From: Pseudomonadales bacterium
GTDB lineage: Bacteria; Pseudomonadota; Gammaproteobacteria; Pseudomonadales; Azotimanducaceae
Direction: 5' to 3'
Assembly: GCA_011525295.1 (NCBI GenBank)
Contig: WTGV01000032.1
Coordinates: 62,001 to 126,000, forward strand
Length of the DNA: 64,000 bases
Shown here: positions 1-64,000 of the stretch, in pieces
Position numbering within the stretch: position 1 is the first letter of the stretch
Layout of the letters: every line of letters begins with the position of its first letter
The notes under the pieces: generated by a model
The model's input: the letters and a program-made list of their open reading frames with translations, nothing else
Database searches by the model: none
Told to the model about the DNA's origin: nothing
Made by a program: the position numbers and the translations under genes

Positions 1-1
1 T

Positions 2-967
2 TACGCTGAGCTGCTCGTTCCATTTCTCGCCAAAGACCGCGTAGGAGTACTCAACTACTTAGAGCAGCTTAGTCAGTATCAACGATCTGGTTTGATGTAT
101 CCATTGATGGATAATTGGGTAGAGGTTGACGTGGAGAATGCTCTGGACGCCGCAAGAGCGCTAACGAATCCATCTTTTCGCTCTTCTGTTTATGGGCCGT
201 TGTTATTTGCTTGGGGAAGAACCAGACCTCTAGAGGTATTAGAGCGACTAGATGAATTACCACGAAAACATAGATCCTCGGCTGTATTTGCCGTCATTCA
301 CGCTTTAGGTGCAACGAATCCGGATGAAATTTTGAGGCATCTCCCCTCGTTGAAGACAATTCCCGGTGCATATTCGCTCGAAATTGAGAGAACGTTCGTT
401 TACAGGTGGGCTTCTACGTTTCCGGCTCAGGCCTTGGATTGGGTACGAGAGAACATGAAACCGGAGTCTGAACAACGAGACCGCATGCTTAATCGAGTAC
501 TGGGTGAATACGCGCTCGTTCAGCCCCAAAAAGCTATGGACGTTGCGATTTCAGAAGATCCTAGCCCCACTCGAGCCGAGCTCGGACTCGCATTTAGCGT
601 GATCGACTCTCTAATACGTAATGACCAGCTCGAGGAGGCGATCGGTTTATTAGAGCGAGTACCTAAAGATAACCGTATGTTTGCTTATTCAGATGTTGCC
701 GAGAAACTAGTTTTGCAAGATCGATTCACCGAGTTTGATTCTCTGTCTGAAAAGGTACCTGAAGTTGACAGAGTAAACTATTTCTATTCGGTGGCCCGCG
801 GATTGAGCTACACTGACTCGTCAAGTGTTCTTGAGGTGGTCGTGAAGATACCAGATGCTAGCGTACGATCCGAAGTTGCAAAACGAATATTGAGTAATGA
901 ATGGGTGATCGAAAGATATTTCACCGAAGAGCAGGTAGAGACTCTAAGTTCAATAGTCGCCGAGTGA
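2..967 (+). CDS. A-type helical-repeat protein, copy A1 (5' truncated by window edge)
   Basis: The reading frame is open from base 2, so this is the C-terminal 321 residues of a longer protein. It matches, visibly and throughout, the C-terminal halves of the genes at 2888-4675 and 6602-8392. Shared landmarks are the FR-S(x)L-x-(Y/T)-(D/A)W helix pair, the PxxALDWV segment and the final T(E/K)EQ(L/V)ETL block. The protein is made of repeated amphipathic helices with recurrent Trp and DPxxAL/LPxxxR spacing, which suggests an alpha-solenoid (TPR/HEAT-like). By comparison with the complete copies, the missing N-terminus should hold a single membrane anchor, leaving this part in the periplasm. It is the first visible member of an alternating A-B-A-B-A array. 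Function unknown. Confidence 0.8.
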   Translation, partial: YAELLVPFLAKDRVGVLNYLEQLSQYQRSGLMYPLMDNWVEVDVENALDAARALTNPSFRSSVYGPLLFAWGRTRPLEVLERLDELPRKHRSSAVFAVIHALGATNPDEILRHLPSLKTIPGAYSLEIERTFVYRWASTFPAQALDWVRENMKPESEQRDRMLNRVLGEYALVQPQKAMDVAISEDPSPTRAELGLAFSVIDSLIRNDQLEEAIGLLERVPKDNRMFAYSDVAEKLVLQDRFTEFDSLSEKVPEVDRVNYFYSVARGLSYTDSSSVLEVVVKIPDASVRSEVAKRILSNEWVIERYFTEEQVETLSSIVAE

Positions 968-1036
968 TACAACAATTGATGAACTCATTGATCAAACCAA
1001 TTCAGGTGAGCGTGCGTAGCAACATTAATCGAATTT

Positions 1037-2821
1037 ATGATGACGATGAAACGTAAACAACTTGTTCTTACCCTGACCAGCTTGACCTGTGGCATAGGTT
1101 TAGGTTTTTTGATTTCTTTGCTACTGTTTCCACAGAACGACACGAATGTGCAGTCGCCGCCACAAGAAACTACCACTGTTCCATCTGCTGCAGTCGAAAC
1201 GGACAGTCAAGAATCCGATTCAGTTCCGACAGACCTTGTCGAGATAGTTCTGCTAGAAAAGGTAACAGAGCAACGCATCGCTCTCTACCAGATGCTCGAA
1301 AACAAGAATGGGGAGCAGATTGCAGAATTAATAGGACGTTCCCTCACGTTCGATAGTTCTGAGAGCTTGTTCTCTACACAAAGAATACTCTTTGCGGAAC
1401 TCGCACAGGTTGAACCAGAAGTTGCTTTAGAACTGATTTGGGAGACAGAACGCATTCGCTGGGGAACATTACTTGATGAAGTAGCAATTCATTGGGGCTT
1501 AACAGCTCCTAGAGAAGCTTTAAAAGAGTTTGCAGCATTGAAAGAACCGTGGAGAGGTAGAGCAACAAGAACCGTTTTTGATCACCAACAGAGTTTAAAC
1601 GAAACGGAGTTAGCTGAACTAGCGGGTTCTTTAGACATCACCGAGCAGTTTCTTTTGTGGAAGTATGAAATAGAGCTTGCAGGAGTCATAGATGAACCAA
1701 GAAAAGCATTTGACCTCACGTTAAAGGCAGATATTTCATATTTAGATAAAAGCAAAATGCTAACACTGATCACGAATCGATGGATCGAAAGAACCGGTAC
1801 TGACGACATCAGTGCCAAGCTAAATCTTGTGTTCGAGGTGTTCGGCGACACGCGTGGTCTTTGGGCTCCAGTTGTGACCGAAATCACGAAAAACGATCCA
1901 AGTTTCGTGTGGGAACAGCTGACCACTATGTCGTTAGAAATCCAAAAACGGTTTAGTGGATCAATCTTCGGAGAGTGGGCTGCAATCGATCCCAACGCTG
2001 CAATACAAGTATTACAGAACAGAGAATTTATGGCTCAGATGGAGTTTTATCGTTATTCGTTTATACGATCGTGGGTTGATGCTGTAGCGGATAAATTTCT
2101 AGAACACATCGAACTGCTACCAGAGGCTGACAAGATTCTAGCAATTCGCATGGCAGTCGAAAACCTCGCACACAGCTCACCACCGAACGACGTGCTTGAA
2201 TTACTTGGTCAGTTGAAATCACGGGGACTGAATACCCTCGAAGCAACGGATTCATTTGTGAAAATATGGAGTCGTAAAGACTTACTCGCAGCACTTGAGT
2301 GGGTACTTCAAAACAAAGAACAAGGTCGGTATGACGGACAATATATGTTGGGAGATGTCTTGGAGCAACTGGCATTATCGGATCCAGAGAGAGCAATGAA
2401 AATAGCACTCGAACAACCTGAGGAGTCTTCACTAGACGTCAACGTTGTGATGAAGCTTCTTAGGTTGGGAGAATTCGACAAAGCACTTACTTTAGCACCA
2501 AAGGTACGGAAGAAGCGTTGGTACGGTTCGATATATCACAACGTGGCTTATTCCCTAGTGGGAGCAGGCAGGACTGACGAAGCGCTGGCACTTGCAGAGA
2601 AAGTGGAGGAGTCGGAACGGACTCGCTTCTATCAAAACTTGGTCTTTCCTTGGTTATACAGCGATCCGGACTCTCTACTCGAACAGTTATCACATTTAGA
2701 GACTGCAGAAGTTCGCACGATCTTCGCCGCAGAAGTTCTCAAAAATCATGAGAGTTTTCATTACCTAACAGAAAAGGAGTCAGAGTTTGTTCGGACGTTC
2801 ATTCCCGATGACACCAACTAA
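1037..2821 (+). CDS. B-type membrane-anchored helical-repeat protein, copy B1
   Basis: A protein of about 594 residues. An N-terminal basic stretch (KRKQ) is followed by one hydrophobic segment (about residues 9-31) that should act as an uncleaved signal anchor. Next come a Gln/Thr/Ser-rich linker and about 500 residues of helical repeats. It is clearly paralogous to 4754-6529: both have the ERIRWG segment, an IDEPRKAF segment, SDPERAM, and an RT(D/E)EALALA-type repeat near the end. Starts at 1037, 1040 and 1046 are all possible; ATG 1046 aligns with the MKRNR start of the other B copy. No good Shine-Dalgarno sequence was seen. It lies 69 bases after the A1 gene, so co-transcription is likely. 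I know no functional family for it; a periplasmic scaffold is an inference. Confidence 0.85.
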   Translation: MMTMKRKQLVLTLTSLTCGIGLGFLISLLLFPQNDTNVQSPPQETTTVPSAAVETDSQESDSVPTDLVEIVLLEKVTEQRIALYQMLENKNGEQIAELIGRSLTFDSSESLFSTQRILFAELAQVEPEVALELIWETERIRWGTLLDEVAIHWGLTAPREALKEFAALKEPWRGRATRTVFDHQQSLNETELAELAGSLDITEQFLLWKYEIELAGVIDEPRKAFDLTLKADISYLDKSKMLTLITNRWIERTGTDDISAKLNLVFEVFGDTRGLWAPVVTEITKNDPSFVWEQLTTMSLEIQKRFSGSIFGEWAAIDPNAAIQVLQNREFMAQMEFYRYSFIRSWVDAVADKFLEHIELLPEADKILAIRMAVENLAHSSPPNDVLELLGQLKSRGLNTLEATDSFVKIWSRKDLLAALEWVLQNKEQGRYDGQYMLGDVLEQLALSDPERAMKIALEQPEESSLDVNVVMKLLRLGEFDKALTLAPKVRKKRWYGSIYHNVAYSLVGAGRTDEALALAEKVEESERTRFYQNLVFPWLYSDPDSLLEQLSHLETAEVRTIFAAEVLKNHESFHYLTEKESEFVRTFIPDDTN

Positions 2822-2887
2822 CTCGAACAATCTACCAAGACTTGTTTTCGAGAAATCGTTCCGTACACATTCTTGTGATCGTATAGT

Positions 2888-4675
2888 ATGAAGAAGATTC
2901 CTACACACAGAATTCTCATCCCGATATTAAGGACATTTTCGACTATATTTGCTGGTTTGGTAATCGGAGCGTCCGCTTCCCTGTTCGTGGTTTGGATTTT
3001 TTTCAACGCAACCGAATCTGACTCGCACAAGACTGATCCAGAAAAGGATAGTAGTCAAGTGAATGTGTCGATATTCGGTGACGAATCGATCGGGGTTAAT
3101 GTGCTTTCTTCAGATGAACTTAGCTATTCAGACCTTCGCAAGTTAAGCGAGTCTTTTCGAACACTCAATCCTAGCGAACTCCAGGATTTGTTAATGCAAA
3201 GTGCTTCCCAACCGTCGACGTCAAGACTTTTCGCGTTTCAACAGATTTTGATTGAGTACTTGGTGGAGAGCTCTCCCGAGGACGCTTTAACAAGTATTGC
3301 ACAAATTTCGGACAGCCGTAGACATGCATTGCTACGCGTAATATTTGGGAATTGGTCGAAACAGAGTTTAGAACAGGCTCTGACTGCTGTAACTGAACTG
3401 TCTCACGCGGATCGACAAGTCGCCATCAACACAATCGTAGGAGCTCGTAGTGATCTGACTTTCGAAGAGTTGTCTGAATTGGTGAGCAGATTCAATTTCT
3501 CATCTGAATTGTTAAATCGAGAACAAGAACTCAAGACGTATGAGTTATTGGATCAAGAACCATTTAGAGCGATCGAATTGCTTGCCGAGGACGAAATCGA
3601 TGACAGTCAGCAAATTGAACTGTATCGGCTGATTACGGAAAAGTGGTATCAATCTGACGGCATGAGCATCATTCTTCAACTCGAAGATGCAAGACTAAGC
3701 TCGGGAGTTTTTAGTGAGCTATTTGAGCAGGTCACCGAACAAGACCGTAAAGCAGCACTTGTTTTCTTCAGTACTGTTGAGGACACTAGACGATCGTCTT
3801 TGAGTTATCAGTTGATCGATCATTGGGTCGCAGATGACGTAGACGACGCATTGCAAGCAATCAAAAGTCTGCCCCAATCGAATTTTCGTAGGTCCATGCT
3901 GAGCAGTCTTGCTTATGACTGGGGAAGGAAGGATCCTGCTACCGTATTGGACAGGTTGATGGAACTTCCACGGTCGGTTAGGGATGATGCGGTATCCACC
4001 GCAGCTGGCGAACTTGCAATAGACGGACCTAAAGACGTGCTTGACCGACTCTCATCGTTGCACGATGTTCCTGGTGCGAACTTACCCCGTGCGATTGAGT
4101 CCGTAGTAAATACTTGGGCGTCAGCTAACCCTAAACAGGCATTGGATTGGGTACAAAGCAATACAAAGAAAGGCACGTCTAGTCGTGAGCAACTGTTACG
4201 TGAGGTACTTCCAGAATTGGCACTTGTTGCACCAGAACAAGCAATGACCATAGCTGTTGACGAATTCAATCCAGCCTTCTATAACGGTTCGAACTTGCAA
4301 CACTATGTTTTAAGATCGTTATTACTTGCCGACAAGTTCGACGAAGCAATCGAATTGCTAGACCGGGTTCACGACGCTGTCAAGTTGTGGGAATATCAAG
4401 AGGTAGGCCTAGAACTCCTCGAACACAACCGTTTGGACGACACTCTAAGCTTAGCTGATTCACTTACTGACGAGGAGCAGATCGATTATTTCAATCGCGT
4501 CGTGTCCGGGGCAGTTATATTTAATCGTACGTCCGCCGTCCTAGAGCTGATTGCTAAATTGCCCACGACTGAGATGCAGGCAGGAATCGCAGAGCAACTG
4601 TTGAGTCAAGAGTATTCGGTGCGGGAATTCACAACAGAACAACTCGAAACTCTTAGAGGGTTCGTGTCGGAATAA
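2888..4675 (+). CDS. A-type membrane-anchored helical-repeat protein, copy A2
   Basis: The complete 595-residue product has an N-terminal membrane segment (about residues 9-39), then an acidic linker and a long all-helical region. Short units recur with a pattern close to W-x(3)-D/N-P-x(2)-A-L followed by LP-x(3)-R, as in alpha-solenoids. It is paralogous to A1 and A3; the ends (TTEQLETLRGFVSE here) are nearly the same. It differs from the B type in its anchor and first helical units but has similar length and layout. It starts with ATG 66 bases after B1. The regular 66-78 base gaps in the array suggest that an A-B gene pair was duplicated as a unit. Function unknown; membrane-tethered periplasmic location is inferred. 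Confidence 0.85.
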   Translation: MKKIPTHRILIPILRTFSTIFAGLVIGASASLFVVWIFFNATESDSHKTDPEKDSSQVNVSIFGDESIGVNVLSSDELSYSDLRKLSESFRTLNPSELQDLLMQSASQPSTSRLFAFQQILIEYLVESSPEDALTSIAQISDSRRHALLRVIFGNWSKQSLEQALTAVTELSHADRQVAINTIVGARSDLTFEELSELVSRFNFSSELLNREQELKTYELLDQEPFRAIELLAEDEIDDSQQIELYRLITEKWYQSDGMSIILQLEDARLSSGVFSELFEQVTEQDRKAALVFFSTVEDTRRSSLSYQLIDHWVADDVDDALQAIKSLPQSNFRRSMLSSLAYDWGRKDPATVLDRLMELPRSVRDDAVSTAAGELAIDGPKDVLDRLSSLHDVPGANLPRAIESVVNTWASANPKQALDWVQSNTKKGTSSREQLLREVLPELALVAPEQAMTIAVDEFNPAFYNGSNLQHYVLRSLLLADKFDEAIELLDRVHDAVKLWEYQEVGLELLEHNRLDDTLSLADSLTDEEQIDYFNRVVSGAVIFNRTSAVLELIAKLPTTEMQAGIAEQLLSQEYSVREFTTEQLETLRGFVSE

Positions 4676-4753
4676 GCAATGCCGACAGAGACTTGCATGA
4701 TCACTCTCGTTCTTTTAATCTCACACAGTATTGATTGATAGGTTCCGACTAAG

Positions 4754-6529
4754 ATGAAGCGTAACCGACTCGTACTTACACTTGTGAGTCTAACTTCAGG
4801 TGTTGGTCTTGGTTTTTTGATCGCATTTCTATTTTTCCCGTCGAACCAAACAGAGATGAACACTTCTCCGCAATCGACAGGTGGTATTCCATTGTCAGAG
4901 AAGACTCAAGTCAGTGAGAGTCAGGAACCAGCGCCAAACAGTCTAGCTATGGTCATTGAACTGAAGAGTCCGATAGAGCGACGTGTAGGACTATATCAGT
5001 TGGTGAATAACAAGAGCGCGGAGCAGATTACAGAATTCATCAAACAAACGTTTGACGTTGAGAACGTTCCGAGTTCGTACTTTGTGCAGCGGCTACTGTT
5101 TTCGGAATTGGCGCGGATTGACCCAGCCAAGTCGTTAGAGTTAGTGTGGGAAACTGAGCGCATTCGATGGGGACCATTACTTGACGTTGTTGCAATGCAA
5201 TGGAGCTTATTCGCACCTGATGGTGCTTTGCGAGCATTTTCGGAACTGGACGAGCCTTGGAAGAGTAGAGCACTCACTGCGGTCTTTCAATATCAAGATT
5301 CGCTAGACTTAGTCGAATTAAAGAATTTCACCCAATCCTTAAACATCACTGAAGAGTTCGTGAAGTGGACGTATGAAGAACAACTCGCAGCAGTAATAGA
5401 CGAACCACGGAAGGCGTTCAGCTTAGCTATAGAAGCCGACACTTCATATTTTCATCGACACCAGATGCTCAAGCAGATTACGAGACGTTGGGTTGAAAGA
5501 GAAGGTACAGCCGACATTAGTTCCATGTTGAGTCTCGTGTACGATATGTTTGCCGATACGAGGTTTCTGTGGAGTTCAGTGGTGAGCGAAATCGCCGCAC
5601 CCAATCCCGAACTCGCTTGGAAGCAGCTTTCATCGATGCCCCTTGAGATTCAGAAGCTATTTGCTGCCGATGTTTTCGACGAATGGGTTGAACTTGATCC
5701 AAGTGCCGCGATAGAGGCAGTCAGAACACAGGAATATGTCGATGCTATGGCGTCAGAAATGTATTCACACTTGCTAACGTGGGTTCGTGCGGTATCGGAT
5801 CGATTTCTCGAATACATTGAACTAGTACCCGAGGACTATAAGATGACTGCTATTGAGATAGCAGTTGAGCATTTGGCAAAAAGCTTACCACCCAATGAAA
5901 TAATTGACATGTTAGGCCAGTTGAGACTGCGAGGATTGAATACGCAAGAAGCAACGCATTCATTTGTGAGGGTCTGGAGCACCAAAGATCCTTTTGCGGC
6001 AGTTGAATGGGCGTCAAAGAACATGGATCAAGGACCAGGTGATGGACAGTGGATGTTGAGAACCGCGCTGGAAAAGCTTGTTTTATCCGACCCAGAAAGA
6101 GCAATGGAGTTCGCACTCAAGCAACCAGAAGAGCGTCGATTGGAAGACTTAGTGATTTACAAATTAATGGGCCAGGGAGAATTGGATAAAGGTCTTTCAT
6201 TCTTACCGCAGATTCGAGAAACATCGGGCTACCCGTTCATATACGATGGTGTAGGTTATCAACTGATCCTAGCGGGAAGGATTGAGGAGGCACTCGCGCT
6301 TGCCGATGATCTTGAGGAGTCGGAGAAACCTCAATTCTATTTCGCCTTAGCCAGACCGTGGCTCCGGTTTGAGCTTGAGTCTCTACTTGAACACTTGCCG
6401 AAATTGCCAACCGAGGAGACTAGAACAACGGTAATAAACGCTGTGCTCAGGGAACAGAATGGGTATCCATATTTGACCGCAAATGAACTGGAATATGTCC
6501 GATCTCTTAAACCCGTTGAAGCAAACTAA
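4754..6529 (+). CDS. B-type membrane-anchored helical-repeat protein, copy B2
   Basis: The 591-residue product begins MKRNRLVLTL and has one membrane segment (about residues 7-29) followed by a polar linker. The remainder is helical repeats that line up with B1 over the whole length, including the ETERIRWG and IDEPRKAF segments and SDPERAM. Its last block reads LTANELEYVRSL against LTEKESEFVRTF in B1. The simple ATG start supports placing the B1 start at the equivalent MKRKQ. It lies 78 bases after A2 and 72 before A3. A and B products may pair, since the genes alternate and have been kept in equal proportion, but this is inference. Confidence 0.85.
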   Translation: MKRNRLVLTLVSLTSGVGLGFLIAFLFFPSNQTEMNTSPQSTGGIPLSEKTQVSESQEPAPNSLAMVIELKSPIERRVGLYQLVNNKSAEQITEFIKQTFDVENVPSSYFVQRLLFSELARIDPAKSLELVWETERIRWGPLLDVVAMQWSLFAPDGALRAFSELDEPWKSRALTAVFQYQDSLDLVELKNFTQSLNITEEFVKWTYEEQLAAVIDEPRKAFSLAIEADTSYFHRHQMLKQITRRWVEREGTADISSMLSLVYDMFADTRFLWSSVVSEIAAPNPELAWKQLSSMPLEIQKLFAADVFDEWVELDPSAAIEAVRTQEYVDAMASEMYSHLLTWVRAVSDRFLEYIELVPEDYKMTAIEIAVEHLAKSLPPNEIIDMLGQLRLRGLNTQEATHSFVRVWSTKDPFAAVEWASKNMDQGPGDGQWMLRTALEKLVLSDPERAMEFALKQPEERRLEDLVIYKLMGQGELDKGLSFLPQIRETSGYPFIYDGVGYQLILAGRIEEALALADDLEESEKPQFYFALARPWLRFELESLLEHLPKLPTEETRTTVINAVLREQNGYPYLTANELEYVRSLKPVEAN

Positions 6530-6601
6530 ACCAGCCAACGAAGTTGTTCGTTACCACACGAACTTCGGTTTACCCATGAAAACATGTAGAGTTTTGATAC
6601 C

Positions 6602-8392
6602 GTGAATAGCACCTCAACTGCATCACCTGTGAAAGGACAAGCGACTAAATGCAAAGCATTGTCTTTTCCGTTATTAGGATTGACAATTGGTTTGGCTATT
6701 GGAATGGGAACATTCTTATTTGTATCGCAGTTATTCAACAATCCTGATGTGAAAGTGGAATCATCTCACTCAAAGTCAGATCTTAGTTTTTCAGGAGCAG
6801 ACAAAGACGTTGCAGGCTTAGATTGGATTTTCGGTGACGATCTCAACCATTCAGACCTCCTCAAGCTGAGTGAGTCTCTAATCGTTCTTAGTCAACACGA
6901 GCTACTCGAATTGTTAGAACGAAGTTCTAAGAAAGCTCGAACCGATAGGCTCGATACGATACAAGAAATGTTGGTTGAGTTCGTTGCTCAGGTTTCACCT
7001 AAAGAAGCTATAACAAAAATAGCGAACTTTTCAGAGCATCGAAGGCATTCACTGTTACAGGTGATATTCTCTCACTGGTCCTTAGCGAATTTTGACGAAG
7101 CTCTCGCCGCGCTAACTGAATTACCACGATCAGATAGGCGGATAGCCGCTAATGCTATCTTCGTAGAGCGGAGCAACACTTCAAGTCTAGATATCACGAC
7201 CAAAGCCAATAAACTCAACGTCAAATCTGAGTTAGTCGCGATCAAACAAGAACTTGAGATCTACGAGATGTTGGATCAAGATCCTTCAGGAGCATTCAAC
7301 ACGCTCATTAATGATGAAATCGACGACTGGGAGCAAATAGACATATATCGACAGGTCGCAGAGAAATGGTTTCAAACCCATGGAATAAGCATCGTTCTGC
7401 TAATCGACGATGCGCGGTTACGAGGAGGAGTTTTCGGGGAACTCTTCGAACAGATTACTCAAGTCGATCGTGAGGCTGCTCTTACCTTTATTAGCGGCGT
7501 TGATGAAGATACACGAGCGCGTCTAGGATATCGGTTACTCGAAGATTGGGTTGTCGCAGATGCTGAAGTAGCACTCAATGCGGTCAAGAATCTGCCTAAG
7601 TCATTTTTCCGACATTCATTGTTACGAAGCGTAGCAACGGACTGGGCTCGAGAGAGCCCCAATCTCGTAATGGATCAATTGCTGGAAATTCCAAGGTTGT
7701 ATCGTGCTGATGCTCTGTCGGTAATCGCTACTAAATTCGCCAAGGAGGATCCTGGGTACGCGCTTGAAAGAATTGAAGAATTGCGTTCGGTGCCGGGGAC
7801 AGATGTGGACCGATCTGTGGAATCCATAATTAGGACATGGTCATCTGACGCTCCAAAGCTTGCGCTTGACTGGGTTTTAACCCATGCGAAAGAAGACGCG
7901 AATAAACGGATTGAATTGTTGCGTGAAGTACTTCCAGAATACGTACTTGTTCAACCAGAACACGCGATGACCGTAGCAGTTGAAGAATTTAGCGTTGACC
8001 ATCCTTACCTCAGTCTACAGGCACTTGTCGTTAATTCGTTGCTGTACGCTGAAAGGTTTGACGAAGCGATAACTTTACTAGGCCAAGTTCAAGGTGAAGG
8101 CGAACACATCTACAGATATGTCGGGTTGGAACTTCTAAAACATGATCGATTGGACGATGTTCTCCCTCTAGCTGACTCAATCGTTGAAGGGAAGAAAGCG
8201 GAATTTTTCTATAGTCTAGCATCGAGCGCGTTGATTTACGAACATGCTTCCGATGTCATAGAAATGATTGCTGGGCTGCCCACGACCAATTTACAATTAG
8301 AAGTCGCCGAAAAACTGTTGAGTCGGAGTGGTGTGGCTCAAGAATTTACCAAAGAACAACTCGAAACTCTGAAATCGTTCGTATCGGAGTAG
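6602..8392 (+). CDS. A-type membrane-anchored helical-repeat protein, copy A3
   Basis: The 596-residue product uses a GTG start. A polar N-terminus of about 20 residues precedes one hydrophobic anchor (about residues 20-42). The helical region aligns with A2 over its length (for example the NHSDLLKLSESL, EIDD and PTT segments) and ends TKEQLETLKSFVSE. It is the last member of the array; a small hairpin and then infC follow. In Escherichia coli thrS occupies the position before infC, so in this genome the array sits in that place or follows a displaced thrS; the window cannot tell which. Function unknown. Confidence 0.85.
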   Translation: MNSTSTASPVKGQATKCKALSFPLLGLTIGLAIGMGTFLFVSQLFNNPDVKVESSHSKSDLSFSGADKDVAGLDWIFGDDLNHSDLLKLSESLIVLSQHELLELLERSSKKARTDRLDTIQEMLVEFVAQVSPKEAITKIANFSEHRRHSLLQVIFSHWSLANFDEALAALTELPRSDRRIAANAIFVERSNTSSLDITTKANKLNVKSELVAIKQELEIYEMLDQDPSGAFNTLINDEIDDWEQIDIYRQVAEKWFQTHGISIVLLIDDARLRGGVFGELFEQITQVDREAALTFISGVDEDTRARLGYRLLEDWVVADAEVALNAVKNLPKSFFRHSLLRSVATDWARESPNLVMDQLLEIPRLYRADALSVIATKFAKEDPGYALERIEELRSVPGTDVDRSVESIIRTWSSDAPKLALDWVLTHAKEDANKRIELLREVLPEYVLVQPEHAMTVAVEEFSVDHPYLSLQALVVNSLLYAERFDEAITLLGQVQGEGEHIYRYVGLELLKHDRLDDVLPLADSIVEGKKAEFFYSLASSALIYEHASDVIEMIAGLPTTNLQLEVAEKLLSRSGVAQEFTKEQLETLKSFVSE

Positions 8393-8396
8393 TACT

Positions 8397-8412
8397 GTCG
8401 ATCCATATCGAC
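8397..8412 (+). other. Short perfect hairpin after the A/B array
   Basis: GTCGAT and ATCGAC form a six-base perfect stem with a four-base loop, five bases after the A3 stop codon. There is no T-run after it, so it is not a standard Rho-independent terminator. It could stabilise the array transcript or be chance. Confidence 0.25.
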
Positions 8413-8608
8413 GAGTAACGGTTTAGTTCACATTTACAGTTATGGTAACTTGCACACTAGCGAACATGCATTAAAATTTATCGTTTGTTTGGAACGATCA
8501 CGACTGGAGTTTTTATGCAACAAAACCTTTCACCCTTGAGTTTGAGCCAAAGCCGAGAGACTGTATCGATCCAAAAGAGACCAAGTACAAATTGAGCTAA
8601 CGCCCGCG

Positions 8609-8613
8609 AGGAG
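8609..8613 (+). promoter_or_regulatory. Shine-Dalgarno AGGAG setting the ATC start of infC
   Basis: AGGAG ends five bases before ATC at 8619. No ATG, GTG or TTG occurs in frame between the TAA at 8598-8600 and 8688, which lies inside the conserved domain. This site therefore decides the start. Confidence 0.75.
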
Positions 8614-8618
8614 AACAC

Positions 8619-9167
8619 ATCAGCAAAACACCTGCAGGCTCTAAATTTGAGCGTGCGACTCTTAATGAGGACATAGACGCTCCACAGGTGCGTTTGATTG
8701 ACAAGGACGGTGAGCAAGTAGGTATCGTGCCACGATCACGAGCCTTAGCAGAAGCGAAAAAAGATGGGCTTGACTTGGTGTTAATTGCACCACAATCAAA
8801 TCCACCGGTAGTAAAGGTACTTGACTACAGCAAACATCTCTTTGAGCAAAAGAAATATATCTCTGCAAACAAGAAAAAGCAGAGAAATACACAAATCAAG
8901 GAAGTAAGGTTTCGCGTAAATACAGGAGACAGAGACTACCAAACAAAGACACGTAACATTGAACGTTTTCTGAATGACGGAGACAAAGCTAAAGTCAGTT
9001 TAAGGTTCAAAGGACGTGAGAGCTTACACCCAGAGATCGGGCTTAAGGTTCTGGAGCGGTTGCAAAACGACTTAAGCGAGAAAGCAACTGTTGAGCAACA
9101 ACCGAAGTTTGAAGGAACTCAACTTGTAATGGTGTTCGCACCTGTAAGTACGAAAAAGAAAAGATAA
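8619..9167 (+). CDS. infC: Translation initiation factor IF-3, ATC start
   Basis: IF-3 binds the 30S subunit, prevents premature 50S joining and checks the start codon and initiator tRNA. The product is 182 residues from ATC 8619, close to the E. coli length of 180. The N-terminal domain contains NEDIDAPQVRLIDKDGEQ, matching the family's N-x-x-I-x-A-x-x-V-R-L opening. A lysine-rich linker and the C-terminal domain (FRGRE-like FKGRES, then VMVFAP) follow. Starting at GTG 8688 would remove the first strand of the N-domain, so that choice is poor. Non-AUG starts (AUU, AUC) are known in infC and allow IF-3 to repress its own translation. rpmI follows after five bases. Confidence 0.93.
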   Translation: MSKTPAGSKFERATLNEDIDAPQVRLIDKDGEQVGIVPRSRALAEAKKDGLDLVLIAPQSNPPVVKVLDYSKHLFEQKKYISANKKKQRNTQIKEVRFRVNTGDRDYQTKTRNIERFLNDGDKAKVSLRFKGRESLHPEIGLKVLERLQNDLSEKATVEQQPKFEGTQLVMVFAPVSTKKKR

Positions 9168-9172
9168 GAATA

Positions 9173-9373
9173 ATGCCAAAGATCAAAACCCATCGAGGAG
9201 CCGCCAAACGATTTCGGCGTACTTCGAACGGTTACAAACACAAGCGCACTGGAAAGAATCATCTTCTTTCCAAGAAGTCGCAACAACGCAAACGTCAATT
9301 ACGCGGTTTTAAGAATCTGTCAGAGAGTGATGTCGCTAAGGTTGATGATTTACTTCCTTACGACGCGAGATAA
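9173..9373 (+). CDS. rpmI: 50S ribosomal protein L35
   Basis: This is a small basic protein of 66 residues opening MPKIKTHRGAAKRF, the standard L35 signature, and ending with the usual LLPY segment. It is a structural component of the large ribosomal subunit. It lies five bases after infC and 15 before rplT, in the conserved infC-rpmI-rplT operon. In E. coli and Bacillus, L20 represses this operon by binding mRNA near rpmI; I could not confirm such a structure here. Confidence 0.97.
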   Translation: MPKIKTHRGAAKRFRRTSNGYKHKRTGKNHLLSKKSQQRKRQLRGFKNLSESDVAKVDDLLPYDAR

Positions 9374-9388
9374 GCCACAGGAGTATCG

Positions 9389-9748
9389 GTGACTAGAGCA
9401 ACAAACAGTGTGGCGTCGCGAGCTCGACGCAAGAAAGTCTTACGGCAATCCCGTGGCTATTACGGCGCGCGCAGCAGATCGTTCAAGGTTGCGAAGCAAG
9501 CAGTAATCAAAGCAGGTCAATACGCTTATCGCGACCGACGACAACGTAAACGACAATTTCGTTCTTTGTGGATCATCCGCATTAACGCAGCCGCACGCGA
9601 AAATGGCATGACCTACGGGCAGTTCATGCACGGACTCAAGAAAGCAAATATCAATTTAGATAGGAAGGTGTTAGCAGATCTCGCATATCACGAATCTGCG
9701 TCGTTTACCCACTTAGTTTCACTCGCGAAAAAAGCAGTCGCAAACTAA
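9389..9748 (+). CDS. rplT: 50S ribosomal protein L20
   Basis: The 119-residue product has the very basic N-terminal arm ([20 protein letters not shown]) and the C-terminal globular domain ending LAKKAVAN, typical of L20. It helps early 50S assembly by binding 23S rRNA and is the usual autogenous repressor of rpmI-rplT. The start is GTG with a CAGGAG Shine-Dalgarno sequence at 9378-9383. In the next gap (9749-9855), GTTGCG and CGCAAC (9751-9771) form a six-base hairpin without a T-run. I saw no phenylalanine-rich leader peptide like E. coli pheM. Confidence 0.97.
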
Positions 9749-9855
9749 TCGTTGCGATTGATTCGCGCAACGCATCTTCCGTTACGTCCTTACTATATTG
9801 AAGGTCGTGGCGATTTTCCACAACTCCAAAGGAATCTTAAAGGCTTTCTTCGTTT

Positions 9856-10836
9856 ATGGGTTCACTAAACGATACCTTCGACAGCACTCTTCGTTCGGTT
9901 CAGTCTGCACAGACTGAAAGAGAACTGGAGGATATTCGCGTTCAAGCTCTTGGACGCAAGGGATCGATTACACTTGCCTTACGTGGATTGAAGGACCTTT
10001 CACCAGAACAACGTCCAGTAGAGGGTGAGAAGATCAATCGGTTCAAAAAGTCCATCGAAGCCGCACTCGAGCAACGTCGAAACGAACTTGAGGCTGGAAT
10101 TGGCGAGCAAAGAGCAGCCCTCGATGGGATTGACATTTCCTTACCGAGCAGAGCAAGATACAAAGGTAGTTTACATCCTGTTACTCAAGCTCTCACTCGA
10201 ATTGAGGACATATTTCTCAACGCGGGCTACGACGTCGTTCATGGGCCAGAAATTGAAGACGAGTATCACAATTTCGAAGCGCTGAACATACCGGCCGGGC
10301 ATCCCGCTCGCGACATGCACGACACTTTCTATTTAAAAGACGGACAGGTATTGCGTACGCACACCTCACCGGTTCAAATACGAACCATGGAGAATAGGGA
10401 ACCGCCGATTCACATTATTTGTCCCGGTCGAGTTTATCGTTGCGACTATGATCGAACTCATACGCCCATGTTTCATCAGGTAGAAGGACTGGTAGTAGAT
10501 CGAGGCGTGAGCTTCGCACACCTGAAACATACCGTCATCGAATTCATACACACATTTTTTGAAGAGTCTGTAGAGGTACGTTTTCGCCCGTCATACTTTC
10601 CATTCACGGAACCCTCAGCCGAGGTCGATGTGAAGGGTGCTCACGGATGGAGTGAGGTCATGGGGTGCGGGATGGTGCACCCACGAGTACTCAGTATGTC
10701 CAACGTGGATCCAGAGGAATTTAGCGGTTTTGCGTTTGGGTTTGGCGCCGATCGACTCGCGATGTTGAAGTTCGGCATTCGGGACTTACGCTTGATGTTC
10801 GAAAACGATCTTCGTTTTCTTAACCAATTTCGATGA
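9856..10836 (+). CDS. pheS: Phenylalanine-tRNA ligase alpha subunit
   Basis: PheS carries the catalytic core of the (alpha-beta)2 enzyme that charges tRNA-Phe. The 326 residues match the E. coli length. An N-terminal coiled-coil arm (about residues 1-85) precedes the class II core. Motif 2 lies near [19 protein letters not shown] and motif 3 near [11 protein letters not shown], with the [17 protein letters not shown] strand between them. It starts with ATG and is followed nine bases later by pheT. Confidence 0.97.
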
Positions 10837-10845
10837 GGTGAGAAA

Positions 10846-13260
10846 TTGAAGATTACGACTAGCTGGCTAACTCGACTGATAAAGCACGACTGCGACGATG
10901 CGGAGTTGGTGAACCATTTCAATTCTCTAGGACTTGAAGTAGACGCAGTCTACAAAGCACCAGTTCCTTTTTCAGGCGTTATTGTTGGGCGTATAGAACA
11001 ATTGGAAGCACATCCGGATCGTGAAGATTTGTTGGTCTGCACTGTTCTTGCCGATAGTGAGCGCAACGAAACGGTCCAAGTTGTATGCGGGGACCTGACG
11101 TTGAAATTAGAGGAAAGAGTAGTACTAGCTCAAGACGGAGCCAGACTTCCCGACGGTAGAGTCATAAAGAAAACAAAGATTCATGGAGTTGAATCAAATG
11201 GCATGTTGTGCTCGGGTCGGGAGCTTACCATATCACCAGTTCACGAGACAGTTTGGCGGTTAAGTAGTGATCAAGGTCAGATTGGTGAATGTCCTGGCGA
11301 TGCACTACTTTGGAACGATAGTGTTTTGGATTTGGATCTAACACCAAATCGCGGAGACTGTTTCTCAGGTGTGGGATTAGCACGAGAACTAGCGTTAGTC
11401 GTCGACGCGGACTATGAAAATCCTCTCACAAGTGATTTAGATCCATTCCCGCAGACGCACTCCGACCGTGTGTCAATTGAAGTTCAAGCTCCTGAAGCGT
11501 GTCCAATTTATCACGGTATCGTAGTAAAGAACGTACCACAAGACACTTCTAACCTATTTCGGCTTCGAAAAGACTTGACTTGCTGCGGCTTACGTCCCGT
11601 GAACTATGTGGTTGATTGCCTGAATTACGAACTTCTTGAAACTGGTCAACCAACCCATGCGTTTGATCTCGAAAAAGTGAAGGATGGGATCGTCGTGCGG
11701 TTTGCGCGAGCAGGGGAGAAAATTCTGCTTCTGGACGGCACTGACGTAACTCTCGATTCGTCAACACTCGTCATCGCTAGTGGAGACAAACCCGTTGCAA
11801 TAGCCGGAGTCATGGGAAGTCTGGATAGTGCTGTCACAGACGATACTAAAGACATACTTCTAGAAGTTGCCTATTTCACTCCTGATGCAGTACGAGGAAC
11901 AGCAAGAAAATATAGCCTTCAGTCGGAAGCGTCATTGCGTTTTGAACGGGGAGTGGATTTCTCTATTCAATCACAAGCTCTTCATCGCGCCTGCCGAAGA
12001 TTGGCGGCTGAGGTACCTTCGAGTTCGTCAGAAAACGACAATGCACCCAAAATCGGCCCTGTTGTGAGTGTGGTCTCCGAAAGTCATCTACCGCCGCGAC
12101 CGGAGATTTTTCTCCCTAATGAGTTTGCACAGCAGCGGATTGGATATGCACTTGATCGAGACAAAATGAACCAAATGTTTGAAGGACTGGAATTCAGCTT
12201 CAGACAAGATGACAAGGGGTGGTGGATTAAGCCTCCATCGCATCGGTACGACATAGAAATCCCTGAAGATTTTGTGGAAGAAATTTGTCGAATTTATGGG
12301 TACGACAACATCCCAAGTCAGCCTTTGCAAGCAACGGTGCACTTACAAGGCCCGAAACGAATTCGGGGAGACTCTCGAGAACTTCGAACAAGTTTAAGCG
12401 CGTTGGGCTACAACGAGGCTATGACCTATAGTTTCATTCGCGAGACTGCAAATGAAATGTTCAGTAATTACAAGGAAGTACCTGAATTAGCTAATCCTAT
12501 ATCTCTTGATCGGTCTGTCATGCGATGTTCGATCATTCCAGGTCTCCTGTCAGTGGTCGCGTACAACACCGCCCGTCAGGAGAGTGCCCTTCGTCTGTTT
12601 GAATATGGTCAGTGTTTTGAGTATGACAAGTCCGGTGAATTACACCAAAGAGATAAGGTCGCTGGCGTGTTACTAGGAACGCGACACCCAGAGTCCTGGG
12701 CCACTAGTCGAGAGAGTATAGATTTTTACGATGTTAAAGCCGATTTAGAGTCCTTGTTGTGCTACTCTGAGGTTGAGTTCGACTCGGTGGATTGCAAGTG
12801 GCTTCAGTCAGGCCATAGCGCAAGCGTGAAAGTGAAGGATCAAATTGTTGGAGTAGTTGGTGAAGTAAAACAGAACATCGCCAGACAGCATGAGGTTGAA
12901 CAAGACGTGTATGCGTTCGAACTTGACGCTACATTATTGCTTAGATCGGAATACGCTCACTTCGCAGAATTTAGTCCGTTTCCATCTGTCCGACGCGATT
13001 TAGCATTCGTATTAGATAAGTCTGTAACGATTCGAGAAATTGAAACCGTGGTGAGAGAGTCTTTAAATGGCCTGTTATGGGATTTTGTTGTATTCGACGT
13101 CTTTGGAGGTTCCCAGTTTGCTGACAATCAACACAGTATCGGTATTGGCATTACGTTGCGTCATCAATCCAGAACTTTGCAAGACGAAGAAGTAAACAAC
13201 TTAATCAATGAAGTTGTGGACAAACTTACGAAACAATTTCATGCAAAATTAAGAACCTAG
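10846..13260 (+). CDS. pheT: Phenylalanine-tRNA ligase beta subunit
   Basis: The 804-residue product (E. coli 795) has all expected parts in order. These are the N-terminal tRNA-binding OB fold (about 40-150, with the AHPDREDLLVC region), the B3/B4 editing domain, the B5 domain, a degenerate class II core and the C-terminal anticodon-binding FDX-ACB domain (FSPFPSVRRDLAFVLD onward, about 710-804). It pairs with PheS and removes mischarged tyrosine. The start is TTG after GAGGTGAGAAA, nine bases after pheS. ihfA follows after 20 bases, as in E. coli. Confidence 0.97.
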   Translation: MKITTSWLTRLIKHDCDDAELVNHFNSLGLEVDAVYKAPVPFSGVIVGRIEQLEAHPDREDLLVCTVLADSERNETVQVVCGDLTLKLEERVVLAQDGARLPDGRVIKKTKIHGVESNGMLCSGRELTISPVHETVWRLSSDQGQIGECPGDALLWNDSVLDLDLTPNRGDCFSGVGLARELALVVDADYENPLTSDLDPFPQTHSDRVSIEVQAPEACPIYHGIVVKNVPQDTSNLFRLRKDLTCCGLRPVNYVVDCLNYELLETGQPTHAFDLEKVKDGIVVRFARAGEKILLLDGTDVTLDSSTLVIASGDKPVAIAGVMGSLDSAVTDDTKDILLEVAYFTPDAVRGTARKYSLQSEASLRFERGVDFSIQSQALHRACRRLAAEVPSSSSENDNAPKIGPVVSVVSESHLPPRPEIFLPNEFAQQRIGYALDRDKMNQMFEGLEFSFRQDDKGWWIKPPSHRYDIEIPEDFVEEICRIYGYDNIPSQPLQATVHLQGPKRIRGDSRELRTSLSALGYNEAMTYSFIRETANEMFSNYKEVPELANPISLDRSVMRCSIIPGLLSVVAYNTARQESALRLFEYGQCFEYDKSGELHQRDKVAGVLLGTRHPESWATSRESIDFYDVKADLESLLCYSEVEFDSVDCKWLQSGHSASVKVKDQIVGVVGEVKQNIARQHEVEQDVYAFELDATLLLRSEYAHFAEFSPFPSVRRDLAFVLDKSVTIREIETVVRESLNGLLWDFVVFDVFGGSQFADNQHSIGIGITLRHQSRTLQDEEVNNLINEVVDKLTKQFHAKLRT

Positions 13261-13280
13261 ATCAATTTGATGGTATTAAA

Positions 13281-13598
13281 TTGGCCACGAAGAAGGAAGT
13301 AGTAACTAGAGCGGTACTGGCGCAACGAATACACGATGAACTGGGTATTCCTTTTACCGAAGCAAGCTCTATCGTAGATGATTTTTTTGAAGCGATTACT
13401 TACGGATTAGAAACGAGGGACTCGGTTCAGCTCAAGGGTTTCGGGAAGTTTGAAGTGCGTGAGTGGAAAGGGCGTTTGGGTCGAAACATCAAAACTGGTG
13501 AGACTGTTAAAATCGAACCGAGTGCTAAAGTTCACTTCAAACCAAGTCGGACGTTAACAAAACGGATCGCAAAATATGCCGGACCAGGAATCGAGTAA
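13281..13598 (+). CDS. ihfA: Integration host factor alpha subunit, with variant beta-arm tip
   Basis: This small nucleoid protein (105 residues) heterodimerises with IHF beta and bends DNA sharply. The HU/IHF fold is clear: a helical body, LKGFGKFEVREWKGRLGRN, then the arm and the C-terminal helix with RTLTKRIAKYA. Position after pheT identifies it as alpha. The arm tip reads GRNIKTGE, where the family normally has GRNPKTGE. The proline that inserts between base pairs is thus isoleucine, which may change DNA bending. The start is TTG. The last 23 bases overlap the next gene. Confidence 0.9.
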   Translation: MATKKEVVTRAVLAQRIHDELGIPFTEASSIVDDFFEAITYGLETRDSVQLKGFGKFEVREWKGRLGRNIKTGETVKIEPSAKVHFKPSRTLTKRIAKYAGPGIE

Positions 13599-13944
13599 GA
13601 CCTCTCAAGATCGCTACTACACTATCGGCGACGTTAGCTCGTTATGCGACGTAAAACAACATGTGCTACGATACTGGGAGACACAGTTTGAACAGCTGCA
13701 AAAATTAACTCGTTTGAACGGTCGGCGATATTACACTAAGAGTGATATCGACTTCATCCATGAACTCAAAGAGTTGCTTTATACTCGGGGGTTCACGATC
13801 AGCGGTGCGCAAAAGTACTTAGCGACGAGAACAGAAGAGACCGAAACGAAAGATTTAACTGACGCATCGCAGTCTACTATTCAGTCAGCAATCGAAGATT
13901 TGCGAGAAGCGAAGCAGATCTTGAAGGCAATTTCAATCGAGTAA
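13576..13944 (+). CDS. MerR-family transcriptional regulator (ihfA-linked type)
   Basis: The 122-residue protein opens with a MerR helix-turn-helix and wing: YTIGDVSSLCDVKQHVLRYW followed by ETQFEQL and NGRRYYTKSDIDFI. A short C-terminal helix follows rather than a metal-binding domain with conserved cysteines. Small MerR proteins of this kind directly after ihfA are common in gammaproteobacteria, but the ligand is unknown to me. The gene overlaps ihfA by 23 bases in another frame, so translation is probably coupled. Confidence 0.88.
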   Translation: MPDQESSKTSQDRYYTIGDVSSLCDVKQHVLRYWETQFEQLQKLTRLNGRRYYTKSDIDFIHELKELLYTRGFTISGAQKYLATRTEETETKDLTDASQSTIQSAIEDLREAKQILKAISIE

Positions 13945-13993
13945 GATCTACTTAGAAGGGTCAAATACTCCGTAGATACTTAAATCTAGATAT

Positions 13994-14070
13994 CGGGACG
14001 TGGCGCAGTTTGGTAGCGCACATGACTGGGGGTCATGTGGTCGCCGGTTCAAATCCGGCCGTCCCGACCA
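13994..14070 (+). tRNA. tRNA-Pro (anticodon GGG)
   Basis: A 77-base cloverleaf. The acceptor arm pairs CGGGACG (13994-14000) with CGTCCCG (14060-14066), followed by discriminator A and encoded CCA (14068-14070). The anticodon stem CATGA/TCATG encloses loop CTGGGGG with GGG at 14028-14030, reading CCC/CCU proline codons. The T-loop GTTCAAATC is standard. It closely resembles E. coli proL and follows the ihfA-merR genes, as in many gammaproteobacteria. Confidence 0.98.
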
Positions 14071-14095
14071 TCTCTAAGCTTAGTGCGCATATCAA

Positions 14096-14704
14096 TTAGT
14101 CGATAACGCCTTGTCCGCCGTCCTCCATTTTTTCAGGTCGAGACCAATAGCGAAATTGTGGAATCCACTTGTCTTCTTTAATACCAGCTAAGGCAAATAG
14201 GTGCCACATAGCGCAATATACGTCGCCTGGTCCGAATAGACAAGCGTTCTTCTTGAAAATTTGATCTCCCTTGCGGACGTACACCGCCCCTCCAGGGACA
14301 TTGCCGTACTCACCCAACGTCGTGTGATCTTTCGCGTAATCGCAATTTCGATGCGAAGCAATATTGAAACGCCAGCCACGGGAACTTGCGAATCTTCTTT
14401 GTGTGTCAGGATCGTTTTTGGACACCAAAACAACTGACATTGCAGTCTCGAGATGGGGTAAGAAACCGTTTATACCATCTGCCCAAATCGTACAGTAGCG
14501 ACATCCATCGCCCATGTTATGGATAACGAATAGTGTGTCTTTGTTGCCGAATAGATCGTTGAGTGTTAAGTTGCCGAACTCTGTTTCAAACGTGTAATTC
14601 GGCACGGGTTCGGAATCTGCTTCGTTCGCGATTTGAAGCTCTTTCAACTTCGTAGTAAGTTCTCCGATTTGTTTTTCAAGTGCTTGTATTTCAGGTGTGC
14701 TCAT
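14096..14704 (-). CDS. DUF899-family thioredoxin-like protein
   Basis: The 202-residue product has an N-terminal coiled coil (about 1-25) and a thioredoxin-like fold. The hallmark is FVIHNMGDGCRYCTIWADG with the strand-loop segment following, typical of DUF899. The GCRYC pair takes the position of a redox CxxC. LHHN-type ligands of true peroxiredoxins are not apparent. There is no signal peptide, so the protein is cytoplasmic. It is transcribed toward the tRNA. The reaction is unknown; a thiol-disulphide role is plausible from the fold only. Confidence 0.85.
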   Translation of the reverse strand: MSTPEIQALEKQIGELTTKLKELQIANEADSEPVPNYTFETEFGNLTLNDLFGNKDTLFVIHNMGDGCRYCTIWADGINGFLPHLETAMSVVLVSKNDPDTQRRFASSRGWRFNIASHRNCDYAKDHTTLGEYGNVPGGAVYVRKGDQIFKKNACLFGPGDVYCAMWHLFALAGIKEDKWIPQFRYWSRPEKMEDGGQGVID

Positions 14705-15006
14705 GGTTGTTCTTCGATGTGGAATTGAGATTTAACTGTCCAAACTCTTGCTTCGCTATTCTTACGAACCCACCTTTGTAGGTAAAGAAGAGCTCGGCTG
14801 CTATATGGGTGAAGTTCGCAATTTTATGAATTGGAATTTTGCAACTGATCGAGCCTTTTGTGTTCTCAAGGAAACGACAGTTGACAGTCAGCGTCGGTGG
14901 GATGACTAACTGTTTTTACTCCTCGCTCAAGCACTTCCGGTCTTGTCGAACCGATCCTAAAATAAAATATTGGTTACACTTCTTGAAGATTCGACAACGT
15001 GGTAGT
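14705..15006. other. Intergenic region between divergent genes
   Basis: This 302-base space separates the leftward DUF899 gene from the rightward ATP-grasp gene and should hold both promoters. AT-rich stretches near 14961-14975 (CTAAAATAAAATATT) could be a -10 region, but no convincing -35/-10 pair was found. No RNA gene or plausible short gene was seen. Confidence 0.4.
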
Positions 15007-15011
15007 AGGAG
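15007..15011 (+). promoter_or_regulatory. Shine-Dalgarno AGGAG setting an ATC start
   Basis: AGGAG ends six bases before ATC 15018. A TAG at 15006-15008 closes the frame upstream. The next canonical start in frame is TTG 15297, about 93 conserved codons too late. Confidence 0.65.
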
Positions 15012-15017
15012 TGTCCA

Positions 15018-16451
15018 ATCAACTTTGATCAATATGATTTAGACGACAAATTCTTTGACGAACTCTTTGCGGAAGATGGCTCGCCACACCCCCACAACCA
15101 TCATCTATACAAACATCTCACTGCCACATCCGTTGAAGAACTAGAGAGTATTCAAGAGCGCGTTACCCGCACGTTTTCTAGTCAGTCGATCTCATTCACG
15201 CTCTACGGTGAAGATGAAACTACAGAGCGTATCATTCCTATCGACTGTATCCCTCGAATAATCCCTTCGTCTGAATGGGATGTTCTTGAAGCAGGATTGA
15301 TTCAACGCATCGCTGCTCTGAATAAGTTCATCGTAGACATCTATGGTCCAGCGCGAATTTTGGCCGATGGCGTAATTCCCATTGATCATGTTCGTGGTTG
15401 TCCACAGTATCGAATCGAAATGCAAGGTGTCTCGATTCCATTGGACGTCCCAGTCGGGATTTGTGGTACAGACTTAGTGCGAGTGAGTGATGGTTTTCGC
15501 GTACTTGAGGACAACCTTCGCGTACCCTCAGGCGTATCGTATATGATCGCCAATCGACAGGCGACGAAAACTAACTTTCGGGAACTGTACCGACGGTATC
15601 GAGTGCGCGACGTAGAAAAATACGGTACGTTGCTTTACGAAACTCTACGTGAATTTGATCCAAACGGATCCACCGATCCCTGCATAGTGTTGCTTACGCC
15701 TGGCGTATTTAACTCTGCATTCTATGAGCACATGTTTCTTGCGGACGAAATAGGAGCAGAGTTGGTCGAGGGACGCGATCTTCTCGTAAATGACGGTTTT
15801 GTGTATATGCGCACGACCTCAGGACTACGCAAAGTCGACGTAATTTACCGACGCATCGACGACGATTTCTTGGACCCTCTGTTTTATCGACAGGACTCCA
15901 TTCTCGGAGTACCTGGTCTCATGCATGCCTACCGAAAAGGTAATGTCGCTCTAGTCAATGCCCCTGGAACAGGAATTGCGGACGATAAGTCGATCTACAC
16001 ATACGTTCCAGACATGATCAGGTACTATTTGTCGGAAGATCCTATCCTACAAAACGTTGAGACCTATCTTTGTCGAGAGCACGAGGATTTGGAGTACACG
16101 TTAGACAACTTGGAGCAATTGGTCGTCAAACCGGTTGGTGGTTCAGGCGGCTATGGCCTTTTCATCGGCGCGGACAAGACGGCAGCGGAACGAGATGAAT
16201 TCAGCAAGCAGTTGCGCGAAGATCCAGAGAACTACATTGCCCAACCGATACTAGCGATATCACGAGCACCCTGTTGGATTGAACGCAACATAGAACCTCG
16301 GTGCGTCGATCTTCGCCCGTTCATCCTGACCGGACAAGAGTCAAGGCTAGTAGGCGGAGCGTTTTGTCGAATCGCATTACCCAGGGGAAGTCTCGTAGTA
16401 AATTCGAGCCAAGGCGGCGGTGCTAAAGACCTCTGGGTGGTGAAAAACTGA
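15018..16451 (+). CDS. Circularly permuted ATP-grasp type 2 protein (DUF404/DUF407), apparent ATC start
   Basis: The product is 477 residues from ATC 15018. The family signature runs from the first residues (FDELF, then HLYKHL), through GEDETTERIIPIDCIPRII and the ALNKFIVDIYG segment, to VVKPVGGSGGYGLFIG and the C-terminal SSQGGGAKDLWV. It is an ATP-dependent carboxylate-amine ligase by family. It forms a conserved unit with alpha-E and transglutaminase genes, proposed to make and process a peptide or amidated metabolite. The frame has no ATG, GTG or TTG between TAG 15006 and TTG 15297. Either ATC is the start, or a one-base insertion near 15017-15018 separates GTG 15011 from the rest. ATC has the better Shine-Dalgarno spacing. 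The stop overlaps the next ATG. Confidence 0.88.
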   Translation: MNFDQYDLDDKFFDELFAEDGSPHPHNHHLYKHLTATSVEELESIQERVTRTFSSQSISFTLYGEDETTERIIPIDCIPRIIPSSEWDVLEAGLIQRIAALNKFIVDIYGPARILADGVIPIDHVRGCPQYRIEMQGVSIPLDVPVGICGTDLVRVSDGFRVLEDNLRVPSGVSYMIANRQATKTNFRELYRRYRVRDVEKYGTLLYETLREFDPNGSTDPCIVLLTPGVFNSAFYEHMFLADEIGAELVEGRDLLVNDGFVYMRTTSGLRKVDVIYRRIDDDFLDPLFYRQDSILGVPGLMHAYRKGNVALVNAPGTGIADDKSIYTYVPDMIRYYLSEDPILQNVETYLCREHEDLEYTLDNLEQLVVKPVGGSGGYGLFIGADKTAAERDEFSKQLREDPENYIAQPILAISRAPCWIERNIEPRCVDLRPFILTGQESRLVGGAFCRIALPRGSLVVNSSQGGGAKDLWVVKN

Positions 16452-17431
16452 TGCTTGCTCGTAGTGCGCATGGGCTGTATTGGATAGGTCGTTATCTAAA
16501 ACGCGTCGAACATACAAGCCGTTTGATGGAATTACAGATGAATGCGCTGATAGACTGCACCTGGGATCAGATTCACTTCGGCTGGTTGAGGCTCTTTAGA
16601 CATTTAAAAACATCACCGCATAACGAAGAATTGGTCAACTGGGAAGAACATGGTGATTCTTGGGGTTTGACAGACTCATTTGCGCTCGCTGACGAACTGT
16701 CGTTCGTGTTGGAGAACGAGTCCTCGATTCTCAGTTGTTTCACAATGGGACGCGAAAATGCGCGTCAAATGCGCCATTGCATTAGTTCGGAAATGTGGAT
16801 CTGCTTGAACAAAGCGTATTTCGAAATTCGGGACTTGAGTATAGAAGACATTTGGACCAAAGATCCGATGCAGTTTTATGCTAATCGAGTACAGGACGTA
16901 AATACGTTCATGGGAGTTTGTGCAGCGACTCTGTACCGAGACGAACGTTGGGAGTTCTTACAGATCGGTCGCTTAATCGAACATGCACAGTTGATGCTAG
17001 CCCTCATGTCATTTCAGAATAAGTCCGCTGACAGCGTTGAATTCGAAGACCTGGAGCACTATGACTGGTGGAGTTTGCTACACTGTTTTCAAGCTGATGA
17101 AGCATATCAACATTACTTTGGCGCGAAAATTCAACCAGAACACGTTATGAATATGTTGGTTTCAGACCAGCTATTGCCGAATTCAATTGACTTTTCGTTG
17201 AATCAAATTGCAGATCGGTTGTCTGCACTCGGAGAAGCTCCGGCAAACCGGCACGGAGCTATGGCTAATCGTTTTATTGGGCGTCTTGTCGCCTTAATTC
17301 GGTTCGAGTGGCCAGATGCTGAAAACAAGACGCGCGTGTTAACGCTAGCCGAGAGTCTCGCCATGAAGTTGCACGATCACATTGCTGCGGCTTGGTTTAA
17401 CTATGAAGTAGACGACAGTGTTCGATTTTGA
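16451..17431 (+). CDS. Alpha-E domain protein (DUF403)
   Basis: The all-helical 326-residue protein opens MLARSAHGLYWIGRYLKRVEHTSR, matching the usual LSRVAEN-LYWMGRYxERAE opening of alpha-E proteins. It shares one base with the preceding stop codon (TGATG), so translation is coupled. These proteins always travel with the type 2 ATP-grasp and a transglutaminase-like enzyme. Their biochemical role is unknown; a substrate-binding or scaffold role for the ligase is inferred from this linkage. Confidence 0.9.
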   Translation: MLARSAHGLYWIGRYLKRVEHTSRLMELQMNALIDCTWDQIHFGWLRLFRHLKTSPHNEELVNWEEHGDSWGLTDSFALADELSFVLENESSILSCFTMGRENARQMRHCISSEMWICLNKAYFEIRDLSIEDIWTKDPMQFYANRVQDVNTFMGVCAATLYRDERWEFLQIGRLIEHAQLMLALMSFQNKSADSVEFEDLEHYDWWSLLHCFQADEAYQHYFGAKIQPEHVMNMLVSDQLLPNSIDFSLNQIADRLSALGEAPANRHGAMANRFIGRLVALIRFEWPDAENKTRVLTLAESLAMKLHDHIAAAWFNYEVDDSVRF

Positions 17432-18299
17432 CTCAAAACAGAAATTTGTTTCGTACGAGATCGTACACCAAACAAGCTACAGCTACGAACACGAGAAACG
17501 TTCGAGCGTAATGACAGTTTGTATGCAACCGAAGGCAACACCGTGGCAATATCTTGATCACTATCAATTAGCGACCACACCCGAGAGTGCGATTGACATC
17601 GACGTTGATCCATTTGGCAATACTCGGCATTTCTTTGACATTCACCGGCCACACCACAGACTCACAGTAACGAGCAACGCACGAGTCCGATCTCGATTTG
17701 ATAAAGCGGACGAGACAGCTGAACATGATGATTGGAGTGCTTTAGAGAAGCTTCATACTAAATTGGAGTTTTGGGATTTTCTGCTGCCCACGGATTTAAC
17801 TCGTACGAAAAACGATCTCGACAGTTGGACTGATCATCAAGGCGGAATCGACAAGTCCAACCCTTGGCTGTTTTTGAAATCATTGGAACAACGTCTCTCC
17901 GAAGTGATTCGGTATCGCCCTGGTGCAACTTCTATCGACTCGACGGTAGATGATTTATTAAGACACCACGAGGGAGTGTGCCAAGACATTTCGCAACTCA
18001 TGATCGCAATAGCGAGATCAAAGGGTATTCCGGCACGCTACGTTTCGGGTTACCTGTATGTTGCACCGAACGCGACAAGGCGACTGGTAGATAACGCTAC
18101 GCACGCATGGGTAGAGTGCTATTTACCGTCGAAAGGGTGGTGCACGTTCGATCCAACCAATCCTCAAGGAGCTCCAGAATCGCGCGTAACCGTCGCATAT
18201 GGAAGGGACTATCGGGACGTACCTCCAATACGCGGGATTACTATTGGCGAGGGCGAGGCAGTAATGGATGTCAGCGTCATGGTGTTTCGGCAATCGTAG
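17418..18299 (+). CDS. Transglutaminase-like cysteine protease-fold protein
   Basis: The 293-residue product has an N-terminal beta domain (YEIVHQTSYSYEHEKRSSVM, typical Bact_transglu_N) and a transglutaminase core. The core has the catalytic Cys in HHEGVCQDISQLM, His in THAWVECYLP and Asp in TFDPTN. It would cleave or form amide bonds in a peptide made by the partner ATP-grasp enzyme. It starts with GTG inside the end of the alpha-E gene, a 14-base overlap. No signal peptide was seen. This is the third gene of the conserved three-gene operon. Confidence 0.92.
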   Translation: MFDFDSKQKFVSYEIVHQTSYSYEHEKRSSVMTVCMQPKATPWQYLDHYQLATTPESAIDIDVDPFGNTRHFFDIHRPHHRLTVTSNARVRSRFDKADETAEHDDWSALEKLHTKLEFWDFLLPTDLTRTKNDLDSWTDHQGGIDKSNPWLFLKSLEQRLSEVIRYRPGATSIDSTVDDLLRHHEGVCQDISQLMIAIARSKGIPARYVSGYLYVAPNATRRLVDNATHAWVECYLPSKGWCTFDPTNPQGAPESRVTVAYGRDYRDVPPIRGITIGEGEAVMDVSVMVFRQS

Positions 18300-18406
18300 C
18301 TGAAGTTCGTTCCTGTTCAGGAAAAATTCAGTAAATCGCTAGAATTTAGCGTAACGGATGAATCGAAAGGTGCAACGAAACTGTTGTACAAGAGAGAAAA
18401 CGAACT

Positions 18407-19573
18407 ATGAGCGAATTTGTTGCAAGTCATATCCTTGTAGTCGACGATGAACCCGATTTAGAAGAGCTGATGCGGCAACGTATGCGTCGCGAGGTTCGAA
18501 AAGGGTCAGTAACACTGAGTTTCGCACAAAACGGTCGGGAAGCGCTCGACATACTAAGACAAAATAGCGATATCGAAATCGTGCTGTCGGACATAAATAT
18601 GCCCGTCATGGACGGACTGACTATGTTGGAGAATATTCCGTCGATTAACGACAAGTTAAAGACGGTGATGATTTCCGCCTACGGCGACATGAAGAACATC
18701 CGGCAAGCGATGAACCGAGGTGCTTTTGACTTTATCACCAAGCCAGTCGATTTTGAAGACCTTCGGATCACGATCAATCGGACTTCGGAACGTTTTCGCA
18801 TCGAGCGAGAGCTACATCAAAATCGGGAGAAATTGATCAGTATTCAATCCGAGCTCGCAACCGCCGCAAGCATGCAACAATCCATTCTTCCTCGTTCATT
18901 TCCCAGCAATGAGCAATACCAGATTTTTGGAAACATGGAACCGGCACGAGAGGTTGGCGGCGATTTCTTTGATGTAATTCGGTTACCTGATAACAGAGTG
19001 GGGCTGTGCATCGCCGACGTTAGCGGTAAAGGGATTCCTGCGGCAATGTTCATGATGTCAGCGCGCACATGGATGAGCGGAGCGAGTATTGGGCACCCAT
19101 TACCGAGCAAAGTAATTGCAGAAGTTAACAATTTGCTTGAAGAGAGTAACGATTCAATGATGTTCGTAACGTTGCTATACGGAGTGTATGACCCGGCTAC
19201 ACACCTATTCAGCTACGCCAATGGCGGGCACAACCGCCCATTACTTTTTAAGGCGGATGGATCTGTCTCGGAGATCGACGCAGTTCCTGGAATTGCACTT
19301 GGCGTACATCCGGGCTGCGATTTTGAGGATCAGAGCGTTACCTTATCCAAAGGCGATCTTCTGCTCATGTATACCGATGGCGTCAACGAGGCCGAGCGAG
19401 CCGATGAAGCGCTCTTTGGAATGGAACGGTTGGAGCAAGTATTCGACGGACAACCACCTCCGAATGACCCAACCGAGGTTACCGAGCAAGTCTTTTCTCG
19501 AGTCAGTGAATTTGTCGAGGGCAATGTTGCATCAGATGACATCACCTGTTTAGCATTGTGTGTTAAAGAGTAA
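18407..19573 (+). CDS. Response regulator with PP2C-type (RsbU/SpoIIE) phosphatase output
   Basis: The 388-residue product has a receiver domain (about 8-130) with the acidic pair in VVDDEPD, phospho-acceptor Asp62 in LSDINMP, and lysine in ITKPVDF. A coiled-coil linker follows (about 125-160). The PP2C/SpoIIE domain (about 170-388) has EVGGDFFDV, IADVSGKGIPAAMFM, YANGGHNRP and YTDGVNEA metal-binding motifs. It should dephosphorylate an anti-sigma-factor antagonist in response to phosphorylation. The STAS protein at 24883-25236 and the RsbW-like kinase at 21043-21465 are likely partners. The cognate kinase may be 22718-24886. Confidence 0.94.
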   Translation: MSEFVASHILVVDDEPDLEELMRQRMRREVRKGSVTLSFAQNGREALDILRQNSDIEIVLSDINMPVMDGLTMLENIPSINDKLKTVMISAYGDMKNIRQAMNRGAFDFITKPVDFEDLRITINRTSERFRIERELHQNREKLISIQSELATAASMQQSILPRSFPSNEQYQIFGNMEPAREVGGDFFDVIRLPDNRVGLCIADVSGKGIPAAMFMMSARTWMSGASIGHPLPSKVIAEVNNLLEESNDSMMFVTLLYGVYDPATHLFSYANGGHNRPLLFKADGSVSEIDAVPGIALGVHPGCDFEDQSVTLSKGDLLLMYTDGVNEAERADEALFGMERLEQVFDGQPPPNDPTEVTEQVFSRVSEFVEGNVASDDITCLALCVKE

Positions 19574-19607
19574 GAAGTTAAACGTATAAGATTGGCATTA
19601 GTTTGAC

Positions 19608-20921
19608 GTGAGAAAAGTCTCTTCAAATTGTTTTTTATCGGAACGAGCAAGAGGAACTCGCAAAAAGTCGTGCAAAACGATTCTGATAATTGCATGTCTA
19701 GGTCTATTACTGTCTTTAGAGGCTAATGCAAACATAGACACAGTCGAGGAACTCACGCTTGAATCTTTTGGTACATGTGTTCAAGAGTTAATGTGGGGGA
19801 CCATACAACAGGGAGATTTGAGTACAGAGTGTAGAAAACGACTGGATAAATTGCTTGAGAACGACCTCTTTTGGGAAACGATGCAACAGTCGTATTTTCG
19901 CACCGAACCTTATGATGTTCACGATCTTTGGAGTAAATTTCATTCGAAGCTTAATAAGCGTGCTCCACGACCACGATTTACGTTTGAGGATTTCTATATC
20001 GCCGATGCCCAAAAGCTAGTGGACGTAATGAGTATCGACTTGAATAAGACAATTGAAATCGTCGAGGAAGTTCTGTCAGACAGCAAATGTACGGATATAA
20101 CAGGCTGGTCTGAGATAGAAAACGAACAGTTGAAGACCACGTGTCACGCACGTGAGTTGTTAAATTACGCGCAATTTATGGATGCTTGTACAACAGCCAA
20201 AGCACTCAGTGTGACGCTGAATGAGTCAATTCAAATTGGCGTGTATTACGGTATCCAGTCGACGAACTTTTGGGAGGGATTAGACTCCATTAGACAACCT
20301 CGAGCAACAGATATATACGATGAAGATGGACCTATTCTTCACGTTTCGCCGATTACTGCTGCAGAGTATTACAAAATTAACCTACGTTCTTATTGGATCT
20401 TGGAACACTGCAAAGGTAAGTCATTCTTAGTTTATGACTCTTCAGGTAAACTGTTCGTTCAAAACGACTTCGATACGCTTGAGCCTAAGGGAGTAACCGA
20501 ATCCTTTCAACGAATTTACGACAGGTCCTTGGTACTTGCGGCTAGATTGGGAGACCCGCTAGCGATACAGAGTTATCTCCCCGACAATGTAGAAGAAGTC
20601 AACGAGGAATATTGGCAAATGTTGGAGCGGCATTTTCCGGCACTCTATCATCGGTATAAGGCGACTGCTTTGCTCGGACCACCACGGGATGTTGAATTTC
20701 GATTGTCACATTTGTTCAAAGCATATCGGTTAGCGATTGAAGGATTGCCTGGCAGTAGTCTATCTCCTGTTCTTGAGGACCAATTTGGGGATGACATTCA
20801 ATTTTCGGAATATGTTCGAATGCAACATCACAATGATACCTGGCGCATCACACGAGCCTATTCGACAGAGGAATTAGACTTGTACGCACAAAGCAAGGGC
20901 AATGAAGGTCAAGAGAATTAG
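19608..20921 (+). CDS. Secreted protein of unknown function
   Basis: The 437-residue product from GTG 19608 has a basic N-terminus and a hydrophobic core (about residues 24-41), with a probable signal peptidase site at LEANA-NID. The mature part is acidic and mostly helical, with several cysteines (for example CVQELMW, CRKRLD, CTTAKAL) that could form disulphides in the periplasm. I recognise no family. It lies between two signalling genes on the same strand, so it may sense or respond in that pathway, but this is only positional. Confidence 0.7.
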   Translation: MRKVSSNCFLSERARGTRKKSCKTILIIACLGLLLSLEANANIDTVEELTLESFGTCVQELMWGTIQQGDLSTECRKRLDKLLENDLFWETMQQSYFRTEPYDVHDLWSKFHSKLNKRAPRPRFTFEDFYIADAQKLVDVMSIDLNKTIEIVEEVLSDSKCTDITGWSEIENEQLKTTCHARELLNYAQFMDACTTAKALSVTLNESIQIGVYYGIQSTNFWEGLDSIRQPRATDIYDEDGPILHVSPITAAEYYKINLRSYWILEHCKGKSFLVYDSSGKLFVQNDFDTLEPKGVTESFQRIYDRSLVLAARLGDPLAIQSYLPDNVEEVNEEYWQMLERHFPALYHRYKATALLGPPRDVEFRLSHLFKAYRLAIEGLPGSSLSPVLEDQFGDDIQFSEYVRMQHHNDTWRITRAYSTEELDLYAQSKGNEGQEN

Positions 20922-21042
20922 AGCTCGGGTGATGAACTTAACTATGACTGAATTCTGCTTGGACTCAGTTGGGCCAATCAGAAGTTTTCCCCGTACTCAG
21001 CTATGCCGGCTCAATCGAACAATCCCTCGTGACGCTTAAATT

Positions 21043-21465
21043 ATGAAAGCCACCTGCCGAATCCAACTTGAAAATCGCCTCGAAGAATTTCAGCGGTTTG
21101 AGTCTGCATTCATGGATTTTGCGCGCTTTCAGAACTTAAACGATGAGGTTATCTACGCGATACAACTCTCGGTAGACGAACTCTTCACAAATATCGTTTC
21201 TTACGGCTACGACGACTCTGAGACTCACATTGTTAAGTTTGTTATCGATGTCACTCAAGAAGAAGTCCGGATCGAGATTATTGACGATGCCAAACCTTTT
21301 AATCCACTCGACGATGCACCAGACGTGAACTTGGATTTAAGCATCGAAGAACGCAAGATTGGCGGTGTAGGAATTCACCTAGTTAAGTCGTTAATGTCTG
21401 AAGTCACTTATGTCCGTGATGGGGACTACAATCGGCTTCGTCTAGTCAAAAAGTTCGAAAATTGA
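21043..21465 (+). CDS. RsbW-like anti-sigma factor / serine kinase (HATPase_c_2)
   Basis: The 140-residue single-domain GHKL ATPase has an N-box in QLSVDELFTNIVSYGY (Glu, Asn), a G1-like DDAKPFNP and a G2 box GGVGIHLVKSLM. Proteins of this kind bind a sigma factor or other target and phosphorylate an STAS antagonist. With the PP2C regulator and STAS protein nearby, it completes a partner-switching set. The next gene starts with TTG overlapping its TGA stop (TTGA), so the two are translationally coupled. Confidence 0.92.
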   Translation: MKATCRIQLENRLEEFQRFESAFMDFARFQNLNDEVIYAIQLSVDELFTNIVSYGYDDSETHIVKFVIDVTQEEVRIEIIDDAKPFNPLDDAPDVNLDLSIEERKIGGVGIHLVKSLMSEVTYVRDGDYNRLRLVKKFEN

Positions 21466-22712
21466 GAAAAATTTTTCACCGATTAGTCACTGTCGGTGTA
21501 TTTGTAAGCATAGCGACCTTCGTTCTTGCACAGGAGCCTGAGTCTCAAGAATCGGAGACTGAGATCGAAGACCAAGCAAATCCCAGTACAGATAGCTCAG
21601 GTGACACAAGTAGTTCACCGGGAATCTACCCAGATCGAGTAAAGTTTGGACAGTCCTGTGCGTTGACTGGACGAAACGCAGCATCTGGCTTAGGCATGCG
21701 TCTTGGACTTCAAGCAGCCTTTCAACAAGCGAACGAAAATGGTGGAATTCATGGGCGCAAGATTGAACTGATAACCCTTGACGATGGATATGAACCGGTA
21801 CTAACCATTGAAAACTCCAGAAAACTCATCCTTGAAGAGCAGGTGTTTGCACTTATAGGCGCGGTCGGAACTCCAACATCTCGTGTAGCCGTTCCCTTTT
21901 GTCAAGAACACAACGTACCATACATCGGACCACTTACTGGGGCAGCGTTCTTACGTGAAGAACAAGATGTAGTGATAAATTTACGTGCGTCGTACGCTCA
22001 GGAAACCGAAGAAATGGTGAAATTTCTTACTGAGGAAGTAGGTACCGACAAGATCGCAATTTTTTACCAAGACGATAGCTACGGACGGGCGGGGTACAAC
22101 GGTACTTTGGCCGCTATGGAGAAACGTGGTCTAGAACTGGTCAGTTCTGGAAATTACCGTCGGAATACTCTGGATGTACGAACTGCTGTATTGGACATTT
22201 CTGAAGCAGATCCTGACGCTATCATCATGATAGGGAGTTATGAACCTTCGGCTGAATTTATTAAATGGTCGAAGAAAGTGGGCATGGATGCGATATTCGT
22301 CAATATTTCTTTTGTAAATATCAATGCACTAGCCGAAGAGCTCGGTACTAGCAGTGAAGGTGTACTGGTTACTCAGGTCGTTCCATTTCCGATGAGCACG
22401 TCTCTAGACATCACCAAGAACTATCAAGCCGCGTTGAAGGCTTTTGACTCAGATCTCTCACCAGAGTTCTTTTCGTACGAAGGTTATCTTGTTGGGCGAC
22501 TTGCACTGTTAGGCTTAGAACGCGCGGGCGCAGACGTAACGCGCGAGTCTTTCTTAGACGAGATTCGATCACTTGAAAACGTAGATTTAGAGGGATATCT
22601 GCTTGACTTTGGTGATGATAACCAGGGCTCAGACAGAGTATTTATCACTGTGTTAGCAGCAGATGGATCCTGTCGCGATGTTGAATCCATACAGGACATG
22701 AGTCTGCCATAG
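21462..22712 (+). CDS. Periplasmic substrate-binding protein, LivK type (Peripla_BP_6)
   Basis: The 416-residue product has a signal peptide (about 1-22, cleaving after FVLA) and a low-complexity acidic Ser/Thr linker (about 25-50). A type I periplasmic binding fold follows, with IKFG-like VKFGQSCALTGRNAASG, GRKIELITLDDGYEP and DSYGRAGYNG. Such proteins bind amino acids, amides or similar ligands for ABC import. No ABC transporter genes are nearby. Instead it sits five bases before a histidine kinase with a large periplasmic domain, so a sensory role is more likely than uptake. Confidence 0.9.
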   Translation: MRKIFHRLVTVGVFVSIATFVLAQEPESQESETEIEDQANPSTDSSGDTSSSPGIYPDRVKFGQSCALTGRNAASGLGMRLGLQAAFQQANENGGIHGRKIELITLDDGYEPVLTIENSRKLILEEQVFALIGAVGTPTSRVAVPFCQEHNVPYIGPLTGAAFLREEQDVVINLRASYAQETEEMVKFLTEEVGTDKIAIFYQDDSYGRAGYNGTLAAMEKRGLELVSSGNYRRNTLDVRTAVLDISEADPDAIIMIGSYEPSAEFIKWSKKVGMDAIFVNISFVNINALAEELGTSSEGVLVTQVVPFPMSTSLDITKNYQAALKAFDSDLSPEFFSYEGYLVGRLALLGLERAGADVTRESFLDEIRSLENVDLEGYLLDFGDDNQGSDRVFITVLAADGSCRDVESIQDMSLP

Positions 22713-22717
22713 AGGCG

Positions 22718-24886
22718 ATGACTTCCCAAGCAACACCGGACGTAACTCCACGACGTTGGACGCGGATATCCTTCCGTTTAGGAGCCCTCTTATTGGGAGC
22801 GGTATTCCTCACTCTTGTTGCGACATTTGTGAGTAATTTCTTTTTTCAGAGTATTCAACGTTTTCAGAAAGTCGTTAACGAAGAAGCTGTACCCAATATG
22901 GAAGCTGCGTTCAACGTATCGCTCGAAGGTGGACAGATAGTCAATGCGGTTCCGAGTCTTACAGCTGTTTCGGATATAGAGGCATTAGAGACTCTTAAAT
23001 CCCAAATAGACGAGGAGCAAGAGACCTTTCGCAATCACTTGCGTGAAGTCGGACGGATCGGTTTGAGTGAAGACAGTCAAGATGAGTTGAATTCAAATGC
23101 CGAAGCTCTGCTCGCCAATATTGACACAGTAGAGAATCTTGTCGAAGAACGGTTTACTTTCGATGAAAAGTTGGTTGAACTTAGTAATGAATTCGGCAAC
23201 ATTGAAGAGCAGATAAGACAAGACTTGGCGACTGAAATTGATGAACAAACTTTGTTCTTTTCAATAGGGTACTCAGAGTTGGGTCAAGCGCCCGTAGCAC
23301 GAAGTGAGCACTTTAACCAGGCTGAGTTTAATCGATACCGATATCTCATTGAGTTGCGTCGGAATGCGAACATTTCTGGACAGTTGCTTTCACAAGCATT
23401 GAACGTAAATGACACCCCAAACCTCGAAACTTTGAAAGACCAATTCGAGTCTAGTGAATTTAGTATCCATAGAGCTCTCAAATATCTGGAAGACGATAAG
23501 ATTTATGAGGAGGCGAAACAAAAATTCGGCACTCTGTTGGATGTCGGCTTGTCTGAGGAAGGGATTTTCCCCGTGAAATCCCGACTAATCCAAATTGAAG
23601 TACAGATTGAAAACCTGTTTTCGTCCAATCGAGAATTAGGGGAGTCAGTTGTGAGCACTATTGAGGAGGTCGTAACCAAGGCAAAGTCAGATGCGGATAC
23701 GGCGACCGAGTCCAGTTCTAACGTTGTCACGCAAGGTCAGGTCATCTTGGTAGTACTCGTCGTAATAACCGCGGTTGGAGCGTTGTTGATCGCGGTTACG
23801 TATATCAATCCCAAGATTCTGAAACGCTTAGATCTACTTTCAAGGCATATGAGGGTGATGGCCAAGGGCGATTTTGAAGAGAAGATCGAAGTCGACGGCA
23901 AGGACGAAATCGCTGATATGCAAGAGGCTCTCGAAGTCTTCCGCCGAAATTCCTTAGAAGCCCAGAGACTGAATTTGGTCGAAACACTCGCCGAAGAACT
24001 ATCGAAGAAAAATGAAGATTTAGAGTCAGCGAATGTCGAACTGAAACATGCGCAAGGTCAGATCGTCATGCGTGAAAAGCTTGCAGCACTGGGAGAGCTC
24101 ACGGCTGGAGTGGCGCATGAAATCAGAAACCCGATGAACTTTATCAAGAACTTCTCTGAATCTTCTGAAGATCTACTCGAAGAAATGATTGAAGAAATTT
24201 CTGAACCTGACAAACGAGATCCGCCCGGTTCCGAGATGGACATGGGACTCATAGAAGAAATATCGGAAGATCTAGTTTCCAATCTTAAGCGCATTAGGCA
24301 ACACACTACACGTGCGAATCGAATCATCGATGACATGTTGAAGATGGGTCGAGACACTCAGGAGTTTCAGCCCACAGATCTCAACGAACTGTTGGATGAA
24401 CATGCTCGTTTAGCGTTTCACAGCGCTCGCGCTCAAGACATCGAATTTCAGCTAGACATTCAATGGGATTTAGACGAGACTGTTGGCAAAGTACAGGTAG
24501 TACCTCAAGACATGGGTCGTCTGTTTATTAACTTGGTTGCAAATTCGGGCTACGCCTGCAACGAGAAACGTAGAACTTTGCTCGCGGAAAATCCAAGTTC
24601 GGACTATATTCCTACTTTGAGTATCAAGACTCAAAGAATGGGAGATCAAATAATCCTTACCTTCAAGGATAACGGAACAGGTATTCCGCAGGATGCAATT
24701 GAAAAGATTTTTAACCCGTTCTTCACCACGAAACCTACCGATCAAGGTACGGGATTAGGTTTATCTCTGTGTAACGATATCGTGCGTACGCACGGCGGCG
24801 AGATGAGGGTATTCTCCGAGGATGGAGAATATACGGAAATGGTGATTGACTTGCCGGAAGATCCGGCGATGTTTATGGAAGTTTAG
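22718..24886 (+). CDS. Membrane sensor histidine kinase with HAMP domain
   Basis: The 722-residue product has two membrane segments (about 23-47 and 341-363) flanking a 290-residue helical periplasmic sensor. A HAMP domain follows (about 365-415), then a coiled coil. The HisKA box has phospho-acceptor His467 in GVAHEIRNPMNF, followed by an HATPase with N-box LVANSGYACN, DNGTGIP and FFTTKPTDQGTGLGLSLC. An acidic insertion (about 485-515) separates the two HisKA helices. The binding protein gene ends five bases upstream, so that protein probably delivers the signal. The convergent STAS gene overlaps its last four bases. Confidence 0.94.
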   Translation: MTSQATPDVTPRRWTRISFRLGALLLGAVFLTLVATFVSNFFFQSIQRFQKVVNEEAVPNMEAAFNVSLEGGQIVNAVPSLTAVSDIEALETLKSQIDEEQETFRNHLREVGRIGLSEDSQDELNSNAEALLANIDTVENLVEERFTFDEKLVELSNEFGNIEEQIRQDLATEIDEQTLFFSIGYSELGQAPVARSEHFNQAEFNRYRYLIELRRNANISGQLLSQALNVNDTPNLETLKDQFESSEFSIHRALKYLEDDKIYEEAKQKFGTLLDVGLSEEGIFPVKSRLIQIEVQIENLFSSNRELGESVVSTIEEVVTKAKSDADTATESSSNVVTQGQVILVVLVVITAVGALLIAVTYINPKILKRLDLLSRHMRVMAKGDFEEKIEVDGKDEIADMQEALEVFRRNSLEAQRLNLVETLAEELSKKNEDLESANVELKHAQGQIVMREKLAALGELTAGVAHEIRNPMNFIKNFSESSEDLLEEMIEEISEPDKRDPPGSEMDMGLIEEISEDLVSNLKRIRQHTTRANRIIDDMLKMGRDTQEFQPTDLNELLDEHARLAFHSARAQDIEFQLDIQWDLDETVGKVQVVPQDMGRLFINLVANSGYACNEKRRTLLAENPSSDYIPTLSIKTQRMGDQIILTFKDNGTGIPQDAIEKIFNPFFTTKPTDQGTGLGLSLCNDIVRTHGGEMRVFSEDGEYTEMVIDLPEDPAMFMEV

Positions 24887-25236
24887 TTCCCGAACTTCGC
24901 TAACGCGTCAGCTCGACTGGGTACAACATCAATGATTCGATCAAACCCAGCAATTTTGATAATTTCCAAGATAGTGTTCGGTACAGAACACAGAGCGAAT
25001 TTTGATTGCATCTTATTTAAAGTCTTTGCAATCAACAGCATGGACCTTAACCCGGCACTACTGAGATAGGTAACGCCACTTAAATCGACAATAACTCCAT
25101 TGTCGTCGTCGACAAACAATTCTCGAATTTCTTTTTCAAAATCGTTGGCAGTCATACCGTCGATTCTTCCAGTAACCGAGACGGTCAATACTTCTCCTTC
25201 TCGGGCCGAATCAATTTGTAGTGATGTTGCGTTAAT
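24883..25236 (-). CDS. STAS-domain anti-sigma factor antagonist, apparent ATT start
   Basis: From ATT 25236 the product is 117 residues. The STAS core has SVTGRIDGMTANDFE, then VIVDLSGVTYLSSAGLRSML with the phosphorylatable Ser pair, and a C-terminal helix. Starting at TTG 25188 would leave only six residues before GRID and delete the first strand. In-frame ATT 25236 has GGAG seven bases upstream and gives the usual length before GRID. The protein is likely dephosphorylated by the PP2C regulator (18407) and phosphorylated by the RsbW-like kinase (21043). It is transcribed toward, and overlaps, the kinase gene end. Confidence 0.87.
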   Translation of the reverse strand: MNATSLQIDSAREGEVLTVSVTGRIDGMTANDFEKEIRELFVDDDNGVIVDLSGVTYLSSAGLRSMLLIAKTLNKMQSKFALCSVPNTILEIIKIAGFDRIIDVVPSRADALAKFGN

Positions 25237-25243
25237 CTGAGTT

Positions 25244-25247
25244 CTCC
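25244..25247 (-). promoter_or_regulatory. Shine-Dalgarno GGAG setting an ATT start of the STAS gene
   Basis: On the minus strand GGAG is seven bases before ATT 25236. The upstream in-frame stop is at 25255-25257, leaving no ATG, GTG or TTG before the conserved strand. Confidence 0.5.
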
Positions 25248-25442
25248 AACAGTGTCAAAGGTTTCGAAATAAACTTAAAGTCGTGCCGAAGCGCAAGGGG
25301 GTTTCCCAGAACTTAGGAATGGAATTATAGATACAAGCGGTAACAAAGTGACTAACCCCTCGGTATACGTGTTACCCGCGCTCACTCCTGCGTCTGATTC
25401 GAGCGTCTAGACGATTGCACAGTGAATCGAAATATATCTGTA

Positions 25443-26039
25443 TTATGCACTTGACTCGATTATTTGTTTCAACTCATTCAGATTTGCCGGAGTATTCACA
25501 TTTAGAAAACATGACGCGACATCTGATAGGTCAGTTGACTGTAGTCCAATCTGGTCCAGCCAATATTTCACGGCGATTCCTCCCTGTTCGTAAAACTCAG
25601 TTAGTTCCTGTCGTCTAGCGAGATTCGCCAAAAGAAAGAGGTTTTCTCTTTGGCCATCGACTATAGGTACGGCGACACCGTGTTGTTCCGCATCCCTACT
25701 CAATCTTCTCACCAAGGTTTTGGGTAGGAAGGGTACGTCTCCAGGTACAGTGAGCATCCAAGGCGAAGTAATAGACTGCATTGCTTCAACAATACCGGCT
25801 AGTGGTCCTCTCGCTGGTTCACTGTCGACCACCACCGAGTATCCAATCGCTTCATAGAGTGCAACGTTTCGAGAACAAGATAGCAAAATTCTTCCGACTT
25901 GCGGTTCAAGTCGCTCTAATAAAAAATCGATTATGCGACGCGATTCCACTGAAATCAGTGGTTTATCTTGACCGTGCAATCGTGCCCCCTGTCCACCACA
26001 GAGGACGACTGCAGTTACCTCTGCACTCTTAATTGCCAC
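25443..26039 (-). CDS. mobA: Molybdenum cofactor guanylyltransferase
   Basis: MobA links GMP to molybdopterin to make MGD, needed as bis-MGD by formate dehydrogenase. The 198-residue product has the nucleotide-binding loop VVLCGGQGARLHGQDKPL at the N-terminus and ARGPLAGI and TVPGDVPFLP motifs. It starts with GTG and overlaps the end of fdhD by 11 bases. Its place at the end of the fds operon fits a dedicated cofactor supply. Confidence 0.93.
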   Translation of the reverse strand: MAIKSAEVTAVVLCGGQGARLHGQDKPLISVESRRIIDFLLERLEPQVGRILLSCSRNVALYEAIGYSVVVDSEPARGPLAGIVEAMQSITSPWMLTVPGDVPFLPKTLVRRLSRDAEQHGVAVPIVDGQRENLFLLANLARRQELTEFYEQGGIAVKYWLDQIGLQSTDLSDVASCFLNVNTPANLNELKQIIESSA

Positions 26040-26838
26040 TTACTCTGGATCCGTGGTACACATTAAAACCGTTAGGACGTAAGAATCCGATGAGAGTCAT
26101 ATCTTGTTCTTGAGCCAAGTCGATAGCTAAGGAAGATGGAGGGCCGATGGAAGCGATTAATGGAAAACCAGCGATAGCACTTTTTTGCATGAGTTCAAAA
26201 CTTGCTCGTCCGCTCAATAATAGACCACATTCTTGAGGTTCACACATTTTTGTCTCTCGAAACGAGCCAATCAGCTTATCGAGAGCATTGTGTCGTCCTA
26301 CATCTTCTCGAAGTTCTTGGATTTGTCCTTCAGTGTTAAAGAGAGCACTTGCGTGAAGACCACCAGTTTTTTGAAATTCACTTTGAAGTTGTTGCAATCG
26401 CGTCGGTAAAACTTTCAAGACATCTGCTGAAATGAAAAAATTGGACTCCGGCTTGGTGTCTACATGTACTTTCACCGCCGCTAGGGAGGTCTTACCGCAG
26501 ACGCCGCAACTAGAAGTAGTGTAGAAGTGTCGAAGCAATGACTCAGGATCGAAATAGACGTCTTCGGCAAGACGGACTGTTATAGTATTTGGTCCATCTG
26601 AACGGACTTCTTCGATCTGGCTAAAACCAGAAATGATTCCCTCACTTAACAAGAAACCGCAGGCGAGATCGGCATCATCGCCTGGAGTTCGCATTGTGAC
26701 CGCAAGACTATATAGCTGGTACTTGTCTGCGACCCGATGTTCGACTTTAAACTCTAGCGGTTCTTCAACGGAGACTGAGTCCTCACACACTGCAGAGGTG
26801 TGATTTACTCGACGAATGCGGTAGTCTCGATGCCGCAA
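26029..26838 (-). CDS. fdhD: Formate dehydrogenase sulfurtransferase / accessory protein FdhD
   Basis: The 269-residue product has the FdhD core: EEPLEFKV, MRTPGDDADLACGFLLSEGI, the cysteine pair in TTSSCGVCGKTS, and FNTEGQIQELREDVGRHNALDKLIG. FdhD passes sulphur to the bis-MGD molybdenum centre of formate dehydrogenase. It lies 21 bases after fdsA and overlaps mobA. The start is TTG 26838. In fds operons this gene is often called fdsC. Confidence 0.94.
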   Translation of the reverse strand: MRHRDYRIRRVNHTSAVCEDSVSVEEPLEFKVEHRVADKYQLYSLAVTMRTPGDDADLACGFLLSEGIISGFSQIEEVRSDGPNTITVRLAEDVYFDPESLLRHFYTTSSCGVCGKTSLAAVKVHVDTKPESNFFISADVLKVLPTRLQQLQSEFQKTGGLHASALFNTEGQIQELREDVGRHNALDKLIGSFRETKMCEPQECGLLLSGRASFELMQKSAIAGFPLIASIGPPSSLAIDLAQEQDMTLIGFLRPNGFNVYHGSRVSGN

Positions 26839-26859
26839 GGAATGTCTGTACCTGCGGTA

Positions 26860-29703
26860 TTACCCGCCGCCAGCCGGTAGAAGCGTGCGTTGTCGCGCTT
26901 CTTGTTCTTGAAACTCAGCGTACCAGTCAGACAAGTGATTCGCAGGCATGACCTCCACTGCCGTTACTTTGTACTCTGGACAGTTCGTAGCCCAATCTGA
27001 CAAGTCGGTCGTAATCACATTCGTACCGGTAGCAGGGTGGTGAAACGTTGTATAGACAACACCAGGATTCACTCGGCCGGTTACTTCAGCCTTTAGCGTT
27101 ATCTCACCCATACGACTGCGAATGGATAGCAGGTCACCAGTGCGAATCCCTCTGCTTTCAGCATCGGCTGGATGAATTTCCAAACGATCATCCTCCAGCC
27201 ACATGTTGTTAGAAGTACGTCTGGTTTGGGTTCCTACGTTGTACTGTTCCAACTTGCGACCAGTGGTCAATAACAACGGAAACTTCCGATTTGTACGTTC
27301 CTTGGTGGGTTCGTAGTCAGTTCGAACAAAGTTGCCCTTACCACGTACGAATGATCCTACATGCATGATTTCGGTACCTAAAGGTGCGTCATCGTTGCAT
27401 GGCCATTGAACGCTGTTGACTTTGTCGAGAAATTCGAAAGACACGTTTGCAAACATGGGTGCGAGTTGTGCAAGTTCATCCATGATGTCTGCAGCGGATG
27501 AGAAATTCATGGTGTAGCCCATTTCGTTGGCAAGCTGCTGAATCACTTGCCATTCTTCGCGACCGGTTACGGGTGGCATTACAGGGCGAACGCGATTGAT
27601 ACGACGTTCTGCGTTGATAAAAGTACCGTCCTTCTCTAAGAACGAAGTTCCGGGAAGGAATACATGCGCAAGTTTGGCTGTCTCGGTCAAGAACAAATCT
27701 TGTACCACCACGCAATCCATTGAACGTAGGGCTTTTTCGACATGTTTGGTGTTGGGGTCGGATTGCATGAAATCTTCACCCTGGATGAACATGCCCTTGA
27801 AGTTCCCCGCGCATGCTTCGTCAAACATATTTGGAATGCGATAACCTGGTTCAGGATCAATTTCCACATCCCACGCTTTCGCAAACGTCGCCCGAGCTTT
27901 TTCGTCTATGATTTGTTGGTATCCTGGTAGTTCGTGTGGGAACGAACCTACGTCTACAGCACCTTGAACATTGTTTTGACCTCGCAACGGATTCACCCCA
28001 ACGCCACTACGACCAACATTTCCTGTGGCCATGGCTAGATTCGCCATTCCCATTACCATGGTTGAACCTTGGCTATGCTCGGTTACACCAAGGCCGTAGT
28101 AGATTGCAGAGTTCCGAGCTTTAGCATAAAGTCGAGCAGCTTCGATAATAAGGTCCCCGGCTACGTCGGCGATATCAGCGACAGTTTCGGGGCTATATTC
28201 GTCCTGAAGAATCATGTCGCGCCATTCGGTATAGGATTCGAGATCACACCTATCTGCTATGTAACTTTCGTCGACTAACCCTTCCTTCAAGATTACATGG
28301 GCGATCGAGTTGATAATGGGCACGTTTGTTCCAGGACGAATTGGAAGGTGGATTGCGGCTTCCACGTGCGGCGATCGGATAATGTCAATTTTTCTTGGGT
28401 CGATTACGATGAGCTCCGCACCCTCACGCAATCGACGCTTCATCTGAGAAGCGAAGACTGGGTGACCTTCAGTGGGGTTAGCACCAATAAGCATGATCAC
28501 ATCGGCATTTAAAACAGAGTCAAAGTTTTGGGTACCGGCGGAAGTACCGAAGGTTTGTTTCAAACCATAGCCGGTTGGCGAGTGGCATACACGTGCACAG
28601 GTGTCAACGTTGTTATTGTGAAAGGCTGTTCGGACAAGCTTTTGAACCACATAGATGTCTTCGATGGTAGTTCTTGAGGAACTGATCCCGCCGATGGATT
28701 TGCGTCCGTACTCGGCTTGAATAGCTTTGAACCGGTTTGCAGTGGCTTTGATCGCGGAATCCCAATCAACGACTTCCCACGGATCCTCAATGGAGTTTCG
28801 AATCATCGGTTCTGTGATACGGTCTGGATGTGCGGTATAACCCCACGCAAATCGCCCTTTAACGCAGGAATGCCCGTGATTTGCTTTTCCTTCTTTGTAG
28901 GGAACCATACGTACGACCTGATCGCCTTTAACTTCGGCTTTAAAGGAACATCCGACGCCACAATATGCACATGTCGTGAGAACTGTACGGTCCGGTACGC
29001 CATGCTCGATCACAGTTTTTTCCATTAGCGTCGCAGTAGGACACGTTTGCACGCATGCTCCACACGAAACACACTCGGAGTCGAAGAAGTTTTCTGCAGA
29101 GGTTGCGACTTTTGAAGCAAAACTTCTGCCGTCTATCGTCAGAGCATAAGTTCCTTGTACTTCTTCGCATGCGCGGACGCAGCGCGAACAGACGATACAC
29201 TTCGAAGGGTCAAAAGCGAAGTAGGGGTTGGAGTTGTCAACTTCTTCAAGCAAGTGATTGTCGCCTTCCACATATCGGACTTCCCTCAATCCAACGGCTC
29301 CAGCCATGTCCTGTAGTTCGCAATCACCGTTGGCGGAACATGTAAGGCAGTCTAACGGATGGTCGGATATATACAGTTCCATGACGCCGCGTCGAATTTT
29401 TTCTAATTGCGGTGTTTGGGTGCGAACACGCATGTCCGCACGTACGGGTTCGGTGCAGGACGCGACAAGATTTCCTCTGCCTTCGACTTCGACTAGGCAC
29501 AATCTACAGGAACCGAACGCTTCCAAGTTATCGGAAGCACAGAGTTTCGGTATGGGAATACCAGCTAGTACGGATGCCCGTAAAATCGAAGTTCCTTCGT
29601 CTACAACGACATTATTCCCGTCAATAGATACGGGTATCTTCTGAACTGATTTGCCGTTAGAACGAATCGCGGGAGTGCCGTAATCCGTCTCTAAGAGTCT
29701 CAT
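26860..29703 (-). CDS. fdsA: NAD-dependent formate dehydrogenase alpha subunit (Mo-bis-MGD)
   Basis: This is the 947-residue catalytic subunit that oxidises formate to CO2. The N-terminal NuoG-like part has a [2Fe-2S] domain (FGSCRLCLVEVEG), a His-ligated cluster (HPLDCLTCSANGDC) and two [4Fe-4S] motifs (CIVCSRCVRAC and CVSCGACVQTCP). The molybdopterin part starts with CAYCGVGC and contains DTCARVCHSPTGYGL, where Cys rather than selenocysteine occupies the active site. The C-terminal MGD-binding domain includes LTTGRKLEQYN. The ATG overlaps the fdsB stop (ATGA). There is no Tat signal, so the enzyme is cytoplasmic. Confidence 0.96.
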   Translation of the reverse strand: MRLLETDYGTPAIRSNGKSVQKIPVSIDGNNVVVDEGTSILRASVLAGIPIPKLCASDNLEAFGSCRLCLVEVEGRGNLVASCTEPVRADMRVRTQTPQLEKIRRGVMELYISDHPLDCLTCSANGDCELQDMAGAVGLREVRYVEGDNHLLEEVDNSNPYFAFDPSKCIVCSRCVRACEEVQGTYALTIDGRSFASKVATSAENFFDSECVSCGACVQTCPTATLMEKTVIEHGVPDRTVLTTCAYCGVGCSFKAEVKGDQVVRMVPYKEGKANHGHSCVKGRFAWGYTAHPDRITEPMIRNSIEDPWEVVDWDSAIKATANRFKAIQAEYGRKSIGGISSSRTTIEDIYVVQKLVRTAFHNNNVDTCARVCHSPTGYGLKQTFGTSAGTQNFDSVLNADVIMLIGANPTEGHPVFASQMKRRLREGAELIVIDPRKIDIIRSPHVEAAIHLPIRPGTNVPIINSIAHVILKEGLVDESYIADRCDLESYTEWRDMILQDEYSPETVADIADVAGDLIIEAARLYAKARNSAIYYGLGVTEHSQGSTMVMGMANLAMATGNVGRSGVGVNPLRGQNNVQGAVDVGSFPHELPGYQQIIDEKARATFAKAWDVEIDPEPGYRIPNMFDEACAGNFKGMFIQGEDFMQSDPNTKHVEKALRSMDCVVVQDLFLTETAKLAHVFLPGTSFLEKDGTFINAERRINRVRPVMPPVTGREEWQVIQQLANEMGYTMNFSSAADIMDELAQLAPMFANVSFEFLDKVNSVQWPCNDDAPLGTEIMHVGSFVRGKGNFVRTDYEPTKERTNRKFPLLLTTGRKLEQYNVGTQTRRTSNNMWLEDDRLEIHPADAESRGIRTGDLLSIRSRMGEITLKAEVTGRVNPGVVYTTFHHPATGTNVITTDLSDWATNCPEYKVTAVEVMPANHLSDWYAEFQEQEARQRTLLPAGGG

Positions 29704-31229
29704 GTTGTTTGATCCGAAATAAAGTCTTCTGGAAATTTTTGGATAGCGCTACGTACAGGAATAGGGGTCATACCACCCATTTGGCACAAACTAGCCTTCT
29801 CCATCACTTCGCATAAATCTTCAATAACCACCAAGGTTCTAGCATCTACGTTATTAGAACTAAACTGCTGCAACGCTTCCTTTCCTCGTACCGATCCTAT
29901 TCGACAGGGAGTACATTTTCCACAAGATTCGATCTCACAGAACTCGAAGGCGTATTCGGCCTGTTCTTTCATATTGACCGTATCATCGAACACGACCAAG
30001 CCGCCATGCCCGATACCGGCACCAATTTCTGCCATCGCTTCATACGTTAACGGCGTATCAAACTCAGATTCCGAGAGATACGCACCTAGCGGGCCGCCGA
30101 TCTGCACCGTACGGATCGGACGACCGGAAAGTGTTCCATTACCATAATTGTAAATCAATTCATTCACGGTGGGACCAAAAGGTAGTTCGATCAGTCCTCC
30201 CTGCTTCACATTCCCTGATAATTGAAAAGGCATAGTGCCCGTGGACTTACCTACGCCCAACTCTGCGTATGCCTCAGGACCGATTTCAAAGATTCCCGGT
30301 ACCGAAGCGAGACTGATGACGTTGTGTACCAAGGTGGGCTTTTCAAAGAGCCCTGCAATCGCGGGTACTGGAGGCTTTACTTTTATTTGACCACGCTTAC
30401 CTTCCAAGCTCTCTAGTAACGAGGTCTCTTCGCCGCAGATATAAGCTCCAGCTCCGATGAGCATGTCGATATCAAACGAAAAGTCTGAGTTCAAGACGTT
30501 TTCACCTAGCAGTCCTGCAGAGTAAGCAATTTCTAGTGCCTGATCTAGGTATTCCTTCGCGACCGGATATTCCGATCTGAGGTAGATGAACCCCTGAGTT
30601 GCACCAGTTGCATACCCTGAAATAATCAATCCTTCAATGAGTTTGAAGGGATCACCCTCCATAAGCATGCGATCAGAAAACGTTCCGGAATCACCCTCAT
30701 CTGCATTACAAACGATGTATTTTTGGTCCGCTGGCGTATCCGCTACCGTACGCCACTTAATGAACGCCGGAAAACCGGCCCCGCCCCGACCACGTAGTCC
30801 AGAAGTTTCCATTCCAGCGATGATTTGATTGGGGTCTTGAGCAAGAAGGCTTTCCAATAACTTGAATGAAGGTAGTTCAAGTGGTGGACGAATACCTGCG
30901 CGATCGAAGACGAGCCGATGTTGTTGTGTAAGAAATGGATGAGCGGTTGGAATTGATTCTGTTGGATCTGGGGTTTTTAGGTTCCTGTTGTTTGAATCTT
31001 GTATTGACTGAAATTTCGCCACGATCTTTGGAACATCTTCTACTACTACATTCGTGAACTCAGCTAAGATTTCTTGATCGCCGTTTAGGAGTTGGACGAC
31101 GGGTTCAAGCCATGCAAGTCCTAACGACCCGTTCCGCGTAGGTTCGGTCCCATGAGCCTTAATTGCGAATTCCACACTCTCTGAACCCATTGCACGTGCA
31201 AATGAGTCATCGGATATTTGTAACTTCAT
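29700..31229 (-). CDS. fdsB: NAD-dependent formate dehydrogenase beta subunit (FMN, NAD site)
   Basis: The 509-residue product is NuoF-like. A divergent N-terminal region (about 1-115) precedes GLRGRGGAGFPAFIKW (FMN/NAD loop), CNADEGDSGTFSDRML, GAGAYICGEETSLLESLEGK and the cluster motif ESCGKCTPCRIGS. It passes electrons from the alpha subunit's clusters through FMN to NAD+. Its ends overlap both fdsG and fdsA by four bases, showing tight coupling. Confidence 0.96.
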   Translation of the reverse strand: MKLQISDDSFARAMGSESVEFAIKAHGTEPTRNGSLGLAWLEPVVQLLNGDQEILAEFTNVVVEDVPKIVAKFQSIQDSNNRNLKTPDPTESIPTAHPFLTQQHRLVFDRAGIRPPLELPSFKLLESLLAQDPNQIIAGMETSGLRGRGGAGFPAFIKWRTVADTPADQKYIVCNADEGDSGTFSDRMLMEGDPFKLIEGLIISGYATGATQGFIYLRSEYPVAKEYLDQALEIAYSAGLLGENVLNSDFSFDIDMLIGAGAYICGEETSLLESLEGKRGQIKVKPPVPAIAGLFEKPTLVHNVISLASVPGIFEIGPEAYAELGVGKSTGTMPFQLSGNVKQGGLIELPFGPTVNELIYNYGNGTLSGRPIRTVQIGGPLGAYLSESEFDTPLTYEAMAEIGAGIGHGGLVVFDDTVNMKEQAEYAFEFCEIESCGKCTPCRIGSVRGKEALQQFSSNNVDARTLVVIEDLCEVMEKASLCQMGGMTPIPVRSAIQKFPEDFISDQTT

Positions 31230-31708
31230 TTGGTACTTAGGGAGATGGAATCGGGTGTTGCTCGCGCTATCAGTTTCTCGTCAACTTGTACCGAGGGTCC
31301 CACTGCACATAGACCCAAACAATATATAGTTTCAAGTTCAACTCGATTGTCAGATGTTCGTTCTCCAAGACTTGTACCGAATTTGGCTTCGATGTCTTTG
31401 GTGAGTTGCCGCGCGCCTAAAGATTGACATGCTTCCGCTTGACAGATTTTGATGGTGTGATCAGCAGGTGGTTTAAGCTTGAAATCGTGATAAAAACTTA
31501 TCACTCCTCTTACTTCAGCTTGACTAATGTTGAACGCTTCGGCGATGGTCGGAATCCAAGAAGAGTCTATATATCCATACTCTCCTTTGAGCCAATTCAA
31601 GGCATGCATCAATCCACCGACTCGGCCGACGAATCTAGACAGCTCCGAAAGAAGATCATTAGGACTGATACCTCTCCCTGCTTTGCCTTGTCGAACTTTC
31701 TTTTGCAT
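31226..31708 (-). CDS. fdsG: NAD-dependent formate dehydrogenase gamma subunit ([2Fe-2S])
   Basis: The 160-residue NuoE-like thioredoxin-fold protein has ligands in CQAEACQSLGA and, further on, YCLGLCAVGPSVQVD. It is the first gene of fdsGBA-fdhD-mobA. No separate small fdsD gene follows fdhD; mobA takes that place. The operon promoter should lie in 31709-31946, shared with the divergent peptidase gene, but I could not assign boxes. Confidence 0.95.
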   Translation of the reverse strand: MQKKVRQGKAGRGISPNDLLSELSRFVGRVGGLMHALNWLKGEYGYIDSSWIPTIAEAFNISQAEVRGVISFYHDFKLKPPADHTIKICQAEACQSLGARQLTKDIEAKFGTSLGERTSDNRVELETIYCLGLCAVGPSVQVDEKLIARATPDSISLSTK

Positions 31709-31946
31709 TCAGTGTTGGGTCAATTGACACAGAGTGGCCGTGTCCGCAAATTAGTAAAATTGTACACTTACAGTGAGGTGAGAGACAGCGTGTTTTTTCG
31801 ATGGTTGATGTCATCGATACGGCACGTACTGTCAGTTTCGCCTGCAAACATTATCCTTACGTCGTTCCGAGTTGCTAGGTCCGAGGAGAGGGATCAAGTA
31901 CCGATTACGTAAGCTTTTACGACAACCAAACTTCAAGGGATATTAA

Positions 31947-34772
31947 ATGAAAACATTCAAGAGGCTTTCCTCTTACCTTACACTTTTTGTATTTGCGTTT
32001 TTAATCACAGGTTCCGTATCTTGGGCGCAAGAAGAACAAAAGTCAACTGAAGTCAAGTATATCACTACCGTTGAGGGCGTTTCAGAATGGCAACTCAATA
32101 ACGGCATGCGAATTCTATTGCTGCCGGATCCAAGCCAAGAAAACTTCTACGTCAACATTACGTACTTGGTTGGTTCTGGGGACGAGGGATATGGCGAGAC
32201 AGGAATGGCTCACCTGCTCGAGCACTTAGTCTTTAAGGGTACTCCCAAGCGACCCGGTCAAACAATAATGGACGAACTAACAGAACACGGTGCAGGTGTG
32301 AATGGATCGACATGGCTAGATCGTACCAATTATTATCAATCGCTGACAGCTAAACCTGGATATCTTGAGTGGATATTGGACTTAGAAGCTGATCGAATGA
32401 TTAACTCCTTTATTGCTCAAGAAGATCTAGACTCGGAGATGTCCGTTGTTCGCAACGAGTGGGAACGAGGCGAAAATAGTCCGTTTGGGGTGCTATCCAA
32501 ACGAGTTCGTTCAGTTGCTTACGACTGGCACAACTATGCCAATTCCACAATTGGAGCACGAGCGGATATTGAAAACGTACCGATTGAACGCTTGCAGGGA
32601 TTCTATCGAAAGTGGTACCAGCCAGATACCACAGTATTGATTATTGCTGGCAAAATTGATATCGATGAAACACTTGATCTCGTGGTTGAAAAATTTGGTT
32701 CAATTCCACGTCCAGACAGAACGGGAGAGATGGAAATTTTTGAAAATTATTCGCATGAACCAGCTCAAGATGGCGAGAGATCAGTCGTATTAGAGCGAGT
32801 TGGAGACATACAACTAGTGTTCATGGCCCATCATATTCCATCCATTTCTTCTCCGGATCACGCAGCACTTTCCGCACTTGGGTACATACTGGGTTCGGGC
32901 GTTAATAGTAGGCTGTACAAAAATGTGGTGGAGACAAAGTTAGCGACGAGTGCCTATGCTCGCACGGAGAATTTCAAATTTCCCGGCTTATTTTGGGTCA
33001 ACGCAGGAATTCCTTTAGATGGTTCTGTTGAAGACGCTGAAGCCGCACTTCTTGCTACAATCGAAGAATTGCAAGAAAACCCTCCAACTGAAGAAGAATT
33101 GAACAGGTATCAATTGGCAGTCGCAAACTCGTATAAGAACGCTGCGTCGAATGTCATCGGAATTGCAAGTGGATTGAGTGAATGGTCTGCTCGAGGTGAC
33201 TGGCGGCTATACTTCATCGCGCGCGACCGGGCAGAGAAAGTCACTTTGGAGGATGTACATCGCGTCGCGCAAACGTATTTGATTTCATCAAATCGGACCA
33301 AAGGATATTTCAATCCAGTAGAAGATACGCCACCTCGCGCCATTGTTCCCTTGAATCCGAATCTGGCTGAACTAGTAGAAGGATATGAAGGAAGAGAAGC
33401 TGTAGCCGCGGGCGAAAATTTTGCCTATACACCTGCAAATATTGCCGCACGTACTGAATATCGAACAATGTCGAACGGAGCTAGAGTTGCGCTGTTGTCT
33501 AAAGAAAATCGCGGAGATACCGTGAGTATAGGTGCGACAATGCGATGGGGTTCGGAAGATTCGTTAATGCACAAAGAGTATATTGCCTCGTTTACAAGTA
33601 GTATGATGAGTCGAGGTACCGTCAACAGAACTCGTAAAGAGTTGGCTGATGAATTTACTCGCCTACGACTGGGTGGAGGCGCAAACGTAGGCCTGACGGG
33701 AGGTGGGTTCTCTGTGAGTACCGTACGGGAAAATCTTGAAGAGTCTATAGAGTTGGTCGCGGAGATTGCGCAAGAACCGGCGTTTGACGAGGAAGAGTTT
33801 GAACTGTTAAAGAAGGACACACTAACTAACTTAGAAGCGAGTCAATCAGAACCTGGAACGCTTGCTTCTATTGCGCTGTCACAACACCTGAGGCGATACC
33901 CCGAAGGGCATCCGAACTACGTCTCTTCAATTGAAGAAGATATTGAGGGTTTCTCAAAAGTTACACTCGATGAAATTAAGGCTTTCTATAACGAATATGC
34001 TGGATTGAATGCAAATTCGCTTATTACAGTCGTAGGAGACTTTGATCCCGACGAAGTCATGGCTTGGCTTGAAGATTCTTTTGGTCACTGGACTTCTGAT
34101 GCACCTTACGATCGCGTGTATACAAATGCGCAGTCGCATGAAGGTGCCGTATTCGAAATAAACACTCCTGATAAGGAGAACGCTGTTGTGTACGCTTCGT
34201 ACGATTTTCCATTTACCGATGAAAATCCAGACTATGAGGCTATGATTGTCGCGTTTCGAATTTTTGGGGGAGGGTTTTTAAATTCTCGAGTTGCTGTTCG
34301 AATTCGTCAAAGAGACGGACTATCTTATGGTGTTAGGGCAGGATTCGGTACCCACGCACTCGATAATCGAGGTAGTGTTTTCTTTAGTGCATCAAGTTCA
34401 CCCGATAATGCTCAGAAAGTTGTTGCAGCGTTCAAAGAAGAAGTCATTCGAGCAGTTGAAGAAGGGTTCACCGAAGAAGAGGTAGCAGAAGCTGTTAATG
34501 GCATCCTCGATGGTCGGAGACGAACTCGAGCGAACGATGGTTCGATTGCAGGTATGCTTCGTCGGGGTATGTTGTACAATCGCGAGTTATCTCATGTTCA
34601 AGAAGTCGATGACAACATCGCGGCTATGACTACTGAGCAAGTGAACGAGGCCTTCCGAAAGTACGTAGCAGTCGAAAAATTTACGATTGTCACTGCTGGT
34701 GATTTTGAAGCAGCTGCGCAGAGAGCATTAGAAGCTACCGCCGAGGAAGATGTAGAACCTGCAGGTGAGTAA
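31947..34772 (+). CDS. Periplasmic M16 (pitrilysin-type) zinc peptidase
   Basis: The 941-residue product has a signal peptide (about 1-28, cleaving near SWAQ-EEQ) and two M16 halves. The first has the inverted zinc motif HLLEH (His89, Glu92, His93) and the distal glutamate near RNEWERGENSP. The second half (from about 490) has no HxxEH, as is usual for the inactive partner domain. It ends in an acidic tail. Substrates are unknown; periplasmic oligopeptide degradation is typical. A strong terminator follows at 34805. Confidence 0.95.
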   Translation: MKTFKRLSSYLTLFVFAFLITGSVSWAQEEQKSTEVKYITTVEGVSEWQLNNGMRILLLPDPSQENFYVNITYLVGSGDEGYGETGMAHLLEHLVFKGTPKRPGQTIMDELTEHGAGVNGSTWLDRTNYYQSLTAKPGYLEWILDLEADRMINSFIAQEDLDSEMSVVRNEWERGENSPFGVLSKRVRSVAYDWHNYANSTIGARADIENVPIERLQGFYRKWYQPDTTVLIIAGKIDIDETLDLVVEKFGSIPRPDRTGEMEIFENYSHEPAQDGERSVVLERVGDIQLVFMAHHIPSISSPDHAALSALGYILGSGVNSRLYKNVVETKLATSAYARTENFKFPGLFWVNAGIPLDGSVEDAEAALLATIEELQENPPTEEELNRYQLAVANSYKNAASNVIGIASGLSEWSARGDWRLYFIARDRAEKVTLEDVHRVAQTYLISSNRTKGYFNPVEDTPPRAIVPLNPNLAELVEGYEGREAVAAGENFAYTPANIAARTEYRTMSNGARVALLSKENRGDTVSIGATMRWGSEDSLMHKEYIASFTSSMMSRGTVNRTRKELADEFTRLRLGGGANVGLTGGGFSVSTVRENLEESIELVAEIAQEPAFDEEEFELLKKDTLTNLEASQSEPGTLASIALSQHLRRYPEGHPNYVSSIEEDIEGFSKVTLDEIKAFYNEYAGLNANSLITVVGDFDPDEVMAWLEDSFGHWTSDAPYDRVYTNAQSHEGAVFEINTPDKENAVVYASYDFPFTDENPDYEAMIVAFRIFGGGFLNSRVAVRIRQRDGLSYGVRAGFGTHALDNRGSVFFSASSSPDNAQKVVAAFKEEVIRAVEEGFTEEEVAEAVNGILDGRRRTRANDGSIAGMLRRGMLYNRELSHVQEVDDNIAAMTTEQVNEAFRKYVAVEKFTIVTAGDFEAAAQRALEATAEEDVEPAGE

Positions 34773-34804
34773 TCTATTCGTTCTCTAAATAACGAAAAGA
34801 AAAG

Positions 34805-34838
34805 AGCCGTGTCCACACTGTGGCCACGGCTTTTTTTT
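34805..34838 (+). terminator. Rho-independent terminator of the M16 peptidase gene
   Basis: An 11-position stem pairs AGCCGTGTCCA with TGGCCACGGCT (one mismatch), with a five-base loop, followed by eight Ts. It lies 32 bases after the stop codon. An A-rich stretch before it could allow weak use from the other strand. Confidence 0.93.
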
Positions 34839-34992
34839 GTTACTTTTTGAACTCTGTAATTAGAAAAGTTGCGTTAAGACTATTTCAATGTCTCGAACTC
34901 AAACTTGGGTAGGCTGTTGTTCTCCGCGAAATCAGTTTTCCAGAACAGTGATGAATTTAGTCGAAGTGGTCTTTGTTTCTAATCCCGTGAGG

Positions 34993-35071
34993 TGCGGAGA
35001 ATATTGACACTAAACTACGCAGATTATGCGGAGATAAATAGGTATAATATCCGCATATACTGCGGAGAATA
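34993..35071 (+). promoter_or_regulatory. Repeated TGCGGAGAATA operator-like motif upstream of fic
   Basis: TGCGGAGAATA occurs at 34993-35003 and 35061-35071, with a close copy TGCGGAGATAA at 35027-35037. An inverted element TCCGCATA at 35050-35057 pairs with TATGCGGA at 35025-35032. A perfect TATAAT (35043-35048) lies inside the inverted repeat, so a protein bound here would block the promoter. The last copy ends four bases before the fic GTG and may also serve as its ribosome-binding region (GCGGAG). Confidence 0.7.
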
Positions 35072-35074
35072 TAA

Positions 35075-36178
35075 GTGCAATATCTATGGGAACATGAGGA
35101 ATGGCCGCAATTAATATGGGATGAAAACTACCTATACAAACTGATCGCATCGATCTCGCATGAACAAGGCCGCGTTCAAGGCAAAATGGAGACTCTGGGG
35201 TTTGATTTACATAATGAAGCCCAACTCATCACCAGAACGGAAGATGTCATCAAATCTAGCGAGATTGAAGGGGTAGCCCTCGACTACGCCCAAGTTCGAT
35301 CTTCGGTAGCAAGGAGACTAGGTTTAGAAGTAGGGGGTATCGTCCAGGCTAGCGAAAGAGTAGAAGGCGTAGTTGCGATGATGCTCGATGCTACCGAGAA
35401 GTACGATACGACGTTGAGTACAGAACGATTGTTCAATTGGCATTCAGTCTTATTTCCATCTCGTGTGGCGGACACGGACACAATCAACGTAGGGTGCTGG
35501 AGAGATGATCGGAACGGTCCCATGCAAGTAGTTTCAGGACCAATCGGTCAGGAAACTGTTCACTTTCAAGCGGTTCCAGCAAATCGAATTGATCAAGAAA
35601 TGTCGGTGTTTCTGCAATGGTATGAAGATCCCGGGGATATACATTCTTTGTTCGTTGCTGGTCTCGCGCATCTTTGGTTTCTCACCATCCATCCATTCGA
35701 GGATGGAAACGGTCGTATTACCCGCGCCATAACCGATATGGCACTGGCCCGTTCAGAAAGATTTGTACAACGCTACTATAGCATGTCGTCACAGATATGT
35801 GCAGAAAGAAATGGTTACTACAACATCCTAGAAATCACACAGCGAGGTTCCGTTGACATCACGGGTTGGATGGATTGGTTTCTCTGTTGCTTACAGCGTT
35901 CAATAAAACAGAGCGAAGAGACTCTCAACACGGTCTTAACGAAGGCACGTTTTTGGACTCGATTCGCGCAAGAGTCGCTTAGTCCACGACAAATTAAAGT
36001 AATGAACAAGTACCTCGACGGTTTCGAAGGAAAACTCACTAGTTCAAAGTGGGCGAAGATAGCTAAATGTTCTCAAGATACGGCAACTAGGGATATACAC
36101 GATCTGATCAAACGTGGGGCATTAAAAAGAGATGTAGCTGGTGGTCGTAGTACGAGTTACTCATTCGTAGAGGACTGA
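35075..36178 (+). CDS. fic: Fic-family AMPylase with DUF4172 N-terminus
   Basis: The 367-residue product has a DUF4172 helical domain (MQYLWEHEEWPQLIWD onward). Near residue 61 is an SSEIEG inhibitory helix motif, matching (S/T)xxxE(G/N) of class II Fic proteins. The Fic core has catalytic His206 in HPFEDGNGRITR. The C-terminus has a winged helix (RQIKVMNKYLDG, then SQDTATRDIHDLIKRGAL). It would transfer AMP to a protein hydroxyl, held inactive by its own glutamate. The winged helix could bind the repeated motif just upstream. The start is GTG. Confidence 0.93.
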   Translation: MQYLWEHEEWPQLIWDENYLYKLIASISHEQGRVQGKMETLGFDLHNEAQLITRTEDVIKSSEIEGVALDYAQVRSSVARRLGLEVGGIVQASERVEGVVAMMLDATEKYDTTLSTERLFNWHSVLFPSRVADTDTINVGCWRDDRNGPMQVVSGPIGQETVHFQAVPANRIDQEMSVFLQWYEDPGDIHSLFVAGLAHLWFLTIHPFEDGNGRITRAITDMALARSERFVQRYYSMSSQICAERNGYYNILEITQRGSVDITGWMDWFLCCLQRSIKQSEETLNTVLTKARFWTRFAQESLSPRQIKVMNKYLDGFEGKLTSSKWAKIAKCSQDTATRDIHDLIKRGALKRDVAGGRSTSYSFVED

Positions 36179-36236
36179 CCATTACAAAATCGTATTTAGT
36201 CTATCAGACTTTTACGAAGATGTAATCAAGGAAGCG

Positions 36237-37829
36237 TTAAATTCCAATCGCTTGAGACACTGGAGAGGGAATAAAACACCCACCAGTCATGGAACCCGAT
36301 GATTCCATTGCAACCAACTGTGGAACACCGAAGAGTCCAGGTGCGACACTGTTGCGTCTCACTCTCGTGTTCGAAAATTTCGCTCTCAAGTTGTTGACAG
36401 CGTCGGCGTCCATGTTGTCCATGATCGTTATTAAATCAGTCCCAGAAACATCGATTCTGGCTTGGTGCAACGCATCCGTCGTATCCATGCCAAAATCGCA
36501 AAGATAAGACAGAATTTGAAACACTGCGGGAAAAATCTGTCTTCCGCCACACGCACCTAACGCGAATTTTCTTCCATCTTGCACTTTTCCAATCACCGGG
36601 CACATGTTGCTTAGAGGTCTGCGACCGGGCGCGACGGAGTTTGGAGTATTGGGTCTCGGATCAAACCACATCATGCCGTTATTCAAGAGGATTCCAGTCT
36701 CGGGGAGCATTACAAAGGATCCAAAGACTGACATTAGCGTTTGGGTAAGAGACACCATGTTCCCGTCCCGATCTACAACGCAGAGATGTGATGTTGCCCC
36801 AACGGATGATTCTTTATTATTTCCGTCTCCTAGGTGCTTGAGTCGATATTCATAGGAATCGAGAAGAGTGTTTGCATAGATCTCATAGTCGGAAGAGTTT
36901 GGACACTTCCGGTCATTCATCGCCATTCGTTTTTCTAGTGCCGATAGGGCTTGTCCTAGTGTCGGTCCCGCTGATCGTCGCGACGGTGCAAAGACTTCGT
37001 GTCCTCGATAGTTGTGTTTCAAGGGTGTGTTGATGTAAGCTTCATATTGGTGCAAGTCTTCCAACTGAATTTTGGAACCAGCTCCTGCTAAGTCGACAGA
37101 GATTTTTTTCGCTAAATCACCAGAGTAGAATGCGTTCGGTCCTTCTCGTTGCAACACTCGCAGAGTATTAGCGAAATTTCCTAATTGGATGCGATTTGTT
37201 ACCCCGGATTCATCTTCCGTCTCTGGTGGGAGACCGTCAGGCAGATACACTCGTTCTACTTCGCCGTGAAGCCGCATGGTTCGCGCACCACGCAGAATCT
37301 GCAGTTGCGTATACCAATGTGTCGGCAATCCCCATTCAGCTAGCTGACAAGCTGGTTCGATCACATCACACCAATCCCACGTACCGAAAGTTTCTAGGGC
37401 TAGTGAGACTCCTTTTAAGTACCCCGGAGTAGCGATAGCAAAAGGTCCATGGACGTTTCTGTCTTCCAAGACTTCTGGCCAATGAAACGATGATGCGCCA
37501 GTAGCATTTCCAGTCAAGGGATAGTCAGTGGGATCTGCTAGTAATGGGGCGCGCATACCGAATTCAACAACGGAAACTCTATCTTCTTTCGCATCGTAAA
37601 GAGTCATAAATCCACCTCCACCGATGCCGCTCATCCACGGTTCGACGCACCCTAGCGCTAGTCCGCTCGCGACTGCCGCATCTATTGCATTGCCACCCCG
37701 GGCGAGAACAGAAGCCCCCACCTTCGATGCGAGATAGTGTTGTGTTGCAACAACCCCGTTAGAGCCGGTAACTGCAGGTTTTCGTAGGTTCCATTGTTCT
37801 TGAAAAATTGTTGGAAAATCTAGTTTCAT
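36237..37829 (-). CDS. Gamma-glutamyltransferase family protein
   Basis: From ATG 37829 the product is 530 residues. The N-terminus has GVVATQHYLASKVGASVLARGGNAIDAAVA, the opening of the GGT (Ntn hydrolase) fold. The autoprocessing threonine is in GATSHLCVVDRDGNMVSLTQT, equivalent to the TTH of E. coli Ggt. A GGRQIF loop follows. No signal peptide is seen, unlike classical periplasmic Ggt, so this may be a cytoplasmic member acting on other gamma-glutamyl or amide substrates. A TTG at 37865 would add 12 residues with no improvement in similarity. Confidence 0.9.
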   Translation of the reverse strand: MKLDFPTIFQEQWNLRKPAVTGSNGVVATQHYLASKVGASVLARGGNAIDAAVASGLALGCVEPWMSGIGGGGFMTLYDAKEDRVSVVEFGMRAPLLADPTDYPLTGNATGASSFHWPEVLEDRNVHGPFAIATPGYLKGVSLALETFGTWDWCDVIEPACQLAEWGLPTHWYTQLQILRGARTMRLHGEVERVYLPDGLPPETEDESGVTNRIQLGNFANTLRVLQREGPNAFYSGDLAKKISVDLAGAGSKIQLEDLHQYEAYINTPLKHNYRGHEVFAPSRRSAGPTLGQALSALEKRMAMNDRKCPNSSDYEIYANTLLDSYEYRLKHLGDGNNKESSVGATSHLCVVDRDGNMVSLTQTLMSVFGSFVMLPETGILLNNGMMWFDPRPNTPNSVAPGRRPLSNMCPVIGKVQDGRKFALGACGGRQIFPAVFQILSYLCDFGMDTTDALHQARIDVSGTDLITIMDNMDADAVNNLRAKFSNTRVRRNSVAPGLFGVPQLVAMESSGSMTGGCFIPSPVSQAIGI

Positions 37830-37980
37830 GGATATATTTGAAAGAACGTTTTTAAGCAAAATCAAGCTTGGCTACAATTCTAAATACTCTGAATTGCAAT
37901 AGTGCTGAGAAAGCACTAACCGCACGCTTCGAGTGATGTAAATGGCTGCTACTGATTCTTCTTATTCGAGATTCTTTCCT

Positions 37981-38694
37981 ATGAAAACTTTGACTTGCGC
38001 TGTGGTTCTTGTCTCACTCCTGATTGGAGGGATCGCACAAGCCCAATTTACATCGTCTGTCGTGTATGGTGGTACGATGCCGGAGTATCTACATCGGCTA
38101 GATTTGTTTGAGAACTATGGAAACAAGGAAAAGTTAATCGACGCTGAGAAGCAGTTAGTGAAATTTTCACATCGACACAAAGATGGAACCTTGACTGAAC
38201 GAGTCTTCAAACTTGACATTGTCGGTCCGACGGAGGACATTGTCGAATTTCACGTGACCTTTCAAAGAGAAGAAGACGAAGACAACAGTAGTGTAGAAAT
38301 TGACTTCGACGAAGCGGTGATCAGTTTTATTGGATTTCCACTACCTAAAAGTCATCCACTTGCAAAACGTTGGGGACACCGGTTGACATTCAACTTCGAT
38401 GGAAGAGATCAAGACGTGCAGACCGGAGAACGCTCACCGGTGAGATTTTCGTTCGACCACGACACCGAGCAATTAAAAAGGATTGACATCATGTCCATCT
38501 ACGAGACAGCTGAAGGATTCGTGGGTAAGATGAAACCCATGGAGCCAGAAAAGCCCTGGGACGTTAAATCAATGAGTTTAAAAAACCGTTTAAAACTAGT
38601 TGATGAATTGTTAGAGAAACACGGGATACCAGAACAACAGACCTCGGATGTGCTTGAAACAGAAGATCCCGACTATCCCCAACGCGACCCTTAG
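37981..38694 (+). CDS. Secreted protein of unknown function
   Basis: From ATG 37981 the product is 237 residues with a clear signal peptide (MKTLTCAVVLVSLLIGGIAQA, cleaving before QFTSS). An ATG at 37942 would add 13 residues before it. The mature protein is acidic and probably beta-rich in the middle (FKLDIVGPTEDIVEFHVTFQ, then IDFDEAVISFIGFPLP), with a helical C-terminus rich in charged residues. No family was recognised. It is convergent with the ATPase gene that follows. Confidence 0.72.
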   Translation: MKTLTCAVVLVSLLIGGIAQAQFTSSVVYGGTMPEYLHRLDLFENYGNKEKLIDAEKQLVKFSHRHKDGTLTERVFKLDIVGPTEDIVEFHVTFQREEDEDNSSVEIDFDEAVISFIGFPLPKSHPLAKRWGHRLTFNFDGRDQDVQTGERSPVRFSFDHDTEQLKRIDIMSIYETAEGFVGKMKPMEPEKPWDVKSMSLKNRLKLVDELLEKHGIPEQQTSDVLETEDPDYPQRDP

Positions 38695-38768
38695 CTAATC
38701 GATCGTTCCGGCCCGTCTCCCGTTTGATGATGTGAAATGGGATACGGTGACACTTCAGTAACTCCAAA

Positions 38769-39962
38769 CTATCGAACACCCGTTTTGAACAAGTCCTGAA
38801 TTTCGGTGCAGATTTCAAGAAGACTGACAGCTTCGGTGTCAGCACTCAGAGCTACTCGAGCACTGCCCGTGTGCACCACGAAACACCTGTCTGCGTCAAC
38901 GTCCTTCTTCGCGATATAAAAGCCCTTCTTTCTTCGTGCTGCGATATTTCGTTTTATCTCAATAGCCCATCGAGTTTGAAGACCTGGAAGCTGCAGTATT
39001 AAATCGATTTCAGCCCCCTTAGCCGTTCGATAAAAATTAGCTTGAGTTCCATGTGGTACTACGCTAAGAATGTTTTCTACGACGAATCCTTCCCAACTTT
39101 GTCCCACCACCGGATGTCCGTATAGTTGCATATCGGTTTGTATCCCTAGTAAGGCGTGCATCAGCCCGCTATCGCGAACATAAACTTTCGGGCTTTTTAC
39201 GTATTGTTTAGAGACATTAGTGCGCAAAGGTCTAAGGACTCTTAGTAGTAATAACTGTTCCAGTAGTTCGATGTAATTACGGATTGTTGGTGAGGATACT
39301 CCCAGCGATTTAGCAAGCGAAGAGTAGTTGACAATCGATCCTTGCGAATAGGACAACATGGTCCAAAGTTGTTCGACCAATGCGGTTGGAGTCCGTTCAG
39401 AAAATACTTTTAAATCCCGTTCAAGGTATGTTTTGATGAAATCCGTGCGCCATCTAAAGCTCTTTGCATCGGGCTTCGATGTTAAACTGTCAGGAAATCC
39501 TCCACGTAGCCACAAATTGGTTAGGTCGATTCCACTCTGATGCGCTTCAACGATGTTGATGGGTTCGAGCTCCACATAGGTGATTCTGCCGGCTAAGCTT
39601 TCGCTACTTTGTCGTAGCAAGTCCATTGAAGCAGATCCCAAGATCAAATACATACCGTGGCGTAAGCCTTCAAGTCGTGCTCGGTCGATCTCTCCTCGTA
39701 ATTGGGAGAATATTTCAGGAGATCGATGTATTTCATCAAGAATAACCAATTTATCTCGGTTTTGTGAGAAGAAGAAGTCTGGATCTTCCAGCACTAGGCG
39801 ATCACTTTGTCGTTCGAGATCGAGGTATCTTGACGCTGTTTGTTCTGCTATTTGAACAGCGAGCGTAGTTTTACCAACCTGACGTGGGCCAATCAACGCG
39901 ACACACGCTTGACTGGCTAACGAGTCGATTAGATTTTTGTATGCGAGGCGAGGTATTAACAT
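38769..39962 (-). CDS. AAA_14/DUF4143 ATPase
   Basis: The 397-residue product has an N-terminal AAA fold with Walker A GPRQVGKTTLA and Walker B LVILDEIHRSPE (about residues 20-150). A winged-helix segment (SLGVSSPTIRNYIELLEQLLLLRVLRP) and a C-terminal DUF4143 domain (ENILSV to GAEIDLILQL, with a PD-(D/E)xK-like layout) follow. This is a very widespread, mobile family of unknown biological role, usually in single-gene units as here. It starts with ATG; the region upstream is AT-rich. Confidence 0.92.
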   Translation of the reverse strand: MLIPRLAYKNLIDSLASQACVALIGPRQVGKTTLAVQIAEQTASRYLDLERQSDRLVLEDPDFFFSQNRDKLVILDEIHRSPEIFSQLRGEIDRARLEGLRHGMYLILGSASMDLLRQSSESLAGRITYVELEPINIVEAHQSGIDLTNLWLRGGFPDSLTSKPDAKSFRWRTDFIKTYLERDLKVFSERTPTALVEQLWTMLSYSQGSIVNYSSLAKSLGVSSPTIRNYIELLEQLLLLRVLRPLRTNVSKQYVKSPKVYVRDSGLMHALLGIQTDMQLYGHPVVGQSWEGFVVENILSVVPHGTQANFYRTAKGAEIDLILQLPGLQTRWAIEIKRNIAARRKKGFYIAKKDVDADRCFVVHTGSARVALSADTEAVSLLEICTEIQDLFKTGVR

Positions 39963-40448
39963 CCTATATTCAACATCTGTTTTTAAATATAAGAGTTTAT
40001 TTTAAATAAAAATTGTGTACTGCGTACGCTTCAAAGGTTTAGTTTTTTGTACTCGTTTTTACTTTGAGCACTTTGGATTATGTTTTTGCGGACACTTAGT
40101 CAAGGAGCATTACCTGTTCAATCTTGTACTATCAAACAGACGCGCCTTGACTTAACATCGATGTCGTCGATTCGTGGAGTTCGGTGCATCTTAAGTGTCT
40201 AATACATGCTTTGGTGCATCTAACGACTATAGATCTACTCTGTGTCAGACATGGCAGGTTTCTTGGATACGTTCTTTGGTCAACCCAAAATGTACAGAAA
40301 TTTAGCTATATAGGCTGTGTTTTCAGATTTCTATGAGAAAATGCAATTCACGAGCGCAATCAATCACGGCGCGATGAACAACCACGCGCAAAATGCAACT
40401 CTTCAACACACGCATTTCAAAAAAGCCTTCGCTACAAGGAGGAGCTTT
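39963..40448. other. AT-rich intergenic region
   Basis: This 486-base region lies between the leftward ATPase and the rightward ankyrin gene. The first 60 bases are very AT-rich and probably contain the ATPase promoter. A nine-base direct repeat occurs at 40183 and 40213. No convincing gene or RNA was seen. An in-frame extension of the ankyrin gene from GTG 40317 is possible but unlikely. Confidence 0.4.
40183..40221 (+). repeat. Direct repeat GGTGCATCT, 30-base period
   Basis: GGTGCATCT is found at 40183-40191 and 40213-40221, exactly 30 bases apart, or close to three helical turns. It lies about 230 bases before the ankyrin gene and could be a pair of regulator half-sites. It may also be chance. 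Confidence 0.3.
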
Positions 40449-41981
40449 ATGAGACCGTTTTCACGAGCTTTACTAGGGCTTGCATGTATAGCAGCTACAA
40501 CTCTTCAGCCCCAGGAGAGCGACAGGAATCTAGACCTTGAAATACCCCAATGGACGACTGAGGACTTTTACGACGCTATTGACAAAGACGACGTGACATC
40601 TGTTCAAGAATATCTATCGGATACCAAGCGCGCCACAAAAGAATTTCTAAGCTATTACTTGCTCGACTATGCTCTTGAACAAGAGAGGAATCAAATTGCA
40701 CAACTAATGGTCGAAGCCGGAGCTGGAGTCGATACCTTTTCAGCCGTTAAGTACGAAAACGTCCCGATACTTGAAGAGATGTTGAAACGAGGAATAGCAC
40801 CAGTAGGAGCGTCGCTTGCAGCTGAACGGGGCAACACTGACCTAGTGGTCATGTTGTTGGATCATGGAGAGGGTGACTTAAACATCGAAGGAGCAGTCCA
40901 AAATGGGCACCTGGATACGGTGAAATTACTTCTTGACCATGGCGCGGAACCTGATGGGTTAGTAACAGCCGTCGCTCTCGGACATGAAGCTGTGGCACAA
41001 CTTCTCTTGGACTCAGGTGCGAATCCCAACGAGTTAACTCGATTTAGTGGAGACGTTTGGCGTCAAGTCGACCTTCCATCAAAGTACACACTCGAATATC
41101 TGTCCCCACTACACTATGCTGTTCTTCACAAATCGTTAGATTTGGTGAATGCGCTGTTAAAAGCAGGAGCAGATCCCAATATATTCCCGAGTGCGAGTAC
41201 ATTGAATGAACATAGTTTTCACGATGACGCCTGGCCTACGGTACTTCACACTGCACAAGATCCAGAGTGGGGAGATAAGGCTATCGCGAAGGTTCTGAAG
41301 AAAAAAGGTGCAATCTTAGATATATCAATTGATGAGGATGACGCGCAATTGGAGTTGGATCTCTATAGAGCAGCCGAAGAGTGGAACTATGAAGAGGTCG
41401 CTCGGTTGTTGAAATTAGGCGCAGCACCTACCGGATTTGGAAGTTTCTACTACGAGATGTCAGAACGATACGATCCTAAAATCGTACAAGCCTTCGTTGA
41501 AGCTGGTGCTGACCCTAACGTCTTCAATTTACTTGCTGGCGGTCCTATGTACACGCCTACAGCATTAACGCTTTGGAACGGAGATATAGAGAACTTTAAG
41601 CGATTTGTTGAGGCAGGTGCTGAGATTAGTGAGCCTTTGCATGGTTGGTACATGAAACTTGCCCACAGCCCAGGACTCAGCGAGGCAAGAGAAATTCTTT
41701 GGAAGCTAGGCCATAAGCGACAGTACCAATACTATCGAGCCCCATTCAATCTCGCCCTTCTTCACGATGTCGAAGCCATGCTGGCTAAGGGAGCTCGACC
41801 CGTGGGGCTGAGAACCGCAGTAGGGAGAGGACGCGAGCTTGAAGTGAAGTTATTATTAGAAGCCGGGGCAGATCCAAACGAGCAGGATGACCGCGACAAA
41901 AATTCAATTCTTGAGGTAGCGCAGGAATCTGGTAATGAACACATCATTGGAATGTTGAAGATCGCTGGAGCTACGGAATAA
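40449..41981 (+). CDS. Secreted ankyrin-repeat protein
   Basis: ATG 40449 follows an AAGGAGGAG Shine-Dalgarno sequence, which favours it over GTG 40317. The 510-residue product opens with a signal-peptide-like segment (RPFSRALLGLACIAATTLQ). At least eight ankyrin repeats follow, recognisable from GHEAVAQLLLDSGANPN, SLDLVNALLKAGADPN and ELEVKLLLEAGADPNEQD. A less regular stretch separates two repeat blocks. Export implies protein binding in the periplasm or outside the cell. The partner is unknown. Confidence 0.88.
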   Translation: MRPFSRALLGLACIAATTLQPQESDRNLDLEIPQWTTEDFYDAIDKDDVTSVQEYLSDTKRATKEFLSYYLLDYALEQERNQIAQLMVEAGAGVDTFSAVKYENVPILEEMLKRGIAPVGASLAAERGNTDLVVMLLDHGEGDLNIEGAVQNGHLDTVKLLLDHGAEPDGLVTAVALGHEAVAQLLLDSGANPNELTRFSGDVWRQVDLPSKYTLEYLSPLHYAVLHKSLDLVNALLKAGADPNIFPSASTLNEHSFHDDAWPTVLHTAQDPEWGDKAIAKVLKKKGAILDISIDEDDAQLELDLYRAAEEWNYEEVARLLKLGAAPTGFGSFYYEMSERYDPKIVQAFVEAGADPNVFNLLAGGPMYTPTALTLWNGDIENFKRFVEAGAEISEPLHGWYMKLAHSPGLSEAREILWKLGHKRQYQYYRAPFNLALLHDVEAMLAKGARPVGLRTAVGRGRELEVKLLLEAGADPNEQDDRDKNSILEVAQESGNEHIIGMLKIAGATE

Positions 41982-42125
41982 ATTAGGACACGTCAATAAT
42001 GGCTCGGTCTCTCGTTAGTCCGAAGTCCGCCTTACTTAAATTGGAATTCAGCTCCGATTCGTAAAGGAGCGCAATTTCTCACAGATTAGAACGTTTGAAA
42101 TTATTTGCGGTTCCGTCGAACATGG

Positions 42126-45100
42126 TCAAGCGCTCGTCGGTTTGCTCCGAATTCCAATCAAGGTCCACTTCTTGTACAACAAGAATAAAGGTGGTAGCAC
42201 AATCAAAGTTAGGATCATCGCACTGATCATTCCACCAAACATTGGTGCCGCGATGCGTTGCATGATTTGAGCCCCTGAACCCGATGCCCACATAATCGGC
42301 AATAGTCCGAGAAAGACCGTCATCGTTGTCATCATGATGGGGCGGATACGTAGCATCGCACCTTCTTCAATCGCCGCTACAACGTCTTTCAATACTAATG
42401 CTCGTTGTTCAGCTCCAGCTTGTTCGCGCTTTTGGTCCATTGCAAGATTAAGGTAGGTGAGAAGGACCACCCCTAATTCCACAGCTACTCCAGCCAGAGC
42501 GATGAAGCCAACACCTACGGCGACTGAAAGGTCATACTCTAGAAGGTAGAGACAAACGATCCCACCGACTAAAGCGAACGGTACGGTTGTGACAATGAGG
42601 AAAACATCGGTAGCACGTCGGAAATTCAAGAACAACAACACGAGTACTATTCCCAACGTCAAAGGACCCATAATCATTAGACGTTGCTGTGCGCGTACGA
42701 GGTATTCATACTGTCCGGACCATTCCAACGAGTAGTTTGGAGGAAGATCGACTTGCTCTCGGACGACTTGTTGCGCTTCGGCCACGTACGAACCAAGATC
42801 GCGATCCATGATGTCTATGAATAACCAACCCGTCGGTCGAGCGTTTTCACTCTTAATCATCGGCGCGCCATCTGTAACTTCAATTGTGGCGACGTCTCCA
42901 AGTGCAACTCTTGCTCCCTTGGGAGTGGTAATAGGTAAGTTCTCTAAGCTCTCGATCGAACTTCGAACTTTTTGGGGATAACGAATGTTGATCGGATATC
43001 GTTCGAGACCTTCAACTGTAGTTGCGACATTCATGCCTCCGATTGCAGTACTCACGATATCTTGAACATCACTCACGTTGAGTCCATATCGTGCTGCGCG
43101 TAAACGATCAATATCGACACTCAGATATCGACCACCTGCAACTCGTTCCGCGAATACTGACGCAGTACCTGGTACGTCTGCTAACGCTTCTTCGATAGCG
43201 GTTCCGATAGACTGAACGACCTTCAAATCTGGACCTAAGATTTTGATCCCAACAGGTGTCTTTATTCCAGTAGCGAGCATGTCTATGCGAGTCTTAATAG
43301 GCATGACCCATGCGTTGTTTAAACCCGGAAAATTGACACGCTTGTTCAATTCATCGCGAATGTCGTCCATGGTAACTCCAGGTCGCCATTCGTCTCGAGG
43401 TTTGAGTTGTATGGATGTCTCGATCATGGTTAGTGGTGCCGGGTCGGTCGCGGTGTCAGCTCGACCGACTTTCCCGAAAACGTTCTCTACCTCCGGCACG
43501 CCACGAATGAGTTTGTCCGTTTGTTGTAGTAATTCGCGTGCTTTATCTACCGAAATTCCTGGGTGAGTCGTCGGCATGTACATTAAATCGCCTTCGTCAA
43601 GTGGTGGCATGAATTCCGTACCCAACTTGGTGATCGGCCAGAACCCGCAAGCAAGAACAAGCACGCTAACGATGATCGTCGACTTGGGGAAGCGAAGAAT
43701 CACGCCCAAAACGGGGCGGTATACCCAAACCAATAGTTTGTTGAGGGGATTGCGTTGTTCGGAAAATATCTGTCCTCGTACCAAATATCCTGTTAAAACC
43801 GGTATTAAGGTAATCGCCAGGATGGCAGCAACTGCCATTGAATAAGTCTTGGTGAAAGCAAGAGGTTTGAACAACCTACCTTCCTGAGCTTCTAGCGTGA
43901 AGACGGGTAAAAAGCTCAGTGTGATGATGAGCAGGCAGAAGAAAATTGGAGGTCCGAGCTGTGTCGCGGCCTCGCGAATTGCCTTCCATCGCAGCTCGGT
44001 AGAAATTTTTGAACCCGGCGGCGCATAGTGCTCAATACGTTTATGCGCGTTTTCAACGATCACGATCGCGCCGTCGACCATTGCGCCGATCGCGATCGCG
44101 ATACCTCCAAGAGACATGATGTTGGCATTAATCCCCTGTATCCGCATCACAAAGAAAGCACCTAAGATGGCGATGGGCAGGCTCAATATGATGACGAGAG
44201 AGGATCGTAGATGAAAGAGGAAGAGGGCGCAGACCAATGCGACGATCAAGAATTCTTCGATCAGAGTGTCGCGCAGATTGTGTACTGAATTTGAGATGAG
44301 TTTGGATCGATCATAGGTGGGGACGACTTCAACGCCTTCGGGTAAGCTCGGCTTAAGTTCTTCGAGTCGTTTCTTAACGTTGCTAATCGTTCTCAGAGCA
44401 TTTTCGCCAGAACGCATTACGACGATACCACCAACGACCTCACCTTCGCCATCGAGTTCCGCGATACCGCGTCGCATCTGCGGGCCGATTCGAATTTCGG
44501 CAATATCTGACAAAAGAATCGGTGTACCGCGAGGATTCAATCCAATAGGAATCTGTTGAAGATCCTCCAAGCCTTCGATGTATCCGCCGGCGCGAATCAT
44601 GTATTCTGCTTCTCCCATCTCAATGACTGAACCACCGGTTTCTCGATTATTCGCTCTTATTGCTTCTCGAATTTGTTTAAGCGTTAATCCATAGGTATAG
44701 AGTCTGTCGGGGTCTACAACTACTTGATACTGCCGTACCATGCCGCCGACAGTCGCAACTTCAGCAACCCCAGGTACTGTTTTGAGTTCGTATTTCAAGA
44801 ACCAGTCTTGCAGACTTCTAAGTTGGCTCAGGTCTAGGTTTCCATTGTGGTCGACAAGCGCGTATTGATAAACCCAACCAACACCAGTAGCGTCTGGACC
44901 TATGGTAGGTTCAACACCTTCTGGCAATTGGTTCTTTGCTTGAATCAGATTCTCTGTGACTCGGGAGATCGCCCAATAGAGGTCAGTACCATCTTCGAAA
45001 ATCACATACACGTAGGAATCGCCGAAAAAGGAATATCCGCGAACGTCAATTGCTTTCGGGACGGAAAGCATCGCGACTGAAAGCGGGTAGGTTACCTGAT

Positions 45101-45287
45101 TCTCGACTACTTGCGGAGCTTGCCCATGATAGGTAGTCTTTACGATAACTTGCACATCGGAAAGGTCGGGGATCGCATCAATAGGGGTGCGGAATACGCT
45201 GATGACACCACCGACGATAAGAAACACCGTCGCGATCAGAATGAGTTTTCGATTGTCGATTGACCAACCGATAATGCGCGCGATCAT
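42126..45287 (-). CDS. cusA: Heavy-metal efflux RND transporter, CusA/CzcA family
   Basis: The 1053-residue inner-membrane proton antiporter opens MIARIIGWSIDNRKLILIA and has twelve membrane helices in the RND pattern. FRTPIDAIPDLSDVQVIV, GQAPQVVENQVTYPLSVAML and GGIAIAIGAMVDGAIVIVENAHKR mark the heavy-metal (HME) class. Similarity to CusA/SilA and the CusF-like domain on the adjacent CusB favour Cu(I)/Ag(I) export, though the metal cannot be proved from sequence. It is the last gene of cusCBA, six bases after cusB. Confidence 0.93.
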   Translation of the reverse strand: MIARIIGWSIDNRKLILIATVFLIVGGVISVFRTPIDAIPDLSDVQVIVKTTYHGQAPQVVENQVTYPLSVAMLSVPKAIDVRGYSFFGDSYVYVIFEDGTDLYWAISRVTENLIQAKNQLPEGVEPTIGPDATGVGWVYQYALVDHNGNLDLSQLRSLQDWFLKYELKTVPGVAEVATVGGMVRQYQVVVDPDRLYTYGLTLKQIREAIRANNRETGGSVIEMGEAEYMIRAGGYIEGLEDLQQIPIGLNPRGTPILLSDIAEIRIGPQMRRGIAELDGEGEVVGGIVVMRSGENALRTISNVKKRLEELKPSLPEGVEVVPTYDRSKLISNSVHNLRDTLIEEFLIVALVCALFLFHLRSSLVIILSLPIAILGAFFVMRIQGINANIMSLGGIAIAIGAMVDGAIVIVENAHKRIEHYAPPGSKISTELRWKAIREAATQLGPPIFFCLLIITLSFLPVFTLEAQEGRLFKPLAFTKTYSMAVAAILAITLIPVLTGYLVRGQIFSEQRNPLNKLLVWVYRPVLGVILRFPKSTIIVSVLVLACGFWPITKLGTEFMPPLDEGDLMYMPTTHPGISVDKARELLQQTDKLIRGVPEVENVFGKVGRADTATDPAPLTMIETSIQLKPRDEWRPGVTMDDIRDELNKRVNFPGLNNAWVMPIKTRIDMLATGIKTPVGIKILGPDLKVVQSIGTAIEEALADVPGTASVFAERVAGGRYLSVDIDRLRAARYGLNVSDVQDIVSTAIGGMNVATTVEGLERYPINIRYPQKVRSSIESLENLPITTPKGARVALGDVATIEVTDGAPMIKSENARPTGWLFIDIMDRDLGSYVAEAQQVVREQVDLPPNYSLEWSGQYEYLVRAQQRLMIMGPLTLGIVLVLLFLNFRRATDVFLIVTTVPFALVGGIVCLYLLEYDLSVAVGVGFIALAGVAVELGVVLLTYLNLAMDQKREQAGAEQRALVLKDVVAAIEEGAMLRIRPIMMTTMTVFLGLLPIMWASGSGAQIMQRIAAPMFGGMISAMILTLIVLPPLFLLYKKWTLIGIRSKPTSA

Positions 45288-45293
45288 GGAGAT

Positions 45294-46760
45294 TTACTGT
45301 TCTTCGGAAACTTGTTGGACACCTATGATTTTGGCGCGTTCGCCGGGTTTCCGCTCGAGATCCAGAATGACTTCCTGGCCTTTCTCCAAACCATCAAACA
45401 GTGATTCTTCTGCGACGGGTAAGAACATCGTCATGGACTTCCAACCCCATTCCGGAATTCTCCCGTGTTTTATACGAAGGCGTTGGCCTTCGTGGTCGAA
45501 TTCGCGTATCGTAGCGCTCACCGAAACGTTGATTGGCTTCTCAGCTTCTTTTTTCTCTTCTTCATAGCGTGCGATAGCTACTTCAATATTGGACTCTGAG
45601 TCAATAAGAAATTGTCCGGAGGTAACTATAGAGTCGCCTTCTTTTAGCCCGTCCAGTATGTGAACTCGTGCATCGACTTCCATACCTACAACTACTGGTA
45701 CGGAGCGATAGATACTACTCTCAGCAGCTAGCACAACCCTGTCGGTTAAACCACCTCGAATGACTGCTTCGGATGGTATGTGAAGAACCGATTCAGATCC
45801 TTCAACCAGAATGGTCACTCTAGCGAACATATTGGGTCGTAATACCTCATTGTTGGTATCGAACATAATGCGCACTTGCAAACTTCGCGTAGTGGGATCA
45901 AGTTCGGGATAGATGTAATCCACAGACCCCTTATAGGTTCGACCAGGATTTGCTTCCAGCTCAAACTCTACCTTCTGCCCAACTTCCACAAAGCTCGACT
46001 GTCGTTCCAAAATTTCTGCAACAATCCACACCTTGTCTAGTTCGGCAATCGACATTGTGTGGGTAGCGGGAGTAACGTGTTCGCCTTCGCGAATGCCCAA
46101 CATCCCGACCACGCCGTCTGATTTGGCGAAGACGCGCACCCGTTGGCTAGTCGTCTCCGATTCGTTGAGTTCTTGTATCTGTTCGGAGGAAAGACCGAGT
46201 GCTTCTAAGCGACCAGCAGCGGCCTCCAGCATGTCTTGATTGTTATTTGACTTCGCTAAGAGATATTCTTCTTGTGCATTGACAAGTTCCGGAGAATATA
46301 TCTCAAACAGTACTTGACCTTCTTCAACCGGATCTCCTGTATCTTTGACACTCAGTTTTTCTATCCATCCTTCGACTCGTGTATGGATGTGGTGCAAGGC
46401 ATTCTCGTCGTATTCGACGTAACCTACCGCTTGGATTTTTCGATCCAGTTTTCCTTTTTTGACGGCGGAGGTCCGAATCCCCATGTTTTGCTCGACGAGG
46501 GGATTGATCTGAACCTCGTCTTCAGATAGGTCTTCACCACCTGCGTATACAGGGACTAAATCCATACCCATTGGAGACTTACCGGGTTCATCGCGGCGGA
46601 AGTTTGGGTCCATAGGAGCGACCCAGTACAGAATTTCTTTCTCATCGGATTTCTCGCCGGTTGCTTCAGATCCTTGCATACTCTTCAACACCCAAGCAGC
46701 GGCAAAACCGATCCCAACGCCAACTACGAGCAGTGCGATTATCAAAAAAATGCGTTTCAT
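45294..46760 (-). CDS. cusB: CusB-type membrane fusion protein with C-terminal CusF-like domain
   Basis: From ATG 46760 (GGAG seven bases upstream) the product is 488 residues. It has an N-terminal signal anchor (about 2-24) and a metal-binding HMBD segment (YWVAPMDPNFRRDEPGKSPMGM). The adaptor core with hairpin and barrel-sandwich regions follows. The last 80 or so residues form a CusF-like domain: IKHGRIPEWGWKSMTMFLPV has the His, Trp and Met-x-Met layout that binds Cu(I)/Ag(I). Fusion puts the periplasmic metallochaperone on the adaptor. The start overlaps the cusC stop (ATGA). Confidence 0.93.
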   Translation of the reverse strand: MKRIFLIIALLVVGVGIGFAAAWVLKSMQGSEATGEKSDEKEILYWVAPMDPNFRRDEPGKSPMGMDLVPVYAGGEDLSEDEVQINPLVEQNMGIRTSAVKKGKLDRKIQAVGYVEYDENALHHIHTRVEGWIEKLSVKDTGDPVEEGQVLFEIYSPELVNAQEEYLLAKSNNNQDMLEAAAGRLEALGLSSEQIQELNESETTSQRVRVFAKSDGVVGMLGIREGEHVTPATHTMSIAELDKVWIVAEILERQSSFVEVGQKVEFELEANPGRTYKGSVDYIYPELDPTTRSLQVRIMFDTNNEVLRPNMFARVTILVEGSESVLHIPSEAVIRGGLTDRVVLAAESSIYRSVPVVVGMEVDARVHILDGLKEGDSIVTSGQFLIDSESNIEVAIARYEEEKKEAEKPINVSVSATIREFDHEGQRLRIKHGRIPEWGWKSMTMFLPVAEESLFDGLEKGQEVILDLERKPGERAKIIGVQQVSEEQ

Positions 46761-48103
46761 AGATTCTCCAGACGTACTAGCTTGTCGATATCCGCCCAAG
46801 CCTTCAGTCGATTAATGGTTAATTCCAAGTGTTTGAGTTCAGCGTCAATTTGGTTTATGTAGCTCTGCACCACATCGGAGAGATTGTTGGCTTGATTCTC
46901 GTAAGATTCAAGATTAACAGTGACAAGTTCTTCCGTTTTAGGAAGGATTTGTTCTTCGTAGAGAGTAACTCTCGAACTCAGCGTGGTCCAATGCTTGAGT
47001 GCCGATTCTAGTTTGGTCTCAAGTTCTCGAAGAGTACTTGCTTGTTTGTGCAAAGTCGCACTGTGCATCTTTGATACTTGCACGACTTTTTGTCGATATT
47101 TCTCCTGTCCCCATATAGGTAAATTGAATGAAATCGATGCGGAAATCAGATCGGAACGGGACCGACCTGAAATCAGGCCACCGTCTCGATACGCATAGCT
47201 GAGATCAATCATCCATTTACGATTGAGCCCAGACTCCTCCACTCGAATTTGTGCCGCATTGGCATCAGCTTGCGCAGTCAATGCGAGCATTTTTGGGTGC
47301 TCAACGAGCGCCGGACGAAGGTCAGTTAAAGAAGGAACGGAGTTCCAACTGGGTAAAGTGGCGGACACGTTGAAGGAACGATCTTTACCGACATACTCTC
47401 GAAGAGAAATGTACGCATGGTCGCGATGTTGCTCTGCTTCAAGAATACGGTCTTCGAGTTTGAATTGCTCTAGCTCGACCTGCAAGATGTCGCTTTGGTT
47501 GCCATCGCCAGTGGAGTACAGTGTTCGCGCTAAATGCAGCAGGTCACCAAACAACCCCTTAGACTTGAGAATCAGTTCCAATCTACGTTCATGAAAGGTC
47601 GCGTCCAGCCAAGCGTGTCGTACTTCGTGCTGTATATCGAGGGCATGATTCACGCTCAAATAATCTTGCTCTCGGGCTAAATGTTCGTTTTTATCGAATA
47701 AGGCTGGTCGAAGACCACGCTGTGGAATGGACTGTCTAACGCCGATGATCGAGTGGGTCATTCCTTCAGTTCGAAAATTACCATGTTCTAACGGGTAGTT
47801 CATTAGTCCTGCTCGAAGCTGTACGTCTGGCAGCTCGGTCACCGAGGCGGCTAAATGTTCGAAAGCTTCCGCTCGAGAGAGGAATGCTTGGATATCTGGG
47901 TCGTTATCAAGCGCTAACTGTTCCGCTTCCTCGAGAGATAACTCAGGAGGCAGAAGGATCAGCGAAGGCGAAGATCCCAGTTGTACGCACGCGAAAACTG
48001 TTGTAGTGATTGCAATCGTACGTAGAAAATGGTTGTCAGCGAACGGCAATTTGAGCGATAGTACCTCAGAAATTCGGTAAAAGCATTGTAATTTATCTGA
48101 CAA
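46757..48103 (-). CDS. cusC: Outer-membrane efflux channel, TolC/CusC family
   Basis: The 448-residue product contains the two OEP repeats typical of the family: LEEAEQLALDNDPDIQA with a long helix, and a second copy near LVEHPKMLALTAQADANAAQIRVEESG. A hydrophobic stretch (about 28-43) after a polar start serves as signal peptide; the true start may be internal, since TTG 48103 has no clear Shine-Dalgarno sequence. It forms the outer-membrane exit for the CusBA pump and is the first gene of the operon. The promoter region (48104-48273) is shared with the divergent lipoprotein gene. Confidence 0.9.
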   Translation of the reverse strand: MSDKLQCFYRISEVLSLKLPFADNHFLRTIAITTTVFACVQLGSSPSLILLPPELSLEEAEQLALDNDPDIQAFLSRAEAFEHLAASVTELPDVQLRAGLMNYPLEHGNFRTEGMTHSIIGVRQSIPQRGLRPALFDKNEHLAREQDYLSVNHALDIQHEVRHAWLDATFHERRLELILKSKGLFGDLLHLARTLYSTGDGNQSDILQVELEQFKLEDRILEAEQHRDHAYISLREYVGKDRSFNVSATLPSWNSVPSLTDLRPALVEHPKMLALTAQADANAAQIRVEESGLNRKWMIDLSYAYRDGGLISGRSRSDLISASISFNLPIWGQEKYRQKVVQVSKMHSATLHKQASTLRELETKLESALKHWTTLSSRVTLYEEQILPKTEELVTVNLESYENQANNLSDVVQSYINQIDAELKHLELTINRLKAWADIDKLVRLENL

Positions 48104-48273
48104 ATGTGTGAACTAATAGTTTGATATGATTTGCTATTGAGTGGTTCAAGAAACCGCATCTCACCACCCACGGCTGTAGGAATTTTCTTACATACAGTAC
48201 AAATTACGCATACAATTTTCTGCATGTCGAAGGCTAGTATTTTAATCGCTTCAGCCCACTCAGGAAGCAATGT

Positions 48274-50136
48274 ATGAGGACGGTACTCTTCGGTCTTTTC
48301 CTGCTCGTGTTGATCTCGGGCATGACTAGTTGTCAGTCGCAAAACTCTGTTCAAATGACTGTGACTCATTTCAGACTAACAAACGAGTCTGTACAAGTGA
48401 CATCGGGTGATCCAATTGAGCAATCTTTTTCGATCATGGTTAGCTATGACGTCACCGATGAGAACAGCGAAGTTTCCAAGGTCATATTGGCGCACGGTCA
48501 GTTTATTGACGGTGAACTACAGTTTTCTCAGAGCGTAACTGAACCAACTGAGGTAACAATTGAAGTGTACGAAGGCACTGAAAGAAAGAGTATTGGGACT
48601 GACACAGTCCTCAGACCTGACTCCATAATCGAATTCATCGCTATCCACCGCTTCACTACCTATGCAAACTACTACGCCGTACACCTTATTGGGAACGACC
48701 ATCGTTCTTTAAACGAGAGTATGAAGTTCTCTATTGTCGGCGATTTCAACCAACTCAACAACTTTAATCCAAAGCAGATAGAAGTTACAGTCCATGCAGC
48801 TCCGTCTTTGGTAGATGGAATTGGAGATGCGATCGTCTATGGACCTATATTGGCGGTTGAAGGAGAGTTCTCGGTTCAAGGTGACCTTGATGCACCTACC
48901 CTATTTACCGTCAGAATTGCTTATGGTTCTGATTTCTTTCGATATCGTGGTCTTGAACAAGCACATGCAATATTGGAACCAGGAGTCAATTACCGCATTG
49001 TTCCGTTGGGTAATCAAGGAAAATTTGCGGTTGTCGCGGATCGAGACAGTCTGCAATCGCGACTTGTGTCCAGTTGGCAATTGGATCCAGAATTTGTAGC
49101 GTTGGTGGATACCTGGGTCGATAACCGACTCGATGCGACATGGGGAATGAACAGACAAGCCGAAGAAGTTCACGAGAACAAATTTCTCAAAAACTTCCAA
49201 GTTGCAGAACAATGTGCTCACATGGGCTTGACAGACGAGGTAAAGTCACGATTCATTGAACCTTACAAACATTCTTACGAGAAAACTGCCGACCAGATCG
49301 TGACAATGCGCGCGGACGCACTACGAAAAATTTTGCAGAGCACTCGAGATCCTGACTTAGTTCGAATGATCTTTGACTTGAGCTGGCGGCTGATTGATGA
49401 CGATGAAATACGAAGCGACCGCGATATTGACGAAAAAGTCGCTATGCTACGTGCGATCGAGCAGAGAATGGATCAGGATTACGTTGACCAATACATAACA
49501 CCACGAGCTACGTACTTATTGAACGAAAAGAAAATGGCAACGAGAAACAGTTCGCTTCGACCAGGGCAAGTCGCCCCGAAATTCACTCTACCAACAATTA
49601 CCGGCGATGAAGTGTCTTTGACTGAAGTTTTGAGCGAAAGTGAGCTTGTGCTAGTAGATTTTTGGGCATCTTGGTGTGATCGGTGTATTGGTAGTTTTCC
49701 CGCAATGAAAAGAATGTACGCGAAGTACAAAGATCGAGGCTTCGAGATAGTCACCATCTCGATAGATGACACTATCGAATCATGGGAGGCTAATTCCAGA
49801 ACGCTAGAACTCCCATGGCTTGATTTAGGAGACAGCGAAGACGGTGTAATGAATGGTGACTCTTCGCCCACCGCAGACGATTACGGTGTTCTTTGGCGGC
49901 ATAACAGAATCTTCGATAGTGCCCTTAATACAGTCCACAGTGCCGGTATGTTTTTGACACCCGAGAGAATCCGAAATTTCAGCCAACGTGTACTACCCAA
50001 TAGGTATCTCATTGACAAGGAAGGTTGCATCCTAACCAAACGATTTTCATATGGTCAGCTTGAAGAATTGCTTACCTCTCGATGGACTGATACAGACAAT
50101 GTGAGTTCTCGCAACCACATCTTAGGGGATGCGTGA
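48274..50136 (+). CDS. Lipoprotein with C-terminal TlpA-like thioredoxin domain
   Basis: The 620-residue product has a lipoprotein signal (about 1-20, ISGMTSC) and an N-terminal beta-rich part resembling DUF4369-type domains (about 30-240). A helical middle precedes a TlpA/AhpC-type thioredoxin domain (about 430-620). The domain opens PGQVAPKFTLPTITGDEVS and has the redox pair Cys468-Cys471 in WASWCDRC. It would act as a membrane-tethered thiol-disulphide protein in the periplasm. A broken partial copy of the N-terminal half follows at 50328. Confidence 0.9.
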   Translation: MRTVLFGLFLLVLISGMTSCQSQNSVQMTVTHFRLTNESVQVTSGDPIEQSFSIMVSYDVTDENSEVSKVILAHGQFIDGELQFSQSVTEPTEVTIEVYEGTERKSIGTDTVLRPDSIIEFIAIHRFTTYANYYAVHLIGNDHRSLNESMKFSIVGDFNQLNNFNPKQIEVTVHAAPSLVDGIGDAIVYGPILAVEGEFSVQGDLDAPTLFTVRIAYGSDFFRYRGLEQAHAILEPGVNYRIVPLGNQGKFAVVADRDSLQSRLVSSWQLDPEFVALVDTWVDNRLDATWGMNRQAEEVHENKFLKNFQVAEQCAHMGLTDEVKSRFIEPYKHSYEKTADQIVTMRADALRKILQSTRDPDLVRMIFDLSWRLIDDDEIRSDRDIDEKVAMLRAIEQRMDQDYVDQYITPRATYLLNEKKMATRNSSLRPGQVAPKFTLPTITGDEVSLTEVLSESELVLVDFWASWCDRCIGSFPAMKRMYAKYKDRGFEIVTISIDDTIESWEANSRTLELPWLDLGDSEDGVMNGDSSPTADDYGVLWRHNRIFDSALNTVHSAGMFLTPERIRNFSQRVLPNRYLIDKEGCILTKRFSYGQLEELLTSRWTDTDNVSSRNHILGDA

Positions 50137-50327
50137 GTCGGTCGATTTGTCGCATTTCGGATCTCAGCAGGAGTATAGAACTTAAAGACTTTAACATTTA
50201 TGGATAAAGAGCACATAGTACAGTCTCACAGTTACTTGGCACGGAGAGCTTGCGAAGTTCTGAGAACCCTAAAACTCAAAATCAGCAGCCACTCTGTATT
50301 AAATACTGATCAAAGAAGGAGAACCAA

Positions 50328-51276
50328 GTGAAAAAAGCTTTAACTACTATTGGGCTTCTCTTCCTCACATTAGTCTTGAATAGTTGTGTGTGGGAACGCT
50401 CTGTTTCACTGACCATCATTTCCTTCAGTCTCACCAACGAATCCGTCGAACAGATTCAGGGATCCCCTAAGCAACCACCTATTTCAATAACCGTCAGCTA
50501 TGAAGCTATGGATGAAAACAACCAAGTTTCTAATATTTTCTTGGTAAAGGGTGAACTTGTTGATGGGGAATTGAAACTAGATCAGACAGTATCTGAACCA
50601 ACTGAAGTTGTTATATCCGTTAGTGGAGGTTCTACCGATCAATCAGCAGAGACTACCGCTGTCCTCGAACCTGACTCTAAGATTGAATTTGTCACTGTTC
50701 TCAGAGTTACAACTAGGGACGTCTATTACTCAGTGCTGATAAGGGGTCGTGATGACCGTTTGATAAAAGAATTGCTCAAATCTACGATTAAGGGCAGTCG
50801 AAGCCAACTCTGAACTATGTTCCCGAATGAGTACAAGTTCAACTCGAACCAGAAATTTCGTCTGTAGACAATCGTGGAAATCTATCGAGTTTGATTCAGT
50901 ATTAATGCAAGAGGGCGAATTTTCAGTTGAAGGCGACCTAGTTGAACCTACCTTGTTTTCAATAACGATCTCACAAGCCGCCTACAGGTATCTCATTGGC
51001 GCGCAATCCCTACCTGTAATTTTGGAACCGGGCGTTAATTATCGTGTTGTCCCATTGGGCAAAGAGGAAACATTTGCAGTTCTCGCTGATCGCGAGAGTT
51101 TGCACTCGCAATTAATCTCGAGTTGGCAATTGGACTGTTGTAATTCCTATTCTTCTCATACCCGGCTAACAACGACACATCAATACTTTGAACTAAAGCA
51201 AAACTTTTTGCGATGTCTCAAACAGATAGCATCGACGGAACGAAAGTTGCTTGCTTCAGGAGAGAGACGACCTTAG
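50328..51276 (+). pseudogene. Degraded partial copy of the neighbouring TlpA-like lipoprotein gene
   Basis: Residues 1-161 of the first frame (50328-50813) repeat the lipoprotein start and beta domain of 48274-50136. FRLTNESVQ against FSLTNESVE, SEPTEV and VLEPDSKIEFV are recognisable. A stop ends this frame at 50813. Similarity resumes in another frame from about 50890 (EGEFSVEGDL, LEPGVNYRVVPLG, SSWQLD), then is lost near 51140. The thioredoxin domain is absent. Further stops (for example TGA and TAA in the bridging frame, 50820-50910) show real decay rather than one sequencing error. Confidence 0.85.
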
Positions 51277-51289
51277 AGGAAAGACGTTC

Positions 51290-52225
51290 ATGCTCACAAT
51301 CAAACAAACGCAAGTAGCTAGATTTTCGTTTTTGCTCCTCTTCTGTCTTGCCAGTTTGGGTACTTTCTACCATGGCGAGAATGAGAGCGACCAAAAAGCT
51401 AAGCCAATTTCCGAAACGAACGGCGACACTTATATAGTGTTGGATGAGCAGGAGATTAGGTACAGGGTCGCATTTACTTTGATGGATAAGCAAGCGATGA
51501 GTGTTTATCGAGACGAACGACGTACTAAACTTATTGAATCATTGGCTCAATCTAAACTGACTACTGAGCATCAAGAACTCATTGCAAATGCAATCGCAAA
51601 GATCTATGTGGGTATTCCCGTAAGTTCATTCACTCATCATACAAAAGTCCTTAGCGCACACAACGAACCTGTAGAGAGTTCTAATACTTCCCACGTGAGC
51701 GTTGCTGGACACATACAACAAGATGACCTTGAATATACGAGTCGATTAGATTCCAACAGTCCATTTATGTACTTCCCCCCAGTTCCATTCGTTGCAGAAA
51801 CGGGGAAGCTGCTCAAGGAATCAGATTCCTCGGTTACATTCCAGTTTGATTTCGAATTTCCGATGGATAGCGAAGACGAGGATGAAATGATGTCGGAGTT
51901 CGCCGATCAAATGAAATGGACGATTGAAATTTCCATAAGCAAAGCTAGTGAAGCACCGGAACGAATCACTATAGATCTCGCGAAACCAATTAGAAAGCGG
52001 TTCCTGTTCAAAATGACCACGATTCAAATGGATTTTCACTTCAAATACATTGACGGTTGCGACTGCTTCGCTATGAATAGGATGAATATGGAAATGAAGG
52101 GATCGGCACTATTTGTTGGAAAACTGGATGAATCGTTCGAGCTAACCTTCACGGACATAAATTGCGAACAACCAGTGCAATTCTTACTACCAGAGACAAC
52201 AGACTTTAGTTTTCTGATGTTCTAG
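51290..52225 (+). CDS. Secreted protein of unknown function, paralogue 1
   Basis: From ATG 51290 (AGAGGA upstream) the product is 311 residues with an N-terminal hydrophobic segment (about 10-25) that is a signal peptide or anchor. The body has a helical start (LTTEHQELIANAIAKIYVGIPVSSF) and a beta-rich second half with PIRKRFLFKMTTIQMDFHFKY and a conserved DGCDCF cysteine pair. It is paralogous to 52346-53250 over its length. No named family was recognised. Confidence 0.78.
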   Translation: MLTIKQTQVARFSFLLLFCLASLGTFYHGENESDQKAKPISETNGDTYIVLDEQEIRYRVAFTLMDKQAMSVYRDERRTKLIESLAQSKLTTEHQELIANAIAKIYVGIPVSSFTHHTKVLSAHNEPVESSNTSHVSVAGHIQQDDLEYTSRLDSNSPFMYFPPVPFVAETGKLLKESDSSVTFQFDFEFPMDSEDEDEMMSEFADQMKWTIEISISKASEAPERITIDLAKPIRKRFLFKMTTIQMDFHFKYIDGCDCFAMNRMNMEMKGSALFVGKLDESFELTFTDINCEQPVQFLLPETTDFSFLMF

Positions 52226-52345
52226 AGTGACACTCGAATTGTTCTTTGTCCAAACAAGTGCGCTGAACCATTTAGCCTATGCGTTTCTAGCTCTAGGAAG
52301 AGTACTCAATTGACACAATGAGACACTCTCGAAGGAAACAGCCAG

Positions 52346-53250
52346 ATGATGAATGACAATCGTTGTGTTCAACGCAGCATTATTTTGATGCTTATGCTAC
52401 TACCCATAGCAACAATGTCTACGCGTGCTCAAGCAAGCGAGGACATTAACCAAGGAATTAGCGCTCCCGAACTATCTGAAGAGTTTAGGCTACTAACGGA
52501 ATCTGAAGCGCAATTACATCGTGCATCGTTGTACGACGAAGTCAAAGAAAATCTGAATACATCCAGACTCAAAAAGGCGCATCAAGACCTAATCGCTGAA
52601 GCATTTAGCAAGGCTATGTCGGGTGTTCCAGTAGGGTCTTTCCAAAGAACCGATGTTACAGAACAGACCGATATAGAAACGAAGGAAGAAACTGGTAAAT
52701 ATGTGGTGGTCGAGACTGGATTCGTCGAAGAGAAAGAGACAGGAAGGCAGACTTATTTTGCCAGTACACCGACTCCCTTTAACACGGCACACTTTCTACC
52801 AATTGATTTCAAGAGAGGACACGTATCAGCTCAGAATAAGACTGATATCACCTTTCGCTTCCGTACAAAAACAGAACTAAGTATGGCGGATGAACATCAT
52901 GAACTTCTTGATGCACTGGTCGCTCAAAAGAACATTCGGTGGACTATGGATCTCACCATCGACAAAGACGATCGCACTATGAAACGCGCATCATTTTACC
53001 TCGAAAGACCGATCCGTAAGTGGTTTCTTTATCGGGTGGACACTATTCGAACAATATTTGACTTTGAGTTTATTGATGACTGTGGATGCATGGGAGTGAG
53101 TCAAGTTTTGAAGTTTCTGGCTCGGCAATTTTTGTTGGACGTATCACTTATCGTACAACTGAAACATACTCCGATGTTGAGTGCGCGGAACCAATACGTT
53201 ACTTACTCCCGGAGGGACACAGTTTCGAGGCTTCTGAAGTGTGGTATTAG
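52346..53250 (+). CDS. Secreted protein of unknown function, paralogue 2, with a 3' frameshift
   Basis: The protein has a signal peptide (about 9-31) and follows paralogue 1 through KKAHQDLIAEAF, PVGSF, PIRKWFLYRVDTI and DDCGCM. After about 53110 the continuing frame (ending 53254) no longer matches. The next frame encodes SGSAIFVGRITYR then CAEPIRYLLPEG and ends at TAG 53248-53250. This matches the GSALFVGKL and CEQPVQFLLPE end of paralogue 1. One missing base near AGTTTTGAAG (about 53105-53114) explains it. It may be a recent mutation or a read error. Confidence 0.75.
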
Positions 53251-53377
53251 GTAAGCTCTAGGAATATTATTTCGTGTTAAAGCGTATACTTCATTAGGCT
53301 TGAAGTGTTTGAATTTCTCACAAATTACGTTTTTTATATTTCATTCAATTTATTGAGCTTCTTCTGACAGGAACAGA

Positions 53378-55126
53378 ATGATTGTTGACCCAAGCGCATT
53401 GTTGCAGGACATTCAACGCGGTGAAGATTCAGCGCTAGAATTGAAACAGGTTAAAGTTACTGACACGAAAGTCATAACACCCCATCGAGACTCGCTCGCA
53501 GACGAACTTGCTGCCTTTGGTAACGCAGATGGTGGTCGATTAGTTCTCGGAGTAACTGACGGGCGAGAGCCTCAATCTCTTACTCCATCTCAACTAGATC
53601 TACTCATTCGTTTTGTGCGTGAGATTTGCCATGATTCGATAAAACCACCTCTATCGTTTAAAGTATTCAGAGTATCTGTATTCAATGCAACAAAGGGACT
53701 GATACTCCTTATAGAGATCCCCAAGAGTGTACATGTACATGAGTCTCCCGGAGGTTTTATGGTACGTTCTGGCGATACAAAACGCAGATTAGATTCCAAT
53801 GAAGTACGTCGGCTAAGCTATTTAAGAGGACAGTCGGACCTAGGAAATTTCGACACTCAAATTGTCAATGGAACCGGAGTTGAGACTCTAGAAGCCGAAA
53901 TCTGGCAATCTTACGTTAGCTCCCGCATTGACCTGTCTAGAGACGAATTTTTATCTCGACTAAAGTTTGTCAAAGAGGATGAAGAGGGAACGTTGCGAGC
54001 GACTGTTAGTGGAGTGTTAATGGCGACTAAATCCCCTATTCAATGGTTGCCGAACGCATGGATTCAGGCGGTGAGCTATCGCGGTAACAAACGCGACGGA
54101 AAGAACCAGATTGACGTTCTTGAGAGTACGGGACCTCTTGATCGACAAATTCGAGACACAGTACGATTCGCAGTAAAAAATCGTCGAGTAGCAGCTTACA
54201 AAGATCCGGCGCGAGTAGACGTACCTCAATTTAGTGCACGCGCAATTTTTGAAGTTATCGTCAACGCTGTTGTTCACAGAGATTATTCGATATCGGGTTC
54301 GCACATCCGGATTTTTATGTTTGATGACCGACTAGAAGTCTACTCCCCAGGCAACTTATGCAATTCGATGTCGCCTGAGGATTTAAGAATCAGTCAGTTT
54401 ACTCGAAATGAGTCATTAGCAACAAGACTGGGTCAGTGTGAGGTTGGGGATGTACCAGGTGTTGGAGACCGACGGTACTTCATTGAGCGTAGAGGAGAGG
54501 GAATCGCCGTAATTGAAGATGAAACCTATGCGTTAACAGGCCAATTGCCGACCTTTGAAGTCCTCGCACAGCGTGAGTTCAGAGTGACTCTCCCTTCAGC
54601 GAGTTTGCCCATAGCGGATGGATTGGGGGTTTCTATCACGTTGATCAACGGTAAGACGAAAAAACCAATTCATGATGCGCATGTGTTAATGTTGTTCCCC
54701 AATAAGACTTGGCGAGATGCACAGACGGACATGTATGGGCGCGCCGAGTTTATTGTTCATGCACAACTACCAATGACTGTTTTTTGTGCAATGGAGGGGT
54801 TTACCGCAAACGTCGTACATGGGTATGACCCCGCAGAACCATTAATGGTCGAATTAGATCCGGTTGAAAACGGTGGATCCATGATCTTTTCCGAAAGGTC
54901 TGGTTCGTTACCTCACATCAGGGGTCGTTTAAATCCAATTTTGGACAATCTGGATCGTACGTATCTTTATGCAAACAACGTAGCTGTAAATGATGGTAAG
55001 ACGCAACCTGTTCAGTTCGTATTGAATGAACCGGTACGTTTGACTGATGCATATGGAAAGCGGGCGACATTGTGGTTTCGGGAATTCATCGGAAGTTCTT
55101 GCGTATTTGACTATACATACGAGTAA
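53378..55126 (+). CDS. AlbA_2/Schlafen-type protein with HATPase_c_4 and carboxypeptidase-regulatory-like domain
   Basis: The 582-residue product starts with an AlbA_2 (Schlafen) domain: EDSALELKQVKV, ELAAFGNADGGRLVLGV (about 12-140). An ATP-binding-like region of RecG-type regulators (HATPase_c_4) follows, with ARAIFEVIVNAVVHRDYSISGSHI and EVYSPGNL (about 290-410). The last 180 residues include a beta domain with GLGVSITLINGKTKKPIHDAHVLML and a TDMYGRAEF turn, as in CarboxypepD_reg-like folds. Such AlbA_2 proteins are annotated as transcription regulators, and some occur in defence islands. The role here is unknown. Confidence 0.85.
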   Translation: MIVDPSALLQDIQRGEDSALELKQVKVTDTKVITPHRDSLADELAAFGNADGGRLVLGVTDGREPQSLTPSQLDLLIRFVREICHDSIKPPLSFKVFRVSVFNATKGLILLIEIPKSVHVHESPGGFMVRSGDTKRRLDSNEVRRLSYLRGQSDLGNFDTQIVNGTGVETLEAEIWQSYVSSRIDLSRDEFLSRLKFVKEDEEGTLRATVSGVLMATKSPIQWLPNAWIQAVSYRGNKRDGKNQIDVLESTGPLDRQIRDTVRFAVKNRRVAAYKDPARVDVPQFSARAIFEVIVNAVVHRDYSISGSHIRIFMFDDRLEVYSPGNLCNSMSPEDLRISQFTRNESLATRLGQCEVGDVPGVGDRRYFIERRGEGIAVIEDETYALTGQLPTFEVLAQREFRVTLPSASLPIADGLGVSITLINGKTKKPIHDAHVLMLFPNKTWRDAQTDMYGRAEFIVHAQLPMTVFCAMEGFTANVVHGYDPAEPLMVELDPVENGGSMIFSERSGSLPHIRGRLNPILDNLDRTYLYANNVAVNDGKTQPVQFVLNEPVRLTDAYGKRATLWFREFIGSSCVFDYTYE

Positions 55127-55462
55127 CTCACACTAATCAAACCAATCGGTAGTTTCCTGTTTGTATGTACTTGCGTGCTAGTGCATTTAGCCACAGTATC
55201 CTGATTTAGAGTTCGACCAATACGTGTTGTCTGATGTCGTTTTTGTACAGATGGTCGTCACACAACAAAGAGCAAGCTCTGTGTGTTTCAAAGAGTGCCG
55301 ACGCGGTTTCACAAACAACTAGTTTAATTGAGAAAATCGAAAATCACACTCTTACTGGTTAAACCGTACAACCCATACCGGAGTAAACGACAGTTATTAA
55401 TCGGTACAATAAAATTGTTCAATGCAAAGCATTAAATTTGCAAGGAGATTTTGGATACTGGG

Positions 55463-55491
55463 TTGACAATTTCGCGGTTGACCGGTTTTAG
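55463..55491 (+). promoter_or_regulatory. Candidate promoter for the GPP34-P450 gene
   Basis: A perfect -35 hexamer TTGACA (55463-55468) is followed after 17 bases by TTTTAG (55486-55491), a poor -10. The distance to the start at 55543 is suitable. The weak -10 keeps confidence low. Confidence 0.3.
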
Positions 55492-55527
55492 CATCTTGTT
55501 CGATTTAGTCGATTCCAACGAGATTGC

Positions 55528-55534
55528 AAGGAGG
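55528..55534 (+). promoter_or_regulatory. Shine-Dalgarno AAGGAGG setting an ATC start
   Basis: This perfect anti-16S match ends eight bases before ATC 55543. The first canonical start in frame, ATG 55564, would cut into the conserved LTEEL opening of the GPP34 domain. Confidence 0.7.
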
Positions 55535-55542
55535 CAAACACT

Positions 55543-57549
55543 ATCAGACTGACAGAAGAACTCATGCTGTTGGTGCTCGATGAACAGAGCGGATTCATCG
55601 AACTTTCAGACAGTTGGGATTTCGCATGCGTAGTCGCAGGTTCAGTGATCGCTGATTTGGCCCTAGCCTATCGGATTGATACCGACTTAGAAAAACTGCG
55701 ATTAATTGATGCGTCGCCGACTGGCGACCCAATACTCGACGAAACATTGAACGAAATCGCAGCCGAAGAGCGAGTATTCAGCACTCAATACTGGATTGAG
55801 AAGAATACGCGTAGGACCGAAAGAGTTGTCGAAGATTTGCTGGAACGATTAGTTGAGAACGACATTTTGCAGTATGAAATAGGAGGTTTTTGGGAACTCT
55901 CGAGTTCAGTCGCGAGTTCTCGTTCATATGAGAGTTCCGAAGGCGCGAGTCTTCAAGAAGCAAAATCGAGGATCTTGAATGTGATCCTGAACGACGAAAT
56001 TCCTACACCTCGAGATGTTCTCCTAATTTCGCTGCTACACAGTTGCCAATTCATGAAGTTACTCCTCACGGAAGAAGACTATCTTGAGAAATTAGATCGA
56101 ATTGAGCTACTCGCGGGAGCGGACTTAATCGGTCAGTCCATCGCCAAGTCCATTCAACAAACTTCCCTTCTTCCTCGTCCGCGCGCGAAGATAGGAATGG
56201 CCAGCATTCCTAAAGTTAAATGGCTCGACCTGTTAAGCGAGAAAGGATTTCACCGAGGCAATCTTCCATTAGGTTTGTGCGGCGTGCACAGGAAATACGG
56301 ACCTGTTATTCAGACTCCAATTAAATTTGGAAAGTCTCGTGCGATATTGATTACAGGACCGGAAGTGAATCGATGGGTCAACAAGTACGGACGTCTGTAT
56401 TTACGGACTCGAGACTACATCAATGATTTCGCGGCCGTATTTGGCGCTGCTCGAGTCATGCCGGGGATGGACGGAGCGGAACACTATCGTCTACGGAAGT
56501 CGACGCGCGCAGCTTATTCCAGAAACGCGTTGGTTCAAACTTTACCCGAACTTTATCAAATAATTCGGACTACACTACCTGAATGGGACAACAACGAAGC
56601 ACACGTTGCGGCGAAAAAGTTCTGTAACTACATGAGCTATCAAGTGGCCCATCTTTTCATTGGCGTCGATTGTGCGTCGTATGTAGACGATCTTTTGGCA
56701 TACAAAGATCGGGCACTGACGGTGCACGTGCAAAAAGCTCTTCCCAAGTGGACGTTAAACACACCAAAGATGAAGCGAGCGAGGAAACTTGTACCGAAGC
56801 TTCTCAACTCAATTAAATCTGCTCATACCCCTGCTTTACGTGAGGGGAAACCTCAAGACATCGCTGACGCGTTTATGGAACTTCATCGCCAAGATCCGCA
56901 GTTTTTGCCAGAAACTGACCTCGCGTTTCCTTTTGCAGCAGGTCTGGTCGCTAGTCTATACATGGGTAACGCACTGGCGTTTTCCATTTACAACATGATC
57001 AAGCACCCCGATGTCTATGAACGGGTTGCAGCAGAGGGCGAAGCACTGTTTGCTAACGGCGGAGTCCCAGATGCAAAAGAATTTGAAGGAGACAAAGTTG
57101 ATGTCGCTCGACGCGTATTCCTCGAATCAGAACGTCTCTATCCCGTGATACCCGTTCAGCTTCGAACGGTGATGAACCGGTGTATAGTCGCGGGAGTCGA
57201 GCTAGAACCTCGCACGCTCGTAATGATTGGACACACTGGCACCCATTACATGGAGGAATTTTTTAAGAATCCACTTGAATTCGATATTGACAGGTTTCTA
57301 CCTGGACGAGAGGAGCACTTACAAGCTGGCGTATATGTTCCATACGGACTTGGAACGCACCACTGTTTGGGTCATCGCTATCTTGAACTGCAAGCCATCA
57401 TCAATCTGCTCTTTTTCGCGTATCACTTTGAACTAGAGTTAGTTCCATCAAACTACAAGATGAGGATCAATCCTCTATCCAACTTGTCGCCAAGTAAGAA
57501 GATGAAGATTCGCGTCGCTAAGGTGAAGCATCCGATTCCGAAAGTTTGA
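55543..57549 (+). CDS. GPP34 (GOLPH3-like) domain fused to a cytochrome P450, apparent ATC start
   Basis: The product is 668 residues from ATC 55543. The N-terminal 220 or so residues match the GPP34 fold: RLTEELMLLVLDEQSG, ASPTGDPILDETL and an RxxRVVEDLLERLVENDILQ region. In eukaryotes this fold binds phosphatidylinositol-4-phosphate. A P450 follows from about residue 230, with ExxR in ESERLYP (Glu528, Arg531) and the haem Cys608 in YGLGTHHCLGHRY. The position normally Phe in that loop is Tyr. The I-helix (AAGLVASLYMGNALAF) lacks the usual acid-Thr pair, which suggests altered oxygen activation. Beside sterol genes, a sterol or lipid substrate is likely. The GPP34 part may bind membrane. Confidence 0.88.
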   Translation: MRLTEELMLLVLDEQSGFIELSDSWDFACVVAGSVIADLALAYRIDTDLEKLRLIDASPTGDPILDETLNEIAAEERVFSTQYWIEKNTRRTERVVEDLLERLVENDILQYEIGGFWELSSSVASSRSYESSEGASLQEAKSRILNVILNDEIPTPRDVLLISLLHSCQFMKLLLTEEDYLEKLDRIELLAGADLIGQSIAKSIQQTSLLPRPRAKIGMASIPKVKWLDLLSEKGFHRGNLPLGLCGVHRKYGPVIQTPIKFGKSRAILITGPEVNRWVNKYGRLYLRTRDYINDFAAVFGAARVMPGMDGAEHYRLRKSTRAAYSRNALVQTLPELYQIIRTTLPEWDNNEAHVAAKKFCNYMSYQVAHLFIGVDCASYVDDLLAYKDRALTVHVQKALPKWTLNTPKMKRARKLVPKLLNSIKSAHTPALREGKPQDIADAFMELHRQDPQFLPETDLAFPFAAGLVASLYMGNALAFSIYNMIKHPDVYERVAAEGEALFANGGVPDAKEFEGDKVDVARRVFLESERLYPVIPVQLRTVMNRCIVAGVELEPRTLVMIGHTGTHYMEEFFKNPLEFDIDRFLPGREEHLQAGVYVPYGLGTHHCLGHRYLELQAIINLLFFAYHFELELVPSNYKMRINPLSNLSPSKKMKIRVAKVKHPIPKV

Positions 57550-57613
57550 GAACTCTACGAGTTCGCAACGAAGTCAGATTATTGCACGGCGCGAATAGTT
57601 AGAGCCTTCGGTT

Positions 57614-58660
57614 CTATCCGGACTCTGGCTTTCTCGCAAGGAAACAGTACAGCGGCGTGTATATACCCGACTTACCACCGGCGACATATGCATCAGCCTG
57701 TCTGTCAAGTAGCTCAATGACACGCCAGCTGTCCTTAGGAAACATACCAACAACCTCAGCCAGACGAACTCCGCCAGCAAGTGTGGATCGACCACCGGGA
57801 ACTCTGAGCCATGAACGAAGAGAGGAGGTGAGACCCTCCATCGGCTGATACCAAGACACACTAGAAGCATTCTCCACTTCTTGATCGGCCGCTTCAACTA
57901 TCTCAAATCCAACGGCTTCCAAAGCGCGGTTCACCTCTTCAAACTTGAAGAGGTCGCTCAAAGCGAGAGTGAACTTAATCTCGTCTCTGATTGCGCAGTG
58001 CTGCTCGTCTTCAAGCTCAAAAACGTTCGTTAGACACATCTCTTGACCCCAAAACAACGCTCCGGGTTTCAATACTCGAAAAATCTCTGCATAAGCACGT
58101 TCTTTATCGGGGGCGTAACAAGTTGATTCGATCGCATATCCTGCATCCAAAGAACCAGCATCAATAGAAGTCATGTCCATGAAATTGCATTTGCGATATT
58201 CAGTTAAGTGGTCGAGTCCTGTCTCAGTTGTCTTTAGTTTGGCTTTTTCTAGTTGTTGCTCATTGTTATTAATGCCAAGTACTTTTGCACCAGATTCTTT
58301 TGCAACTCTTCGCAACGGACCTCCCAACCCACACCCTACATCAATGACGTTCAGGCCTTCTCGAAGCTCTAACTTCTTGATCATGTGCCTTTGATGACGC
58401 ACGATAGCCTCTTCTAAAGTCTCATCCGGTGCAATAGGAGCGAAGTGCAAGGATTCGTTCCAACCAAATTGCATCAATTCGGTAAATAGATCGTAGTATT
58501 CGCTAACGGTCTCAGTGTGATCGTACGTGTCATCCTGTGTCTTGGCTTGTTCACGTCGTTCTAGCCAGCTTTCATATCGTTTCAAACTGTCAGAAACATT
58601 TAAGTCGCCAAACGATTCGCGCAGGTTCTTGGGAAGTTTCAACAAATCAGAGGGTTTCAT
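57614..58660 (-). CDS. Sterol C-24 methyltransferase-like protein (ERG6/SMT family)
   Basis: The 348-residue SAM-dependent methyltransferase contains YYDLFTELMQFGWNESLHFAP (55-75), the sterol-binding region I of ERG6/SMT. The SAM motif VIDVGCGLGGPL (105-116) follows, then GINNNEQQ (NNxYQ-like), and YAIESTCYAPDKERAY, close to the yeast YAIEATCHAP block. These are specific SMT landmarks rather than general methyltransferase features. It would transfer methyl from SAM to C-24 of a sterol side chain. It has ATG and converges on the P450 gene. Bacterial SMTs are known but rare. Whether it adds one or two methyls cannot be read. Confidence 0.9.
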   Translation of the reverse strand: MKPSDLLKLPKNLRESFGDLNVSDSLKRYESWLERREQAKTQDDTYDHTETVSEYYDLFTELMQFGWNESLHFAPIAPDETLEEAIVRHQRHMIKKLELREGLNVIDVGCGLGGPLRRVAKESGAKVLGINNNEQQLEKAKLKTTETGLDHLTEYRKCNFMDMTSIDAGSLDAGYAIESTCYAPDKERAYAEIFRVLKPGALFWGQEMCLTNVFELEDEQHCAIRDEIKFTLALSDLFKFEEVNRALEAVGFEIVEAADQEVENASSVSWYQPMEGLTSSLRSWLRVPGGRSTLAGGVRLAEVVGMFPKDSWRVIELLDRQADAYVAGGKSGIYTPLYCFLARKPESG

Positions 58661-58761
58661 GGGATCGGAGTTAACTCATCAGCTAGAGCTGACATCAAAG
58701 AACTGGTGCTGCCTCAAGTCGAAAACTCGCACACTAACGAAATTCATGTATTCTTCGACAA

Positions 58762-59559
58762 TTACGAGTCTATATCGTCGAAGTTTTCTATCAACCATTG
58801 CTTCATCTTATGCAAGTTCCGACCAAAGACAAAGTAGTGGTTTGAATCGTCAGTAACAATTTCCGCCTGAGGGATCTTTTCAATTACACGTTCTGTTTCC
58901 TTTGGATAAATGATCTCGTCCTCTGTCGAGTAGATAACTAAAACTTTATCGGGAAGGGAGTCGAGTTTCTTTCGAGTGTCATACTTATGCCGCACCACAA
59001 AACGCAAGGGGACCATGCGCAGTACACTGCGATTTGCCACGTGCGCCAACGAACGAAAAGGGCTGATGAGAATCAATCCAGCAATGTTCGAATCCACGAT
59101 ACGTATAGCCACGGCACTCCCGATACTATCGCCCATCAATATTACCGGACGATCGGGGAATCGATGTCGTACCATTTGAAGAGTGATCTTGGCATCGGCG
59201 AGAGCAGTTTTCTCGGACGGTCTGCCATCGCTCTTTCCGTGCCCGCGATAGTTAGGTAGTACAGCGGGAACCTTCAGTCGATCCAGCGCGTGCGTATATC
59301 CCACAGAATCTTCCTTTCTGCCGGCAAAAAAGAGGAGCACAGGACCGGGTGCAGACTCATTTACGATGTAGCCTCGAGACTTGATACCTCTTTTTTCATC
59401 AACAACAATCTCATATTCGACCGACGAACGCGCGGGCATTCTGTCTTCATCAGTGACGGGTCGGTATATGACTAGTCCTTGGATACCCCACAAGACTGCA
59501 CAGACCAGTAAATAAAGTTTACCCAAGGCTCGCCCCAACTGTCTCAGTTTGCGTCCCAT
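58762..59559 (-). CDS. Membrane-anchored alpha/beta hydrolase (BEM46/ABHD-like)
   Basis: The 265-residue product has a hydrophobic N-terminal segment (about 13-32) followed by an alpha/beta hydrolase. It has NYRGHGKSDG, nucleophile Ser in MGDSIGSAVA, probable Asp in YSTEDEII and His in DSNHYFVFG. Such enzymes hydrolyse esters or thioesters of membrane lipids. It lies about 100 bases upstream of the SMT gene on the same strand and may share its transcript. A role in sterol ester handling is a guess from location. Confidence 0.88.
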   Translation of the reverse strand: MGRKLRQLGRALGKLYLLVCAVLWGIQGLVIYRPVTDEDRMPARSSVEYEIVVDEKRGIKSRGYIVNESAPGPVLLFFAGRKEDSVGYTHALDRLKVPAVLPNYRGHGKSDGRPSEKTALADAKITLQMVRHRFPDRPVILMGDSIGSAVAIRIVDSNIAGLILISPFRSLAHVANRSVLRMVPLRFVVRHKYDTRKKLDSLPDKVLVIYSTEDEIIYPKETERVIEKIPQAEIVTDDSNHYFVFGRNLHKMKQWLIENFDDIDS

Positions 59560-60198
59560 AGGACCTCACTTGTTGAATTGTGTGTTTTAACTATCACTTG
59601 GACTGTATGAAGTGCAGTTTGTTTTAGGATTGATTGGTGTGCACTGATTCTAAGTAAAGTAAGCATAAATTTCTCTGTTGTGTCAACGTATCGCGTTGTC
59701 GTTTCAGGCGAGCACGCGAATTAACAAATATCACGGAGTCTAAGCACTTGTTATGAGAGTAAAATACTTGATTAAAATAAACAAATCGCCTACTGGAAAC
59801 GCAGTCTTGAACAAAAAAACGATGTTGGGTAAGTTTGAGTTCATGAATTGTGTACACAACCTTGAAGACGAAGTAACCTAACGTTTCTAAGCTAGACTGA
59901 CGTCTTTGGGACGATTCAATTTTTGATGGACAAGCTCGCGTCGTTGATGTTAAAAGTAGTGTTGAACTTCTGATTCTTTTTGAGCGAGTTGAACTTCACG
60001 AACCACCTTACAGAAAGAACATTCAACTGAGCGTTGCGGGTGTTCTCTTACCATGTAGCAATGACTAGAACCAGACATTCTTCAATGACGATCGCATCAG
60101 TAGATTTGGTATTTAGTCTAATTCGATGTCTAGTCCCCAACGCTTAATGATTTCGATGATAAATGAACTGGATTGAAGTGGATAGGAGCTGCGATTAG
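59560..60198. other. Long intergenic region between divergent sterol-locus transcripts
   Basis: This 639-base region separates the leftward hydrolase-SMT pair from the rightward sdmB-like operon and should contain both promoters. It includes the palindrome at 59848. A 77-codon minus-strand frame here lacks any protein-like features. No RNA gene was recognised. Confidence 0.4.
59848..59859. promoter_or_regulatory. Perfect 12-base palindrome TTGTGTACACAA
   Basis: The dyad is perfect and lies between the two divergent transcripts of the sterol locus. The half-site TTGTGT/ACACAA is typical of a dimeric regulator site. No regulator gene is nearby, so the role is unproven. Confidence 0.35.
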
Positions 60199-61299
60199 GT
60201 GGAGTCTTCGTCAACACCCGTTCTTGTGACGGGTTCATCTGGCCATGTGGGCGCAAATCTTGTGCGTCGACTCATCCGGGACGGTATTAATGTACGGGTC
60301 CTGTTGCGACGCGATTTCAGAAACGAGGCTTTGGAAGGACTCGATGTGGAACGAGCTTATGGAGATATCCGAGACCTCGATTCGACACGACAAGCGATGG
60401 CCGGCTGCCAGTCAATCTATCATTGCGCGGCGAAGATATCAACGATTGACGGGAATCTGGCTCACAAGCGAGAAATCTTTGAATGCAATGTTCTCGGGAC
60501 CCGTAATGTGCTTCAGGCCGCGCGGGAAACCGATGCGGGTAGGGTGGTTGTGACCGGATCCTTCAGTGCAGTTGGGTACGACCTAGACGATCCCTCTGCC
60601 CCGAGCGACGAGACTATGCAGTTCTATCCCATGGAACGAACTATGCCTTACGAACGAAGCAAGGTGCTCGTAGAACATGAATGTCTAAAGGCGGTCGCTC
60701 TCGGTCAGGATGTCGTCATCGCGACATGTTGCGCGGTAGTGGGCGGAGCGGATTATCTTCCCTCACGACTAGGCACTACGCTCTGCAAATACACCAGTGG
60801 TAAGGTCCGCGCGTACGTGGACGGGGGATTTGCATTTGTTGCCGCTCGAGACATTGTCGAAGGACATGTGTTGTGCATGCATAAGGGTCGTACCGGGCAT
60901 AAATACATCTTTGCGTCAGAGTACAAAACGATATCGGATATTCTGGATTTATACGAGGAGGTGTCGGGTATACCTCGACCACGCCGTCGTATTCCTACTC
61001 CTATAATGTATGTCTTTTCTGAAGTAGCTAGCTTCTACTTGAGCCGTTTTCACCCGAACTTTCAGCAACGCTTCACTCCGGGCGCAATACGTCTACTCAA
61101 AAAGAGAAGACACGCTAGTATAGACAAGGCGAAACAGGAACTTGGGTATCAACCAACGAGCATTCGCGACGCGGTGCAGGAAGCATACGAATTTCACTAC
61201 GCACGCGGCTCCATTACGAACCCCCGCGCTCAGCGCCCAGTAGTTAGCCTCGAATCAACGGATGAAATACGAACCAAGGATGGAAAACAGACTTCATGA
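60199..61299 (+). CDS. NAD(P)-dependent 3-beta-HSD/epimerase family reductase, SdmB-like
   Basis: The 366-residue short-chain dehydrogenase has TGSSGHVGANLVRR (11-24, Rossmann), YGDIRD and YHCAAKIS segments, and the catalytic Tyr151-x3-Lys155 in YERSK. It belongs to the extended 3-beta-hydroxysteroid dehydrogenase/epimerase type. In Methylococcus, SdmB of this kind works with the Rieske enzyme SdmA to remove one C-4 methyl from sterols. The next gene, an overlapping Rieske oxygenase, gives the same pairing. It starts with GTG and is the first gene of the operon. Confidence 0.85.
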   Translation: MESSSTPVLVTGSSGHVGANLVRRLIRDGINVRVLLRRDFRNEALEGLDVERAYGDIRDLDSTRQAMAGCQSIYHCAAKISTIDGNLAHKREIFECNVLGTRNVLQAARETDAGRVVVTGSFSAVGYDLDDPSAPSDETMQFYPMERTMPYERSKVLVEHECLKAVALGQDVVIATCCAVVGGADYLPSRLGTTLCKYTSGKVRAYVDGGFAFVAARDIVEGHVLCMHKGRTGHKYIFASEYKTISDILDLYEEVSGIPRPRRRIPTPIMYVFSEVASFYLSRFHPNFQQRFTPGAIRLLKKRRHASIDKAKQELGYQPTSIRDAVQEAYEFHYARGSITNPRAQRPVVSLESTDEIRTKDGKQTS

Positions 61300-62405
61300 T
61301 TAACGGAAATAATCGTCCTCCACCCAAATTTGAAGAAGCTACTCGATTGCGCCAACAAGCGCGTGCCTCGGGTATGGACCCGAATTACTGGTTTGCAGTC
61401 GAGGAAGTACGTCGCATCAAACCAGGGTCCGTAGTGGAAATAGTTTTCTGGAAACACTCAATCGCACTCTTTCGGACCAAAAGCGGAGAGTTTCACGCCG
61501 TTGAGAATCGCTGTGCCCATCGCCAGATAAAGCTTTCTTTAGGTAGCGTTGAAGATTGTCGCCTAGTTTGCGCGTACCACGGCTGGGAATACGATGGTAG
61601 TGGTCGATGCGTTGAAATTCCGCATGATCGATTTGGTCGAAGCTTTCCGAAACTCACCCTGAAGACTTACCCGGTCAAGGTACGGTACGGCTTGGTTTGG
61701 TTGTTTCCGGGAGATCCCAAGCTGGCAGAACAGCAACAGATTCCGGAAATCCCCGAACTCGAAAGCCCGAAACCATGGACTTGCGTGCCTTTGGCGTACA
61801 CCTGGTCGGCTCATCACTCAATGGTAATTGACAATGTCAGTGACTTTACGCACGCGCACTTGCATAGACGTTATCGACCCTTTGATGGTGCCGACTTGAC
61901 GCGATGCGAAACGATTGACGACCGGGTTCACGTGGCTTACGATTCAAACGTCGGTCGTGGAAAAATTTCGGGTCGCTTTGTCGAACACGACAAGATCAAC
62001 ACCAGTCACATAGAACTTTGCTACGAATATCCATATCAATGGTCCAATACCGATGATTGGATCAAGCACTGGTTGTTCTTGCTCCCCATAGATGAAAGAA
62101 CCACTCGATGTTTTTTCTTGTTCTACTTCAAATCCCTGAAGATTCCACTGCTGCCTCTGCGGATTCCGCGTTTTGCGATGAAATTCGTTATGAAGACTTC
62201 AAATCACTTTCTGATCGGGCCACTGCTTGATCAGGATCGATCCGCGGTCGAAGCGGAACAGATAGCATATGAGCAACATTGGGACGCGCCGCTAGTGGAA
62301 CTGAATCCAGCAGTAATTGCGTTCCAGAAGCTCACTGTACAGAAGTGGCGCGATTGCCTAGAACGTGAACAGAAGACAGAACCAATCGCTCGATCCAGAG
62401 GCTAG
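61296..62405 (+). CDS. Rieske non-haem iron oxygenase, SdmA-like sterol C-4 demethylase component
   Basis: The 369-residue product has a Rieske domain with Cys73-His75 (CAHRQIKL) and Cys92-His95 (CAYHGW). The mononuclear iron region is DNVSDFTHAHLHRRY (from residue 179), with Asp183 and nearby histidines as likely ligands. It resembles the SdmA/DAF-36 class of sterol oxygenases more than aromatic-ring dioxygenases, since it has no partner beta subunit. It should oxidise a sterol methyl, with the SdmB-like protein doing the decarboxylation or reduction. The start overlaps the previous stop (ATGA). Confidence 0.87.
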   Translation: MINGNNRPPPKFEEATRLRQQARASGMDPNYWFAVEEVRRIKPGSVVEIVFWKHSIALFRTKSGEFHAVENRCAHRQIKLSLGSVEDCRLVCAYHGWEYDGSGRCVEIPHDRFGRSFPKLTLKTYPVKVRYGLVWLFPGDPKLAEQQQIPEIPELESPKPWTCVPLAYTWSAHHSMVIDNVSDFTHAHLHRRYRPFDGADLTRCETIDDRVHVAYDSNVGRGKISGRFVEHDKINTSHIELCYEYPYQWSNTDDWIKHWLFLLPIDERTTRCFFLFYFKSLKIPLLPLRIPRFAMKFVMKTSNHFLIGPLLDQDRSAVEAEQIAYEQHWDAPLVELNPAVIAFQKLTVQKWRDCLEREQKTEPIARSRG

Positions 62406-62407
62406 TC

Positions 62408-63478
62408 ATGGTGCTCACTAGCAGTTCAATGTTACAAGCGGTGTTAGCGGTCATCGGTTTCCTCGCTTTTCTCATTGTTGGATCCATACTACTTCCAGGG
62501 CGAAGAATTGAACGGGCGCAAACTGGAGGTGTTCCCCGAATCTTCAAATTGAATGGACTAGCGTTGTTTCTCACCACTGCACTCGTAGTAGGTATCTGCC
62601 AGGCGATGAGTTGGTTTTCGTTATCGTTTCTATACAACCACTTTATCGCGCTGCTCATTTGTGCAAACGTTCTTGCGTTTGCGCTCTCGGGTTGGTTATA
62701 TTGGCGAGGTTCCCCTGATCCAGATGCTTCAAAGGGATTCCTGCAGGGATTTTTCTTCGGAAGAGAACTTAATCCGGGCATACTCGGAATGGACCTGAAG
62801 TTCTTCAGCTATCGCCCGTCATTGATAGCACTAGCGCTTTTCAATGTCTCGTTCGCAGTCGCGCAGTACGAGATTTACGGCGAACTGTCTCTTGCGATGA
62901 TTCTTTATCAGATCTTCACCTTTGCGTACGTATTCAATTACTTTCAGTTCGAGTATGGGATGGTCCACACTTGGGACATCGTAAGCGAACGATTCGGTTG
63001 GATGTTGGTTTGGGGAAATTTTGTTCTGGTTCCGTTTTTCTATTGCGTCGCTGGCTTGATATTGGTGCACGCCGAAGGAGACTTGTCGTTGTTTTTTGCG
63101 ATATTTCTTGGCGTTTTGTACGTGTTCGGTTTCTGGTTGTTCCGCGGGGCTAATGAGCAGAAACACCGCTTCAAACAGGATGAAAATACCATGATTTGGG
63201 GACGTCCAGCCGAGACTTTGGATGGACGATTACTCGTTTCGGGATTTTGGGGCATCGGTCGGCATCTCAACTACACGGGCGAGATTTGTGTTTATTTAGC
63301 ATTTGTTCTCACGGTTGGCTTCGAGTCTTGGATTCCCTATTTGTTGCTAGTCTGGTTAGTAGGGTTGCTTTGGCATCGGTCGTGGCGCGACGAAAGACGA
63401 TGTCGTAAGAAGTACGGCGAGCTCTGGGATCGATACGTCGAGCGCGCGCGCTTTTCGATGATTCCTTTCGTTCACTAA
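62408..63478 (+). CDS. Sterol C-14 reductase-like membrane protein (ERG4/ERG24 family)
   Basis: The 356-residue protein has about nine membrane helices. The C-terminal half carries the family signature: HTWDIVSERFGWMLVWGNFV, VPFFYC, LLVSGFWGIGRHLNYTGE, and HRSWRDERRCRKKYGELW near the end. It would use NADPH to reduce the delta-14 double bond left by CYP51. The gene order next to a CYP51 fits this better than the C-24(28) reductase role of ERG4, though sequence alone cannot exclude that. It lies two bases after the Rieske gene and eight before the P450. Confidence 0.88.
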   Translation: MVLTSSSMLQAVLAVIGFLAFLIVGSILLPGRRIERAQTGGVPRIFKLNGLALFLTTALVVGICQAMSWFSLSFLYNHFIALLICANVLAFALSGWLYWRGSPDPDASKGFLQGFFFGRELNPGILGMDLKFFSYRPSLIALALFNVSFAVAQYEIYGELSLAMILYQIFTFAYVFNYFQFEYGMVHTWDIVSERFGWMLVWGNFVLVPFFYCVAGLILVHAEGDLSLFFAIFLGVLYVFGFWLFRGANEQKHRFKQDENTMIWGRPAETLDGRLLVSGFWGIGRHLNYTGEICVYLAFVLTVGFESWIPYLLLVWLVGLLWHRSWRDERRCRKKYGELWDRYVERARFSMIPFVH

Positions 63479-63486
63479 GACTCATC

Positions 63487-64000
63487 ATGGTTGACCAGTT
63501 ACACGAAGCAAATTTCACCGGTCAATTTGACGGTGACGAAGTTCCTGAGCTATCAGGCGGGTGGCCAATCCTTGGTCATTTAAGGGAATTTCAGAGAGAC
63601 CCCGTTTCAATGCTCTTGCGCGGATGCAAGGAGCATGGCGACCTGTTTCGCTTTCGGATTGGTCCGGCCGAGTTCGTCTTATTCAGTGGGTTAGAAGCGC
63701 ACGAGACATACTTCAAAGCACCGGACGATCAACTTGATGCTAACTCGGTCTATCAGTTTACCGTACCTATTTTTGGACGCGGAGTGGCCTACGACGTCGC
63801 GCCCGAAATTATGACGGAGCAACTGGGATTTCTTTTTCCTGCTCTTCGAGAATCTGCGATGCGGAGCTACGTGGCGATCATGTATGACGAGGCGCGTGTC
63901 TTTGCGGATCGGATGGGTAGTGAAGGAACGTTGGATCTGCCTGTGGCGATGAACGAACTTACGGTGAATATCGCAAGTCGATGCTTCCTAGGGGAGGAGA
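63487..64000 (+). CDS. cyp51: Sterol 14-alpha-demethylase, CYP51 (3' truncated by window edge)
   Basis: The visible 171 residues match the CYP51 N-terminus: SGGWPILGHLREFQRDP, HGDLFRFRIG, then VYQFTVPIFGRGVAYDV (B-C region, with the conserved Tyr and GxGVxYD). ELTVNIASRCFLGEE ends the visible part. CYP51 oxidises and removes the C-14 methyl of lanosterol-type sterols. It is the fourth gene of the operon, ATG eight bases after the reductase. Its haem-binding end lies outside the window. The match is much closer to CYP51 than is the GPP34-fused P450. Confidence 0.9.
   Translation, partial: MVDQLHEANFTGQFDGDEVPELSGGWPILGHLREFQRDPVSMLLRGCKEHGDLFRFRIGPAEFVLFSGLEAHETYFKAPDDQLDANSVYQFTVPIFGRGVAYDVAPEIMTEQLGFLFPALRESAMRSYVAIMYDEARVFADRMGSEGTLDLPVAMNELTVNIASRCFLGEE

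Follow-up and report, generated by a model that had tools for sequence, protein, structure and literature searches.

The question raised by this locus is whether its sterol genes form a single biosynthetic pathway or two gene sets that have come to lie side by side. The window, that is, the whole stretch of 64,000 nucleotides analysed, ends inside a row of genes that the original prediction had taken to encode bacterial synthesis of C-24-alkylated, demethylated sterols, with a sterol methyltransferase (SMT) gene among them.

Sterol genes in and beyond the window

The five genes named in that prediction (SMT, SdmA, SdmB, ERG24 and CYP51) were all found as open frames in their predicted places, with Pfam or NCBIfam support. 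The SdmB-like NAD(P)-dependent dehydrogenase (60199..61299, plus strand; NCBIfam SdmB, 296.8 bits) and the SdmA-like Rieske oxygenase (61296..62405, plus strand; NCBIfam SdmA, 407.8 bits; Pfam Rieske domain, 78.5 bits) are the candidates for C-4 demethylation, and their frames share 4 bp. SdmA and SdmB are the top NCBIfam models for these genes, yet both scores are below the curated cut-off of 600, and the second model for the SdmB-like gene is a hopanoid-associated epimerase (232 bits). Judged by sequence, the two are homologues only, short of equivalogs. The ERG24-like sterol C-14 reductase (62408..63478, plus strand; Pfam ERG4_ERG24, 229 bits) is the sole PF01222 match in the genome. The CYP51-like sterol 14alpha-demethylase (63487..64000, plus strand; Pfam P450, 34.6 bits for the fragment) is cut by the window end. 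In full it runs from 63487 to about 64872, with a frame of 461 aa and 183 bits against Pfam p450.

A search for squalene epoxidase and oxidosqualene cyclase, with extension past 64 kb, had been proposed as a check, and it revealed a fused gene for both enzymes right after CYP51. This gene (frames at about 64877-68361, plus strand) begins 4 bp downstream of CYP51, and its SE and SQHop_cyclase domains share one frame (Pfam). The cyclase scored 608 bits with the oxidosqualene cyclase model TIGR03463 (cut-off 851) and 208 bits with the hopene cyclase model. The former score is below its cut-off because the cyclase frame is cut short. Its identity as a hopene cyclase was rejected, since the oxidosqualene cyclase model scores far higher and the DCTAE motif was found. 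In this assembly, the cyclase reading frame shifts at a short stretch of G residues close to the 3' end, and it is unbroken in three relatives (G011, G014 and G006). The break may be real or an assembly error.

The next gene, SMT2 (about 68321-69316, minus strand; PF08498, 73.3 bits), lies tail-to-tail with the cyclase gene. We refer to the genes for SdmB, SdmA, the ERG24-like reductase, CYP51 and the fused epoxidase-cyclase, which follow each other in this order on the plus strand, together with SMT2 on the opposite strand, as set A. One squalene synthase is encoded on another contig (top NCBIfam model TIGR01559, 112 bits; cut-off 287). A phage collection searched with ERG24 gave no match.

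With the frames and domains of set A and the presence of epoxidase and cyclase, the reading as a bacterial demethylated-sterol locus with SMT genes holds. The predicted gammaproteobacterial host agrees with the label of the nearest named relative, L118 (Gammaproteobacteria). In contrast, the expectation that the sterols would be close to eukaryotic ones found no support: no EBP-family isomerase was found in the window genome, which is 94% complete, and PF01222 has a single member there.

That these genes lie together by chance was also considered and rejected, since relatives keep the same neighbours. An alpha/beta hydrolase gene (58762..59559, minus strand; Pfam Hydrolase_4) adjoins SMT1, the methyltransferase gene inside the window, in five relatives of genus g1 and in 3 of the 80 named SMT1 loci (the best 80 of 549 relatives), all three being close relatives. 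This hydrolase and the GPP34-P450 fusion described below were absent from the original prediction.

Two sterol methyltransferases of different type

SMT1 (57614..58660, minus strand; PF08498 Sterol_MT_C, 52.9 bits, cut-off 21.7) and SMT2 each possess a methyltransferase domain and a Sterol_MT_C domain. The Tyr81 residue (yeast numbering) in region I of SMTs has a role in product control. SMT2 carries this Tyr and is of the canonical Tyr81 type. In the SMT1 clade, the same position was Met in all 91 rows (87 distinct), and SMT1 lacks the aromatic region I motif YE(Y/F)GWG with Tyr81, departing from canonical SMTs in both region I and region IV. In a tree built without non-sterol methyltransferases as outgroup, SMT1 fell in a clade of 96 rows with the third SMT of the genome (contig C30), apart from the canonical SMTs (support 100/100). 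By these features, the canonical SMT is SMT2 and not SMT1. That is, the ERG6-like SMT predicted in the window stands as regards its Sterol_MT_C domain, which is over the cut-off, but it belongs to a non-canonical Met81 clade. Family resemblance and neighbouring genes suggest that SMT1 acts on sterols. None of 14 control genomes had a PF08498 match.

In genus g1, a Tyr81-type SMT was present in 11 of the 11 cyclase-bearing genomes versus 1 of the 7 others, and SMT1-type genes in 11 of 11 versus 3 of 7. The Tyr81-type copy of G003 has a broken frame. Two genomes have a Tyr81-type SMT but no cyclase match: G001 (78% complete) and G049 (96% complete), the latter from another genus.

A GOLPH3-P450 fusion protein

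The gene next to SMT1 (55564..57549, plus strand) encodes a GPP34 (GOLPH3) domain at about residues 1-200 fused to a P450 (Pfam match at 392-648). The GPP34 half alone gave no match in a PDB sequence search; fold comparison recovered the GOLPH3/Vps74 domain and fold. GOLPH3/Vps74 (PDB 3kn1 and 2zih) has the same fold, but the version in the window is fused to a P450 and occurs in a bacterium. The GOLPH3 domain may serve a membrane role in the fusion.

For the P450 half, the nearest PDB sequences are CYP51 and CYP46A1. ExxR and the haem-ligand Cys are invariant in the fusion P450s (60 rows, 55 distinct). The I-helix acid-alcohol pair is absent: the window fusion reads AAGLVAS, with Ala463 invariant at what we take, placing it by eye on the canonical pattern, to be the position where P450s usually have Thr. 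Since the usual pair is missing, ordinary hydroxylation by this P450 is uncertain. Literature searches aimed at GPP34-P450 found no description of such a fusion, and literature searches found no published report of a module of SMT1 and GOLPH3-P450.

The SMT1-fusion module in other bacteria

The SMT1 loci that we compared were the best 80 of 549 relatives, and 36 of these 80 are shorter than 20 kb. The fusion lay within the flank of 56 of the 80, in 8 of 10 phyla. In the 44 loci that span 20 kb or more, the fusion was present in 33, a Rieske protein in 31, an RND/MMPL transporter in 29, an amine-oxidase-type flavoenzyme in 13 and a cyclase in 1; the fusion, Rieske and RND were all absent from 7. 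No fusion was seen in the flanks of 24 of the 80 loci, many of them short, including all five from Dadabacteria (L192 among them) and all four from Acidimicrobiia/Sva0996. A representative of the Rieske partner has a KshA_C domain and KshA as its top PDB match, and models of Patched and of sterol-sensing proteins match one of the MMPL representatives. PF01222 (ERG4/ERG24-like) reductases occur in 5 of the 80 flanks, in two of them inside a set-A cluster and in three outside set A. The Rieske partner was not detectable in the window genome.

Among 195 genomes around that of the window, the fusion was matched in 25 of the 25 with PF08498 versus 5 of the 170 without, and one of these 5, G134, matches the P450 half only. 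G029, G060 and G081 have the fusion and the Rieske protein with no PF08498 gene. SMT1 distances correlated with those of the fusion (r 0.75, 59 loci) and of the Rieske protein (r 0.81, 41 loci), both computed with some duplicates and without species-tree control.

These best 80 of 549 relatives gave 49 SMT1 genomes. An oxidosqualene cyclase of at least 50% identity was missing in 37 of the 49, and CYP51 was found in 10, all within the 12 with cyclase. There was no cyclase match whatever at E 1e-10 in 25 of the 49, and the other 12 of the 37 gave weaker matches of 25-37% identity, which is the range of hopene cyclases. That is, most genomes in which the SMT1 clade occurs had no oxidosqualene cyclase that could be detected. 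Most of these cyclase-less genomes are fragmented MAGs; in two of them, G236 (L187) and G240 (L192), the record that holds the SMT1 locus is titled as a chromosome. Hosts of SMT1 and the fusion that have no cyclase gene may therefore modify sterols acquired from elsewhere. As for habitat, the prefixes p16x, COS, IRC, RHO, APA, SB06xx and MPN may denote sponge projects. Only the prefix jk18x, carried by 10 of the 80 loci, leads to Caribbean Ircinia, through two bin names in PMC9531527.

Proposed explanation and alternatives

From the gene content, linkage, clade structure and domain assignments observed, we consider it fairly probable that two gene sets have merged here: a de novo operon (set A) and a sterol-tailoring pair (set B), the latter working on imported sterols in cyclase-less hosts. 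We infer the substrates, the reaction order and the sterol source as follows. In set A, the fused epoxidase/cyclase would turn squalene into a lanosterol-type sterol, CYP51 and the ERG24-like reductase would remove the C-14 methyl, SdmA/SdmB would take off the C-4 methyl or methyls, and SMT2 would alkylate C-24. The substrate of set B would be a sterol or steroid, which the bacterium of the window would make itself and cyclase-less bacteria would import. SMT1 would methylate its side chain, the P450, anchored at the membrane through the GOLPH3 domain, would carry out an oxidation, the Rieske and flavin enzymes would oxidise either the ring or the side chain, and the RND/MMPL transporter would move the product across the envelope.

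It is unlikely, in our view, that SMT1 and SMT2 instead perform the first and second side-chain methylation of one pathway of the cell's own, with GOLPH3-P450 as a late enzyme such as a side-chain desaturase. All the genes are indeed contiguous in the window genome and G011, and in G008 until the contig ends inside the cyclase; a class-A SMT is present in all 11 cyclase-bearing g1 genomes; and the sterol cluster of a Sandaracinus MAG has two functional SMTs, according to the available part of PMC10070321. However, no cyclase was detected in several genomes that have SMT1 and the fusion, namely G002, G007 and G013 of genus g1 and the g7 and g37 genomes, and the 37 cyclase-less genomes among the 49 speak against this reading as well.

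Still less likely is that the substrate of the SMT1 clade is some other lipid of prenyl or triterpenoid type (hopanoid, polyprenol or carotenoid-like) and that the module product is unrelated to sterols. The divergence of SMT1 in regions I and IV and the hopene-range matches in 12 of the 37 genomes are consistent with this, but the PF08498 score above the cut-off in SMT1 and the lack of matches in control genomes argue against it, as do neighbours that resemble KshA, Patched or sterol-sensing proteins and, at the three loci mentioned above, ERG4/ERG24, and the 25 of 49 genomes with no cyclase match at E 1e-10. Breakdown of host steroids (KshA-type catabolism), with SMT1 as a side recruit, would suit the likeness of the Rieske partner to 3-ketosteroid 9alpha-hydroxylase, the divergent KshA clusters reported in sponge MAGs (PMC5790920, available part) and a neighbour family, present in 6 loci, that looks acyl-CoA dehydrogenase-like by eye, but it is very improbable, because a side-chain methyltransferase has little sense in catabolism and only the Rieske protein, among nine widespread neighbour families scanned, is a known steroid-degradation enzyme.

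Returning to the merger of two gene sets, we can extend it, more tentatively and with some doubt, to a horizontally spread island in eight phyla, composed of a Met81-type SMT, a GOLPH3-P450 with an unusual oxygen-activation site, a KshA-like Rieske protein, a flavin oxidase and an RND/MMPL transporter. With it, symbionts unable to make sterols may import host sterols and both alkylate and oxidise the side chains, and could supply some of the unusual sponge sterols, including precursors of fossil biomarkers assigned to animals. The host or symbiont origin of sponge sterols with odd side chains bears on the reading of C30 sterane fossils. In the literature as available to us, symbiont SMTs have been viewed mainly as part of de novo synthesis. 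A module conserved in genomes with no detected cyclase would mean that, in many phyla, such sterols could also arise when symbionts alter those of the host. It also points to particular candidate enzymes for expression, among them the GOLPH3-P450 fusion.

Comparison with known systems

The systems below are compared from the available parts of the papers cited. BstA, a sterol transporter of Methylococcus (PMC10942540), is an MMPL/RND protein beside sterol genes, and some transporters of the module are MMPL. The transporter near the window is, unlike these, an AcrB-type RND; the likeness to BstA is by family description only.

Bacterial SMTs were shown in 2023 to alkylate sterols in vitro (PMC10070321). 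These functional SMTs, from sponge symbionts and other settings, sit with sdmA/sdmB, and 13 of 24 bacterial SMTs were accompanied by a cyclase and 11 were not. In the available main text, the words P450, Rieske and transport are all absent. The CSGs of Ircinia symbionts (PMC9531527) share the ERG24-CYP51-cyclase core with the window locus. As here, this core is preceded by a DFR-like gene (SdmB) and by one described as hypothetical (SdmA); an SMT or FDFT1 lies behind on the opposite strand, and many phyla are represented. The enriched steroid genes of these symbionts, including SMT, are reported to be often scattered, and the available part of that paper holds no description of a GOLPH3-P450/Rieske/RND module.

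The msb locus of a gammaproteobacterial Melophlus sponge symbiont (PMC7074536) has, judged by its description, the same gene content and order as ours: msbA (NAD(P) oxidoreductase), msbB (Rieske), msbC (reductase), msbD (C-14 demethylase), msbE (fused epoxidase/cyclase) and msbF (SMT), with squalene synthase located elsewhere. By gene content and order, then, our locus is a bacterial de novo sterol cluster of the msb/CSG type. The novelty once seen in an SMT among bacterial sterol producers has been overtaken by PMC7074536, PMC9531527 and PMC10070321; a de novo cluster with SMT is largely known, because similar clusters are published and bacterial SMTs are proven functional. The genes flanking the ends of msb are described as unlike sterol genes, whereas the window locus has SMT1 and GOLPH3-P450 upstream.

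Sterol operon of the window genome

The original prediction placed a bacterial locus for C-24-alkylated, demethylated sterols at the end of the window, and the sterol genes it named proved to be real, open frames in the order stated. The window (C2:62001-126000) belongs to an assembly of 2.53 Mb that is 94% complete. When the contig was read past the window end, CYP51 was found to be 461 aa at full length and to be followed after 4 bp by a single frame of 1025 aa that carries both squalene-epoxidase and cyclase domains. The oxidosqualene cyclase model gave this frame 608 bits, vs 208 bits for the hopene cyclase model, and the frame contains the motif HGWPVSDCTAE. The 3'-terminal part of the cyclase sits in a different frame, the switch falling within a brief run of Gs close to the gene's 3' terminus (L003:12841-13020, approximately window 67841-68020, past the window). 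Cyclase copies in three relatives (G011, G014 and G006) have continuous frames. Either a genuine break or an error of assembly could account for the frame change.

SMT2, a sterol methyltransferase of 331 aa (Sterol_MT_C, PF08498, 73 bits), lies tail-to-tail with the cyclase. The genome has one squalene synthase gene, on contig C33, and one gene away from it is a 765-aa frame (L059:5562-7859) that by eye resembles an MMPL transporter. PF01222 (ERG4_ERG24) has a single member, FA_hydroxylase has three matches, two of these at contig ends, and no EBP family member was found in the 94% complete assembly. At window 1037-8392, four consecutive genes encode proteins of 591-596 aa that by eye share a similar membrane segment at the start; the two scanned had no Pfam match.

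Classes of sterol methyltransferase

We placed the SMTs in a tree built from 118 rows, of which 112 were distinct; it included two reference sequences and no non-sterol outgroup. SMT1, the homologue inside the window (91 rows), formed one clade with the third SMT of the window genome and its relatives (5 rows); SMT2 with 8 relatives formed a separate clade, and six SMTs of genus g1 formed a third, each with support of 100/100. The deep branching order was poorly supported (66/22). The residue at the yeast Tyr81 position was Met in SMT1 (91/91), Tyr in the SMT2 clade (9/9) and in the six g1 SMTs (6/6), and Ala in the third SMT and its relatives (5/5). By sequence, SMT1 belongs to a separate type of SMT. 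The third SMT-like gene (L058:6573-7610, contig C30) is sister to the SMT1 clade; in four g1 genomes an alpha/beta hydrolase gene lies close to its relatives (L074-L077).

In genus g1, Tyr81-type SMTs occurred in all 11 cyclase-bearing genomes vs 1/7 others, and SMT1-type genes in all 11 vs 3/7. The Tyr81-type total includes a frame-broken copy in G003 (L057, contig C35), which is SMT2-like with a Tyr81-type region I and a longest frame of 180 aa. In genus g33, G049 carries an SMT2-like gene and gave no cyclase match.

One gammaproteobacterial SMT1 row (L146) nests among Gemmatimonadota, and two g1 rows (L040, L045) adjoin Chloroflexota. Because these rows are placed with foreign phyla, the tree points to transfer of SMT1 between phyla; the same placements may reflect misassigned bins.

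Linkage of SMT1 and the fusion gene

SMT1 adjoins a gene that fuses a GOLPH3 (GPP34) domain to a cytochrome P450; upstream of this fusion, at window 53378-55126, is a Schlafen AlbA_2 and RecG-C-like protein. We scanned named species genomes for SMT1 loci, taking the best 80 of 549 relatives. By record title these covered 10 phyla, four loci being without a phylum, and the fusion was present in 56 of the 80, spanning 8 of the 10 phyla. Within the 80, a sponge origin is tied down only for the 10 loci of the jk18x bins. Among the 44 loci in this best-80 set that reach 20 kb or more, the fusion was present in 33, a KshA-like Rieske gene in 31, an RND or MMPL gene in 29, a flavoenzyme in 13 and a cyclase in 1; clustering the same 44 by a different rule gave 29 for Rieske, 35 for RND/MMPL and 13 for the flavoenzyme. 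By our own arithmetic, chance placement within 10 kb of a given site would be about 1% (1-2 copies in about 3.5 Mb).

Among 195 genomes around the window, a fusion match was found in 25/25 genomes bearing PF08498 and in 5/170 others (one of the five to the P450 half only), an association whose p-value is overstated by kinship among the genomes. It holds in 4/4 genera (g1, g7, g33 and g37). SMT1 and the fusion travel together.

Three genomes with both the fusion and a KshA-like Rieske gene (G029, G060 and G081) contain no PF08498 gene. In genomes of Chloroflexota and Dadabacteria, ERG4/ERG24-family reductases occur close to SMT1 (L171:16461-18870, two in tandem; L185; L192:4646-5785). A 13-kb stretch of Nitrospirales Plut_88904 (L148:1-13223) combines sterol cluster genes with an SMT2-like gene, a flavoenzyme, a Rieske gene, SMT1 and the fusion, and resembles the window although it comes from a different phylum.

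Proposed roles and hosts without a cyclase

The gene content, linkage, clades and domain assignments of the two sets were observed directly. Set A, the de novo operon, would make sterol and methylate it at C-24; set B, that is, SMT1 and the fusion, elsewhere with the Rieske, flavoenzyme and RND/MMPL genes, may tailor sterol and move it. We infer what the enzymes act on and in what sequence, as well as a membrane role of the GOLPH3 domain. The substrate of SMT1 is quite probably a sterol, own or imported.

The cyclase search (limit E 1e-10) covered 49 of the 80 SMT1-bearing genomes among the best 80 of 549. A cyclase of at least 63% identity was found in 12 of the 49; in another 12 the only matches, at 25-37% identity, fell in the hopene cyclase range, and 25 had no match. 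MAGs may be missing genes. CYP51 at 63% or more was found in 10 of the 49, all among the 12 with a cyclase. Two of the cyclase-less genomes are on records titled as chromosomes: a Dehalococcoidia (L187) with the whole module, and a Dadabacteria (L192) in which Rieske and MMPL genes and an ERG4/ERG24-like reductase accompany SMT1 and the flank shows no fusion. In a host without a cyclase the sterol, if the SMT1 substrate is one, must be external; import as its source is a tentative reading, somewhat below even odds.

Comparison with known sterol clusters

Our searches of open-licence PMC papers brought up no description of the GOLPH3-P450/SMT module. The operon itself has known counterparts. 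The cluster shares its gene order (SdmB-SdmA-ERG24-CYP51-epoxidase/cyclase-SMT) with the msb locus known from a gammaproteobacterial sponge symbiont (PMC7074536) and is consistent with the Ircinia CSGs (PMC9531527). Alkylation of sterols in vitro is reported for bacterial SMTs, including members of such clusters, and three of the bacterial SMTs yield 24-isopropyl products (PMC10070321). Since this order is already published and such SMTs are active in vitro, the predicted locus, correct in its genes and their order, is as a finding a new representative of a known type.
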